DNA of 64,000 nt, from positions 2,046,001-2,110,000 of the forward strand of contig CM075937.1 in NCBI GenBank assembly GCA_038030265.1, in the 5' to 3' direction. The notes under the pieces are model-generated. The model was not told the origin of the DNA. It worked only from the letters and a program-made list of their open reading frames with translations, and ran no database searches. Source of the DNA: Corythucha ciliata (lineage: Eukaryota; Arthropoda; Insecta; Hemiptera; Tingidae). Of the stretch, positions 1-64,000 are shown one piece after another; the first letter of the stretch is position 1; each line of letters starts with the position of its first letter. The translations under genes and the position numbers were made by a program.

Positions 1-1850
1 CGAGTGGAAGATATTTTCAATCAGCTCCGAGGAGCAACAGTATTTTCCCGACTAGACGTCACTGATGCATTCATGAATTTGACTTGTTCGGACAATTTCT
101 GTCAGGCCATGACGCTTAATACACCAACGCATGGTTTGGTTCGTCCCACTAGAGCCCAGTACGGAGTTGCTAGTGTTCCAGCTCAATGGCAAAGGAGTCT
201 TGAAAAAATCCTCGAAGGAATCGATAATGCTAAAAATTTCTTTGACGACATTTTGGTATTTGCGGACTCTGACCAAGCAATGATTCAATGTTTGACCAAA
301 ACTTTCGAACGACTGGCAAATTCAGGCTTGAAACTTCGCCGTAAAAAATGCGCGTTTCTCCTTGATAGTGTCGATTTTCTGGGTCAGAGAATCGATGGTT
401 TAGGCCTACATAAATCAAACAAACATGTGGATGCAGTGCTGAACGCGCCTTTGCCGACCACTCTCGAAGAACTACGAACATTTCTTGGAAAAATTACGTA
501 CTATCATTCCTTCATTCCTAACCTTTCTTCGGTTACGACACCCCTCCGAGACATGCTATCGGCAAATTAGCTGACTTGGAACTCCGCGGCTCGTCAAGCG
601 TACGAAAGTCTCAAGGAAGAAATCGTATTCGACCGAGTTTTAATTCCATACGACCCAAGTCTTCCGCTTCTACTTGCGACAGACGCAAGCCCTGTTGGCC
701 TGGGTTCAGTTCTTTCTCACCAGCTACCAGATGGTTCCGAACGGCCGATATCTTATGCAAGCAAGGCATTGAACGCGACGGAGAAACGGTATTCACAAAT
801 TGACCGCCATAGGCACTCGCCATAGTGTGGAGCGTCAAACATTTCTTTCAATATCTTTATGGTCGAAAATTCACGATAATAACGGACAATAAGTCATATT
901 TTCGTTCCAAACTCCCTTCTCCGGAAATTCACATTGTCTCGTTGTGCCAACTACGCTGCCTACTTGACTAATTTCAATTACGATATTAAATACAAACCGG
1001 GATCTCAAAACAGCAATGCTGACTATCTTTCAAGAAACGTTCAAGCGGGATCGTATGAGTCCAACCCTTCATTCCAGATCTTCGAAGATACACCCGAAAA
1101 GTACGACGAATTTGACAATTTCGTACAAAATCAAGTTAATCAGCTGCCCGTGAGCGCAGAAATAATTCGTCAAGAAACACAGAAGGACGAGCGCAAAATT
1201 ACTTTCAGCATTAGAGCAAGGACTTGACTTAAAATAACATGGCTACTCAGGTCGAGAAACTGATTACTCCCAAACCGACGGATGTCTCATGTTGGGACAC
1301 CGTGTGGTTATTCCTCCTTCGCTCCGCCGAATATTACTGCAAGAACTCTACGTCGCTCACATCGGCGTAGTGAAAATGAAGCTAGCCCGGTCCTTAATTT
1401 ATTGGCCTTCAATTGACGTTGACATCGAAGGCATAGCCAAATCTTGCCACGCTTGTCTCCAAAATTCAACCATGCCAGCTAAATTCACCAGCCACCATTG
1501 GGAATATCCGATCGCTCCATGGGAACGCATCCATATCGATTATGCTGGACCGATTTTCGGTAAATACCTACTAGTGATCGTTGATGCCTACTCGAAATGG
1601 ATGCATGTAGCTGTCACTAGCTCGACGACCTCGGAAGCGACTTCCAAAATCCTTGACTCCGCTTTCAGCCAATTTGGAATTCCTACCACAGTGGTCTCTG
1701 ACAATGGCCCTCAGTTCACTTCTAAATACTTCAGTGAATTTCTTTAGGAAAATGGAGTTAGATTTCACAAAACTACAGCTCCTTATCACCCATCGACAAA
1801 CGGGCAAGCTGAGAGGTGTGTTCAGACGCTTATCACTCGGTTAGGCGCAC
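1..1850 (+). pseudogene. Ty3/gypsy pol fragment: RT, RNase H remnant, integrase
   Basis: Reverse transcriptase, RNase H and integrase follow one another on the + strand across several broken frames, the usual gypsy order. The RT part (4-570) starts mid-domain at the window edge and shows FFDDILVFA, an F-F-D-D form of the YxDD catalytic box, then the connection region LRTFLGKITYYHSFIP. The RNase H part is readable as LLATDASPVGLGSVLS near 668-715 but is cut by stops and frame changes; it resumes at 934-1227 with the typical YKPGSQNSNADYLSR. Integrase (1289-1747) has the zinc-binding end (HIGVVKMK, CHAC), then HIDYAGP and VSDNGPQF with the first two catalytic Asp. The third motif (NGQAER) is read only past the stop at 1747. 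No LTR is visible inside the window. Clearly a dead copy. Confidence 0.9.
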
Positions 1851-1861
1851 CCCAAAAGTCA

Positions 1862-2239
1862 CACACATAGTCCTCTGAGAGGGATCTCAGAGATCCACTT
1901 GTTGAAAAATGAGGAATTTTGCAAAATACCTGTTGAATTATCATTCAAAGGGCGCAACAACATGTGAAAATCTTTCACGCATTTATTGAGTAAAGAAATT
2001 ATGAATTTCCTCACATATGTACGTAGGTAAACATGTTTATGAAAAAATCGCAAAAAGCAACTAGGAATATTGGATTCACCTTTAGATTAACGACTAAAAA
2101 TGACTATTCTTTAAAGTTTTGAATGTGTACTTTCTTCAGGTAAAAGTTCACAAAAAACGTAAATGTCACAATATAATTCACAGTAAGTTTCAAAATCACA
2201 AATAAAAAAACATTCAGGTACTAAAATGTTAGGAATAAA
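1862..2239. other. AT-rich gene-free stretch
   Basis: No coding similarity seen. It lies between the 3' end of the gypsy fragment and the C-terminal end of the piggyBac transposase, so it probably holds the 3' flank of the piggyBac element. No terminal repeat or TTAA pair could be fixed by eye. Confidence 0.4.
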
Positions 2240-3802
2240 TCAGTCATCATTCTCATCACAGTTATTTAAATTTGTTTCTTCTTGACAGCCATTATTACAT
2301 ACGAAATCACAGTGCTGAAGGCACAAGTATAAACCACACTTTTTGCACGACTACTTAGTCAAACGTCTTTTCTTCGCTTTGAGGCATGGGCGGCAACGGT
2401 TACGAGCGCTCGTCTGAATGATGTCGCTGTCTCCAGAATTGTTGGTCAAAGCAGGTGTGCCTATGATTTCGGAAATTCTAAGGCTTATGGTTCACTAGAT
2501 GGCCTTTGACCAAGTCCATTCCAAGCTGCCTAAGGAAAATCCGACGGTGCATTTTGCCATTTCCATTACATAAATGTATTATTTGGGAGTTGATTCCCGC
2601 AATGTTAAGAATGGCATAAAACACCACCATGGGCCATCTCCTTGTTGCTCTTTGCACGTTGTAAGATGAGCACATCTTATCCACAACGTCAACTCCAATT
2701 TTGTGATGGTTGTAGTACGTGATCATGAGTGGTTTTTTCTTTGGGCCCGTCGATTCGTCTAGTGAGTCGTCCAGGTGCATGCTAGAGATGAGGATCACAT
2801 TTTTCTTTTTATTCTTGTTTTGGGGAACGTATGACACCATGGTTCCGTCTCTCCTGAACGCAAAAACGCTGGAACAACTTTCCCGTTGTTTTAAATCCTT
2901 CAGTTCTCTGGGAATTTGCCATTTGTTTTTTTTTTTAGTGTGCCAACGAAGGACAATCGATGTTTCTCAGACAACTCGTTCATTAGAGAAACATCCCAAA
3001 ACCAATTATCTGTGGTTATATTTCGGCCACTATTTTTCAGAGGAGTTATCATTCGCTTCACCACGTCGACGCACTTGTTGCTTATCGAAAATGGCCCTTC
3101 AGGCGGTCGGCCTGCGTAAATTTCCAGGTTACAGGTGTAAAACATTTTTGAGTCGACAGCAGCAAATATCTTTATCCCGTACTTTGCCGGTTTGGAAGGT
3201 ATGTACTGAATAAAGCCACACCTGCCTCGAAATGCTTCCAGCTTCTCGTCGATCGTGACGTCCGCGCCAACTGAATAAGACATCTGGAAATTCTTGACGA
3301 ACTCTTCGAAGAGCTCTCGAATCGGTGCTAGGCGATCGATTGACCTGCGTAGTTTTCGTGTATCACGATCATCGAACCTCAAGCATCCAACTAGAAATCT
3401 GAACCTTTTTAGGCTCATCGTTAGTCTAAAAATTTCGACTCCAAATCCTCCTGAGTCCCATAAGTCTTCGAGGTTGATTTTTCCACCTTTGTGTATCCCA
3501 GCAAGATACAAAAGCCCGATGACTGCTAGAATTTCAGTTTTGTCTGTTCCTTTAGCGTCTCTATCACGAGCAAAATTGTCACGCACTGAATCAATGTACT
3601 GATTTGTGAACGTAACTATTGAGTTGATCATCACGTCACTAAACAAACACTTCCAAGTCACCAGAATGCCTTCTGCATTCTTCGCATTCCCAATAACACC
3701 TGGGAACCTTACCAAGACGTTATGCGAAGCGATTTTCTTTCGGTTAGTGTATGGAGTTTTCTTCCATGAAATTGATTCGACAATCTTCTTATTTATTCTC
3801 CG
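2240..3802 (-). pseudogene. piggyBac-type transposase (DDE_Tnp_1_7), 3' part, broken
   Basis: The protein read on the - strand has the piggyBac transposase fold in order. The three Asp that match the piggyBac DDD triad are visible: VTIDEKLEAF, NITTDNWFWD and GVDVVDKMCSSY. The C-terminal cysteine-rich zinc domain follows (CRPC, CKKCGLYLC, CDFVC at about 2280-2400). Defects seen: a frame break in the T-run near 2925-2935 just after KTNGKFP; another near 2478 just after LVNHKP; and an in-frame TAG at 2351-2353 inside the cysteine-rich tail. The N-terminal part is lost in the 500-N gap. Cut-and-paste transposase by family; this copy is inactive. Confidence 0.88.
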
Positions 3803-4302
3803 NNNNNNNNNNNNNNNNNNNNNNNNNNNNNNNNNNNNNNNNNNNNNNNNNNNNNNNNNNNNNNNNNNNNNNNNNNNNNNNNNNNNNNNNNNNNNNNNNN
3901 NNNNNNNNNNNNNNNNNNNNNNNNNNNNNNNNNNNNNNNNNNNNNNNNNNNNNNNNNNNNNNNNNNNNNNNNNNNNNNNNNNNNNNNNNNNNNNNNNNNN
4001 NNNNNNNNNNNNNNNNNNNNNNNNNNNNNNNNNNNNNNNNNNNNNNNNNNNNNNNNNNNNNNNNNNNNNNNNNNNNNNNNNNNNNNNNNNNNNNNNNNNN
4101 NNNNNNNNNNNNNNNNNNNNNNNNNNNNNNNNNNNNNNNNNNNNNNNNNNNNNNNNNNNNNNNNNNNNNNNNNNNNNNNNNNNNNNNNNNNNNNNNNNNN
4201 NNNNNNNNNNNNNNNNNNNNNNNNNNNNNNNNNNNNNNNNNNNNNNNNNNNNNNNNNNNNNNNNNNNNNNNNNNNNNNNNNNNNNNNNNNNNNNNNNNNN
4301 NN
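3803..4302. other. Assembly gap of exactly 500 N
   Basis: A run of 500 N. The round number suggests a scaffold gap of arbitrary or estimated size. It separates the - strand piggyBac relic from the + strand transposase-like relic, so both lose their N-termini here. Reading frames drawn through it are meaningless. Confidence 0.99.
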
Positions 4303-6106
4303 TGTTCAAGAAAATTGTGCATGCTGACGACTCATCCGAGAGCGAAGACCTTGCACAAAATATCAACTTCGCTCAGGCAGGAAAAGAAATGATAATGCAG
4401 CTTCAAGAAAGGCTAGAAATATGTGTAAAGTACAGCGAAAAAGTGACAATACCTTCCGTGTTACCAAAGACATGGTCAGTTGCTCAAGTACAGCAAGTGT
4501 TCAATGTTACGGAGCATTTAGCCCGCAGAAGTAAAGCTCTTGTTACAGAAAAGGACATTTTATCGAGTCCCAACCAGAAGCGTGGCAAACCGCTAAGCGA
4601 CGACGTAAAGAAGAAAGTTTTCGATTTTTATACGAGCGATGATATCAGCCGGATAATGCCAGGTGCCCGAGATTATGTGACTAGGGAACGAAATGGCGAA
4701 CGGGAACGCAAACAAAAGCGTCTAGTGCTTGGCAATTTAAAGTAAGTTTTCCATACGTTTAAGGAAAGATACCCGGAAGCAGAAATCGGTTCTTCAAAGT
4801 TTGCCGCCTTAAGGCCAAAATTCTGTGTTCTGGCTGGTGGCTCTGGGACCCATTGCGTGTGTGTGTGTGTGCGATACATCATAACTTCAAATTGATGTTT
4901 GACGGGGCAATCTATAGACCACCCGGCTCAGAATCGGAAAATGCTTTGAAGACTTATAAAAATATTCTAGCTATTGCGATGTGTGATGATGCCGAAAAAG
5001 ATTGTTTCTTTAGTCAGTGCGGTGCTTGTCCAGGAGTGCAGGCTGTTAGGAACCGTCTTGAACAATTTTTTGATAATGACTTAGTGGACAAAGTAATTTA
5101 TAAACAGTGGCTTTCAGTAGACCGATGTTACCTGGAAACTATAGAGAAAAATGTGACCGACTTTTTGGACTCCTTGGTAGATTATATTCCAAAAATTCTA
5201 AAACATCATTTCATCGCGAAGAAACAAGCTGAATTCTTAAGGATTTCGAACTCTTCTTTGCCGCCCGACACAGTTCTGATTATAGCGGATTTCTCTGAGA
5301 ATTATTCATTTGTTCTGCAAGACAGCGTCCAGGGAACACATTGGAATAACGCACAGGCGACAGTTCACCCGTTTGCCGGTTACTACAGGAACAATACTAA
5401 AAGTGAAGTAACCTCATTGAATTTAGTCATTGTGTCCGACTGCATGGAGCACGACACGGCGGCTGTCCACACATTTCAAAGACATCTAGTCACTTTTTTG
5501 AAAAATAAGGTGAGAGTACGATTTAAAACAATCAATGCAATGTAATTTGAAATACTTTCATAAGAAAATCGTCTCAAATAAAAAGTAAATTGACGTTACT
5601 CAAAAGATTGTTTTTTTCATTGTTCATTCAGGTTCCTGTAGTGACCAAGATAATTTATTTCTTTATTTGGTGCGGCGTCGCAATACAAAAATCGCTTCAA
5701 TGTGGCTAATATCCATCACCACAAGAGAGACTTCTCCCTCTAAGCAGAATGGCACTTCTTTGCAACATCACATGGAAAAGGGCCCAGCGACGGGTTGGGG
5801 GGGGGGGGTACTCTGAAACGTGAGGCAGCGCGAGCGAGCCTCTCATTGCCCATTGATAGGCAAATACAAACTCCTTTCGACCTATATTCATGGGCCGATT
5901 CTAGTTTGCCAGGAGTAAACGTGTGCTTCGTACCTGAGAGCGAGGTGACAAGCGAGCCGAAGTTTCTTCGACGGCGTTTCAACGACGCTATTCCTTTAAC
6001 CGGGATAAGATCATACCACACAATAATCCCCTCAAAGCCAGACAGCATAATTTTCAAGAACTGTTTTCTTAGAACTTCTCTCGTAGATTCCCTCCTTCAT
6101 GACTGA
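4303..6106 (+). pseudogene. Transposase-like protein of the 'ADFSENYSF' family, multiply broken
   Basis: I recognise this as a protein family repeated in many invertebrate genomes but cannot assign it to a named transposon superfamily. Ordered pieces: KRGKPLSDDVKKKVFDFY; then KFAALRPKFCVLAGGSGTH; then 4853-5545 with YKQWLSVDR, IADFSENYSF and HWNNAQATVHPF; then AASQYKN, AEWHFFATSHGKGP and LKREAARASL. Conserved Asp and the late HGKG-DG motif suggest a DDE/DDD nuclease (inference). Breaks: TAA at 4743-4745 where the frame otherwise continues; a length change in the (GT)n run near 4855-4872; a frameshift just before GAASQYKN, with the Asp expected before it apparently lost; an in-frame TAA before AEWHFF; and a slip in the G12 tract near 5797-5808. 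A 122-bp GT-AG intron (5510-5631) splits FLKNK from VPVVTK. Confidence 0.75.
4855..4872. repeat. (GT)n microsatellite inside a coding sequence
   Basis: A short GT tract lies within codons for ...THCVCVCV. The protein continues in a different frame after it (AIHHNFKLM), so a change in GT copy number is the likely cause of this frameshift. Confidence 0.7.
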
Positions 6107-6795
6107 ACTGTTGTGCTGGATCAAAGCATATCTTTTGGTGAACTTCCCCATTGTTTATATTATTGGCTCTCATTGACAGGTCGACTGTGTTGTTGTTTTT
6201 TTATCGTCCATTTTATTTCCATTATTACCAAATTTTTGATACAGCCCTACAGTTTTTACTCTTACTTTTATTCCTCGCAAGGAAAGATAATCAAACAAAC
6301 CAAACACGCCTTATAACTACATTCATTTTTTTATATTTTTCAATCCTTTTCCTTCAGGGCGTAGGGACGGGGGGGGGGGATATGGAGAGCTACAAGTATA
6401 CGAACGAAGGAGCACTAGTACCCTAGTACCATAACGAAGAGCCCCCTAAAATCTCCAAAAATGAGCGTTTCACGTTGAAGTTAGGTTTAGCAGATTTTCT
6501 GGACTTAAAGTAACCCGAAAAGATCCGAGCACGTTCCAGCTTTTTCCTTGGACTTCAGACCCAACGCAGTAGTGTACCTAGGTACGGGGGAGGGGGATTC
6601 GCCCCGGACCCTCTATCAGACAAAAATCGGTAATATTCGTGGCTATAGCTGCTAAAAAGCGTTGATTCATGGTCTCGCGATGCAACTTCCAGACTAAAAA
6701 TTAAGAAAAAAATCGCATATTCGCGGTACATGGAGGCCATTCTACGAATAAATTATGGAAATCAACGCAAAAGTGTTGTATTTGGGCAAACCCCG
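6107..6795. other. Gene-free stretch with G-runs
   Basis: No supported gene. Holds two G-rich tracts (6369-6379 and 6583-6596). It sits between the 3' end of the + strand transposase relic and the 3' truncation of the - strand gypsy relic. Confidence 0.4.
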
Positions 6796-8342
6796 CGGTT
6801 ATAGTTGAGAAAAGTGTTGGTCTTGAATGATGTCCCAGTAGAATACATTTTTCTTTTTCAAGAGGTCCTTTAGAGGTCTGGATAGGTCGGAACCATTTTT
6901 TATGAACCTCGTGAGATAGTTATACATTCCATGGAACCGCTTTAGCTCATTCGCATTTTTCGGAGGCTTGACTTGTCGTATAGCTCGTGTTTTGCTAGGG
7001 TCTGGAGAAATACCATTTTCATTCAGTATTGTGTCCCAAGAAAAGTATTTCTTTCGCCCGGAAAACGCATTTTTCGAAGTTTAGAGTAATATTGGCTTTA
7101 CTGAAGCGGGTCAAAACTTCATTTAGAGCTTCGTCGTGTTCTTTTTCGTCTTTCCCCCAAATTAGTATGTCGTCCATGAGGCTATCGCATTGATTGACAC
7201 CTTCTAGGACATCGATGATTCGCCGCTGGTAATGCTCTGGTGCTGAGCTAACTCCGAAAGGTAAGCGATTAAAAAGGAATCTGCCGAATGGTGTAATGAA
7301 AGCCGTGAAGTGTTTGGTTTCTTCAGATAAGGGTATTTGCCAGAAGCCAGCTCTTGCGTCTAGCTTAGAGAACACGCGTGCCACTCCTATCATGGCCAGA
7401 GTCTCTTCTGCGGTTGGCAGAATGAGCCTTTCCCGGATTATATATTCATTGAGTTTTGTGTAGTCGACACAAATCCTTACTTTGTTGTTTTTTTTTGGGG
7501 AACAACGACCAGTGGGGCACACCACTCAGTCGCTTCTGTGGTTTTGGAAATGATACCATCCCGAAGCATGTTTTGAATTTCTTCCTGAACTTTTTTGAAA
7601 AGAGGGAGAGGGATCCGTCTTGGTGAAATAGCAGCATATGGCACTGCGCCTTCTCGTAACTTGATCGAATAAGGACCGCCTGTCATAACCCTCGGGGTAT
7701 CTGAAAATAATGACTTAAATTTGTCCTCAATTTGTGTTTTAGAGGGCGAATCGATGATGGCGTAAATTTGTTTGCTGATATTGGGGAGAACCTGAAGATC
7801 ATGGATTGCAGGGATACCAAGAGGAGGGCTTCTGAGATCTTGTATTACTAATATTTTTTGTTTTGACGTCAAACTGCCGAGTTTTAGCTGCGCTTTGAAA
7901 CTGCCAACACAGCAAAGTTTCTGGTTTCCAGCATGTTCAATACTCCCAGTGAAAGGTTTAAGATTAAGGCCTAAGTTCAATGCTTTGAACATCGTAGTTG
8001 AGATGCACGTTACATCCGCTGCTGTATCGACTCGGAATGTGACGGGCTTATTGTTCAAAGTTATTTGTACGCCAAAGTTTGGGTATTTTTTGTTAGCGTT
8101 CAATGAATTTAGGACGACTGAATCGAGGAAAGCTGATGAACTGTTTCGTTCACCGGAGCAGGACCCTGAAGTAGAAGAGTTTTCTGACGTATTTGTCTGA
8201 CTTTCTTCTTCTTCTTCTTCTTCTTCTGACAAGAAGAGAAATGCCCTTTAATGCCGCGAAAAGTCACGTTTGACGAAGAGCTTCCTGGGAACTCTTGTTC
8301 ATCGAGACCTGGCTCTTTCTGTCTCCTCGTCTTAGGACTCAT
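6796..8342 (-). pseudogene. Ty3/gypsy gag-end/protease/RT fragment
   Basis: Reads on the - strand from a short N-terminal, Ser/Glu-rich segment (8342-8109) into an aspartic protease with FRVDTAADVTCI (a DTA variant of DTGA), then an RT beginning EWCAPLVVVP and continuing with VRICVDYTKLN, KLDARAGFWQIP, PFGVSSAPE and LMDDILIWG, the catalytic box. The connection domain NGISPDPSKTRAI...YNYLTRFIKNG runs to about 6800 after a frame change near 7020. A frame change in the T-run at about 7487-7496 splits protease from RT. RNase H and integrase are absent, so the copy is 3'-truncated. Sequence differs clearly from the gypsy copies at 1-1850 and 11-19 kb, so it is a third lineage (inference). Confidence 0.88.
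8204..8227. repeat. (CTT/GAA)n microsatellite coding poly-Glu
   Basis: An uninterrupted CTT run. In the - strand gypsy frame it codes a run of Glu, and in another frame a run of Lys. Microsatellite growth in a dead element is the simplest reading. Confidence 0.85.
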
Positions 8343-8377
8343 CGTGTTTATCGTTTTCGTTTAAGAAGCTGGCACCA

Positions 8378-8494
8378 TGTAGGAGATGCTTAAAGCGAGC
8401 GATTGAGAAACTGTCTATTTATTTGACAAAAACTCATTAAAAACTAATTACTTTTAAAATAAAACGTTATGAGGCCTATTAGCCTCATGCAACA
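8378..8494 (-). repeat. Candidate 117-bp LTR of the preceding gypsy relic
   Basis: Just 5' of the gypsy coding region on the - strand is a segment that begins TGTTGCATG, contains CAAATAAATAG, and ends CTCCTACA. It is directly followed by TGGTGCCAGCTTC (8377-8365), which looks like a primer-binding site. TG...CA ends plus TGG at the PBS fit an LTR. The partner LTR is missing because the element is truncated, so the call rests on position and motifs only. Confidence 0.5.
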
Positions 8495-9967
8495 GTGGCT
8501 ACTTGTATTTCTTCCCCTTTGCCATATATTTTTAACTTGGCATTCAGTATAGGTAAATATCCGACTCAATTTAACCCTCCAGTTCCCAATGTACCATCCA
8601 GAGTGCGCCTTTTCATATAGCTCTAAAAATTATAAAAGCGACTTTGGGACTTCGCCGAATGGCGTAAGATCTTCTGACTATGTACCCTATAAAGAAAAAA
8701 AATACAGAACCTCTTTTCAATTACTCAAATGAATTTTATATGATCATAGAGCAAGTTAGTTCAGTGTTCTTGCCGAGTAATTTTGGGATCTTCCTGATTT
8801 ATTACTTGCCATGCCGAAAAAAAAAAAAAATCGTAACTCAATTTGTTTTTCATATTACAACTTTTAGGTTGTCTTTGAAAGGAAACTACGGAACTGTGTT
8901 CAAATATTTGTTTTGGCTTTTATGCTGTGGGTGTTCAAAATTTGTTGCACCCTACAGGGTGCACTGGGAAATGTTACCATACTTGACCACAACACGAGGT
9001 GTTAATTAATGTCCGATTCTCACGTTTACAAATTTATAGTGTCATTCGTACTAATTCTACCTTACCATGACATTGTTATGTTTATGGTTTTTTTCTGTGT
9101 TCATCGTGTTACCATGTTGAAGAGATTGTTGAAGAGATTTTCGTTGTAGATCTTACACCAAATCCGGCTTTGCTAGTTGCCAAGATAAGGGAATATTTCA
9201 ATAATGATATAGAAATATTCCCTTCTCAAAGAGAATTTTATCATATGTATTATCATCTCACGATTCTGTTGACTTATCCAAAGTCATATGGATTACAAGT
9301 TGCACCACTCCACCCCCTCCCGCCCTAAATCAGCGGTCTCAAATTAATTTCTCATTTTTGATCCCACAAGATAGCACTGCGTTCTTTACTTTATTCAAGT
9401 TCAGTTCACATGGTTCCTTTATTTTAGCCCTTTGTGAACTGCAGAGCAGAAATGATATAGTTTGAAGATCAGGGTCGTACTGAGGCTACTTCTTCTGGGT
9501 GGGAGAGTCGGATTCCCCCCACATCACCACCAAAGAAGCCGTCAAATTTGGCGTTCTTCTTCCTGACGTTACTTGTTCTCATCGTGTTTTTGTCCCTTCG
9601 TTACAGTTTCAACGAACATTTCGTCAATACGATCATAACATTAAAACTAAGTGCTGTGAAAGACGCAGGATCAATGCTGCAAAGCACACCAGGTTGAAGT
9701 ACAGAAGTAGCACTGCGTGTTGTAAGGATGATTAGGGTAACGAGTTAGTAGACCCATCAAACCGGAACAACCGTGGTTAAGGAAAAAGGGGAGGGGGCTA
9801 CCTTTGCAACAAATTAAATGTTTATTTCAGGAATCTTGAACGAATTGTAATATATAGTTATGTACCTACTTATTATTGTCAGAACATGACATTTTTTGTA
9901 TAGTAAGTTCAAGTTTCCTGGTTGTAATAAGGCCCCGTTTACAAACTGTCTGTCAACCCATTGACGT
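8495..9967. other. AT-rich gene-free stretch
   Basis: No supported gene. It contains a near-palindrome GCACCCTACAGGGTGCAC at 8954-8971, shared in inverted orientation with 20895-20915, and about 30 bp near 9273-9303 (CCAAAGTCATATGG) shared inverted with 19609-19640. These are short traces of dispersed repeats. Confidence 0.4.
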
Positions 9968-10076
9968 GCGTCTGTGGAAGTTTCAGCCTGTGGAAGTGTT
10001 GAGCCTGTGAAACCTATGAAAATGCTTTATTTTTCTATGGAATAAATTGGTTTGGTTGCATAGACTCCACAGGCGC
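9968..10076. repeat. Small foldback MITE, copy 1
   Basis: Ends are imperfect inverted repeats: GCGTCTGTGG at the left, and GGTTGCATAGACTCCACAG at the right. A second copy lies at 20108-20203 with better-matched arms. The two define a short non-coding inverted-repeat family. Confidence 0.6.
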
Positions 10077-10173
10077 TTGGCACATGCAGAACTTATGAAC
10101 GTGGTCTAATACATATTTTTTTAAGTTACTGCAGCACATTTCTCTAAAATTGAAATTAAAAATAGTAATTATA

Positions 10174-11028
10174 CGTGGTGAAAGGAGATAAGTGTGACAA
10201 AAAAAATTTGGTGAAAATAGACATCATTTGCGACCAAAAACACTACCTATACCATGGTCCGAAAATCAAAACCCTTCGAGATATGATTTTTCAAACGCTT
10301 TTTCATGGCTTACTTACATCAATTTTTTCAACTAACTGCGAGAAAATCGCTTTCAATTTGCATTTTTGCAACTTTTTGGTGATGGATTCGGAAATAGCAC
10401 ACTATTTTCTGTCAGGATTAGCAATTTGCGGTGGATATGAACGATTTTATGTGGCCTCAAATGCGACTCTAAGTCGTGCAAATCGGGGATTTTTTTTATT
10501 TTTAAAGTCAGTCCCCGTTTGTCTAAAAACAAATCACAAAACTTGTTCAAATTTGTCAGGTCAAAACAAGCGATTTTGAAGAGAATAATCATTATTTTAA
10601 GTTATAAGGGCCTAAATAACAGAAATGTACCTTAGTTTTCTTTATGATCTGTCAACGTTATATTTTTCAAAATAACGTATAAAAAATAACCCATGAAAAA
10701 ACGTCCCAAAGCATCAAACAATAATTTATTTTCATAATTAATTGATTTTCCAAAGAATGTAAAAAAGTACGATTCTTGGTTTGCCGCCCCCATATAAGCC
10801 ATTTGCCTTTGACTCATCAATGAAAAGAAGTGCCCCACCTCCCAGGTGTTCGTTTGGAAGCGACAAGTCGCACTAGACTAAGAAAAGAGATATATGCATT
10901 TTAAAACGTTTGGAAAATCATATCGCAGAAACAATTGAGTTTCGGGCTATGATGTATTTGGCATTTTTGATTGCAAATATGGTCTACTTTCATCCACAAA
11001 GTCCGTGCTTGATTCGGAACATCCTGCA
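10174..11028. mobile_element. TA-flanked mariner-type MITE with long arms
   Basis: The left end, after TA at 10172-10173, reads CGTGGTGAAAGGAG...ATTTGCGACC...GATATGATTTTTCAAACG. The right end, read as reverse complement from 11028, gives GCAGGATGTTCC...ATTTGCAATC...GATATGATTTTCCAAACG and is followed by TA. So about 110 bp of inverted similarity flanks a non-coding centre. A related but diverged copy starts at 38004 with the end CAGGGTGG, typical of mariner-type ends. Confidence 0.6.
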
Positions 11029-11266
11029 TAAAAATGGTCAAGGGCCGAGACGAGTTTACAGTAGGTCTATTCGTTTGTCGTCTCGGACTACTCCGAGCAG
11101 CACGAAATTTTGCAACCTCGCGGGTTATCATTTGAAATAACGCGAAAAAATAATGAAAGGTTAGTACTTTCAATGCTAATAGTGCAGCTCCGGACGATAA
11201 ACGAATAGACCTCATGTCCAATCTCGTATTCCTAGGTGTTTAAACCGCATCTACTGTATACATAAT
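11029..11266. other. Flank between MITE and gypsy LTR
   Basis: No gene. Contains a local inverted repeat: GGTCTATTCGTTTGTCGTC near 11063 and its complement GACGATAAACGAATAGACC near 11197. The last five bases, ATAAT, are the left target-site duplication of the gypsy element. Confidence 0.5.
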
Positions 11267-11424
11267 TGTTATATCTTTTGTACTTAGTTAAGAAATATTG
11301 CACGCGTATTTTAGGTAACTCTTTGTTTGAAATCTAATTTATTAATAATGAAAAAAATATGATTTGTAAATAATGGGTTCTGAAGTTCAACAAATAGGGA
11401 ATTTGAAGTGATGAAGCCATAACA
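11267..11424 (-). repeat. 3' LTR of the gypsy element
   Basis: On the + strand it starts TGTTATATC and ends CCATAACA. It matches 18842-18999 except TGTTA/TGTTG at the start and GAAGTGATG/GAAGAGATG near the end. Next to it, inside, is the CT-rich CTCCCCCTC (11426-11434), which read on the - strand is the G-rich polypurine tract. Confidence 0.95.
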
Positions 11425-11458
11425 GTCTCCCCCTCTTATAAAAGAGCTTAGAGGATGA

Positions 11459-13832
11459 CTAATTCATCACAAAGTCTTTGAATCGAACTGGCAAGCGAAT
11501 GTTCCGCCGGGGACGACGTTGAACTTCCTGCCGACAAGGGCTATAAGTGGTCGGAGATCCTTGAAGATGACTGTCAAAAGACTCATTTCCATTTGCTAGC
11601 AGAGAGGCACGAGGGAGCAAAATCGAACTCGTGGAAGGAGATCGAGGAAGATCTGGCCCAGTAAAGGAGCAAGGTCTGGGAATCTCGAACACCTGCGTTG
11701 GTCCAGTAAATTGGACCCTCTTGACGAGTGTCGACCTCATTTGATTTATGTGGCGCTTCACGGTCCTCCCAGAGTCCAAAAGAACGATATAGATGCAACG
11801 TCCAAGCCTTTTTTTTATCTCCCCGAATTCCCATGAGGGTTTGCTAGTTTTTGAAGAAACAGCCTTTATTTGAACTCTCTCGCCCACTGAAAAAGAACGA
11901 AAAGGACGAGATGAAGAAGGAGTAGGATTAGGCGATGGTAGGGAATTGGACGGAAAAATGGCATTTAAGCGAATGCGGAGGGTGCGGTGTAAGTATTTTT
12001 CGGCTGGAGACTCTCCACATGAAAGGGGGGTGGCTCGATGTTGGAAAAGTATTTTCCTGATCTTCTCTTGAATTGGAAGATTTTCATCCGAGGTGGCTCT
12101 CAGCCTATTTTTGAGAGTTTGGATGTTTCTTTCAACCAAACCATTGGTCGCCGGATGCCCCGGCGCGATAAGTTTTTGGGCTAGTCCTTTGGTATTACAG
12201 TATGCCACGAATTCGTTACTTGTAAAAATTGACGCGTTGTCCGAAACAATAACTCGTGGGTACCCGTGAAACGAAAAAATACTTTCTAGTAGTGCAATGG
12301 TGTCCGCAGTGGTTGGTGAATTCGGAGTAACACGGACTTCTGGCCACTTGGATCTCGCATCGACGCAAACTAGAAAAAAGTAACCGTCAACAGGGCCGGC
12401 ATAATCAATATGGACCCGGTCCCAGTTTTCTTCTGGTAGATTCCACGGATGAACGGGGACTTTTGGGGGATTTGATTTTACGAGAGCACAATTTTTACAC
12501 TCTTTTACCAAGCGTTCAATATCTCGGTCGATGGATGGCCAATAAACGTAACGACGGGCGAGCTGCTTCATCCGCGTAACGCCTTGATGCGTTTCATGTA
12601 GCTCGTCTAAAATTCCGGAACGAAGATTTTGGGGAATAACGACTCGATCATTTCTAAAAAGTATGCCATCTGACAAGGTGAATTCAGAATCTTCTGAGGA
12701 GGAAGAGAGTTTACGGACGAGTTCACCGAGTTCAGGATCTTTTGCCGTTTCTTCTTTTATTACTTTTATTGTTGGACTGGCGTCCGTGGTTAAAACGAGA
12801 GGTAATTTGGGGTCGAAAGGAACTAGAACTCGATCACTACAAAGTTCAGATTTTATTTTGATGAATGCTGACTCACAGTTTGATGTCCATTTCCAGAGGG
12901 CATTGTTTTTTAACAGGCAGCGAAGAGGGTACGTGATCGAAGAAAAGTGTGGAATGAAACGCGAGTAATATGTAGCGAGGCCTAGGAAACGACGTACTTC
13001 ATCGGCATTTGACGGTCGAGGCATATTCTGAACAGCGGAGACCTTCGCAGGAGACTTTGAAATTTTATTGTATTCGACGACGTGCCCTAAATACTCGATT
13101 TTGGTCTGGAAAAAAATGCACTTTTTTTGGTTAAGGTGTAGGTCATAATCGGAGAGTCGTCTTAAACAGGCATGTAAGTTTCGAAGACATTCGTGAAATG
13201 TCGAACCGTGGACAATGATGTCGTCGAAATACGACTCCGTTTTTGGGAGGTCTTGGAGGATTTGGGAAACAATCCGATTGAATTCAGACGGAGCTGTCTT
13301 GATGCCGAAGCTTAGACGATGCACGCGGTAAGTACCTCGGTGTGTCGAAATTGTTTGAATGACGCTGCCTTCTTCGTCAACCTTTAAATGAAGATAAGCT
13401 TTGAACAGGTCAAGTTTACAGAAAAAACGAGAGTTTCGAAGACTATTTAAAACGTCATCTATTCGCCGAATTGGGTAATTGGCTTTTACCAGTCGATCAT
13501 TTACCCCACATTTATAATCCACACAGAGACGGATTCCTCCATCAGGCTTAGGAATTACCACCAGGGGTGAGCCCCAGTCACTGGTGGAAACGGGGGAAAT
13601 AATACCGTCATTTTCGAGGGATTGTAGCTCTTTGTCTACACGGTCACGAAGAGCATGAGGAACGTCGCGTTCCTTCGTGAAAATAGGTTTTGCTCCTTTT
13701 CGAAGGTTGAGTCGTACCGTGAAATCTGGAACACAGCCTATCCTTTCTTGAAAAATGGTGGAATAGGTACTGAAGAGTTCGTTCAGAGCGTCATTTGAAT
13801 TTACGTTATTGACTGGAAGAGTGGACGACATC
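11459..13832 (-). CDS. gypsy Pol: RT and integrase, RNase H deleted
   Basis: One open frame with gypsy pol domains on the - strand. RT: VVIPKPDGGIRLCVDYK, then SYFDDIIVHG (catalytic F-D-D at about 13220), then RRFLGLATYYSRFIP. Integrase: zinc end HETHQGV...CKNCALV, then HIDYAGP, VSDNASIF and NGLVERN, giving the D,D,E triad, then a C-terminal region with a basic GERVQIK patch. Unusual: after TTDAS (about 12780), the first RNase H Asp, the protein jumps straight to TIKVIKEETAKDPELG, the linker that normally follows RNase H. About 150 or more residues, with the other catalytic acids, are missing without loss of frame. The frame continues upstream to 13906, but that part lies inside the inserted element. 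Confidence 0.9.
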
Positions 13833-14189
13833 CGGGCGAAAAAAGGTAATTCTCTTCGACTGTTACCTTTTCTCGGGTCGTTCCCTCTACACAAGTCCGA
13901 AAACAATCATCACACTCTTGTCACTAAAAACAAATTCTCCTAATAGTTGGTCTACGAACAGCAATAGTATAGTGATGTGCTATATTTCATGCTCGACTAT
14001 TTTGTGTTGTAATGTTGGCAACACAACTGACGTTTCTTTTATCAATTTCAATTTACTTACCTTTATTTTGGTAATTCAGTTGACGAATGATCCTCCGTAC
14101 TAAAAATTCCCTTACAGAACATCGTTTTTCATACGATCACCCACTCAAAAGTTTGAACGGTTGAATGGTTAAAAAACGTAATTTTCAGC

Positions 14190-14665
14190 CTTTTTTGTCT
14201 CTTTTGGTTGTAACGACTTCACTATCAGTTTCTCATGATAGTTCACAGAGAATAAGTTGAAGATCATTACATTTCCTTCGAAATGAGCCCTTTTCGAACA
14301 CTTTACACCAACGTAGCAATAAGTTACAGACGTATGAACTGACCAAGTTTTTTCATTTTCAAAAAATCCTACTATCCAACGCCGGGAAAATCAAGTATGA
14401 TCAAGCTTGAACATATAGCTTGGGTTTGTACTGCTCATAGACCCCGTTATTTCTACCGTTTTTTAGTTGGATTTGTTAAAAATGAAAAGACTTGGTCGGT
14501 TCACACGGCTGTAACTTGAGGTTACATTGGTCTAAAATGTTCGAAAAGGGCTCAATTCAAAGGAAATGTAACGCTCTTCAACTTATTTTCTGAGAACTAA
14601 TTGTGAGATACTAAAAGTAGAGTCGTTGCAAAGTAAAAGAGTCGAAAAAAACAGAAAATGGTGGT
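14190..14665. repeat. Foldback element nested in the gypsy insert
   Basis: Arms 14190-14370 and 14478-14655 are inverted copies with scattered mismatches. For example, GAGCCCTTTTCGAACA at about 14285 is matched by TGTTCGAAAAGGGCTC at about 14538, and TTGTAACGACTT by its complement near 14625. No coding content. Confidence 0.75.
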
Positions 14666-15291
14666 TTTTAACACAATTTCCCAATATTTCCGAGTCACGT
14701 AAGTTGGAAACTATTAGGATATAATTATGAAAAATCGAAACAAGTGACCTTCCTGGTGGTCTCCAGCAACCTGGTCACATCGGACATCCGGGGACTTTTA
14801 GTATGTTTACCTCCCAACAGCCTCAAACATATTGGAAAATTAAAAATTCACTAAACTGACCATGTTGACCTATATTCTCTTATTGACTGGACTAAATACC
14901 ACAACCCCCTGAATCGTACATGTATAGGCAACTCCTCAGATTCAACTGCGTGATTCATTGCTAAATATGCAATGTCGTGTCCAAATGGCCAGCTTTCTCG
15001 CCGAGAAATATAAAATAGCTCGATTAGCAATTTATACGTCAAAAGACTCAAGCATAGATACCCAGGTAAAACGGCATTTGGCTATTGGGTTGTTATAGTG
15101 TATCACGCACCTACTAGACCAGAATTTCAGGAAAAATTCGTCGATATTTTACCTATCTTCTTAATCACTTAATTGGGTTATTGCGTCAGCATTCGTTTAT
15201 TCGGCAGAAATAACAATTTTTCATCAAAATCTAGTCTTGACTTCTTCAAAATCGGACATTTTCACTTAGGTCAAATTGGCCGTTAATCAAC

Positions 15292-15720
15292 AATGGGGAA
15301 CTTGCACATTTTTCAAAAGTTGGTGTTTCTTAAAGAGGGCTCTTCCACAAGCCTATATTGCTCACATTAAACTTTGAAATCAATCAAGGATGCTTTTTCA
15401 GCGAATTTCTAAAAAAAATTGAGTGGGGGTTCGATTACGTCAAAACTTATTTATTGAAATGGATGATGCGGGGAAGAGGGGGTTAGACGCGTTTACTGGA
15501 AGGAAATTTTTCATGTTATTTGTAAACAAACAATTTTAGAGTTCCCTCAAATGCTTCACAAGTAAGGATTGACGTAATTTCCCGTCAGAACTTTGAACCT
15601 TTTTTAAAAATCTTAAAACGCACCAATCGGGTTGCAACTTCCGTTGTTATCCTTCAGTTCACGGGTCAAATCACCGGTACGCTTTTCTTCCCAATCTGAG
15701 ATTCATGCAAGTTCCCCATT
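15292..15720. repeat. Inverted-repeat MITE
   Basis: Ends are a perfect 15-bp inverted pair: AATGGGGAACTTGCA at 15292-15306 and TGCAAGTTCCCCATT at 15706-15720. The centre is non-coding. No clear target-site duplication. Confidence 0.5.
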
Positions 15721-16597
15721 AACGATTTGGTGGATAGCTTTGTAGCTTTGGGGTAACATGTGGTAGGAATTTAACAAGAACAAAATTGAAAACAAGACAC
15801 GATTTACACCACCAAACTGAAGCTTTTAAAAATCATTCAAAATCCTATCAAGAAAACAATTGATCTCGTCGGTAACGAAAAAAATAAAGATTACACTTTT
15901 AGGAAAATTATGTTATCCTCGCCACAGGTTCTGAATCTCATTTATTTGGACGCTGAAGTTTCGTTTCACGGGATGATGAGAGCTCTAAATGACAAAATTG
16001 GTATTACACAATAGCTAGACACCGAACCCAACACTTCATACCTCGTAGCCATTTTGCAATCACGAAGTTTTTTTTTTGTTTTTTTTCCTTTGGCATTGGC
16101 TTTGCGCCATACAGCCATTGCATTTAAGTGAGATATAGGAATAGGAAGTTAAATTCATGTTTTTACATCACCCATATGTGGAGAAGAAAATAAGGAATTT
16201 TGTTTTTAACGCCAAAAAGACTTGTCATTGGAAATCACGAAGATTGAATAACTGCCCCAAAAATTAACAATCATAACCTCAGATAAAGAAAATGTATGCT
16301 TACATCCACGAGAGAATACTCAAAAATCCATTTCACAGCATCGTCCACGACAGTCATGATCATGAAAAAAAGAACAGCTCAAATTCAGAGGAAAATCAAG
16401 AGTATAATTATTTAATTCATCTCATAATCCATGTTTCTTGATGAGTTCATCTTGCTCTAGCATATCAGGCATTAAACAATACGCAATAAGAAGCCATCGA
16501 TTGCCCTTGAGCTATTCTAGCCAGAATATAATACCAATATTATAGTGGGAAAAATGGCTTAATTTCGTCACTTTTGAGAGGTACTCTGGTGCAACGT

Positions 16598-16785
16598 ACA
16601 AGCCTTAAAGCGAGCAAATTCTTGCTTTATTGGTCAGCCAGAGTCTAAATTTGAAGCACTGGAGGAGCTATTAATTAAACGTCGATTGTTTTCAGCCGGA
16701 GGACGATCTTGCAAGCCTTAAAGCGGGGCAAGTTCTTGCTTTATTGGTCAGCCAGAGTCTAAATTTGAAGCACTAGAGTAGCTGT
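16598..16785. repeat. Direct repeat of about 75 bp
   Basis: Two copies, about 16600-16672 and 16713-16785, share CAAGCCTTAAAGCG and GGTCAGCCAGAGTCTAAA with few differences, separated by about 40 bp. Local duplication inside the gypsy insert. Confidence 0.75.
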
Positions 16786-17321
16786 TGGATTAGAAAGCAA
16801 AACAGAAGCATGAATTTTGTACCGGATGATAGAGAGGATAATTACATACGGAATCTTATCAAAGAGATGAAAAAAGAGTATGAGATGGCTCGCATGTTTT
16901 AGCTTAATATTCTTTGGTTTTACAAACCTGTCTTAATTGTAAGTTCCGTGAGGTAGCTTGAAGAATATTGCGTGACGAATACTTTAAATCCTTCATTAGA
17001 TAGGTTGTATACAATTGAGGCACTTACAATATGAATAATTCCAGAAACAAAACACACATTCGAAAGGAGATTGAGTATTTTTGAGTTATGTTGTCACACC
17101 GAAGGAACTTTTTAATACGGAGGATCATTACAACACAAAATAGTCGAGCATGAAATATGGCACATCACTATTGCTGTTCGCAGACCAAGTATTAGGAGAA
17201 TTTGTTTTTAGTGACAAGAGTGCGATGATTGTTTTCGGACTTGTGTAGAGGGAACGACCCGAGAAAATGTAACAGTCGAAGAGAATTACCTTTTTTCGCC
17301 CCGTTGTCGGCATCCCGACTG

Positions 17322-18792
17322 GAATAGGGAACTTCATTTCATTATCGACCTGCTTAAGATCGATTTCGAGCTGACGGATCCACTGTCTCCCTAGAAGAGC
17401 GTCGTGACCGTCGGGAACTAAATACATTTCGCCGACAAATTCTTTTCCGCGATATCCGACTGTAACAGAAACTTTTCCTCTCGAGTTAATGATATTACCC
17501 GTGTAGGACCGAAATGATATATTTGAAGGCTTCACGGGGAGTGACAAATCGAGCTGATAGAAATCCTGTTCGGAAAGTAGCGAGTACTTGGCTCCGGAAT
17601 CAACCTCGAAAGTTTGTGGTTTTCCGTTTAAGAGAACTGTGACAACGTATTTGTCCGAATCAGACACCTGTAATTCAAAAAGATTGACGATTTTTTGGGA
17701 GGGAAAAGAGTCGACTTTTTGAAGGCCGTAAATGGCAGGTTCCTTTATGAATTCGTTCGAAATAGGTTCCACCGACGAAGTTGAAGTGGGATCGGAAACT
17801 GCGTGGCCCTTTCGCAAGAGGGTAGAGAAACAAACCCGGGCGACGTGACCTTCTTTCTTGCATGAATTGCAATGTAATTTCGAACGGTCGTGTTTACATT
17901 CTGTAACGGTATGGTTTTCTTTTCCGCATCTGAAACATAAATTTTCAATGCCAAGTGTTCTGTAACTGGGTTGACGACTGTGTTTAGAAAAACTCGATCG
18001 TGATCCTTTACTCGACGAACGTAAACGAGACTTTGACCTGTACTTCGAACGACTTTGACGAGATGAAGTGGAAATAGCGTTAGTATCCCCGATATCCAAT
18101 AGTGAGCGGCTCGAAGAGGATCGCTGAGTGAGTTCCTTACTCTCGATTCTTGAGGCTTCAAGGGCAGCTGCTTTGGCAAGAGCTTCATCGAAATTCGAAA
18201 TATCGGCCTGTAAAATTTGCTCTCGCATCCAGTCTTCCCGTAAACCGCGGACGAATTGTGCCCTAAGAAAAACGTCGGTTATTGAAACTGATCGGGAACA
18301 CTCACATTTTATTGAAAATTCGCATTCTGCTATGTCGCGCTGAAGAGTAGCAACATATTCTGCGATTGACTGGCCCTCTTTTTGATAGATGCTCAGGAAG
18401 TAGTGCTGAGCGAGTACGACGCTCTTTTTCGGCACGAGCATTTTCTTGAAGGCTTGTACCAGATTGTCATAGGTGAGGGTTCTGAGCGATTTTTCAGGAC
18501 CTAAATAAGCCTTGAGGTTATTGTAGTGGGTGGAACCGATGGAAGCGCACAAAAGTTGGGCAATCTTCTCCTGATCTGAAACATTTTTCATCGCTACGTA
18601 ATTTTCAAACCTTTCCAAATAGCACGGGAACTTCTCTTGTCGGGGGTCATAATGCTCGAAAGGAGCGATACTTGAAAAATGTATGTGACTGTCTCGACTT
18701 GTAGCTGGTGGGTGACCCGTGATGTGAGCTAGCAACGTAGCTTGTTGCTGTTGAAGAAGTTCGAGTACCTGTTGGAACTGGTCAGCGTTCAT
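17322..18792 (-). CDS. gypsy Gag with zinc knuckles plus aspartic protease
   Basis: The ATG at 18790-18792 lies about 50 nt inside the 5' LTR, as expected for gag. The Q-rich N-terminus is followed by a gag-like capsid region (HYDPRQEKFPCYLERFENYV), an Arg/Ser-rich stretch, then two CCHC knuckles: CFRCGKENHTVTEC (about residues 286-299) and CNSCKKEGHVARVC. A retropepsin follows with FEVDSGAKYSLL (Asp near residue 398) and LLGRQWIRQ. The native frame ends at ...PVGMPTTG where the insert begins. The open frame then runs on through insert sequence to 17128, which is not part of the protein. gag and protease look intact. Confidence 0.92.
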
Positions 18793-18841
18793 TTGAAATG
18801 ATTTTCGTACGACGAGGGACTATTTTCCTGACGTCGCCAAC

Positions 18842-18999
18842 TGTTGTATCTTTTGTACTTAGTTAAGAAATATTGCACGCGTATTTTAGGTAACTCTTTG
18901 TTTGAAATCTAATTTATTAATAATGAAAAAAATATGATTTGTAAATAATGGGTTCTGAAGTTCAACAAATAGGGAATTTGAAGAGATGAAGCCATAACA
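18842..18999 (-). repeat. 5' LTR of the gypsy element
   Basis: Partner of 11267-11424. It starts TGTTGTATC and ends CCATAACA on the + strand, followed by the duplicated ATAAT at 19000-19004. The adjacent GTTGGCGACGTC, read on the - strand, is the probable primer-binding region. Confidence 0.95.
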
Positions 19000-19102
19000 A
19001 TAATGAAACAAAGTGATAATTACCAATTTTTAACAAATTTGAGAGCAGAACCCCCCAAGGAAAAGTTGAAAACCTACGCCCTTTCATGAAAGCTTGTTCG
19101 TA

Positions 19103-19525
19103 ATTAGAAGCGTGCGCCTCTTATCTTTCGGAAGGCATTCTTGTTATCAGTTCAGTGTTTTCTCTGTGAGAAGTGGAATAAATTTTAAGTTTTTCTCGCT
19201 TTTTCAGGAACAAGGTAATTTTGAAATCGTATACTTTTATGGTTTATTGTATGCTAGATGTAGAATTAAATTAACACATTTTTAACTTCTAGATGATAGT
19301 TGAAGTGAAGGAGAGGCTCGGAGAGCTGTGGGCCCTCGTCGGAGGGTTCGACCCAAGTTCAGCCGTGGACTCGGAATTCTCCCATGATATGCCTCAGCTT
19401 TCAAAATTACCTTGTTCGTAGAAAAAGCAAGAAAAACTTAAAATGTATTCCATTTCTCACAGAGAAAACACTGAACTGATAACACGAATGCCTTCCGAAA
19501 GATAAGAGACGCACGCTTCTAATTG
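19103..19525. repeat. Foldback MITE with about 120-bp arms
   Basis: Left arm about 19103-19226 (AATTAGAAGCGTGCGCCTC...AGGAACAAGGTAATTTTGAAA) and right arm about 19393-19525 are inverted copies with few mismatches. A 165-bp centre lies between them. No coding potential. Target duplication unclear. Confidence 0.8.
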
Positions 19526-20107
19526 AATAAAGTAAGAATTCCAGAGGCATCTATCGGGATCGATTTTCCCAAAATGCTTCAGGACCGTGTCTTATCAAAA
19601 GCGACGCGACTTGTAATCCATATGACTTTGGACTTATCGATTGTCTTGTGCTGCGGGAGACACGGCAGCAAGCAACACATATAAAAGGGAATCTCATAAG
19701 ATTTGGGTACAATCTATGGGCCATGGCTACCCAGGGCAGCTACCTCGTATTATTCGAATGTAAAGAGGTTGCATCAGGATGAGAGATCACATGGATGAAT
19801 GATGGTGGTGGGAGGGTAGCTCCCACATCATGAAGAATTTGGACTAGGTGCTGAGTGCAGATCTTGTTCTTGAAACGGTACCACGTTTACCATCTTCGAA
19901 GAGTCCTATTACCGGAGTTCATTATTATAGATAACCTTTCACTAGTAGGTATCTACACGCTTTTCACCGGTATGTTTCTTCTACGTGAACTGGCAACCAA
20001 AAGATGTTGGTGACAGTTTAGATGTTGGTAAGGGTAATTCCAACTGAAGTCTTGCCGATTCAATTTGAAGCTCGCTTGTATCAAGAAAACTGTGCCCGAG
20101 CTCTGTG
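19526..20107. other. Gene-free stretch
   Basis: No gene seen. Holds about 30 bp (CCATATGACTTTGG at 19617-19630) shared inverted with 9273-9303. Confidence 0.35.
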
Positions 20108-20203
20108 CTATATGCGTCTGTGGAGTCTATGCAACCTATCAAAATGCATCATTTTTCAGGGAGTAAATATAATTATGTTTGGCTGCATAAACTCCACGGA
20201 CGC
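20108..20203. repeat. Small foldback MITE, copy 2
   Basis: Arms TGCGTCTGTGGAGTCTATGC (left) and GGCTGCATAAACTCCACGG (right) are inverted with two or three mismatches around a 50-bp centre. Related to the copy at 9968-10076. Confidence 0.7.
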
Positions 20204-21055
20204 TTAGCAGAAGGCTTGTGAAGACAGATTTAGTTACTGTCATGGAGCAACCCCAGTTACCAGAGTGAAGAGAATCGGGTTTGTCAATAACACCAACAAA
20301 AAAATCAACATCCCAGAAACAATCGTTTCATGGTATAGTAGTGGACATATGTGATGAGAATCTTGCCTCCTTGTGGTGTTCTCTCATGGGTAAAAAGTGA
20401 TGGTACCCTTTATTCCTTTTCAAAGTAGATGCACCCTGCCAAAGTAGATGCTGAAACGGATTACAGGGGATAAAGAAGGCCAATATAAATTACCCTCCTA
20501 TAACAATGCCCAGTTCCGACGAACCGTCGTCCAGGCATGTTGCTTCAAAGAGGGAACCCTCAGTCCTCAAAAGCACGCTACGTCGATGCATTCTCCTCAT
20601 GTTTTTTTTTACGCAAGCCATCGGGTCATACAACTGACCTGAGCCACGAAATAAGTGCATGAACGCGAAGAAGGTGCAGGTTGTGTCACAAAAACCGGCG
20701 AAAAATGTGCCAGACTTCTAGTGTTGTGGTTCACGTCCATTATTTTTACTAATTTAAAAAATCCATTGAACGTTTTTCATCTATCTTTATGTTCGCAATA
20801 ATTGCTTTTTTCTTTATTCATGTCCATAACGCATGAAAATCGTACTAAATCCTAGTGCCTTGATCACGCAGGAGTGATAGCGCATCCCGGTGCACCCTGT
20901 AGGGTGCGACACCATATCTCCCCCCCCTCCACACAATAAAAATACAACTTAATTTATTCTGTCTCATTTTAGTCCAACACGATCAGAATATAACGGAAAT
21001 TCGAAATTTTTGTTACAACCTTGAGCATGGGAATTGGAGGGTTAAAAAAAACTTT
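20204..21055. other. Gene-free stretch
   Basis: No gene seen. Contains GCACCCTGTAGGGTGC at 20900-20915, related to the near-palindrome at 8954-8971, and GGAATTGGAGGGTTAA at about 21029-21044, which matches 8572-8588 in inverted orientation. These are likely diverged pieces of one dispersed repeat. Confidence 0.4.
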
Positions 21056-21540
21056 GGCAGTTATTCCTCTTTATAAAGGTGGGATAGATGTAATATGAGT
21101 AATTACAGGCCCATAGCCTTAACTCTTTATTTGTCCAAGGTACTTGAAAATGTATCAAATCTAGAATTCTATCCTTTGCGAATGATCATAATTTAATTTC
21201 CAGGCATCAAAATGGATTTCGAAGGGGGTTGAGTACTGATACTGCTTTGTTTAATTTGACTAATTTGTTTTTACATAAACTTAATGATGGATTCCATGTA
21301 GTGGGTACTTTTCTGGATGTGAAAAAGGCTTTTGGTTCCGTGCAACACTCGGTTCTTCTTAATAAATTGAGTAAATGTGGACTTCGTGGTATCCCTTTAA
21401 AGCTGATTGAATCTTATTTGTTCAATCGCCAACAGACAGCAAATGTTAATAAGGAGTTGAGTGAAGAACTTATTCTAAATTAGGGCAAACCCCAGGGCAC
21501 TGTCCTAGGGCCCCTTCTCTTCTTGCTATTTATCAATGAA
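21056..21540 (+). pseudogene. LINE reverse transcriptase fragment (CR1/L2/Jockey-like)
   Basis: Readable over three frames: AVIPLYKGG, NYRPIAL, SFANDHNLISRHQNGFRRG, then the open part 21229-21483 with TFLDVKKAFGSVQHSVLL, which carries the first RT catalytic Asp in the context usually seen as D-x-SKAFD. After a TAG follows GKPQGTVLGPLLFLLFIN. The YADD box and everything after it are missing. Truncated at both ends. Sequence differs from the two Jockey copies elsewhere in the window. Confidence 0.85.
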
Positions 21541-21639
21541 CAGTTTTTCAACTAAAACTTTTTGTCAAGCAACTCCAGCGAGGAACCATAAGGTTTTTCT
21601 AGCTTATTCCCCCGTGGTCCATGCAACACATCTGTTTTA

Positions 21640-23115
21640 AAATTTTCACCTATAATGAAATGGCCTAAAATGAATGGCCGCAAAATTAGCACAAAACGCT
21701 ATTTCACAGCTGAAATTGGGAAAAATCGCTAATTTGCAATTTGCAGATGAAAAGTTGTGAAAAAAAAATTAATTCGCGGATACAAAATGAAGAAAATCAC
21801 TAAATCGTGGCAAAAATGGAAAAAATCACCAATTAGCACAGCCAAAATTTTCAGTTCAAATTGGGGAAAAGTGCTAATTCTCGGTTAAAAATGGACAAAA
21901 TTGCTAATTTGCTGCTTAAATTGAGTCAAACGCCAATTCTTGGAAGAAATTGACAAAACTCGGTAGGTAATGCACGGGTTGGAAACGCTACCACGCTGCT
22001 AAAATTTAGAAAAAGCGAAAATTCGCTGCTAAAATTGAGAAACATCACTAATTCTCGAATTAAGTGTCGTGAAATTTATAATTTTAAAATGATGATTTTT
22101 TGACATCATAGATGTAAATTTTTTGGTTTGAAAAAGGTTTGAACAAAAAATTTTCGTTTATAATTTAAATTCGCACCTTCTGGAGGCATTTTTGGGACTA
22201 AAATTCAGAAAAATGGCTAATTCATGCATGGCTATAGTATAATGTTTAAAAACGCGCTAATTCACGGCTAGAACTGCCGTGAAGCAATAATCTATACACA
22301 TAAAAGTTATATGAAATTGCTAATGCGGTGGTAAAATGAGAAAAACCGCTAATTGCGGGTAATATTTAGAAAATAAAAATAATCAGAGAAAGGTTAATTT
22401 TAAACCCTAAAAATTGAGAAAATTGCTAATTCGCGGCTAAAAATTGGAACAACTCGCCAATTTACAGCTATAATTGCGCCAAACGCCAATTTGTGACTGA
22501 AATTGAGAAAATTCGCTAATTCACAGGTTTGAAACGCTACGACGCGTCGCCGCTGCAATACAAAAAAAACGCTAATTAGCGGTTGAAACTGAGAAAAATT
22601 CTAATTAGCGCCAAAAACTGAATATACGCCAATTTGCGGCTTCTGAAGATAACTTTTCAGGCTGAAATTGAAAAAAAAGCGCCAATTTATGGCAATAGGT
22701 GAAGAAACCTCTAATTCGCGAGTAAACTGAGAAAAATCGCTCATGCATTGCGTGTGGTGAACCAAAAAACCATAATTCGTGAAAAGTCCCCCTAATTTGC
22801 GGCTAACATTGAGGAAAACACTTAAGAAAAACGTTAATTTCCAGCTAAAACTGAGAAAAGTGCTAATCCCCAGGTAAAAAAAATTAAAAAATCGGTAATA
22901 TGCTGCTAAAATTGAGGAAAACGCCAAAACTCGTGGATAATTAAGAAATGTCGCTCACGGGATAAAAACGATACTTTGCTGCTAAAGTTGAGAAAATGCG
23001 CAAATTCATGGCAATGGAAGGGGGTGGGGCAAAACCGCTAATCTGCGGCTGAAATTGAGAAGAACGATAGACTCGGTCAAAATTGAGAAAAGCGCTAATT
23101 TGCGGGTAGAGTCCA
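21640..23115. repeat. Degenerate minisatellite, 'GCTAATTCGCGGCTAAAATTGAGAAAA' type
   Basis: About 1.45 kb built of dozens of imperfect units of roughly 25-40 bp with core CGCTAATTCGCGGCTAAA followed by TTGAGAAAAA. Unit length and sequence vary widely, so this is an old, decayed array. Reading frames in it are chance. Its right edge (GCGGGTAGAGTCCAAAA) is shared with a dispersed repeat, see 23116-23300. Confidence 0.85.
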
Positions 23116-23300
23116 AAACTGGCCCTTAACTGAGAGATTGAGGCAATGATGAGGCAAACAAGATGTCCAGATTCAAGAGTGTGCTGGCTGGGTGGAATAG
23201 CGACTAAAATGTGAATTACCCCTCTCGCCTAACCATTACGAGATTTCAATCTGATCCCCCCCCCCTCCAGGAGAAATTCCTACCTGCGCCACTGGTTTCC
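23116..23300 (-). repeat. Terminal segment of a dispersed repeat ending CAGTGGCGCAGG
   Basis: This 185-bp segment matches 49457-49845 in inverted orientation (TTAACTGAGAGATTGAGGC, ATGTCCAGATTCAAG, GATTTCAATCTGATCCC). Read on the - strand it begins CAGTGGCGCAGGTAGGAATT. CAGTGGCG is common at hAT-type ends. Both copies border GCTAAT-type sequence, so the minisatellite is probably part of this repeat family. Confidence 0.65.
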
Positions 23301-23939
23301 TTTATGCCAGTAGAAACCCCGTGGCTGACTGAATGTAATCACTGAGTAGTGAGTAATAGTATAGGGAAGGATGATAGCACGTTGAAAATGAAAAATTAGA
23401 TCAGTTGTGAGGGGGGAGGGGGTTTGAGTAACGTTAACAGCTTTGCCTATATAAAGTAAATTAGGAGATTGGAAATCGTCGAGCTATCCATCATTCACGC
23501 TCAATTTTGTTATCTGTGTTTGTACCGTGGCTTAAAATAATAGTCGTGCCTTACATAATTAAACTCGATAGGTGGACGGCTAATCACACTTTGGCTTGAA
23601 TCAATCATAAATTCCAACTTCTACACTGTAACAAACACTTTTGGTATTTGTCACTCGCGTTGCCCACGAATAGTACATTGTACACCTAGGCATGAAAGGC
23701 ATACGGAACACGCCTTTCTGCCGAGGTGCACACATGATTTTTTATCCTACGCATGAATAGGAAATAATTAATAAATCATTGTTCGACAAGTTTCTAATGG
23801 ATTGAAAGAAGTGGTAAATTCAGTTAACTTTTTAAACACGTGTTCCTTGAACCTTCCTTCCTCCGCCCGTCTTTATTCACCAAGTACTAAACATGGATTC
23901 GTTAATAAAGAATTGAGAGTTCAGTTATAAATCATTCGA
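23301..23939. other. Gene-free stretch
   Basis: AT-rich, with a G-run near 23411. Nothing recognised. Confidence 0.35.
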
Positions 23940-24750
23940 CAACAAAATCAAACTTAATGCACGCACCATCGATGCCTACCGGAAAATTATATCCATTCTA
24001 GACACCCAAAAAGCCGAATACCACACGTTCCAAATGAAAAAGGACAAACCATTCCGGGTCCACACCCTTCGTGTGATACAAACGAGATGATACACGAGCT
24101 CAAAGAGTTGGGGTTTGAACCTCTCCAAATGTTGCCAGTAATTCACCCTCTAAAGAAAACTCCAATGCCTATGTTCTTCGTAGATCTGAAAACAAACCCC
24201 GAAAAACGAAGAAATTTATAAAATTACAAAATTATACCAATGTGTGGTTAGGACAGAGCCTCCGCGGCCACGAAAATCTGTAGTACAATGCACCCGCTGT
24301 CAGAAATTTGACCATACGTAAAACTTCTGTCGTAAATCTCCCCGTTGTGTGAAGTGCGACGCTCCTCATTCTACCACTGAGTGCAATAAAGATTCAGCAA
24401 CTCCTCCCGTATGCGTAAACTGCAAGGGCCAATAAACAGCCAGCTACAGTGGGTGCCCTGTCGCAAAGAAGCTTCAGAATGGCCCGGCATTATAGCGATC
24501 TATCTATGCTCACCAATCTAGGAGTTAGCCACCGCCTGAAATCCATGAAAACCCAAATCTTCCTCAGAAATACCCAACGTATGCAGCAGTATTAACCCCC
24601 TACCAACCCCACGATGAAAACCCATCCAACTACACCGACCCCTCCAACAACCTGTTATCAACTCTTATTTTGAAAATCGATACAATACTATCTACGATCT
24701 AACCTCTACTGGCAATGCTCACTCAGATCTTACCCGCTATCCTTAAAAAA
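23940..24750 (+). pseudogene. Jockey-type LINE ORF1 (Gag-like, zinc knuckles), decayed
   Basis: Translation over broken frames gives EPPRPRKSVVQCTRCQKF, then C-x2-C-type knuckles (FCRKSPRCVKC, ECNKDSATPPVCVNCKGQ), then a Pro/Asn-rich tail. This is the ORF1 layout of Jockey-clade LINEs and is closely similar to the copy at 54400-54938. Several stops. The upstream part near 23940-24130 (AYRKIISILDTQKAEYHTF) fits the region before the knuckles. Confidence 0.8.
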
Positions 24751-26730
24751 TGACCACACAAATTGATCAAAACTTACAAATTAGCACATGGAACTCCAAG
24801 GGGATCAACAATAAATACCACGAAATTAAAGCTCACCTTGCATTGTATAATTTGGACTGCAGAATCAAAATGACGTCGATTTAGCGGTTAGAATATTCAC
24901 CCGAGCTGTACAGTCAGCGTCTCAAGCGTCGAACTCCTCAACAAACAGACATCCACGCGCACACCGAGAAACTCTTCCTCTCCACATTCAACAACTTATC
25001 CTCACAAAGATACACTGCAAATGACAATGAGAAAGAAGTCGTTACCCTCCACACAAAACGGCGTTCAACAAGGCGACGGAGGAACTTAAAATTGCGCTTA
25101 AAAAACACCACGGCGACATTGTGCAAGCGAAAATCATGCAACTAGACCCTTCCGATGGCTTACTATGGAAAAAAACACGATCACTGACCAAAGAAGATGG
25201 CAAACCACCTGCCAATCTAAAGCAGATACTTTTGCAATCCACCTTCAAACCCAGTTCATGCCGATCCCAGTACAATGTCAGCAGGATTGCTTTCATTCGA
25301 AAGTTATCAAAAACCTCGAGGAGCTGCTCCAACTCGCACCACTCCCTAAGCTGCTCACCCCTAGAGAGGTCAATAACGCAATTAAAAAGTCGCCAACTAA
25401 GAAAGCCCCAGGACAAGACCACATAGTTCAACAGCTCTTAGTCAATCTTACCCGGAAAGGTCTAGTGTTCCTCACTCAAATTTATAACGCCATCCTGCGA
25501 ACAACTCACTACCAAGTATGTGGAAGCATGCCATCATTACCATGATAGCCAAACCGGGTAAAAAGAGAGAGGATCCGAATAGCTACAGACCGGTGAGCCT
25601 GCTGAGTCTTCGACAGGCTACTTCTATCTAGGCTTATACCTCACATCGAGTCAATCATCCTGGACAGTCAGTTTGGATTCCGATCCCTGCATTCCTGTCC
25701 GCATCAGCTACATAGGGTTGTTGACAAAATATTGGACACCTACGAAAAAAAGAAAGTCTGCCTCGGGCTCTTTATAGATACTGAAAAGGCATTCGATAAG
25801 GTGTGGAATTCCGGACTTTTAATCAAAATGAAACCACACCTCAATGACACTCTATACAGAATTATCCATCTTATCTGACAAACCGTACCTACTCAGTGCA
25901 ATATGGAGAAGTTTACTCGCAACCCTCATTCTCATCAGGCGTGCCTCAAGGCAGTGTACTGGGGCCTATATTTGCAAACGCAGTGGACCTGGTCTTTGCA
26001 AACGATTTTCCAACCAGTGAGGAGGTTAAAATCGCTCAATTCGCGGATGACGTAGCCATACTATCACAAAAAAACCACAGGAGAAGAAGCTCACGCTGTA
26101 CTTCAGGAATTTGCGAATAATGTCAGTGCTTGGTGTGCAAAGTGGAGGATCCGTCAGAAGTCAGAAGTGGTTCAATTCACTTATCGCCATATACGGACAA
26201 ATACAGCCATCCTGCTGCAAGGCGAATCCACATAGTCAGTACGCTATCTCGGGTTACATCTTGACTACAAAATTTTGTGGGCAACCCACATAAAATATGA
26301 TGTAACCCGGACCAGGCATCGCATGTACGCCCTAAAACATATATTCTTACCAGCAACGCGATTCCCATACACGTTAAGCGCCTCATATATATCACAATAA
26401 TCCGGCCCATCTGGCAATATGGCTGCGCAATTTGGTCTTCTGTTTCATATACACAGATCAAATAAGTGCAAACCATCCAAAATCGTATTCTTCGCCTAAT
26501 AACCAGGGCACCTTGGTATGTCCGGAACCAGACGATTCACAAAGACTTGGATGTTCCATATGTTACGAAAGTGATTGAAGCGACATACGGCCGACACCGC
26601 CGTTCTTTCACAGCCCACGTCAATCCTCTTTTACGGGAAATTTCTCTCAACCAACCACCTCCGCGGATTCAGAGGCGGCTTAAACGAAAATGGCACTCTG
26701 ACCTCATGGGCCCAACGTGATATAATTTCT
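24751..26730 (+). pseudogene. Jockey-type LINE ORF2 (endonuclease mostly lost, RT), decayed
   Basis: Starts with ISTWNSKGINNKYHEIKAHL, the first endonuclease motif. Most of the endonuclease is then missing and the sequence resumes at the endonuclease-RT linker near 24930. RT pieces follow over many frames: VNNAIKKSPTKKAPGQDH, MIAKPGKKREDPNSYRPV, LGLFIDTEKAFDKV, SGVPQGSVLGP and AQFADDVAIL, which keeps the catalytic Ala-Asp-Asp. C-terminal NRILRLITRAPWYVRN and RRLKRKWHSDL end near 26720. No intact frame. Linker and RT order match the second copy at 54955-56336. Confidence 0.88.
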
Positions 26731-26968
26731 TCTTGCCAGCATCTACCACAATTCTACGTATACACCCACACCCCGTGCATCGTGATAAGAAACAAACTCA
26801 AGCCAAATTCGTGTCCTGAGCTGGTCTCTATTTTACATGCGAGGTACGCTACTGAGCGTTCATTCCTCGCCATATGTGTCAAGTTATTTATTGTATACAA
26901 CACGCGGTCACAACTATTGGCCACGCAAAGATTACGCGACCGCCCCTGGTGGCACCTGAATGAACATT
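26731..26968. other. Short gene-free stretch
   Basis: Between the LINE 3' end and the ISL2EU-type element. Probably LINE 3' UTR. No poly-A tail seen. Confidence 0.35.
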
Positions 26969-27021
26969 CGTAGAGTAGACAAACAAAATAGTTACTGGTT
27001 GCCGTTGTAACGGCATTATTT

Positions 27022-27609
27022 ATGGTTGTCTTCTGGGGGTTTTGTTTCAAGCAGTTTGAAGCTACACAAAACTTGTCTATTCTTTTTTTCTCGAATTTTA
27101 TCGTGATGCTGTCTGTAATTGACGCAATGAAAATTAGCGCGGGATTCGTGAGACCCATGAGGGAAGGTGAAGAGGTCTTGCGAAGCAAATTAATTGTTTC
27201 GGTGGGCTAGAGAAGTGGCGAACAAAACGGTGTGATCCACGTCGAAGCTCTTGTCCTTCGAACGTCGGGGGTGAATTCTGAGCTGCCTTACCATGTAGAC
27301 CTTCGAATTGACGTCTCTAAGGAATTCGGGGAAAGAATATTGATTGATGATCAATCATTAAATGTGAATGTCCAGCGGGCCTATCGGGAAAGTGCAAACA
27401 CATCATTGCTGTGGCCCTTTACCTTTCCAAGTAAATTAACGTTACCAACGCTGGGCTACATTTACACTTCTATTTTTTCAACTTGTGATGATTGACTCTC
27501 CGTTTAGCGTTGACGAGTCGGAGCTAGACGATCTGAGTTGCACAGATGTAGAGCAACAATGTGGGGAGCTGCGCGGAGATCAGCTCTTGAAGAATATGAA
27601 CCAAAGAGA
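27022..27609 (+). other. Possible upstream exons of the YqaJ-side gene
   Basis: Two protein-like stretches: 27022-27300 over two frames (ISAGFVRPMREGEEVLRS, then VIHVEALVLRTSGVN), and 27487-27609, a 41-codon frame beginning MIDSPFSVDESELDDLS and ending at AGAGA followed by GTGAGTG, a good splice donor. A CTCTTTAACAG acceptor precedes the main nuclease exon at 28246, though the phases do not join cleanly. No domain recognised. Confidence 0.35.
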
Positions 27610-28251
27610 GTGAGTGCCCTTTGCCATGCCGGTCAGCAAAAGGATGTCTATGTCTCGCACGCGGATAAAACGCTTGACAAGTTGTAAGCGTTTATAGTAG
27701 TAGTACGGGTGTAACTGTAATCTTGGTGGTGGTAAATTGTAGAGTTGGCGGTAAAACGTTTATTCAAAACGTAGGCAAGAAAGTGATGATCATTTTAAGG
27801 GGGAGACAAAAGTTGAACGGTCATCGAGTACTTTCACTTTTCACTCGCTATTCAAAAATTACGGAAGAATTTCACTGCGCCTAAGCGCGAAAACATCGAA
27901 TTTGAAGCCCAAGTTGAAAATAATCGCCACTTTCAGAAAAATTTAAAAGCCCTATGTTTGAAATGCAAGTGTGTGTGTGTAAGCTGCCGCTTCGCTGAGT
28001 ACTCTTTCCGGGGATAAATTAAGGTTTTATGTAATTATCAACACAGCCGAGTTTTTCGCTACAGCAGATGTACCCCCCCCCCACGAATTATTACCCCTCT
28101 TCAGCAAGTTTTCACCATCACCGTAAAGCCACGATAAGCGTTTGCTGTATCTTTGGAACTGTGATGTACTGATGAATACCACAAGCCTCAATCAATTGGT
28201 GGAATCAGAAAAAGCCAAGGAAACATTATTTTCCCCTCTTTAACAGGTGCA

Positions 28252-29162
28252 ATGCAGAGTGAATACTCTCTTTTCTTCAGCGGGATTCGTTCTGGAGCTG
28301 GTGCAGCTCCAATTGAACAACAAGATGCGCCAAGAACAGAAGAAAAATCTATTTTTTGTCATAGGGTACTAACTTTTCGAAGCTGGGGAGCTCTGGGCCA
28401 TCTTATGCACTTGACAAATGCAAAATTTGGGTCTCTTGCTCCTAACCTCTTGACATATTACACGGACAATGTGGCTGTCACTTTGGAGAAAAGTATTTCA
28501 ATAGCCGTCTTGAAACAAGGCAGTGTTGAATGGATGAATCACCGAAAGATAAGATTGTTCGCATCGAATGCTAGATGTCAATTTACATACTTTTTAAACT
28601 CAAAAGCCAACTGGGAAAAAAGGTACTCAGACTTGTATCAGTCGACCTTTTGTGGAAATATGGACACACTCCGTGGGTTACAATGTGAACCGCGCAAGAG
28701 ACAAGTATTGCAGTGCATTTCATTGCTCAGTGGTTGAAATTGGGACTATTGTAAGACCAGAGTTGCCGTGGTTGTGCTCCAGTGCTGATGGGGTGGTTGT
28801 GGACGGTGGTGGTAATTTCTTGCGCTTGATTGAAATTAAAGCTTTGAAAATAGGAGAGTGTCTGAATGCAGCAAGAATGATTGAGATGAGGGCCGTTAAG
28901 ACTCTGGATTTCTCTAAGTATGTGAGTGGAATAATGCGGAAAAAATGACCATTATGCGCAGATGCAAATAGGCATGTTGTTATCAGGCTTTTCGGAATGT
29001 GATTATGTTATTTATTCAAAATCTGGTAATGACTTTGTCTGCAGAAGGATTGAATTTGACTTGGATTATGTTGTTGAAATGTGTGGTGTGCTTTTAAATG
29101 TTTATTTCGATGAATTTCTTCCAAGAATGGCTAAAGCTCATCAGGAGTCAACAGAAAATTAA
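28252..29162 (+). pseudogene. YqaJ-like (lambda-exonuclease/PD-(D/E)XK) nuclease of ISL2EU
   Basis: Ordered YqaJ motifs: WMNHRKIRLFASNARCQF near the N-terminus, TLRGLQCEP, then after a frame change GTIVRPELPWLCSSADGVV and FLRLIEIKALK (the D...E-x-K core), then after a second change in an A-run at about 28940, DHYAQMQIGMLLSGFSEC and CDYVIYSKSGNDF. Two frameshifts (about 28690 and 28943) make this copy non-functional as it stands. In ISL2EU elements a YqaJ exonuclease partners the transposase; its exact role is not settled. Confidence 0.82.
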
Positions 29163-29267
29163 AGAATCCCAATCGAGTTAACTTCGTTCTGTAATGTTCT
29201 TATTATTAGTTATACCTACTAATATTTATGGGGCAAATGACCCAGAGCGATGACCTAAATTAAATAA

Positions 29268-29306
29268 TAATTCGTAGTAATAATAATAATAATATTAAAA
29301 ATAATT
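29268..29306. repeat. (AAT)n microsatellite
   Basis: AT-rich trinucleotide tract between the convergent YqaJ and transposase genes, TAATAATAATAATAATATT core. Confidence 0.8.
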
Positions 29307-29468
29307 ATGTACTTTTCTTTTCATCATTAAGACAACGTGTTTTTTCAAGGATAAATTAAATAAAAAATTGAAAAATTTTTTTTATTACTCTGCACTATTT
29401 TTTTTTCAATCATTGTAACAGAAGAAAAAACAAAAAAACACTTGAAAAAAAATACTTAGACGGGAATG

Positions 29469-31251
29469 CTACTGCTGCAAGAACTTGTCAATCTTCATTA
29501 TGGGGGGGCCCAAATTTGTTAAACCACCAACAATGTCCAGAATATTGTCAATGTATCCTGCCAGCTTCCACGGTATGTGGCCTCGGAGGAAACTGTATTC
29601 TCTCATCCGTTGGATCACCCTTTCAACATGTACTCGCGCGCGGGCAATGTTCGCATTTTCAATAGCGTCTGTGTGGCTTAGTTGCCTGTTTCCTTGGCTG
29701 TCTTTTTTTAAAAAGGGAGGCCTGTGTAGTTTTATGTTCCTCTGAAATAAAGAAGAAAAAAGATTAGACAGCTATCAACATTTCAAGCAGGGAGCAGTCA
29801 GCAGTTACTTGAGCACACTCATTTTCAATTCGAAATCCCTTGTCAACCATTACAGCGTCATAAGGGTCTAGTTTGTCCAAGATGCCACTGTCACTCACTA
29901 CGATCTTGTCTGACGCGCGGCCTCCGAAAGCAGGGCTGATCTCCGTTATCAACCCCGATGGTGTAACACCAACATTGAATTTGAAGGTGTGTTTATTGAG
30001 AATAAGTCAAAATCCTACACTTCAAACATTTGCATGTCTCAGCCCAGTCTAGAACAATTCTTGTGCTCCTGAAGCTTGCAAAAGATACGGACAAGTTGGC
30101 CCTGATAAAGTTTTGTTCCGGCCACGGGATCATCGTTTTCAGAACTCTTGCAAGGATGGGGCACATATTTTTAAAATAGTTCGAGCATGTCTGTCGACTT
30201 ATACCGAACAGCACTCCTATCGCACAAAATCGCATATTCATTTTTATTTTAACCATCGTCAGCATCACTCTATCTTTGAGACTGATCAATTTCTTGTTCG
30301 TTGAAGCTTCGGGTGCTAACTCAGAGACACATTCAACTAAACCTTCCAGAAGATCGATTGAATGAATTCCCGTAAATGTGAAAAGTTTGGAATCTGAGTT
30401 GATAATGTCCGTTAATTTCACAATTATTTTGTTGGTCGTTTTTGAAGGCTCCTGGCCAGTGATGAAATTATTTCCTGTCTGGCTAGTTTTTTCATTCAGA
30501 TTATTGCTCACGCTCAGAAGATCTGCTAAACTGGAATTATCGACATCATGGACAGAAGCTTTCGTTGGATCTACCAGGCAGACTTGAGTGGCCTTATCGA
30601 GCAATCCTTTAAGAGGGACGGGGCGCGGTCAAGTGTCCCTGGAAGTTTCAGGACCAAATCCTTCACTAGTGGCCGGAATCCTGCGGAGAAAAAAATACTT
30701 TCAGGGTTAAAATTCGTGTAAAAAGGAGATGAAAGGAAATGAAATGAACCTATTTGTCTCTTCATGCTGCCTGCGTCGCTTTACCTCGCTTGTTGTTTCA
30801 TTCATTAAACGTTTTTGAGGCGGTGGAAGTTCAGTATCTGACATTGACTTTGGTATTCTTGAAGTAGGAACAGCGTGTGGAAAGAGTTTATTACGCTGTT
30901 TTCCTCCTGACAAACAGCGTAATATCGTAAAAGCGAAGCTGAAAGCGAGAATATCGTAAAAACTCCGTTGTGAAAATACGTGAATATGTTAATCTACTTT
31001 CATGTTACTTACCACCGTGAAAATAGTCCTGTCCAGTAAAATGACTCGAACACACGACCATTGATTTTGAGGACGGTTTTTCCATTTTTAGAGCTGTCTC
31101 CCAATTTTTTCCTCAGATTATGATCTTTTGGGAAATGATGAAAAGTTATCCACTTCAGAGCATAATTATTGCATTGTGGCACGCAGCAATATTTGGATAT
31201 CCTATTAGTTGAAGGTCCTTGGTCATGATTCATTAACATAATTATGCCCAA
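29469..31251 (-). pseudogene. ISL2EU transposase: THAP zinc finger, HTH, DDE nuclease; four exons
   Basis: Exons on the - strand with GT-AG junctions: 31251-31013, 30906-30750, 30680-29809, 29741-29469 (introns of 106, 69 and 67 bp). Exon 1 has the THAP start CCVPQCNNYA and ITFHHFPKD. After a one-base slip, VCSSHFTGQDYF supplies the Cys and His, and exon 2 gives the THAP end AVPTSRIP. Exon 3 has the helix-turn-helix LFGISRQTCSNYFK and parts of the DDE fold: RIVLDW, FNVGVTPSGLITEISPAFGG, DAVMVDKGF. Exon 4 holds ARARVHVERVIQRMREY with the catalytic Glu and ends at a TAG (29469-29471). Damage: an in-frame TGA at 30629-30631, a short deletion after VLDW, and a frame change near 29999. Confidence 0.87.
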
Positions 31252-31458
31252 TTATAATTAATATCAGCACTTCACATATTAGGTGATTCACTTCACTCCG
31301 GCATAACAAATCATTAAGTAACTGTTGCAATTTACATTTTGTTATGAAGCACGCCTCACTCCGTCTACTGTCTACTCTACGTTAATTCGCAATGAATCCG
31401 CCAGTTGCACTGGGGTGAATCTTTGCGGGGCCAACAAAGTCATATGGAAAACCAAGTC

Positions 31459-32150
31459 CTCAGACTCGGAAAAAAAAAATGTTTTTTTTTGTGGGTTGGG
31501 ATTTTTTCTCCCGTTAGGAATAAAAAAGGAGAAAACCCGCCAAATACAAATTATTATTTTTATTTCAAAGAAAAAGATGATAATGAATTCTAATTGTCAA
31601 TTTCATAAAAAGTTTCCCGACGATTATTGACGACGAAATTGATAAGATTAATTCATTGACTGATGTGAGAAAAACGGCCCTCGAGCTGTTCCTTTATTCT
31701 TGCCTATGCTGAATACTGCTCACACCTCAGCCTCTCGTCCCAGGAATACTTCGCGAAAAATACGTATACATTTACTACCTGAAATTTTTACATCTTTTTC
31801 AATTGGCTCGTCAACTTTATACTTCTTACTTAGCGCATATAACAATTATCTTCTACTTTAACATTCCCACTCATTGCATACAATTTTCTTAATTGTCGCA
31901 TTGATTTGAAATTCATCGAGGGAGATTCAAATCTCCCTTCAAATCTACGTCAGATACGTACTGCGCAATATATCTGCAGCGTATCTTTTTAGTGACATAT
32001 CAAGTAAAGAGAGGACCAGGCTTTTCCGAAGATGACTTCTCACAACAGCAACAGCTATTGTTAAATAAGAAGAAGAAGAACGAAAAAAGAAAATAAGCAC
32101 AAATATGGGATATTTTTATACCTCAAGAACAACTTTTTCACTTTAGTTTT
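31459..32150. other. P-like element 3' end, non-coding
   Basis: A/T-rich with A and T runs at 31471-31493. No coding similarity. It lies between the left TIR and the C-terminal coding region, so it is probably 3' UTR and terminal sequence. Confidence 0.45.
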
Positions 32151-32152
32151 GC

Positions 32153-33115
32153 AAGCTTGTTCAAGTTCTTGGCTTCAATATTACTTTTGCGATGCTTGTT
32201 TTCGAAAGTACACATGAAGTGCATTCTTGTGCAGACGTAGAACATCACAATTTGTTTGGTTATATGCATGCGATGGAATCCTGCAAGGCCCAGACAATTT
32301 TAAAAAATGTTTCGGCGCACAATGGATCCTCGGCTTTAATCGCGGTAATGTGGTCCTCGAGATGCTGAAGTAAACGAACAACTTCTAAATTGGGTTTCAC
32401 AAGCACCATGTGTAAATCCCTCTCCTTGAAGTAGTCGCTCACTTCATGACCATCGTCCGTAACCAAACATCGCTTACAGTCCTCGCAATTAGTAAATGAG
32501 GACGCTCGTTTGGTTACGTATCCTGCGAAATATTCAGCAGAGTCCGTGTATTTTACGAAGCGAGCGTCGCCTGCTCCGAAGTCACCTGAATGACGGCTGA
32601 TGAGCTTGGCAGTCTATGCCAATAATACTAATAATCTTACTCGCACTATCCAAAATACGATCCAGTGTAAAATCAACATGGGATTTCCGGTCAGTAACAA
32701 TGGATGTGTCGTCTGTTTGTGTTACCAGCGATTGAAATGCCTCTTCTACTTTAACGTTGCTGCCTTTCGGTGGCTTTATCAAGGAATACACGCTCAACAA
32801 TCGAAAAATCTGAGTGAAAACTGTGGGGCTAGGACGGTTGTTGCAACCACTACTCGCTCTAACCATGCCGAAAAACCCCTGAGACATGAAATTTGTAATT
32901 ATAATTATTTCTTTAGAGTGATGGATAGTAATTACTTCTAAGCGATCTTGACTTAATCTTGATGTCATAAGAAACGTATTTCCGTGTTTTTTGAGCTCAT
33001 CAAAAATTGATATTGCTGAGTTCAGAGTGACGACAATACCAACTGAAGTGCTGCTAGTTAACACGTTTTCACTAGTTTCTTTCCACTCGACAATGTATTT
33101 TAAAAAGCGTTTCAC
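32153..33115 (-). pseudogene. P-like transposase, C-terminal exons
   Basis: Reads FLKYIVEWKE, FLMTSRLSQDRLE, then after a 57-bp GT-AG intron (32935-32879) GFFGMVRASSGCNNRPSP and IFRLLSVYSLIKPPKGSN. This is the C-terminal part typical of P-element/THAP9 transposases. After a frame change near 32590 it continues GDARFVKYTDSAEYFAGYV, then SFTNCEDCKRCLV (paired Cys), and ends over another frame change with HAYNQTNCDVLRL. The intron has no in-frame stop, so a plain translation hides it. Several frameshifts: not functional. Confidence 0.82.
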
Positions 33116-34849
33116 TGTCTAGAACACGTCAATTAGCTATAGAACCGTTTGATAATGTTCAATTATCACAAATAAAATTAATAATAAAATTTTGCAATTA
33201 TTGATCCTTTATTCAGAAATTTCCCACTTATGAATTCTTTTTATTAAGGCTAAATGTCCCTTTTACTCGAAGTTGTTTTACTTATGTAATACTGTAGTCG
33301 TATGTTCTCTCATAAGATTTTCCAAAGGGATATGGTGAAAAAACTTGGAATCTCTATCCTACTCACGGTGCTCTAGTTGCTCTAGATCCATTCATAATTT
33401 CAATGTTGTCCATACCCCGTCGTATATTCCCAGTCGCAAGCTGTCAGTTGACAAAATTATATCCTGTGATTGACTAGGTAACCATAGTTCTTTTACGTCC
33501 AGGTGGTATATGTTGTTGTCTCTCCACAATAATTGTTTTTATTTCTTCCTTGGCCTTGGTCCAATCGATTTTCTGCCTGCCTAGGCAGTCGAAAATCGAT
33601 TAGACCAAGACCAGGGAAGAAAAAAAAACAATTATTGTGGAGAAACGACAACATATACCACACTGAGAAAAAAAATCGACAGATAATCGGTCAATATCAA
33701 CCGAGCTAAGTCGGTTAGAGAGTTGCAACCGAGCAGACACGGTTAGAAGTATGCTAGGTCTAATTGACCTAGTTCCCTGATAACCGTGTCTGCTCGGTTG
33801 CAACTCTCTGACCGACTTAGCTCGGTTGATCAGAGGTTGACCGAGTAGACTCGGTCAAAATTCAACACGGTTATTTTAATTGAACGCTTGGTTAACGAGC
33901 GACTACCGAATATTCGGTTATCTCTACCGGCTTCTCAGTTAGACTAACTCAGTCTGATCTGTCATTCGTTCCACATGAATACTGCTGCTCCAACCAATCT
34001 TTCGTTTATAGCAACCGAATACATAACGTCAAGGCCACCCACACTGCTCGGTTAGTTTGACCGTAAAGTGTAGGTTGACCCAACCCACTATGCTGAGTTA
34101 TTCGTACCATTCCTGTTCCGTTAATCTTACCAAATTCACTTCGCTATTTTGATCATCTCTGAAATGTCAGTCAGGCAAACGATTTTGTAGTTTTAATCGT
34201 CACTTATCTGATACTCCTCACTATGCTTTGGGAAGCCAGCCGCGTTGAGTCAGCCAAACTAACCTTCTGAACTCCAACAGAACTGTGCTAGACTCAACAA
34301 CAGTAGTCGGTTATTTTATCTAGGTTTCTTTTGTTGTTGTAGTAGCATTTTTTTTTTCTTTTCTTTCCTCACTAGTAAACTTAGGCGAGAGAGGCGAGAA
34401 AACGTATGCGATGCGGAAACCGACCCACGCTTCGCTTTGAACTCTAGAGTAATCAGGCGCGCTACACAAATTATGAAAATTAAGATTAGGACACATACGT
34501 AATTAAAATAAACATTAGCAGCGAAATAAGAGGGTTTCGTAAAATAATTATTTAATGCTAATATGTATTTCAAAGTACATATGTACATGAATGTACGTAT
34601 ACACACGCATATTGAGATTCTGTGTCTTCATTCGCTCATTGAAGAGTGAAAAAACGACCAATTACTTTGTTGTTGCACTATCGAAGAGTACTTCAATCCG
34701 ATCACTTCCTTATTAGGCGATTTTACTCTGGGTTGCTGGCGTTTTGTTTTGTTTGTTTGTTTTTTTTAAACAATTTTATAATCTGCCCGGTGACTGCGTA
34801 GCCTAGAAAAAATTCAACAAAAAAATCAATTTCGGTTGTTCCAGCTCGA

Positions 34850-35060
34850 AACAGCGACTAGAACTAGTACTGTGACCTTGCAGCTGTACTGTGTTACATT
34901 TTCTCAGGGGAGGCGACACCGACGTCCACTGAATGAAGTAGATGGAACTCCAAAAAAAACAGAACTTTTAAGTTAAGGCTGTTGAAAATTGAAACAACAA
35001 GCAGTACTGTTACCTTGCAGCTGCACTGTGCTGCTTTTTCAGGCTTTCCACTTCCACGTT
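34850..35060. repeat. Diverged tandem duplication
   Basis: GTACTGTGACCTTGCAGCTG (34868-) and GTACTGTTACCTTGCAGCTG (35003-) mark two copies of a unit of about 135 bp within the CACTGAG element. No coding similarity. Confidence 0.6.
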
Positions 35061-36046
35061 GGAGAGGTTTCCACAATTATTAGCGAGAAACGTGCATTAG
35101 TTATTTCAAGAGATCGGCCCTTTTTCCCGCAATTGACAGGTTTTCCGCTTTACGAGGAGTTCACCTTGAACAGGTTTGCTGTAGTAGTGTAGAAGGAAAA
35201 AATATATGTGCAGTTTTCAACACATATTAAAGAAGACAAAATAGAAAACTTCCAAGATTAAATAAAATTAAAATTCAACAAAATCGTTGGTTTAGCGCCG
35301 CTCCGCTCAACGCGTTATACCAGATAAATAATACCCCTGCCTTTCCCACCAAATCTAACGTCGTCTAAATGTATTGAGGTGAGAGTGTTCCCATTGAAAA
35401 CCCGCTATTGAAAAATTAGTCAAATACCTACCAGAAACCATCGAAATAAAATTAATCGTGCACTGTTACAAATTAATCATGTATCTACTCACCAGTGATT
35501 TTGTCGATTACGTCTTCGGACAGGTCATGAACGAAGAAAACCTTTTGCTTCCTCTTTACCAAATTTAGGCAGAAAAAATAGGTACACTCTAAACTTTGGA
35601 ATTGCAAGTTTTCAATAAAATTTACGCGACTGACAAAAGCACACTTTCTAGTTTCTATCCCAAACGCAGAACCCAGAATGAAATGAATAGCGAGGGAGAG
35701 GAATTATGCTTTGTCAGAGCCTTGGAGGAGGTTGTTACGTGGAGGGAGTTGCTACACGGTTGATGCTGACCGTGTTCTGTGTAGCTAGCCGACTTTCAAG
35801 GTTGGGACTTGGTCAGCTTGAGCATGCTGCGGGGCGCTATTTCTTTTCTTTTTTCTGCTACGCAAGCAGCTCGAGGCTTGCCTCCTGTCCTGTGCCCCTC
35901 CGCCCATCTTTGTCTAATGTGATCCACATCTACTCCCTAATTCCCCAACCGTTATTTTTTTTGTGTGTGCCCATCATTCTTTCCAAGCCAAGGCCAGGCG
36001 GTCTAGTGAGAATGGGCTTCTGCTTTGAACACGATTACGTATAAAT

Positions 36047-36896
36047 GTTATTCGCAATGGCCGAATTCGCCCATTGCCCGAAAAATTTACCCACAACGCG
36101 TTATGGGCAGTGTGAAATGCTCACAACGCGTCGTGGGTAATTTTGTTCGCCCAGTGGGCGGAATGAAATACCCATAATGCGTTCTGAGCAACTCATTTTT
36201 CTCAATAGCCGAAATAAAGGTTAGGACAGGCTATTTCGCGTCGTGGGTCTTCCGATTTTGCCCACAACGCGTCCTGGCTACTTCAATTTACCCGCAACGC
36301 GATGTGCACATTTCAAATTACTCACAACGCAGAGTCAGATGTGTCTGAACTCCCTTTACACCGATATTGCTGGGCAATTAAAGCAAATGAACGGAATGAT
36401 AATTAAACACGATTATGATTGAATGAAAAAAATATCATAGCAAAAAAGAAAATTAAAAATAAGTGACAATAGAGAAACATAGAACGAGGAAAAAACATTC
36501 ACTCAAAGTGGCAAACTTTATTTATTCACGCATGATACGCTCCCGTGGCATTTACCACGAGAACACACGAGACGCTCAACAGACTCAAACTGTAATTTAT
36601 CGCTGCCTAATCAGGCAAGACACAGAAGCCGGGTTAAAATCGCTATGTGGGTAATTCGAAATACGCACAACGCGTCGTGGGTAAAATCGGAAGACCCACG
36701 ACGCGAAATAAACTCACCCTATCCTTTATTTCGGCTGTTGAGTAAAATGAATTACCCAGAACGCGTTATGGGTATTTCTTTCCGCCCACTGGGCGAATAA
36801 AATTACCCACGACGCGTTGTGAGCACTTCGCACTGCCCATAACGCGTTGTGGGTAAATTTTTCGGGCAATGGGCGAATTCGGCCATTGCGAATAAC
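36047..36896. mobile_element. MITE built of palindromic 'ACCCACAACGCGTTGTGGGT' units
   Basis: Perfect ends GTTATTCGCAATGGCCGAAT and complement, flanked by ATAAAT on both sides (36041-36046 and 36897-36902), a 6-bp target duplication. Each arm of about 260-290 bp carries five or more variants of a palindrome ACCCACAACGCGTTGTGGGT or half-units (CCCACGACGCG, ACAACGCGTCGTGG), spaced 25-45 bp, plus the palindrome CGCCCAGTGGGCG. The centre (36345-36635) is unrelated AT-rich DNA. Arms are long inverted copies of each other. No coding capacity. Confidence 0.88.
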
Positions 36897-37748
36897 ATAA
36901 ATATGAATTTCTGAATTAATAGAGAGAGTAATTACAATAAGTAACCAGATTTGATAAAGATGAACAAACCAAAAAGACAAAAACAAGGGTGGATCTGGGA
37001 CCTTTCACTGTAAGATGGAGCGGTGGGGGTAAACCCCCCCCCCCCGATCAAGTTCCATTGACTAGCTCGGGTGGGGGGGCGGATTTTATCCTTACACCTA
37101 CCCTTCTTTGAACCACCGATGGACAATGGACATGAGGGAAACAATGGCACTCAGCACGAGCCGCATACAAATGTGACCTTTGTTTAACCGAGTTTCGGTA
37201 GTCTTAACCGTTAGGTAGTAGGCTGGTTCAACGTCCATTAGAATGAGCAACTCGGTTATTCCGGTATTAACTGACAGACAAGGTTAAAATGTTAAATTGC
37301 ACGGTTGGTTCTACAGATCTTAGCTCAAATTCGGTTAGGTTGACCATATTTACCTGTTCAACCGTGTCTACCGAATTAACACGGTTAAAAAAGTCAGGTT
37401 AAGCCAGCCGTTTTCACGGTAAGAACGACCGAGTTTCAAGCCTAACCGAGTGAGCTTACCGACTTTTTTTCTCAGTGCACCTAGACGTCTGAATAACTCC
37501 ACGACTTCCATGGTCAATTACAATTTTAATGATAGTTCTTTTAATTCATTCATTATGAACTCACTATTGCTTCAAAATAAATGCCGCACTGATGGTGGTG
37601 GTAAAGAAAAATGGTGGTGGAAAAATGGTTCTGGAAGAATACTAATTTTTGAGGGTAGACAATATCATGTCCCTGGCCGACACAAATCGGTGCGCCCTAA
37701 TATTTTTTAATCATTGCTAAAAACCAGTAAGAAACACATAGCTCATAC

Positions 37749-37919
37749 CTCTAGTTCTGCTGAGTCTGACCATAAAGCCCCCTTTTTACTAGAAGAGGTC
37801 ATAGCTCTAATGAGCTCATTAATTCGTTTAACGAATTTGCAGGTTGGCGATATGTCATCTTGAATAATACCGGATTTTTGGAGAGAGACAAGGGAAGCCG
37901 GAATGTCTACCCCGAAAAA
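37749..37919 (-). pseudogene. P-like transposase, central exon
   Basis: 171 bp in phase, flanked by a TATTTTCACAG acceptor and a GAG/GTATGAG donor on the - strand. It codes FFGVDIPASLVSLQKSGI...SPTCKFVKRINELIRAM, which matches the post-catalytic helical region of P-element/THAP9 transposases (a 'sLtfLqksGi' plus 'FvrtiNdLfd' pattern). It lies between the THAP exons (right) and the C-terminal exons (left), as expected, but the exons before it are missing. Confidence 0.72.
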
Positions 37920-38003
37920 CTGTGAAAATAGAAAAGGATGGGTCAAAGTAATTTTCGCAATTCTTTTTCAATTGCTTTTCTAATATTTCTTTTTATTATA
38001 CAG

Positions 38004-38600
38004 GGTGGAGGGGATAAGTTTCACAAAAATAATATGTGGAAATATCCCTCATTTGCGATCGAAAACAACCTACATACCCTGATCTGAAAATCAAAACTCT
38101 TCTATGTATACCTACAATTTTCAAACGTCATGAAATGCTTTCATCAATTTTCTGAACCAAATGTGAATTACTCGCTTCCCAACAACTATTTACTATTATT
38201 TCGGAAAGAGCACAATTTTTTCTGTAAGGATCAGTCATTTACGTCCCAGGTCTACAAGTTACTGTGGCCCCGATAGCTCCTTGAAGTTGTAGGAACTTGC
38301 AATTTTGAAATTTTCAAGGAAAGCCAATATCCAATTATTCACTCTACATAATGCGCGTATCGACTACCCATGGGTCAGAAAAACTTCTAGAAAGGGTCCC
38401 TTTCAAACTTACAGATGGGTGTTTTGATAATTAATCTGCGTTTTTTCGCTACGAATGACCACGTTTTAAGAAAAAAGAGTCATTTTTCTCTTCAAAATTT
38501 CTTGTTTTGACCTGCTGAATTTAAGTAATCCTTGTGATTTTCAGCATGCTACAAGTCTTAAATCCTCTTCTAAAGTCCTTTTTTAACGGAGCAGGCTGTG
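38004..38600 (+). repeat. Mariner-type MITE copy related to 10174-11028
   Basis: Begins CAGGGTGGAGGGGATAAG after TATA and continues with CTCATTTGCGATCGAAAAC and TGAAAATCAAAACTCTTC, each recognisable in the 10174 copy. The shared TTGTTTTGACCTG core is at about 38501. The right end is not clear; it may be truncated. It sits inside the P-like element between central and upstream exons. Confidence 0.6.
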
Positions 38601-38620
38601 TTCGCCTACCCTAAGTTACA

Positions 38621-38850
38621 AAATGTCGCTCTGGCAGCTGGCTGTCGGATTAGAGTGCATTTCATTACAAATACGATTATTGACGATCTAAGCTAATTAG
38701 CCCTTATTGATAAAAAATGTATGAAAAAATTGGAAAGTCACAATAATTGTTATTATTTACCAAATAATAGATAAAAAATTGGAAATGTCGACATTCCTAG
38801 AAGTTGAATGCACTATTCACAACAGCCAGCTGCCTGAGCGACATTTAGTT
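38621..38850. repeat. Inverted-repeat segment
   Basis: ATGTCGCTCTGGCAGCTGGC at about 38623 and its imperfect complement CAGCCAGCTGCCTGAGCGAC at about 38823 enclose about 180 AT-rich bases. Likely another small MITE. Confidence 0.55.
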
Positions 38851-39878
38851 TGAAGGCGTTAACCATAGAGATAGTATAACCACTAGAGGGGGAATTGCAT
38901 GCGCAAACAAGTATAAACTGGGGCGAGGATTAACGTCATCCGGATATCGTTGCGGCTCCGTAGGTCTCTTCCCATTGGCTGTCTCAAAACGTTGACATTG
39001 TTCAATCCCCGGTTTGTACAAAATTCATTTGAGGTGAGGATATTTTAGCCTAATGTTACTGGTAACTAATTAATTAACTTTCCAGCATTTTTCAAGCAGT
39101 CCCTATGAGTGTTCACCGACAGCTAGTTCTGCTTTCATCTTTTTTTTTTTTTTTCACGGGCTTTTTTTTTTACATACACGCTCAAATAATACAGATTTTT
39201 CGTACAGCAGGCTCCCGTAGTATTGATTTGTCTATTCAAAAACACAACTTCAGACTTACTGTGGAATAATGAGGAAGTAACATAAAAAATAAAAATCACT
39301 GGTAACATTTTTTTTCGAAAGAAAATGGCTAAATATGACAAGGAATTGAATATTAGTGCGTAAATGATTAATTTCAATTTATAGTGAAATAATAAAACTT
39401 GCCAATTTTTTTTGTTACATTATACGGCCAGTCCGTGACTCGTGACGTATTTAAGGCGTTGTGACCCCGTCCAACCCTCCACAACAGGCTGTTATCATGT
39501 CTTTCCCCCTTCTTGTCCCTCCCGTTTGGCCTAAGCCCTATTGTTTGATTTGTGGGAAGCTATTGTGATGGTTACGCGAATGCTGTATTACGTCATCAGT
39601 CTATCTAGCCTATTTCAAATGGGTCCTGCAACCCAATAGTTTTAAAAATTAATAAAAAAAGACAGGGCCGGATTTTCTTTGAACGGATCTTGTTTTCATG
39701 AGTTTTGTTCACCAAGCTATCACGACGGCATGATTTTGGAAAATATTTTACTTCCTCATTCACACGCATTCTTAATAATTCGCCTTTCAACATTCAAGGC
39801 ATACAGGAACGAATCGATGTTGGCGTAATTTCTAAATAAAAAATTAAAACCCACCATATACATAATATAAGGAATTAC
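38851..39878. other. Gene-free stretch in the P-like element
   Basis: No exon recognised, although the catalytic exons of a P-type transposase would belong here. Long T-runs near 39139-39152. Sequence around 39610-39790 reads open on the - strand but shows no motif. Confidence 0.4.
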
Positions 39879-41035
39879 CTCGACTTCAAAATTGTCATAT
39901 ACGACAATTCTTCTATGAATTTCCCTCAAATCCGAGCTGAATTGAAGGTAAATTATCCCTTTGCCTTGAATTCTGGACAATGCCCAAGAATTATCCGGCA
40001 TTGGGACGTTCGATAAACAATCGATTGTCAATCCATGATTTTCGGATATAAACGAAATTTGTTCGAATTCCATTTGAGTCGACCCGTGTTGGGTGGGATT
40101 GTCAACTGCAATAGAACTAGTCACAGGCTTGGTTGCCTGTTAAAATAATGTGATTTCATAATTTTAATAATTGCTGGCGTCAAGCATAGTTTACCTATGG
40201 TCATTACTGAACAACTCACCTTAACACTTGATGTCACCATCAGTTTCCTTTGTACAATGGGAGGTGGCCTCCTTTTACTCACTCCAATCAGGGAGTTATG
40301 ACTTTCTGGGAAGACTCTGGGGATCGCCCCTTCTTTCAACTTTGGTCTACCTCTCGGAAATAGTTTCACTTCATTGTTTACTAATAACTCATAGTGAGTC
40401 TCTATGTCGTCATCCGCGAAATGAAGGGAACAAATTAATGATTTTCTACTAAGTTTTTTTTCTTTCGCGATGCCAATGGCATTCGCCCAATGGCATTCGC
40501 GGTTCCTGAAATATGATGAAAATTTACTATGAGACTTATGCTATGAGGGGCTTGTTTTAAGATTGGATTTAAAGATGGTATCGGTATTCTGTAAGAATAT
40601 GAACATTCATTCGTAGTCTAGCAAATTTAGCAGTGCTCGTACAATTGGGGCTTTGGGGATTACCTAACGCCTCTTTCACACTATGAGAAAAAATAAGACT
40701 GTTTCGGTTAAGGACATATAACTCCGTGGGGCTTTCCATCATTAGGCCGACAACAAATCCTTCTCAAATTTTAGAAGAAAGATGCCGGCATCTTCTTTCT
40801 CTGCATTTGAATAGGGCCCAACTCAGGAATATTAAATATAACTGATTTAAAAACGAGAATACTGCAATTCAATGCAAAGAGTGGTAGGCACCCTAAATCC
40901 ATGAAATCTTAATAACATTTATGAAGTTTTATTTACCGCTGGTGGATGAAAAAACGAAACTTTGTATACGTCTTTTCTTCTACTTGTATGGGGGTAACCA
41001 CTCGTACAGTTGGGAACGTTACACGTTCTCGGCAT
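39879..41035 (-). pseudogene. P-like transposase, THAP domain and following exon (5' exons)
   Basis: Three exons on the - strand. Exon 1 (41035-40937) starts MPRTCNVPNCTSGYPHTS, the THAP start with its first Cys pair, and ends at GCG/GTAAAT. Exon 2 (40505-40220) has WANAIGIAKEKKLSRKSL, then LICSLHFADDD (the C-x2-H of THAP), then KLKEGAIPRVFP, the AVPx-like THAP end. A 14-bp tandem duplication (GCGAATGCCATTGG twice, 40472-40499) probably upsets the exon 1/2 frame. Exon 3 (40136-39879), after an 83-bp intron in phase 0, codes SFISENHGLTI, DNSWALSRIQGKGI and HRRIVVYDNFEVE and ends GAG/GTAATT. Together this is the DNA-binding N-terminus of a P/THAP9-type transposase. Confidence 0.8.
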
Positions 41036-41461
41036 TATTACTCCTTAAAAAAAGTCATAATTATGAATTTCCTTAATACTATAGTGCGTATTGAGAACAA
41101 TTAATTCTCAAACTGACCCCACTTAAATCTTACTTCCAGTACGGTCACGTCACTACACTCAAGAATTTGAGACGAAGGAAGAGACGAAAGGGCTTCGTTA
41201 AATAGAAGAGCTTAATATTCTCTGTTCGGTTTGAAGTTGTCAGCGTAATATCCATCTTTATACCATATGGTTCTTTCTTTAGTTTCTTTCAACACCTTGG
41301 CTTTTGTATAAAATTTGAATTTAGCGGGTTATCTACTTTCATAGTAGAGCAGCGCCACGTATCGGGAGCAAAAATCCCGACCCACGAACCACTTCATTTT
41401 TTTAACATACAAATAATACAAAGTTTAATGACTTGGTTTTCCATATGACTTTGGGGGCCAA

Positions 41462-43815
41462 TACTGTACCATTGTACAAATAAAGTTAAAAAAAAAACAA
41501 AAAAAAACTAGTATTGTATTCTTTCATTTTTTTATATTTGAAGAAGAAATCCCCGCTTTTGCAGTTTTATCTGTAAATTTTTTTCGCGTAAAACTTCGCA
41601 AACTTGCATGTATGTGAATGAAAGAATATAAAATCACGGAAGCTGAGAAACTTTGCTTTTTAAGTATCGCTGACGTAGACTTCTTATTGTATTTTCCAAT
41701 TCGAGTGCTACAAATTTTCCTCCACGTTTCAGCATAATAAATGAATCTGTCCCTCCCTTCCCACCTTTTTTAAGCAGCTGGGTGGGTAGGGCGGATAGTG
41801 ACAAACGCATGAGCACGTTGTAAAGTAATGTCACAGGGTGGAGATGATAAAGGTGAGAGGGGTACATGTTGAAAGGGAATAGAGGGCTTGGATGCTTTTC
41901 TTATATCATAGTCGCTGAGTCGGGTAGTGGTGGTGGTGGTGGGGAAGGTCTCGCTTTCCGAAAAGGCGAAAAGCACTATATTAGGGGGTTGTGAGAGAGC
42001 GCAGGGAAAGGGTCCAACTCATTTCCATTGCAGAGCCTCGAATTTATCTTTGCCTCTTGGAGGGTTGCTGTCTAAGGTAGTCTGAAATGATAGGGGAGGG
42101 GTTGGCAGGTGAAGAAAAGGTGGAAGTTTCAAGTTTTTCGAAAAAAAGAAGTGAGAGATAATCGTGGGGGGAAGGTGGAAACGCTGTCATAGTCACTTCA
42201 GTGAGATTTCCTTTGTGAAAAAGAAAAACAAAACAATACTGTCGAAGAGGTGAGAATGACGCCGTAGTGGAATGGGGACTCAAGTCGCATTATTTCAGAA
42301 GGCGGAAAAATTCAATTTCTGGAGGGGTGATAGGAATAATAAATTACTTATTAAAAGGGGTTAGATAAGGCATTGAATTTCAATAAACCCTGGGTTTGTG
42401 GCTCGAAGAATTTAATTATTGATTGGGGGGGGGGGGTTGAAAAAAATTGAAATTTTCCCTCGTAAATGTCTACCATGATTCAATCCCGGGAGCGTGGTGA
42501 ATTCGTGTATAGACCAATCGTGCGGAAAGAATGGAAAGAAAACCTCCCTCATCAAGTTCAAAATGTATTTATTTAGATAACCGGTTTTTTATTTTATCTG
42601 TTGGAATAGTTTTAATTTTCACTGATTTGACTAGAAAACACCAATGAAGTTCCGCTAATAGCAATCACTGTACGTTCAATAGGGAGAGTGGCACTCGCTG
42701 TCACGATGAAAATGTCCAGTTTCGCCCACCTCCCTTATTTCGTCTCCATCAAAGACACCCCCCCTCCCCTGCTTTATTGACCAATGTCATTCAATCCTCA
42801 CACCCCCCCCCTATTCACTCGCTCTCGGACAACGTTATAGCACGTTGTTGCTTGTTGCAAATCATTCGCATCTCTACTACCCACTCGTACAATACAGCTC
42901 AGTGGAATCTCCAGTTTCAGTCGCTTTTCTGTGACAGTCTGATGTACCCCCCCTCCCAACCGTTTTCCTTTCTATAATTCTCTCTCACTGTTTCCTCTCG
43001 CCCTCTAAATCGAGCTCCTTTGTGATGGTATTGTTATTCAAATGCACAGCTCTGATGTTTTCCCGTATTCCTACCAATACTATTGACCTGGAATAGAATT
43101 TTTCTCAATTGACTTACTTTTCAGGATAGAAATTGAAGCGGAATATAAAATTTTATCGATCGAATTATCTTTTTCACCTCACATATTCCTCATAACAACA
43201 TTTCGACTTTCAAATTTTAGGAATGGTGGGAGGCGATAAAGGAACGAGGTCTGAAGCAGCAAAAATTGGGAAATTTTAAACTCGTAATTGTGAGCGTTCT
43301 TTGACGTTTCTTCCGTGGAAGGGTTAGGTTGGAAAGAGAAAGAATTGAAAGAACAAGAGGCATTTTTACACTAAAGCGTCAAGATAAGAATGGCTTTTAA
43401 AGGTTCTATGGAGTTGACTCTCTTTCAAGTCGGTCTTGGCCTCCTTCATAATTTAACATTTTTGCCATACTTCCGCGGTAAATTTTTGCTCATCGTCTTG
43501 TAAATGTCAACCTTAGAAAATGACAAACTGCGTAAGGCCGGTAAACTCTATCTAGGAAGAGTGCAAACTAAAAATGGATTATTGAAACCTGAACTTCAAG
43601 TAATAAATTAATTTTTGAAGACTTATTGCCGCCCCCTTCTAGGCAAACTTCCATAGGGCCCCGAAATCCCCCCCCCCCCCAGTCATTCTGAATGAAACTG
43701 TCTCTGAACCCCAGAGTTAATCAAACAGTTCCTTTCGGGAATTTTATGCAGACTGAGGTATAGAATTGGAAAAAAATTAGTGTATATACCTACAACTTAA
43801 AAAAAACAACTGTAA
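41462..43815. other. Gene-free stretch with homopolymer tracts
   Basis: No gene recognised on either strand. Pyrimidine-rich stretches (42700-43010), a G-run near 42425-42437 and a C-run near 43668-43680. Because a host exon lies at 48580, this may be intron sequence of that gene (inference). Confidence 0.4.
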
Positions 43816-44603
43816 TATCGAGGGCGTCAGAGCAACACCCCACATCGTCATTTTGGCAGCTTTTCAGGAGATCCAAAAAACCACCTGCCAATGATTTGTT
43901 TCTCTGAATTATCACGCATAATAACTTCACTTGTGCTCTCCAGATTCAGCATACCTCTCTCTTTGGACTTGAAAGAAAATATTCGGGGAAAAACTGTTTT
44001 TTCTCAAAACCGAGACGTTATGGGGTGTTGATAGTCAGAGCTGAGACAGTATGGGGTGTTGCCCATCAAAAATTTTGCTTCCAGAATATCAAATCTAGAC
44101 GGACCATTCCCACATCAAAAATAATAAACTCTTTTATTCTACTCACCATCACCAAAGAATAGCTGGGATAAATCATAAAAAAATCGCCCGGATTTTCCAG
44201 GTAAATAAAAATATAGCTGTATTTCAATTTGCCAACAACTTTAGGAGTTGAAGGTGTTAGCCTTTTTTGTTTTTTCCTTCATAGAAAGGCACTAATGAAA
44301 AACACTATACTCAGTTAAATATAACAGGAACAAACGACAATTCTTTAACAGTCTTTTACAGTCAAAGCATCACTATATTTTTAACCGGAAGTAACTTCAT
44401 CTCTAAATTCCTCATCTGATTATTCTAAAATCACAGACAAAAAATTGCATACTTTTTAACAGGAAAAAAGACTATTTTACTATTTTTTGACAAGATTTTT
44501 TTTCCAACACAATTCAGGTTAAACTTCACACACCGAATCATAAAACAAAATCATAAGGAGGTATCATCACTTCTCTACAGCGTTTCAGTCTTTAGATTCT
44601 TAG

Positions 44604-47450
44604 TCAGTCTATCTTCTTCCTCTTTGAAGAACCACATTTTTTGTCATTCGAAGATTCTCCCAGAGTCTTCTTCCTTTTGGCCTCCCTTTGGCTTTTTTCG
44701 TCGTGAGGGAGACTGTCATAGAAAGCGTGGGTGTCATTGGGAAGTAATGGTTTAAGACTCTGCAGATCGTTGTACTTATCCAACGTTATAGTGAGGGGTC
44801 TCTTGAAGACGGGAGGAAAAGTAGAGACGGGGCTTACTTGTCGAGGTCGTTGGGGCAACGGGGCCAGTTCGTCCGAATAATTAAGCTTATAGCTGATCAC
44901 ACCGTTGGGGTTATACTGGATCAGTCGCAAATCTGTAACGGTAGGGTCTCCTGGAGCCCTTCCAGGTCGAATGGAAGGGTAAATCATTGACTGGTTATAA
45001 TCTCTTACAAATTCATGATCAATTTGCTTTGCTCGGTAGGGAAAGGGGTTCCTTCGTGCCTTCTTGGATAATTCGACGAATTGACTTGTCAGGTGAACGT
45101 CCAAGTTTTCGTATGACCCCTCAATGCGAGCATGAACAGAGTCCCCTTCCGAGTAGGTGTGTCCAACTTCGAGGAATTTCTGAGAGATGACCATTCCGGA
45201 ACTCATACTCAAATGTAAAAGGGCGTTGGACAATGTAGCGTTTCTGTGTTGATAAGCGCATCCATCTGAGATGATCACGACTGGCTTTTTTGAGCGTTGA
45301 AGAAGTTCTGATATGTAGTGTACTAAAAAACTTGCAAACGTTGTAGCCTGTAAATTGGCATTCGTCTCATCAAACCAGTAGGCCATTACGTCCTGATTCC
45401 CCAGGTTGTAAATCGTGAAATTGTGGACAGACAACTTCAACTTATAATACGCTGCACTAGCACGAATCAGTGGAAGACACTGTACCTTCATGAGATCGCA
45501 AACAATTGCATGAATTTCTCCACCTTGAGCTTTCTCTTTGTCCATTTTTTTCTCATTCTGTGCGTCTTCCTTTTTTTTAATGTGGGCAATGTAATCTTCT
45601 TCGTCAATATTTTTATTTTTAAATGCACAGCAAGTATCGCACTGGTCTTTACGTGGTGTAAAAACACCAATGTTCAAATTTTGCAGTTCATAACGGAATT
45701 GGCTCAAAGTCATAGACCCAACATCATCATTTTTACATTGCTTCACGTATTCATGGTACACAGCAGCCAATGATCTGAAATCAGTTTGGAGATATAGTTT
45801 TTTGGAGTCTTTCCTGGTGTAGTGAGAAGGCAGCTTCGGAAGTCGGGTCAACCAGTCAATCGCATATTTCTTCCTGAAAGCTCTGGCACGTCTCGATTGT
45901 CCATGGGTGTGGCCATTTTTGTGTCCCTCATGTTCTGATTGACTGCCATCGGGGGATGTTTCTTCATTGAAATTGACTTGATGGCTTGTTTCACCAAGCT
46001 CGCTCTCCTTGGGTCGCTGCTCCATGCTCCCGCTCTGCTGTTCATCATTTTTTTCTTTAGCCTCAACAACTTCACTTTCAGTCATGCGGTCCATGGTGCT
46101 CATCCAGTAACGTACTTCTTCCGCTGTACAACCTAAGGTGGAGAGGAAAAGATTTTTGCAAACAGCGTGTTTTTGACCGTCAAATTTTAAATGATAGAAA
46201 TAGGAGACTTTTCTTTTGGAGTTTTCACTTCTCACTCGTCGAGGGTCTGCCAAATCTACCACTGTGCGTACGTACGTCTGTTTTGTCTCCCATGACCATG
46301 TCCAGAACTCTTTGAAAAGTTTCGCTCTTTTTTCTTCACCAATTGAGAAGCACTTTCTGGTGTTTTTGTATTTCTTGCATGCCTCAGAAGTACACGGCGG
46401 CCCCATTTTCCGAGCTCCTCTCTCAACATCCTGATAAACTTTAAACTTTTTTTCCTTTTGATTTGATGAGTCTTCTGTAGAAAATCTTCGGTACCCAATG
46501 TAACTCTGACCGAGCATTCTTTTCAACTTGGCTGCTTTCCTCGAGTTTTTCTTTTCCTTTTTAGCCTCCACAACATTTTCCTGCTCAATGATGTTGAGGG
46601 GGTGCTCCTGCAATGGATTTGTGCTGATTTCTTCCTGAGGATTGGCTTGTATAAGCGCGTTGGACGCTGATTCCTGGAGTGGGGAGCAGGAGTGAATATC
46701 CTCCTGAGGATCGGCTAATACAGACACTTTGGGAGCTGATGCCACGGCAGGGAAGGAAGCATTGATCCCCCCATCAGAATCGGCTAAAAAAGCCACGTTG
46801 GGGGAGGAGTTCAAGGCAGGGAAGTCCATGTTGACCTCCTCATCAGAATGGGCCATCTCATGGATTGGAAATTGATTGTTGGAGGTCGAGTTCAAGGCAG
46901 GGAGGTCCACCATGATCTCCTGATCACAATTGGCTATCACAGACACGGTAGGGGTTGATTTCAAGATGGAGAGGCTCGCTCCCTCAGAAATGGATATCAC
47001 AGTCGTGTTGAGAGCAAAGTCTGCTGTATCATCTAACAGTACCCCCTCTTCTCCTTCTGCTCCTATCATAATAAAATTCGCATTCTCCAAGTCAACTTCA
47101 TGAGCAGTATTAGCAGCAACATCGAGGAATCCGGAGTTTGAAGGTAACTCAGTTTGTATTTCAGGAAGCTGAGCAACATAATCACAGTTCAAGGGGGGAG
47201 AATGACTAGTGCCAAGAAGTATGTCGAATGGATCTTTGGAAACTTCCCTCATACCTGGTGTCGAAATGCTGACGGGAGGAGTTGACTTTGTTGGACGTTT
47301 GTTGGAACGAAGTTTAATGGTCACAAGATCGGAGTTTTCCATAGCACTTAGCAGCTCGTCTTCGGGTACAATGTCATTCGAAGCATCACTGCGGCCATCT
47401 GAGTCCTCTTCATCACCCGGGGTGTATTCACTAGATGTATCACTATCCAT
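44604..47450 (-). CDS. 948-aa transposase-like protein
   Basis: Intact frame. The N-terminal third is acidic, with four or five degenerate repeats of about 35 residues (DLPALNSTSNN, DFPALNSSPNV, SFPAVASAPKV). A basic patch (KKNSRKAAKLKRM) and a Cys-containing region (CTSEACKKYKNTRKCFS) may bind DNA. From about residue 540 comes a conserved core: TPRKDQCDTCCAF, VCDLMKVQCLP (Asp about 652), VVIISDGCAYQHRNATLSN (Asp about 729), then LEVGHTYSEGDSVHARIE (about 762-779). Spaced acidic residues suggest a DDE/RNase H-like nuclease (inference). The tail is Lys/Arg-rich (KRKKID). The family occurs in many invertebrate genomes but I cannot name its superfamily. The start Met lies 11 nt inside the second exon. 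Confidence 0.8.
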   Translation of the reverse strand: MDSDTSSEYTPGDEEDSDGRSDASNDIVPEDELLSAMENSDLVTIKLRSNKRPTKSTPPVSISTPGMREVSKDPFDILLGTSHSPPLNCDYVAQLPEIQTELPSNSGFLDVAANTAHEVDLENANFIMIGAEGEEGVLLDDTADFALNTTVISISEGASLSILKSTPTVSVIANCDQEIMVDLPALNSTSNNQFPIHEMAHSDEEVNMDFPALNSSPNVAFLADSDGGINASFPAVASAPKVSVLADPQEDIHSCSPLQESASNALIQANPQEEISTNPLQEHPLNIIEQENVVEAKKEKKNSRKAAKLKRMLGQSYIGYRRFSTEDSSNQKEKKFKVYQDVERGARKMGPPCTSEACKKYKNTRKCFSIGEEKRAKLFKEFWTWSWETKQTYVRTVVDLADPRRVRSENSKRKVSYFYHLKFDGQKHAVCKNLFLSTLGCTAEEVRYWMSTMDRMTESEVVEAKEKNDEQQSGSMEQRPKESELGETSHQVNFNEETSPDGSQSEHEGHKNGHTHGQSRRARAFRKKYAIDWLTRLPKLPSHYTRKDSKKLYLQTDFRSLAAVYHEYVKQCKNDDVGSMTLSQFRYELQNLNIGVFTPRKDQCDTCCAFKNKNIDEEDYIAHIKKKEDAQNEKKMDKEKAQGGEIHAIVCDLMKVQCLPLIRASAAYYKLKLSVHNFTIYNLGNQDVMAYWFDETNANLQATTFASFLVHYISELLQRSKKPVVIISDGCAYQHRNATLSNALLHLSMSSGMVISQKFLEVGHTYSEGDSVHARIEGSYENLDVHLTSQFVELSKKARRNPFPYRAKQIDHEFVRDYNQSMIYPSIRPGRAPGDPTVTDLRLIQYNPNGVISYKLNYSDELAPLPQRPRQVSPVSTFPPVFKRPLTITLDKYNDLQSLKPLLPNDTHAFYDSLPHDEKSQREAKRKKTLGESSNDKKCGSSKRKKID

Positions 47451-47461
47451 CTCGTTCTTTT

Positions 47462-47921
47462 CTGAGAAAACAAAGAGAAAAAAACAGTTTTGTGAACAAC
47501 CGTTCTGTCACATTTTCGGGTGCATAGGTATTACTTGTCTCCTAAAACGCGAGCTCAAGTCAACGTGATACTTGTGATAGAAGAGTCAACTTGATACGCG
47601 AAAAAAGTACGGAAATATGAGCTAACATCCATGCAACATAAAGCATTATACAATCAATTTTCAACTAATTTTTAATAAAAACAACAAACTTTAAAGAAGA
47701 AGCATCCCTCAACTCTGAAGCAATACCCCACAACGTCTTAAACTAGTTGTGTCAACAACCCACTTTGTCAGAGCACGTAATTTCATCATGAAATCATCGC
47801 GAAAATGGACAAACTTTTGCAATGAAGTCGTTTAATGTATGAAGAAACTATCCAAGTTCAATTGGAAACAAAAATACCGCACAAAAAACACAAAGAAACA
47901 AAAAAAACAAAGAAAACTTAC
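47462..47921 (-). other. 5'-UTR intron of the transposase gene
   Basis: On the - strand the donor is CTGAAG/GTAAGTTTTC (intron starts at 47921) and the acceptor is TTGTTTTCTCAG/AAAAGAACGAG (intron ends at 47462), 11 nt before the ATG. Both are strong consensus sites, so the transcript probably begins near the right TIR and is spliced once. Confidence 0.65.
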
Positions 47922-48579
47922 CTTCAGTGTTCGGCTGCGATGTTCAAGGTTAAAAACGCCTGACTAGATGATGACGATGTGGGCTATCACTGTCGTCATG
48001 ACGTTGTGTGGTATTCACTTGGAAACGATTTACGCGTTACCTACCGATTTTTTTTACAAAACTACTTAGTTTGATCAATCCGCCATGAGAAGACGCGTCC
48101 AGCGGTACCTCTAACTCATATTCGTCAAAAATGACGATGTGGGGTGTTGCTCTGACGCCCTCGATATGATATTTAGTTCAGCTAAAAAAGTGCAAACTAA
48201 TGCCTATTTTACTTTGTAAAAGCGTTAGGGTTTTTATGCTTTCGTCTTTCAAAAGAAAACCACATCCACATCCTGTCACACTTTACCTATAGCGATAAAT
48301 CTTTAGCCGTAAAACCCTCATGCTATTCCACTTCGTTTTGCCCTTATCCTATTGACAAAAGTTTTTCCTTTTTTCTTTCTACTCCCTCCCACAAGTTTCG
48401 TTCCTCTTTTTGCAACGAAAAAAAAGGAACAAAAAGTTGCCTGACAGGGAAAAAACGGAGCTTTTGTTCGGTACTTTACTCGTTTTCTCGATTATTTTAT
48501 TATAACCGAGTTTTCTACAATGTTGACACATTTTGTTTTATCCATTATTAATTAAACTATTTATTTTTTTTTTCTTCAG

Positions 48580-48646
48580 CCTCCGATCGTCGTTCTCAAC
48601 GTAGTTGTTCTAGAAGCCGAAGGACTGGAAGCTAAAGATGCCAACG
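48580..48646 (+). CDS. Probable host-gene exon: C2 domain start
   Basis: A 67-bp exon with a strong acceptor (T-run then CTTCAG) and donor (CAACG/GTGAGTAAC). Phase 0 at its start, it codes PPIVVLNVVVLEAEGLEAKD then AN, ending one base into the next codon. The pattern VVLEAEGLEAKDANG is the first strand and loop of a Ca2+-binding C2 domain, normally followed by SDPY. It resembles C2 domains of the Unc13/BAIAP3 type, but one exon cannot fix the gene. No neighbouring exon was recognised, so introns here are long and filled with mobile elements. Confidence 0.7.
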
Positions 48647-49456
48647 GTGAGTAACTTTTATCCCGTTTTGTTTAAATGCTCGATCGTTTTTTTTTTTTTG
48701 TTTTTTTTTACGAGGCAAACACTAAAATATTTTTTGGTGCAGTCTTTTAACTCTCAATTTCAAGACTTTACATTCTAGATTTAACGAAAGCTCTTTAGTC
48801 GATGGATTAACTGAGAGTTAGTGGAGGGAGTGGGCAATGGAGCTATAGAGGAAATTGTCTAGTTTACTCTCGCTTCTATTGCTTTAGAAGACGCTCCGAC
48901 GGTGTTTGATAAACTCGAGTGAAGTTCATTGAAACGTAGAAATCAAGCGTTTAGTATTAAATTGTGTTAGAATAGCTACGTAATGAGTAGGTTGTGTTGA
49001 CGTCGTACACACGGCTTCAAAATCACCCGCGTAAGTCCTTCTAGAAACTTTCAATAATCGAAAAGAGTAGGCCGGAGGATGTTGAGTGTAGTATTTTGCT
49101 TCTTTTTTTTTCTCGGCATCAATCCAATTTTTCATTTTCAGGCAAAGCTTGCCTCGGAAAAAACTTCAAGCCTAGAGTAGACCTTAAAACAAAGTGAAGT
49201 AGGGGGCGGGGGGGCAGGGCGGAAAAACAGGCTCGTAAACGCGAACAGATCTATACTGAAGGGACAATGTGATAACTTTTGCTGTTTTGCTTCCTATATT
49301 TCTACACAAAACCGTGCTAGCCGCGTATCAACTGTGCACATCACTGTTTTTTGGCTGCAGATTTTGAGTAACCACTCTTATGGTGGAGTTTTGCTTCAAT
49401 TCTTGCTTGCAATTCGTTTGTTCTCCCACCATCACTCCTCTTTGTGAGGAGGAGCA
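48647..49456. other. Intron-like gene-free stretch
   Basis: T-runs near 48688-48709, a G-rich tract at about 49201-49222. Nothing else recognised. Probably intron downstream of the C2 exon. Confidence 0.45.
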
Positions 49457-49845
49457 GTGGCGTAGGTAGGAATTTGTCCTGGGGGAGGGATCAGATTGAA
49501 ATCTCGTAAGTGCGAGGGGAGGGGGGTAATTTCACATTTTAGTCATCATTTCACCCAGACAGCACACCCTTGAATCTGGACATCTTGCTGGCCTCATCAT
49601 AGCCTCAATCTCTCAGTTAAGGGCGATTTTTGGTAGTGATGCACGAGACCGAGACGAGACCGACTTTTCATGATCGAGACCGAGACCGAGACGATACCGA
49701 CTTTTCATGATCGAGACCGAGACCGAGACGATACCGACTTTTCATGATCGAGACCGAGACCGAGACCACTAAAGTCTCGTCTCGGTTTCGGTCTCGTGCA
49801 TCACTAATTTTTGGACTCTACCCGAACATTAGCGGGTAGACTCGC
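49457..49845 (+). repeat. Dispersed repeat beginning CAGTGGCGTAGG, interrupted by a hAT MITE
   Basis: Begins CAGTGGCGTAGGTAGGAATT and matches 23116-23300 in reverse. After TTAAGGGCGATTTTTGG it is broken by the MITE at 49634-49806 and resumes ATTTTTGGACTCTACCCG, then GCGGGTAG, where the GC-rich tandem array starts. Confidence 0.75.
49634..49806. mobile_element. 173-bp hAT MITE with an internal minisatellite
   Basis: Ends TAGTGATGCACGAGACCGAG and its near-complement, flanked by an exact 8-bp duplication ATTTTTGG (49626-49633 and 49807-49814), the hAT hallmark. The interior has about three tandem 39-bp units starting GACTTTTCATGATCGAGACC. Its absence from the homologous repeat at 23116-23300 confirms the insertion. 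Confidence 0.92.
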
Positions 49846-52060
49846 GACGGTCGTCTGGTAGCGTCGCCCTTCGCGCTGTTGCAGATCCTCTTGTCGAACT
49901 AACCGGGCCGTTACGTCCTCTGTGCTGTCCGTAGTGCTTCTTCGCCGGGTTCGGCAAGGTACAAAATTTTGGACAATCGTCTTGCTCGATAATTCTGGGC
50001 AGACACAAGTGTCGCTAAGCCCCGTAGTATCTATCGAGTTTCACCGGGTGAGGAACGAGAATGAATGTTGAACCGGAGTCGTCTCATCGGTCTCACAAGG
50101 CCACCGGTCAGGCCACAATAGTTTCCCTTCAAACAAGGTCCATCTCTCAAGGATGTGTCATCTTGAAGGTCCCGCATTATCCTGCCGGTCCTGGATATCT
50201 TCAAGTGTATGACGTCTGTACAGTAACGTCTAATCACAATAGGGTTCCCTTCAACAAGCGTCCTCTCTCAACGAAGCTTGAAGGTTCCCGTAAGTGATCC
50301 ACGGTCGGGTTTATAAGCGTCAGTCACGACGACTTTAACAAATAACGGTCTATCCCCAATAGGTTTCCCGTTCAACAAGCTCGGATCTTCACAACGGATA
50401 TGTCGATCTTGGAAGGTTCTCGAAAGTTATCCCGCCGAATGACGTCTAGCGCCGTTAGGACATTGACCAGGCGGCTTAATCCACAATAGGTGTCACTTCG
50501 ACCGTTTATTCAATGATTTCCGGTCGTTCCGGTGCGTAGGACTTCGCGACGGTCGGTCTGGTAGCGTCCCCTTCGCGCTGTTGCAGGATCCTCTTGTCGA
50601 ACTAACCGGGCCGTTACGGTCCTCTGTGCTGTCCGTAGTGTCTTCTTCGCCGGGTTCGGCAAGGCAAGGGAAGTTTTGGACAGGATCGGTCTTGCTCGAT
50701 GAATTCTGGGGCAGACACAAGTGTCGCTAAGCCCCGTAGTATCTATCGGAGTTTCACCGGGGGTGAGGGAAACGAGAATGAATGTTGAACCGGAGTCGTC
50801 TCATCGGTCTGGCACGAATGCCCTTACCGGTGGTCAGGCGGCCACAATGGAGTTTTCCCCTTCAACAAGGGTCCGGAGTCTTCTCAACGGATGTGTCGAA
50901 CTTGGAAGGGTCCCGCGAGGTTATCCTGCCGGTCCGGTTTGGATATGCGTCAAGTGTATGACGTCTGTAACAGTAACGGTCTAATCCACAATAGGGTTTC
51001 CCTTCAACAAGCGTCCGGAGTCTCTCAACGGAGTAGAGCTTGGAAGGTTCCCGTAAGGTTATCCGGACTGTTCGGTTTTGATATATTGCGTCAGGTCACT
51101 GACGACTTAAAAAAATAACGGTCTATCCCCCAATAGGGTTTCCCTTCAACAAGCGTCGAGTCTTCTCAACGGATATGTCGAACTTGGAAGGTTCTTCGAA
51201 AGGTTATCCCGTCCGATGGACTGAATCTATGCGTCCGGGTCGGGTTTAGGACGACTTGAGCCAGGGGCGGCTTAATCCACAATAGGGTGTCCACTTCGAC
51301 AAGTGTTTCGGAGTCTTCTCCACGAGGTAGAGCTTGGAAGGTTCCCGTAAGGTTATCCGCCACCCACTGCGTCAGAAAAAGAAAAATACCACTGGCTATG
51401 GGTAGGCCTGTTGGGCTAACGGTCCGTTAGCGTCCCTTGTTGTTGTCCGCAGCGTCTTCTTCGCCGAGTTCGGCAAGGATAGGGAAAGGTTCGGACAGGA
51501 TCGTCTTACTCGATGATTCTGGGGCAGACACAAGTGTCGCTAAGCCCCGTAGTATCTATCAAGCTCCACCGGAGGTTAGGGGAACGAATGAAAAGAATAA
51601 CCGGAGGTCTTCTCTACGGTTTTGGGCACGATCGGCGGTCAGGTCCACAATAGGGTTTCCACTTCAACAAGCGTCCGGAGTCTTCTCAACGGAGTAGAGC
51701 TTGGAAGGTTCCCGTAAGGTTATCCGTCCAATTTACTTGGATCTATGCGTCCAGTTGGGGACGACTTGAACCAGGGGCGGTTTGATCCACAATAGGGTGT
51801 CCACTTCAACAAGCGTCCGGAGTCTTCTCAACGGAGTAGAGCTTGGAAGGTTCCCGTAAGGTTATCCGTCCCACTGGTCAGAAAAAAACAAAACGGGGTA
51901 AGAGGCCTCGGTCAGGGTCAGCCTTATACCAACCGGTCAGGATCGAATCACTGAAGGGTCGGAAAGGTTCCCAATAGGCTTTGCCCGTTGATGCCTTGGT
52001 AGGGTGTGACGTCACGAACGGTCAAGAGTCGTCTCAATTGACCGCTGGACATTTTCCCGT
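49845..52060. repeat. GC-rich higher-order tandem array
   Basis: Built from two unit types. A short unit of about 120-145 bp with core CCACAATAGGGTTTCC, CAACAAGCGTCCGGAGTC and TTGGAAGGTTCCCGTAAGG occurs about ten times, at about 50110, 50230, 50350, 50477, 50840, 50983, 51125, 51270, 51645 and 51787. A longer block with TTCGGCAAGG and GTGTCGCTAAGCCCCGTAG occurs three times, at about 49950, 50660 and 51460, giving a higher-order period of about 700-800 bp. GC and CpG content are well above the surrounding DNA. The first block is shorter because many G/C runs are shortened. No coding or rRNA similarity recognised. Confidence 0.85.
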
Positions 52061-52300
52061 ACGGCGTGATTTTTGGTGAGCGATCCTTCGCTTCGGGAAG
52101 ACTGCGTCGTCGCTGTTGTACTTCCGTATCGTCGTGGGTTCTGGAGTTCCCAGTCGTTGAAGCCGCTGGAGGGTCGTACTGTTTCCCAGTCGAGTCTGTC
52201 CAAGTGCAGGCTGAAGATCTGGTCCAGGTTGCTGGGGTGTTTCCCGTTTGACTTCTCGACACGAAGTGAGCTCTCGGGTGCCGGCGCTCTGGTTATATAG
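51948..52300 (-). promoter_or_regulatory. Candidate promoter and leader at the edge of the GC-rich array
   Basis: Read on the - strand, CCTATATAACC (52290-52300) is a good TATA box, about 25-35 bp before an arthropod-like initiator (CTCACTTCGTG, about 52260). Downstream are overlapping open frames of 104, 97 and 63 codons (51948-52262, 52034-52327, 52012-52203) with no recognised domain. It may be the transcribed end of a retroelement or the promoter of the array. No poly-A signal or second LTR-like copy seen. Low certainty. Confidence 0.3.
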
Positions 52301-52583
52301 GCGGTGGGTGGATTCCACCCGCTCCAACCCGCTCGGGTGGCTCAGTGGGTTGACCGTTGGGTGGTGGGTGGTCCCCTTTCCAACTTTTCCCCCACCTGGA
52401 GGGCTCCCTTTTTTTTTGTAGGGGTGTCTTGGAAAAATTTGTTCCCTGGGAGGGGCGACTTATATAATTAATTGCTAGCGGAATTAATAACCCGACGTCA
52501 ACATATATATGGCGCTATATATTATGGAAAACGCTATACAGGGTGTTCATGAATTAGCTGGACAGAAGAAAACCAGTTATGGC
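52301..52583. other. G/C-rich then AT-rich border region
   Basis: Tandem GGGTGG/GGTGGGTGG motifs (52300-52380), then TATATA-rich sequence. CAGGGTGTTCATGAATTAGC at about 52540 looks like the left end of a mariner-type repeat that continues after the hAT insertion (GCACACCATTTGC at 54044). The last 8 bases, GTTATGGC, are the left hAT target duplication. Confidence 0.5.
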
Positions 52584-54037
52584 TAGTGATGGGTTTACAC
52601 CGGGAAAATAAAAATTCGGGTTTTTTCCCTGGGAAAATACCGGGAAAAAACCCACTTTGGGAAAATACTGGGTTTTTATTCGTTTTTCACTCAATGTTGC
52701 AACAGACTCAGCAAATGAATAATAAAAAAACGACTGTAGGTATTTATTGCACCAATAGAATCATACGAACTCTCTGTTTGCACAAAAATGGTTAAAATTC
52801 TAGCCGTTACTGAAGACAAAGCTGAAGCCGAGCCTTGCCACCAAATTTCCATTAATTTTTATATTGGAATTCATCGCCTGAGGTTTCCTCGTTTGATGAC
52901 GATGATGATGATTCAGATGCCTTTGCCTCAGTTTTGTTGGGCCTTTGAAAAATGAAGTGTGAATTTGCCTGCCGAACCTGTTTTCGATATCCCAGCGTCC
53001 AAGAAGGTTTGAGGAGTCACTGCTTTCTTTATTACTTTTTCGACGATTTTGAATTTTCCAATTGTGGGACAGACAGGTCAGTTTTCCGGCTTGATCAGTC
53101 GTTAAACGGTTTCTTTTTTTGCTGTTCATTCAAGAAAACGTGCTAAAGGATCTTTCTGTCGCAGATGATAAAATTCTAACCGCAACGAAAAACAAAGTTG
53201 AAGTCGAACAAAGTCCTTGCCACCAAACACTTGGCGTGACCGCCGAGGCACTTTCCCACAAAATGTCTTCCCCCAGAGTCCATCTTTGGAACGATAGTTG
53301 GCCAAAACTTTCATCTGTGTGGCAACCTTATGAATTTTTCTTTTTTCTTTATGTGTCCCAGCAATTAATTAATTGCAAATTAGACGACCCTTGTCTTGGG
53401 ACTTTTCAAGGGACTTAAAAAAAATATTAAGTATTTAGCTTCAATAAAAAGTTTAATTCTTTATTTTCAGCCTCCCCACTTCCTCGAATTCACTGCATTG
53501 TGACTAGGATGGTGCGGTGAGGGGGGAGTAATCCCTTGAAAAGTCCCAAGACAAGGGTCGTCTAATTTGCAATTACTTATGAATTTTTCATGCCTTCTAT
53601 GTGCTCGTCTTGCTCAGCAGCGTCCCCTATGATGATGGGTCCAGGAGTGCCGCAGCGTAATGAATACTACTTTTAACGCTGGAGTCTATTCTGTCTTTCA
53701 GTTTTCGTAGAATCAGGGACTGTTCATTCTTCGAAAGTGGCGACCGAGGTAAATTTTTAGCGAGCTTTAGCTCAATGTGGCGTAATGCGAGATGAATTAT
53801 CTCTATGGAGCAGATAGATACTTCTCAGAGTTGAGGGAAAGGTTACAAGAGGCTGCGCGAGGAAAAAAACTCACGCTTCGAGGCTGAATTCTCTAATTTC
53901 TGCAGTGATAAGTTCTATTCAAATTGAACGAATAAAAACCCAATTCGGGTGGGAAAATACTTTCTTGGGAAAAAACCGGGTTTTTTCCCAAAAAACGGGA
54001 ATATTCCCAATGGGTTTTTTCCCTTGACCCATCACTA
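52584..54037. mobile_element. 1.45-kb non-autonomous hAT element with 8-bp TSD
   Basis: Ends TAGTGATGGGT and ACCCATCACTA are flanked by identical GTTATGGC (52576-52583 and 54038-54045). Subterminal zones are full of GGGAAAATA/TTTTTTCCC motifs. Inside: a degraded hAT transposase C-terminus on the - strand, an internal duplication (CTTGCCACCAAA at 52836 and 53218), and a 44-bp perfect-looking inverted pair (53370-53414 and 53532-53575). Confidence 0.92.
53045..53129 (-). pseudogene. hAT transposase C-terminal remnant
   Basis: Codes KKRNRLTTDQAGKLTCLSHN, which fits the C-terminal hAT dimerisation-domain tail (KRNRL-x-x-e-x-x-x-KL). The frame downstream is not recognisable. It is short, but it agrees with the 8-bp duplication and ends of the surrounding element. 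Confidence 0.6.
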
Positions 54038-54045
54038 GTTATGGC

Positions 54046-54399
54046 GCACACCATTTGCTATCGATATGACTATTTGGAGTTTTTGGAAATTCCTCTTTGT
54101 TTCCGAGATATCACACATTTTATGATTTTTTCATGAATTCCCTTTTTCCCACTTAGATGCTTGCCATACCCTCATAAAATGGTACTAGCCTAAAACTAAT
54201 CATTTCGTTGGAAAGAGCACAAAATGACCTTTAAAATGTGTCCACTTTCGGGTGAAAATTACCTTCGTACCACACGTGAGAGCGGTCGATTTACCAAAGA
54301 AACTGGTGACTCACATTTCCATGCATTTTTCCGACGCGATTTTCACCTCTTCGCCATAGGGAAGAAAAATTTTGAAATCAGTGGAAAAACTTTCTTATT
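54046..54399. other. Gene-free stretch before the LINE
   Basis: Continuation of the repeat interrupted by the hAT element, up to the 5' truncation point of the LINE near 54400. The open frame across it is not LINE-like until KLRIWEPPKPKR. Confidence 0.45.
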
Positions 54400-54938
54400 T
54401 TGTAAGCTGAGGATTTGGGAGCCACCCAAACCAAAGCGGTCTGTTCTGCAATGCACAAAATGCCAAGCCTACGGCCATTCCAAAAACTATTGCTACAGAA
54501 GCCCGCCTTGCGTTAAATGCGATGGTCAGCATAGCAGTGAATCCTGTACAAAGCAAGCAAAAGACCCCCCCTGTATGTACAAACTGCAAAGGTAGCCACA
54601 CGGCAAATTATAAAGGGTGCCCGATACACCTCAACCTACAGAAAAACAGGCGTCAAAACTATAATAATCCGGAACCGACCATGGGCCTTAACACATCGTT
54701 TCAATTGGCTCAAAACAGTTTTCCCCCGTTTCAAATTTCTGCTACAATTAACAAGAACCATTGGGCAAAGCCCACTTCTTTCGCCCAAGTCACCGCACAC
54801 CAAAACCCAGAACTCTCCGTTAATCAGCCCAACAACTCCGAAATCGCTAACATATACTCAAAAATTGACCAGCTCATCAGCATACTACAACCCCTGATCA
54901 CCCTTCTTACTCAAGTTCTCCCAAAGCTCATCAAATGA
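54400..54938 (+). pseudogene. Jockey-type LINE ORF1, 5'-truncated
   Basis: Codes EPPKPKRSVLQCTKCQAYGH, the junction into Gag-like knuckles, with C-x2-C-x4-H-type repeats QCTKCQAYGHSKNYC, CVKCDGQHSSESC and, after a one-base frame change at about 54575, VCTNCKGSHTANYKGC. A Pro/Asn-rich tail ends in a hydrophobic SILQPLITLLTQVLPKLIK at a TGA at 54936-54938. Same family as 23940-24750, and better preserved. Confidence 0.87.
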
Positions 54939-54939
54939 C

Positions 54940-56336
54940 GTCCTCATCAATAAACAGCAATCTAATAATTATCACGTGGAATAGCCTGGGGTTGAACAAT
55001 AAATACCACGAACTGAAACTCTTCTTGAAACAACATGACGTAGACGTGGCACTCATTGGCACAACAGATCAATTTTTGCATCCCTAATTATAAAATCTAC
55101 AGAGCAGATCAACCGTCGGGCACTCGCCAAGGTGGCTCAGCTGTTCTTATAAAGGGATGTATAGCTCATGTTGAAATACTTTCTATTTGTGAGCAAGAAG
55201 CCCAAGTAGCTCGAATCGGCATCAAAATTAGTGGCGAACATTACATATTTGGTGCTTTCTATTCAGCCCCCGATAGACAGGACCACAAACTTCCTATGAG
55301 TACGGTTTGGGGAATTATACACGAAATGAAACACAAATTTCTCATGGGGGGAGACTATAACGCAAAACATGCTCGTTGGGCCTCCGCCACAACCAACCCA
55401 AGAGGAATTGAAACTCGAAGTTTTTCACCCTCTAGAGCCGACCCACTACCCAGCAAACAAGAGACATTCTCCAGATGTGCTGGACATATTCCTAGGAAAA
55501 AGGATAAATAACATGGCACCAAATGTTCGTGTCCTGCATGCCTTATCATCAGACCACTACCCAGTCCTGATGAATTTGACCAACGATACTGCACCATGCA
55601 ACAAACCTGATAGACTTATGATACACCCCTTCAACTGGAAACACTATAAAGCTATTCTGAATGAAATAACGGATCTGGCCGTACCTCTCAAAACTCCTGC
55701 GGACATTGACAAAGCAGTAAGCAAACTGACTCATAACATACACTACGCAGTTACAGAAGCAAATACTACACGCAAGGTTCCTAGCAATGAAGTCTCCGCA
55801 TATACGCCCACACATGTATCCCAACTAGTACACGCGAAACAAAGAGCGCGTAGCTTGTGGTAACAAACAAAATATCCTCCCCATAAACGGGCACATAACG
55901 AAGCCACAAACGAATTGAAAAAGGCACTAGAAGAAATAGACGGTGACGACAGGAAGAATTCACTCTTGCTCCTGGACAGTAAGGATGGCTCACTCTACCG
56001 AAAAGCAAAAATGTTAATGAAACAGTCTAAAGCTATACCGCCTCTCAAGCACAACGGCAGATGGTACTCCACAGCCGAGGAAAAAACAACATTATTCTCG
56101 AGACTGATCACCCAACAATTGACACCAAACCCAAGTCATCTACCGGATTTTCATAAGTGAATTGAAGAAGAAGTTACCGAGCCACTCGTATTATCCTCGT
56201 TTAAGGAATTCTTCACTCCGAATCAAGTGGAGAACGCAATTAAAAGGTCGCCAACCAACAAATCTCCTGGCTTCGATCGTATTACACAGCCCCTGTTGAA
56301 GAACATTCCCAGGAAAACGCTTGTTAGCCCACTGAT
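54940..56336 (+). pseudogene. Jockey-type LINE ORF2: endonuclease and start of RT, cut by a transposon
   Basis: Apurinic-type endonuclease motifs in order: IITWNSLGLNNKYHELK, RQGGSAVLIKGC, FLMGGDYNAKHARW and, after a frame change at about 55400, LHALSSDHYPVLM (the S-D-H motif). A linker follows with a stop at 55861-55863 and another at 56158-56160, then FTPNQVENAIKRSPTNKSPG, the start of the RT. Similarity stops at about 56336 inside the RT fingers where the long-TIR element begins. So the LINE was 5'-truncated, decayed and then interrupted. Confidence 0.87.
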
Positions 56337-56554
56337 TTTAGACACAAAAAAAGGCAAACATCGGAATAATTCGCGTAAAAGCTTTTTCTTTCTTATGTTG
56401 TTTGGGTACCAACGAGTAGTACAAAACCAATTTTGCAGCTTCGAAAGACGTGAGCTAACCTCAGGGCATTCGAAAAACCTCGAAATATTTTGACTTTTTT
56501 CAGTTTTTGGCTTATAACTTCCAAACTATGCATCCCATCGAAAAAGTCACTGCA

Positions 56555-56815
56555 TACTTTTTTAAACTAGAATAAATTCTCTGTAATTTGAATCCAACCC
56601 CCATTTTTTGGGTCCAATAGTTTCCGAAATACAGTGCTCCAAAAATTGGCAATTTTTTCCAAAAAGTCGAATATTTAAGTTTTGACTCTCTTTCGGGCGA
56701 AATATCGGCCTAAATAATAACAAGTCATAATAAGTCATAAGGGATGAAGTTATAGGGAAATTATTTGGCTTCAATTTAGGACCAAAACGAAGCATTTAGG
56801 CCTAATAGTCCTCTT
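56555..56815. repeat. Left terminal inverted repeat (visible matching part)
   Basis: Matches the complement of 63490-64000, e.g. CAATAGTTTCCGAAATACAG, AAATATCGGCCTAAATAATA and AGGCCTAATAGTCCTCTT at the inner edge. Differences are few (for example GATGAAGTTATAGG against CTACATCC on the other side), so the arms are young or homogenised. Confidence 0.85.
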
Positions 56816-57382
56816 GCTATCTTGAAAAAAAGAAAAATGGGAAAAGTCGCATTTTTCGAGAAATTGAATTGGTCGACTTCAGCTCCCCAATTGTTCCTGT
56901 GAAGATTTGAAAACTCGATGAAGCGCCTGATAATCGTGGAATTTCGTAGTTACTGCGGTTTCCTCGAATGAACCTAGAAATTTGCTAAACTGAGTACCTA
57001 CTTCAGTTTGGTAAAATACAGCGTAGGTATAGGGTAAATGAAACCTAGGGTCATTATCCTCAATATGAGTATTATAGGTGCCTGCGGTAATAAAACCTGT
57101 TTTTGCTCCGCAACCGAGGCGATGTGGAAAGAAAACGAAAGGCCGTTGAGGAGGGTTTTTTTTTCATTAGGTAAGGGCCGTCCCCTCGGAGCCCTCTGAG
57201 TCATCACGATAACAGGAACGGCAGATGTCCTTCATTCCCCTCTCCATTCCAACACTCGGCCCTTTACTTCTGGTTCCGTACGTATCAGTTCAACTGTTGA
57301 ATCTGCCGCGATCCGACCTTATTTGTATGAGTTTTAAACGAAAATCTTTTCTCATCGAGCTGTTCGGAGTGTTCTTATCGAA
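56816..57382. other. Non-coding 5' region of the long-TIR element
   Basis: Between the TIR and the first Met at 57383. No gene. It probably holds the promoter and 5' UTR; a T-run is at 57157-57164. Confidence 0.45.
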
Positions 57383-60300
57383 ATGTCATCCATTCCTTCG
57401 GGTTGTTGCTTTGTGTGTCGTAATACACTTGATGAAGGGACAGTGGTTGTAGTGAAAAAACGCGGAATTCAGACGCTTATTGAAGTGAGTGTGAAACGGG
57501 GTCTTGCTGAGAATGAAAACTTTTTAGGAAATTAAGTGAAGTCTCCTTACATGACGCCTGTCGAAAGAGGTACACCGTGGAAAGCAATGTTGAAGCATCT
57601 GTTCGACGTGGAGGTGATGCAGGTCCTTCAGCTTGCACTTCGCGGAGAGATCGGGGCGTCTCAGCTGCTGGTGGTGCCAGGCACCACATATTAGTTGATA
57701 TTTGCATCCTTTGCGGGGAAAGAATCACAGAGGATTTGTAAAGGCCCAGCTAAAAAAATCCCTTTCACGAAGAAATCCAACGTTGAACCCTCAACAAAGT
57801 TGAAACCCTCAGCATGAAGGATTCAATTATAGAAATGGCTGCCCAGAGTGGGGAGTGGGGAGAACAGATAATACAGCGTCTTTCTTGTATTTCTGACCTT
57901 GTTGCTGCTGAGGGCCAGTACCATCATGACTGTTACAATAAGCTGTGGGCCAAAAAGCGTGGCAAAGGATTCAAGAGATCAGGGCGCCCACAGGATATAG
58001 ACCTTGCGGAGGGTATGGAGAGGATTTACGAATACCTTGCAGAAAACGAACATGAGTGTCAAATTGCATTGAACGATCTATTACCTCAAGCCTTCCCAGG
58101 GGATTACCAACCTGATATCAAGAGCGTCGAATTACACCTGAAGAGGTACTTTGGGGAGCAAGTCATGTTCACAAAGACAGGTCAGGGCCGCATCTCAATA
58201 GTCAGCTTCGGGGGCATTGGGCAAAAGATCCTGTATGACAGTTGGTATCAAGAGAGAAAGAAAAACAAACAAGAGGAGCGATTGAGAGTGGTCAAGGCTG
58301 CAGCTGAGATAGTACTGCAGGATATTCGCTCACAAATATATGACATTAGTGAATATCCTCCTTCTGACGATTTTATGAAAAATGCTGAGGATGACATGCC
58401 GGAGACTTTAAAAGTGTTCCTTGAGACGATAGTCCTCAAAAACAAGCGATACTCCCTTGACTACTGGAAAAAAAAAAAATTACAGCATTTGGCCATGCAA
58501 TCATAACAGCAGTCAGGCCCAGATCCTTCTTGTCCTCAGTTCAGGTCAGCTTTGGTGCTTATTTGTACAGAAAATTTGGCTCAATGCACCTTGTAAATCT
58601 CTGCTATTCCATGGGATTTCCTGCAGTTACAAGGAGGCTATGAGAGTAGAGAGTTCAGCCATCGTTCGGGGAGAACTTGCACAGCTGATTGAAAAAGGTG
58701 CTTTTATGCAGTTTGTTTGGGACAACGCTGATGTTAACGTCAACACATTGGATGGCCTCAACACATTCCACGAGATGGGTGGAATCATGATAATAACCCC
58801 TTATTCCTCCATCAACCCTAGACAAAAATATCCCAAGGTTGAAATATGTTTCTGCAGAATCATTAACAGCGCATACCCAATCAGAACTCATGTCGTCCAC
58901 TGTCAGCAAGAATGCAGGCTTATCAGCTATTTCAATAGCTGATGCGAAAGCTTCGAGTGAAATTCTACCTTCAACCCCAGACCTCCTCTGGTTGTTTGGG
59001 AAAAGTCACAGCACACCAGGAATCCCAGGTTGGAATGGCTATATGGAACAGGTTACCCAAGACCTTCCCTATCAACGCTCGAGGATAGTTTTCCTTCCAT
59101 TTATCCACGCTCCCCCAACAGACTACGACACTGTTCTCACGTCTCTAGTTCAATCCTGTGAGAGAACACGAACTCACGGACAGACAACGTGCTTCGTGAC
59201 ATATGACCAACCTTTATACATGAAGGCTAGAGATATTGTGGAGAGCTGCCAAAACCCTCAGCTGACAAATGTAGTGGTACGATTAGGGGGCTTCCACCTT
59301 CTCATGTCGTTTATGGGGGCCATTGGCGCCATAATGGCAGGGAGCGGGCTGAAAGAACTCCTGTCGACTATATTTGCAGAGAATAGTGTCGACAAAATTC
59401 TACATGGGCATGCATATTCGAGAGCCGTGAGGGCTCATATGTTGACGAATCTTGCACTTTCTCTCTTCATTTGGAACGATGAAGTAGATACCACAGTAGG
59501 GGAACGAACCGAAATTGAAAACATGCTGATAAAGATGTCGGAAAAAAATGCTGAAAAAGAGAGAAATATGATTCTGCAACTGACAGAGAACAAAACTATC
59601 CAAATCCTCGGTGCCAAATTCAAAACTGCGATGGAAAAACTGGAAAACAGAGGACCAACATCAAAGCTCTGGATTCAGTACTTCCAGATGACTGTACTGA
59701 TGAAAAAATTCATTCAAGCAGAGAGAATGGGAGATTGGAACCTTCACCTGGAGACAATCAATAACATGCTCCCTTTTTTCCACTCAGCTGGCCATTTCCT
59801 CTATGCTAAGAGCGCTCGGCTGTACCTCCAGGATATGGGAACACTTCAACAGCGAATGGACCCAAAAGAGTTCCGCTCATTCACAGAAAGAGGCGAGTTT
59901 ACCATTCGTCGCTCGCACAAATTTTGGTCTGGCCTGTGGACTGATCTGACTATTGAGCAGGTTCTAATGCGGTCCATGAAGAGCCAGGGTGGCTTGACCC
60001 ATGGGCGAGGAATATCAAACAGCGTTCTTGCTCGATGGACGGGTGGAATGGTATTCATGCTAAACATTTGCGAGGGAGTTGAATACTACTGGAACGTTTC
60101 CAGCACCACCAGTGAAGAGCATGTTGACATGAGGCCCTCCCGCATCGGACGTGACACTGATGATGTGGAGAAATTGAAAAACTGGTTGGATGTCCACGTT
60201 CCATTTCCTTCCACTGACAAACTGTTGTCCATAAGCAGTGGGATTGTTGGAACCTCAGAGGTCAACTGTCATCAAGCACAGGAATTGGGAGCTGAAGGGG

Positions 60301-61955
60301 TTAAACAAATCACAGGACATACGTACGGAAAAGTTGGTTTCAAACGAAAAGACAAAGTAAGAACTTTGGCTACAGCTGTCATCAACTTTGACAACAAGAA
60401 AGTTGAGATTGATCCCCTCACCATATTTCAAAGGCTGTGCATCATCAAGCAATCAGAACATCACTTAAAGGAGCACTTCAAATACGAGTTGGCTCCCTAC
60501 CCAATGGCTCTGTTTTCTGAAGAAGGGATGCGTAAAGGTACAAAATCGAGCTTCTATGCGGCTTTCACTCCCCTCGCAGAAAACATCCCTATAACAGGCC
60601 CGAATTCTTTTGTAGTGGTTGATGGAGGTTTCCTACTCCACAAGGTCCAGTGGCGTCGCAATGATAGCATCAGAGTGATTGTAGCTGCCTTCATCAGCTA
60701 CACATGTCACCACTATGGGCAGAATGTTACAATTGTATTTGATGGCTATCCTGAGGATGGGGCTTCGAGAAACACCAAAACAGCCGAACGCCTACGTCGA
60801 TACGGAACCTCGGGGTGTAGTGACATCATCTTCCATGAATCTACATTCATTGCAGTACCCCAGGAGAAATTTCTCTCCAATGACAATAACAAGCGTCGCC
60901 TCATCCAATTTCTCTGCTCAGGGTTCCAGCGAGAGGGGATCGAAACAAAAGTAGCTGAAGAGGATGCAGACTCTACTATTGTTAGGACATCCCTAGCCAA
61001 GAGCAGGTGTTACGAAAATGTTTTTGTCGTTGGAGAGGATGTTGACCTGGTGGTGCTACTCACTGGTTTGGGCTCATCCGTACGCAACGTGTACCTCCAC
61101 AAAAGCGGGAGGAGTGACTCTACGCCATCGCAGTACTCCACAGCCTCGTTCAATCGCGGGGAGGAGTCATACCCCCCTGGTTTTGAAATGTTTCTACACG
61201 CATTCACAGGGTGTGACACAACGAGCGCCCTTTTCTGGGTCGGGAAAATGAAGGTGCTGCGAGTCTTTCAGCTGAATAACAGCCTCATTGATGTCGCAGC
61301 CACCTTCTTGAATCCCAACGCCACCCAAGAAGAGGTTGCCTCAGCTGGGGTGAAGTGCCTCCAAGCCATCTATGGAGGCAGAGAAACTGAGGAACTGCAC
61401 GAGCTCCGCTATAAAAACTTCGTCCAGGCAGCAGCCAACGTGCGAGTTAATCTAGCACGTCTACCCCCAACCAAAGAAGCAGCAGCCTACCACTCTTATC
61501 GTACATACCACCAAGTACAGTCGTGGTTGGGGGTAGAAAAGCAGGCAACCACCTGGGGCTGGATGAAGAGCCAGCAGGGGCTCCTTCCCATCCCCTTCAG
61601 GCAGCCTCCAGCGTCACCTGAAATATTGAAGCTGATTTCATGCAAATGCAAGAAAGGCTGCATGGGTGGGTGCTCCTGCAGGAAAGCAGGACTTGTCTGC
61701 TCGAGTTTGTGCGGCTCATGTCGAGGCATAGCATGCTCTAACGTTGCCCCAGTGGATATTGAGGAATCAGACGAAGAAGATGCCATGGACGAACCACTCC
61801 CAGTCCTCATCCTGTGGATTCAGAAACTATCTACGAATGTGGGCCCTCCAAAAGACGTAGGTGATTTCTCCTCAGACCAACACCCCCAACCATCTTCAAT
61901 GTTATTTACATGTACAGGGTGGTCGGTTTTGAGATGCAAAAAAAAAATTGGGTAA
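57383..61955 (+). pseudogene. Giant transposon protein: transposase-like core, PIN/FEN1-like domain, CXC cysteine-rich tail
   Basis: Starts MSSIPSGCCFVCRNTL (57383) with a C-x2-C, and after a slip near 57520 VSLHDACRKRY and ILCGERITEDL. Then 57814-58506: LVAAEGQYHHDCYNKLW. After an A-run slip at 58470: FVWDNADVNVNTLDGLNTF. Then a long open frame 58839-61955 with VVRLGGFHLLMSFMGAIGAI and IFAENSVDKILHGHAYSRA. The C-terminal half has a nuclease-like set: FVVVDGGFLLHKVQW (about 60610), VTIVFDGYP, AEEDADSTIV and VVGEDVDLVVLL, the acidic pattern of PIN/FEN1-type nucleases. Then a CXC-like block CKCKKGCMGGCSCRKAGL and CGSCRGIAC. The last residues (from about 61915) are read from the mariner insertion. 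At least four frame breaks. Family recurrent in invertebrates; superfamily name not known to me. Confidence 0.75.
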
Positions 61956-63440
61956 TAGTACACCAAAAATGGGATAAAAAAGTCCTATTCGGATAGTGGC
62001 CTATCTCTTTTTGCTTTCGAGTAATGATTTTTTTAGTGATTTTTAGGCGCAACTGTATTTTTCGCCGAAAAACTGTTATTTCTCAGCTTCTACTTCACGT
62101 TTTTCCAAAAGTGATGGCAGTTTTGTAATCTACGGAAAATTTTCTACGGGATGAACGCAAAATCAATATTCTAAATTGTCATAAACGCCTAAAAAAGTAA
62201 CGTTTTCGTTGCGTTAATGCAAAAAAACCAAGAATTTGACATCACAAAACAATTTACTGTGTCACCAAAAATGTCTTCACACGTTGTCAAACGACATAAA
62301 AACTTCTCCGTTTTCCCAGCTTTCCAACGGTGTACTCGAAAGTGGAATTATCTCCCTCCTTCGACGAGAAAATTCGAAAAGAAGCGAAAAAGTCATACAT
62401 TTTGGGCTAAAAATGTCAATAATAACAGGTGCGAAAATTCAATTGTTTGGCTCTCTTTCTTGAGAAATCCAAGCTCTGGCACTATAAAAATTAAAATTTA
62501 TTGCATTTGAAGAATAAACAACAAACAAACAAATTAATAAAATGGACGAAGAGGTGTGCGAATTTAGGGCGTCTGTTGGATTTTTATGGGGTCTGGGCTG
62601 GGATCGTCGGAGACCGAAATCACCGTCTTGCTGGAAAATAATTTGTTCCCTCAGCTCTGGGTCCATTCCGTCAAGAAGACGTGGCAATTCGACTTGCAGG
62701 AAATGCAGGTAGCCTTGCCCCGTTCCTTCAAAGAAATGTGGGCCTATTAATCGGTCTCTCCGACCCATAAAAAACCAGCAGACGCACTAAATTCGCCCAC
62801 CTCTTCTTCAATTTTATTAATTTGTTTGTTTGTTGTTTATTCTTCAAATGCAATACATTTTAATTTTTATAGTGCCAGAGCTTGGATTTCTCAAGAAAGA
62901 GAGCCAAACAAATGAATTTTTGCACCTCTTATTATTCACATTTTTAGCCCAAAATGTATGACTTTTTCGCTTCTTTTCGAATTTTCTCGTCGAAGGAGGG
63001 AGATAATTCCACTTTCGAGTACACCGTTGGAAAGCTGGGAAAACGGAGAAGTTTTTATGTCGTTTGACAACGTGTGAAGACATTTTTGGTGACACAGTAA
63101 ATTGTTTTGTGAAGTCAAATTCTTGGTTTTTTTGCATTAACGCAACGAAAACGTAACGTTTTCAGGCGTTTATGACAATTTAGAATATTGATTTTGCATT
63201 CATCCCGTAGAAAATTTTCTGTAGATTACGAAACTGCCATCACTTTTGGAAAAACGTGAAGTAGAAGCTGAGAAATAACAGTTTTTCGGCGAAAAATACA
63301 GTTGCGCCTAAAAATCACTAAAAAAATTATTACTCGAAAACAAAAAGAGATAGGCCACTATCCGAATAAGACTTTTTTTATCCCATTTTCGGTGTACTAT
63401 TACCCAATTTTTTTTTTGCATCTCAAAACCGACCACCCTG
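61915..63440. mobile_element. Mariner-type foldback element with about 680-bp arms
   Basis: Ends CAGGGTGGTCGGTTTTGAG and exact complement, flanked by TA. The arms (61915 to about 62600, and about 62765-63440) are nearly identical inverted copies, so the two strands give the same chance frames (62217-62510 and 63137-62844). The 165-bp centre holds the tail of a mariner transposase. It lies at the 3' end of the giant pseudogene and replaces its last codons. Confidence 0.93.
62600..62768 (-). pseudogene. Mariner-type transposase fragment
   Basis: Codes IGPHFFEGTGQGYLHFLQV and ELPRLLDGM, then IIFQQDGDFG, matching the mariner/Tc1 block 'GP.FF.g...g..Yl..L...lp' and the second catalytic Asp motif 'w.QQDgAP.H', which is altered here. 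Only about 55 residues remain in the centre of the foldback, supporting its mariner origin. Confidence 0.75.
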
Positions 63441-63489
63441 TATATACTCAAGTACCTACCTATTACTGTTTAATAAATAAGATTTCAAT

Positions 63490-64000
63490 AAGAGGACTAT
63501 TAGGCCTAAATGCTTCGTTTTGGTCCTAAATTGAAGCCAAATAATTTCCCTATAACTACATCCCTTATGACTTATTATGACTTGTTATTATTTAGGCCGA
63601 TATTTCGCCCGAAAGAGAGTCAAAACTTAAATATCGTCGGCTAAGGCGTGATACCTCGTTAGTGAAAATTTGGCGAAAAATAGGTTTTGGTATCAAATTT
63701 TTCGTTAGATACCTAACTTGATTATCATAAATTTTGATTTCAGGATAATCAATATAATTTTTTATGGGAGCATTGCCAAAAGTTTGAAATTAATGTACAA
63801 ATAGGGATTTTTCATATGATTTTTTGTTCTCCTGTAAAGTTTGGTTTTTGGACATACGAGGTATCACGCCTTAGCCGACGATATTCGACTTTTTGGAAAA
63901 AATTGCCAATTTTTGGAGCACTGTATTTCGGAAACTATTGGACCCAAAAAATGGGGGTTGGACTCAAATTGCAGGGAATTTACTCTAGTTTAAAAAAGTA
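63490..64000. repeat. Right terminal inverted repeat, interrupted by a MITE and cut by the window end
   Basis: Begins AAGAGGACTATTAGGCC, complementary to the inner end of the left arm, and continues collinear to the last base of the window. Confidence 0.85.
63634..63881. mobile_element. 248-bp MITE inserted in the right TIR
   Basis: Ends TCGTCGGCTAAGGCGTGATA and exact complement; inverted ends of at least 26 bp. TA lies on both sides, and the uninterrupted left TIR (AAATATTCGAC, complement of 56684-56694) shows the pre-insertion site, proving a TA duplication. Non-coding. Confidence 0.93.

What the first reader, a model, noticed from the sequence alone, without database searches (positions are those of the whole stretch)
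57383..61955. Fusion of transposase-like core, PIN/FEN1-like nuclease pattern and CXC domain in one mobile gene
A single gene of about 1,450 codons inside long TIRs joins an N-terminal C-x2-C/His region, a 'DNADVN' region that may supply the first catalytic Asp, a block VDGG...FDGYP...EEDADSTIV...GEDVDL that follows the acidic layout of PIN/FEN1-type nucleases, and a Cys-rich CXC-like tail. A DNA transposon carrying its own structure-specific nuclease would be unusual and could matter for how its ends are processed.
Basis: partly seen in the sequence, partly recalled or inferred. Interest (0 to 1): 0.78.

Follow-up and report, generated by a model that had tools for sequence, protein, structure and literature searches.

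The report
Jumping gene with built-in DNA nuclease
This is a decayed copy of a jumping gene, found mostly in insects, whose moving enzyme is fused to a DNA-trimming nuclease like those used in DNA repair; the fusion is real, and it fits a kind of transposon already described (AcademX).

Summary

The host genome holds many copies (47 matching stretches, a lower bound). TIRs flank the gene in 13 of 18 copies read. Six of 10 copies with both ends have exact 3-bp target duplications, against 1 of 90 cross-copy pairs. Five copies are >=99% identical, one with an intact 1,486-aa frame.

AcademX transposons are reported to encode a nuclease and make 3-4 bp duplications (PMC10045372), so I file it there; no Academ reference sequence could be compared. 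The nuclease's role is inferred: probably trimming 5' flaps at element ends. New member of a known kind.

The parts
56325..56815 (+). Left terminal inverted repeat, ends TAGCCCACTGA; inserted in a Jockey-like LINE
   Evidence: inverted match to 63490-64226; terminal motif at both ends; LINE reading frame up to 56324 and again after the right end
57383..61864 (+). Gene for transposase-nuclease fusion, broken copy (frames 2, 1, 3, 2, 3 and a further frame at the C-terminus)
   Evidence: tblastn of P0001 and P0003; C-terminal frames
57383..57960 (+). N-terminal region with two CxxC...HxxC pairs (putative zinc-binding, DNA-binding)
   Evidence: Cys/His columns invariant or nearly so in 15 relatives except where P0101 is truncated; no Pfam match for 57389-57532
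58721..58732 (+). DNAD: first catalytic Asp candidates (D439/D442 of P0001) on predicted beta strand 1
   Evidence: 54 of 54 relatives; strand 136-147 of P0113
59205..59207 (+). Second catalytic Asp candidate (D605 of P0001, FDQPLY) just after a beta strand
   Evidence: 54 of 54; strand 305-309 of P0113, then D310
59955..59957 (+). Catalytic Glu candidate (E847 of P0001, TIEQ) on the helix after the helical insertion; E770 is also invariant
   Evidence: 54 of 54; helix 554-567 of P0113
60555..61547 (+). FEN1/EXO1/XPG-type nuclease domain with GCD motif; acidic residues at 60621, 60741, 60963, 60969, 61038, 61044, 61215
   Evidence: AlphaFold model pLDDT 87.4, pTM 0.83; Foldseek and VIA-align to EXO1, FEN1, XPG; invariant residues
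61641..61738 (+). Cys-rich tail, CXC-like, 9 Cys
   Evidence: 9 Cys columns >=90% conserved; UniRef name Tesmin/TSO1-like CXC for several relatives; no Pfam or PDB sequence match
61915..63438 (.). Later insertion: mariner-type foldback (not part of the element)
   Evidence: arms 61910-62590 / 62764-63445; absent from copies L022 and L032
63490..64000 (-). Right terminal inverted repeat, continues to ~64221 outside the window
   Evidence: end motif and flanks
63635..63880 (.). Later insertion in the right TIR: small MITE with its own inverted ends (not part of the element)
   Evidence: I6; absent from copy L032

Best explanation
A decayed autonomous cut-and-paste DNA transposon of the Academ superfamily, AcademX type. 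Its single protein fuses a DDE-type transposase core to a FEN1/EXO1/XPG-type 5' nuclease and a Cys-rich tail. Shown: long TIRs with TAGNCCAGTCA ends, 3-bp target-site duplications, many dispersed copies with recent spread, and a nuclease fold with a full FEN1-type set of residues. Inferred (confidence about 0.4): the N-terminal Cys/His pairs and the CXC tail help bind the TIRs; the DDE core cuts the ends and joins 3' ends to target DNA at a 3-bp stagger; the nuclease then removes the 5' flaps left at the element-target junctions, so that gaps can be filled and sealed.
Against: No Academ reference sequence was available, so kinship of the transposase to Academ is not tested; the AcademX/XPG description beyond PMC10045372 is recalled. 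The window's own copy has no exact TSD (TGT/CAC), nor do L026, L029 and L033. The PDB fold search of the larger model was filled by the nuclease, so no RNase H hit was seen. No sequence profile finds the nuclease: no Pfam XPG hit and no PDB sequence hit. Some copies have altered named residues (L035 Y at D1211, L033 K at E1125, L025 N at D442). The flap-trimming step has no direct evidence.
Confidence: 0.8

Rival explanations
1. Same element, but the nuclease works as an EXO1-like 5' resection enzyme at the empty donor site or at element ends, pushing repair towards homologous copying and so raising copy number.
Against: FEN1 follows within 1-2 Z units, so fold rank does not separate exo- from endonuclease use; no data on donor-site repair.
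Confidence: 0.25
2. The nuclease opens or trims hairpins made at excision, or sets the target-site stagger itself; the DDE core alone would give another TSD length.
For: PMC10045372 (Discussion) notes that AcademX (nuclease) has 3-4 bp and AcademH (helicase) 9-10 bp TSDs and that this seems related to the enzymes; copies here have 3 bp.
Against: No AcademH or nuclease-less relative was found here to compare; TSD length usually follows the transposase active-site spacing.
Confidence: 0.2
3. A captured or domesticated host nuclease gene that merely lies between repeats.
For: UniRef and NCBI annotate relatives as ordinary host proteins; 5 of 18 copies read had no TIR pair detected.
Against: TIRs in 13 of 18 copies, matching ends, TSDs in 6 of 10, and near-identical copies at different flanks; single-copy syntenic orthology was not seen.
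Confidence: 0.03
4. The transposase belongs to another DDE superfamily (for example a KDZ- or hAT-like group) that independently joined a FEN1-type nuclease.
For: Academ kinship was not tested by sequence; the DDE core shows only DUF6589 similarity.
Against: 3-bp TSD fits AcademX, and not the 7-8 bp reported for Kyakuja and the Dileera family Zisupton-1_PGr (PMC12730594 passages); nuclease content fits AcademX.
Confidence: 0.12

Closest known systems
AcademX (Academ superfamily of DNA transposons, Repbase)
   Same: TIR DNA transposon with a nuclease beside the transposase and short TSDs: 3-4 bp reported (PMC10045372), 3 bp here. That its nuclease is called XPG-like is recalled.
AcademH
   Same: Same superfamily by name; accessory DNA enzyme carried by the transposon (PMC10045372; PMC10799480 passages).
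   Different: Helicase instead of nuclease and 9-10 bp TSDs.
EXO1 / FEN1 / XPG (Rad2 family) 5' nucleases
   Same: Fold, seven acidic positions, paired DxD motifs, GCD motif and K-x6-R (residue roles recalled).
   Different: 13-15% identity to EXO1 and FEN1 in the structural alignment, no profile hit, fused to a transposase and Cys-rich tail.
KolobokE / KolobokD / KolobokP
   Same: DDE transposons carrying an accessory nuclease (PMC9587614 passages).
   Different: Lambda-exonuclease-like, DnaQ-like or His-Me nucleases, not FEN1-type; other transposase superfamily.

Membership tests
AcademX DNA transposon | Element bounded by terminal inverted repeats | tested here: met
   TIRs of 227-642 bp flank the gene in 13 of 18 copies read, own copy included
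AcademX DNA transposon | TSD of 3 or 4 bp | tested here: met
   exact 3-bp repeats in 6 of 10 copies with both ends; 1 of 90 cross-copy pairs; no 4-bp match in 10. Own copy shows none
AcademX DNA transposon | Encodes a nuclease besides the transposase | tested here: met
AcademX DNA transposon | Transposase belongs to the Academ lineage | not testable with these tools
   no Academ reference sequence held; AcademH paper not held
FEN1/EXO1/XPG 5' nuclease superfamily | PIN-like fold with following helices, as in EXO1/FEN1 | tested here: met
FEN1/EXO1/XPG 5' nuclease superfamily | Seven conserved active-site acids and basic pair | tested here: met
   54 of 54 relatives for each of the seven acids, K833 and R840; correspondence to FEN1 residue numbers is recalled
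FEN1/EXO1/XPG 5' nuclease superfamily | Cuts flap or 5'-recessed DNA | not testable with these tools
   needs biochemistry
DDE (RNase H-fold) transposase | D on strand 1, D after strand 4, E on late helix, RNase H order | tested here: inconclusive
   secondary-structure order and invariant D142, D310, E559 in P0113 fit, but fold searches listed nuclease matches only
Tesmin/TSO1-like CXC domain | Cys pattern and zinc-binding CXC fold | tested here: inconclusive
   9 conserved Cys and UniRef names; no Pfam or PDB sequence match; low pLDDT there
KDZ (Kyakuja-Dileera-Zisupton) | 7-8 bp TSD | tested here: not met
   3-bp TSD here; 7 and 8 bp in PMC12730594 passages

The most novel reading that the evidence does not exclude
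The fused FEN1/EXO1-type nuclease is a working step of transposition: it removes 5' flaps or trims staggered ends, frees the element from host flap nucleases, and sets the short 3-bp duplication that separates this lineage from helicase-bearing Academ elements.
Probability: 0.3. Interest if true: 0.65.

Novelty: new member of a known kind. Interest (0 to 1): 0.36.

Why it matters
Transposase proteins with a built-in repair-type nuclease allow a direct test of whether a mobile element can carry its own end-processing step instead of borrowing the host's. This genome offers near-identical, recently spread copies with an intact frame, so that test is practical. It also explains a set of invertebrate genes annotated as 'Tesmin/TSO1-like CXC domain-containing protein': at least in this genome, members of this family are transposons, not host regulators.

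Tried and rejected
Single-sequence profile searches did not name the protein: Pfam on window pieces (best NYN_YacP E 0.053, under its cut-off), NCBIfam on 3 relatives, PDB by sequence. Pfam on 15 relatives gave DUF6589 in 5. Scans of viral and prokaryote contigs found no relative. Paper searches found no text naming an XPG nuclease in Academ (the 12 of 36 papers listed had no 'XPG'). A second homology search, aimed at distant DUF6589 relatives such as AcademH, listed 120 of 424 hits with no helicase domain noted among them. Fold searches of the larger model listed nuclease matches only; this says nothing against an RNase H fold. Host-gene origin was considered and set aside (see rivals). TA as the TSD was considered: TA stands at both ends of the 10 copies, but it is palindromic and part of the TIR, and the 3-mers outside it match within copies.

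The end motif was read from these same copies before it was counted, so that count is partly circular; the TSD controls are not. Two motif matches lay away from the ends (L031 at 8909, L038 at 939). 7 of 18 copies had the motif at one end only and 1 (L022) at neither.

Full report
What is there. The window is contig C1:2046001-2110000 of a 401-Mb assembly in 57 contigs. At its right edge lies a DNA transposon that runs from window 56325 to 221 bases beyond the window end, 7,897 bp with its later insertions. It sits in a Jockey-like LINE: the LINE reading frame stops at the left end (...NIPRKTL) and resumes after the right end (...YNAILRTTYFPSRWKHAEIIMVPKPNKP). The inverted repeats are about 490 bp. 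The gene begins at 57383 and its native stop is near 61864. A mariner foldback (61915-63438) and a MITE (63635-63880) came later: copies L022 and L032 lack the first and L032 lacks the second. The window gene is broken; the intact relative P0001 aligns to it in five successive pieces of changing frame.

The protein. The best search found 512 relatives at E<=0.001, of which 120 were listed. Named sources among these are mostly insects (ants, beetles, butterflies, aphids, whitefly, wasps), plus the octocoral Dendronephthya and a record from the rust fungus Austropuccinia. Several are named 'Tesmin/TSO1-like CXC domain-containing protein'. Of 155 proteins fetched in two searches, 78 are at least 1,400 aa, and 67 of these 78 carry all of five transposase and nuclease motifs. 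The N-terminus has two CxxC/HxxC pairs.

The transposase. In P0113 (pLDDT 85.6, pTM 0.70) the invariant DNAD lies on a long first strand, an invariant D follows a later strand, and an invariant E lies on a helix after a helical stretch of about 170 residues. That is the order of an RNase H-fold DDE transposase with a helical insertion. E770 (P0001) is also invariant in relatives, so the choice of E847 is a judgement. Fold searches of this model were filled by the nuclease, so the RNase H fold is likely but not shown. Pfam DUF6589 overlaps the core and passes its cut-off in P0071.

Mobility. The genome search gave 47 matching stretches, some of them pieces of one copy, with 44 of 1,118 first-look candidates scored, so a lower bound. 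I read 18 copies (the own copy and 17 fetched). An inverted pair flanks the gene in 13 of 18. The motif TAGNCCAGTCA or a close form stands at both ends in 10 of 18, at one end in 7 and at neither in 1. Of the 10, six have exact 3-bp direct repeats outside the motif (GTA, TAT, AGT, TAA, TAC, AAA), two differ by one base (L029, L033) and two do not match (own, L026). Left and right 3-mers from different copies match in 1 of 90 pairs, and shifting the boundary by 1-3 bases either way gives 0 of 10 each time. Copies L025, L026, L027, L028 and L033 are 99.1-99.8% identical over their longest frames, and L027 keeps 1,486 codons open, TIRs and a TSD. L029 and L030 also keep full-length frames. L025 and L026 lie 55 kb apart and L025 carries a doubled 5' part, so that pair may owe something to local duplication.

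Comparison with what is known. PMC10045372 (Discussion read whole) states that AcademX makes 3-4 bp and AcademH 9-10 bp duplications and that this seems related to the nuclease and helicase they encode. PMC10294476 (passages) lists Academ among DDE/D superfamilies. The AcademH paper itself (Kojima 2020) is not held and was seen only as a reference; that the AcademX nuclease is XPG-like is recalled. TSD length, nuclease and TIRs fit AcademX. The transposase kinship could not be tested. The fusion is therefore real but of a known kind. I found no text on the CXC tail in these elements in the searches made, which says little.

Mechanism. Shown by sequence: an element that moves and duplicates 3 bp. 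Inferred: the DDE core cuts and joins; the zinc-binding ends aid TIR binding; the nuclease removes 5' flaps at the junctions, the usual FEN1 substrate. Resection of donor ends (EXO1-like) and hairpin or stagger processing are live rivals. The evidence here does not separate them.

Noticed in passing
window 61915-63438: Mariner-type foldback: two ~650-bp inverted arms with CAGGGTGGTCGG ends around a scrap of a transposase-like frame, absent from copies L022 and L032 of the host element.
   Followed up: partly
window 63635-63880: Small MITE with ~30-bp inverted ends (CGTCGGCTAAGGCGTGATACCTCGT) and an ATAT duplication, sitting in the right TIR; absent from copy L032.
   Followed up: partly
window 44604-47507 (-): Open frame of 967 codons without any Pfam match; contains IISDGCAYQHRNATLSNALL, possibly a transposase of an undescribed or unprofiled family.
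   Followed up: no
window 1238-18819: Cluster of retroelement and piggyBac-like frames (integrase 1238, DDE_Tnp_1_7 2478, proteases 7477 and 17128, 815-codon reverse transcriptase-integrase frame 11459-13906) with an assembly gap near 3790-4330.
   Followed up: no
window 49644-49766 and 50842-51209: Tandem arrays of 37-bp (3.3 copies, 98% match) and 142-bp (2.6 copies) units in the GC-richest part of the window.
   Followed up: no
L025 (C6:4425800-4435700): Copy of the recent subfamily with its N-terminal coding part present twice in tandem (1391-2104 and 2695-3408), 55 kb from the oppositely oriented near-identical copy L026.
   Followed up: no
P0101: A close relative is filed under the rust fungus Austropuccinia psidii on a 5.2-kb contig; contamination or horizontal transfer.
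   Followed up: no
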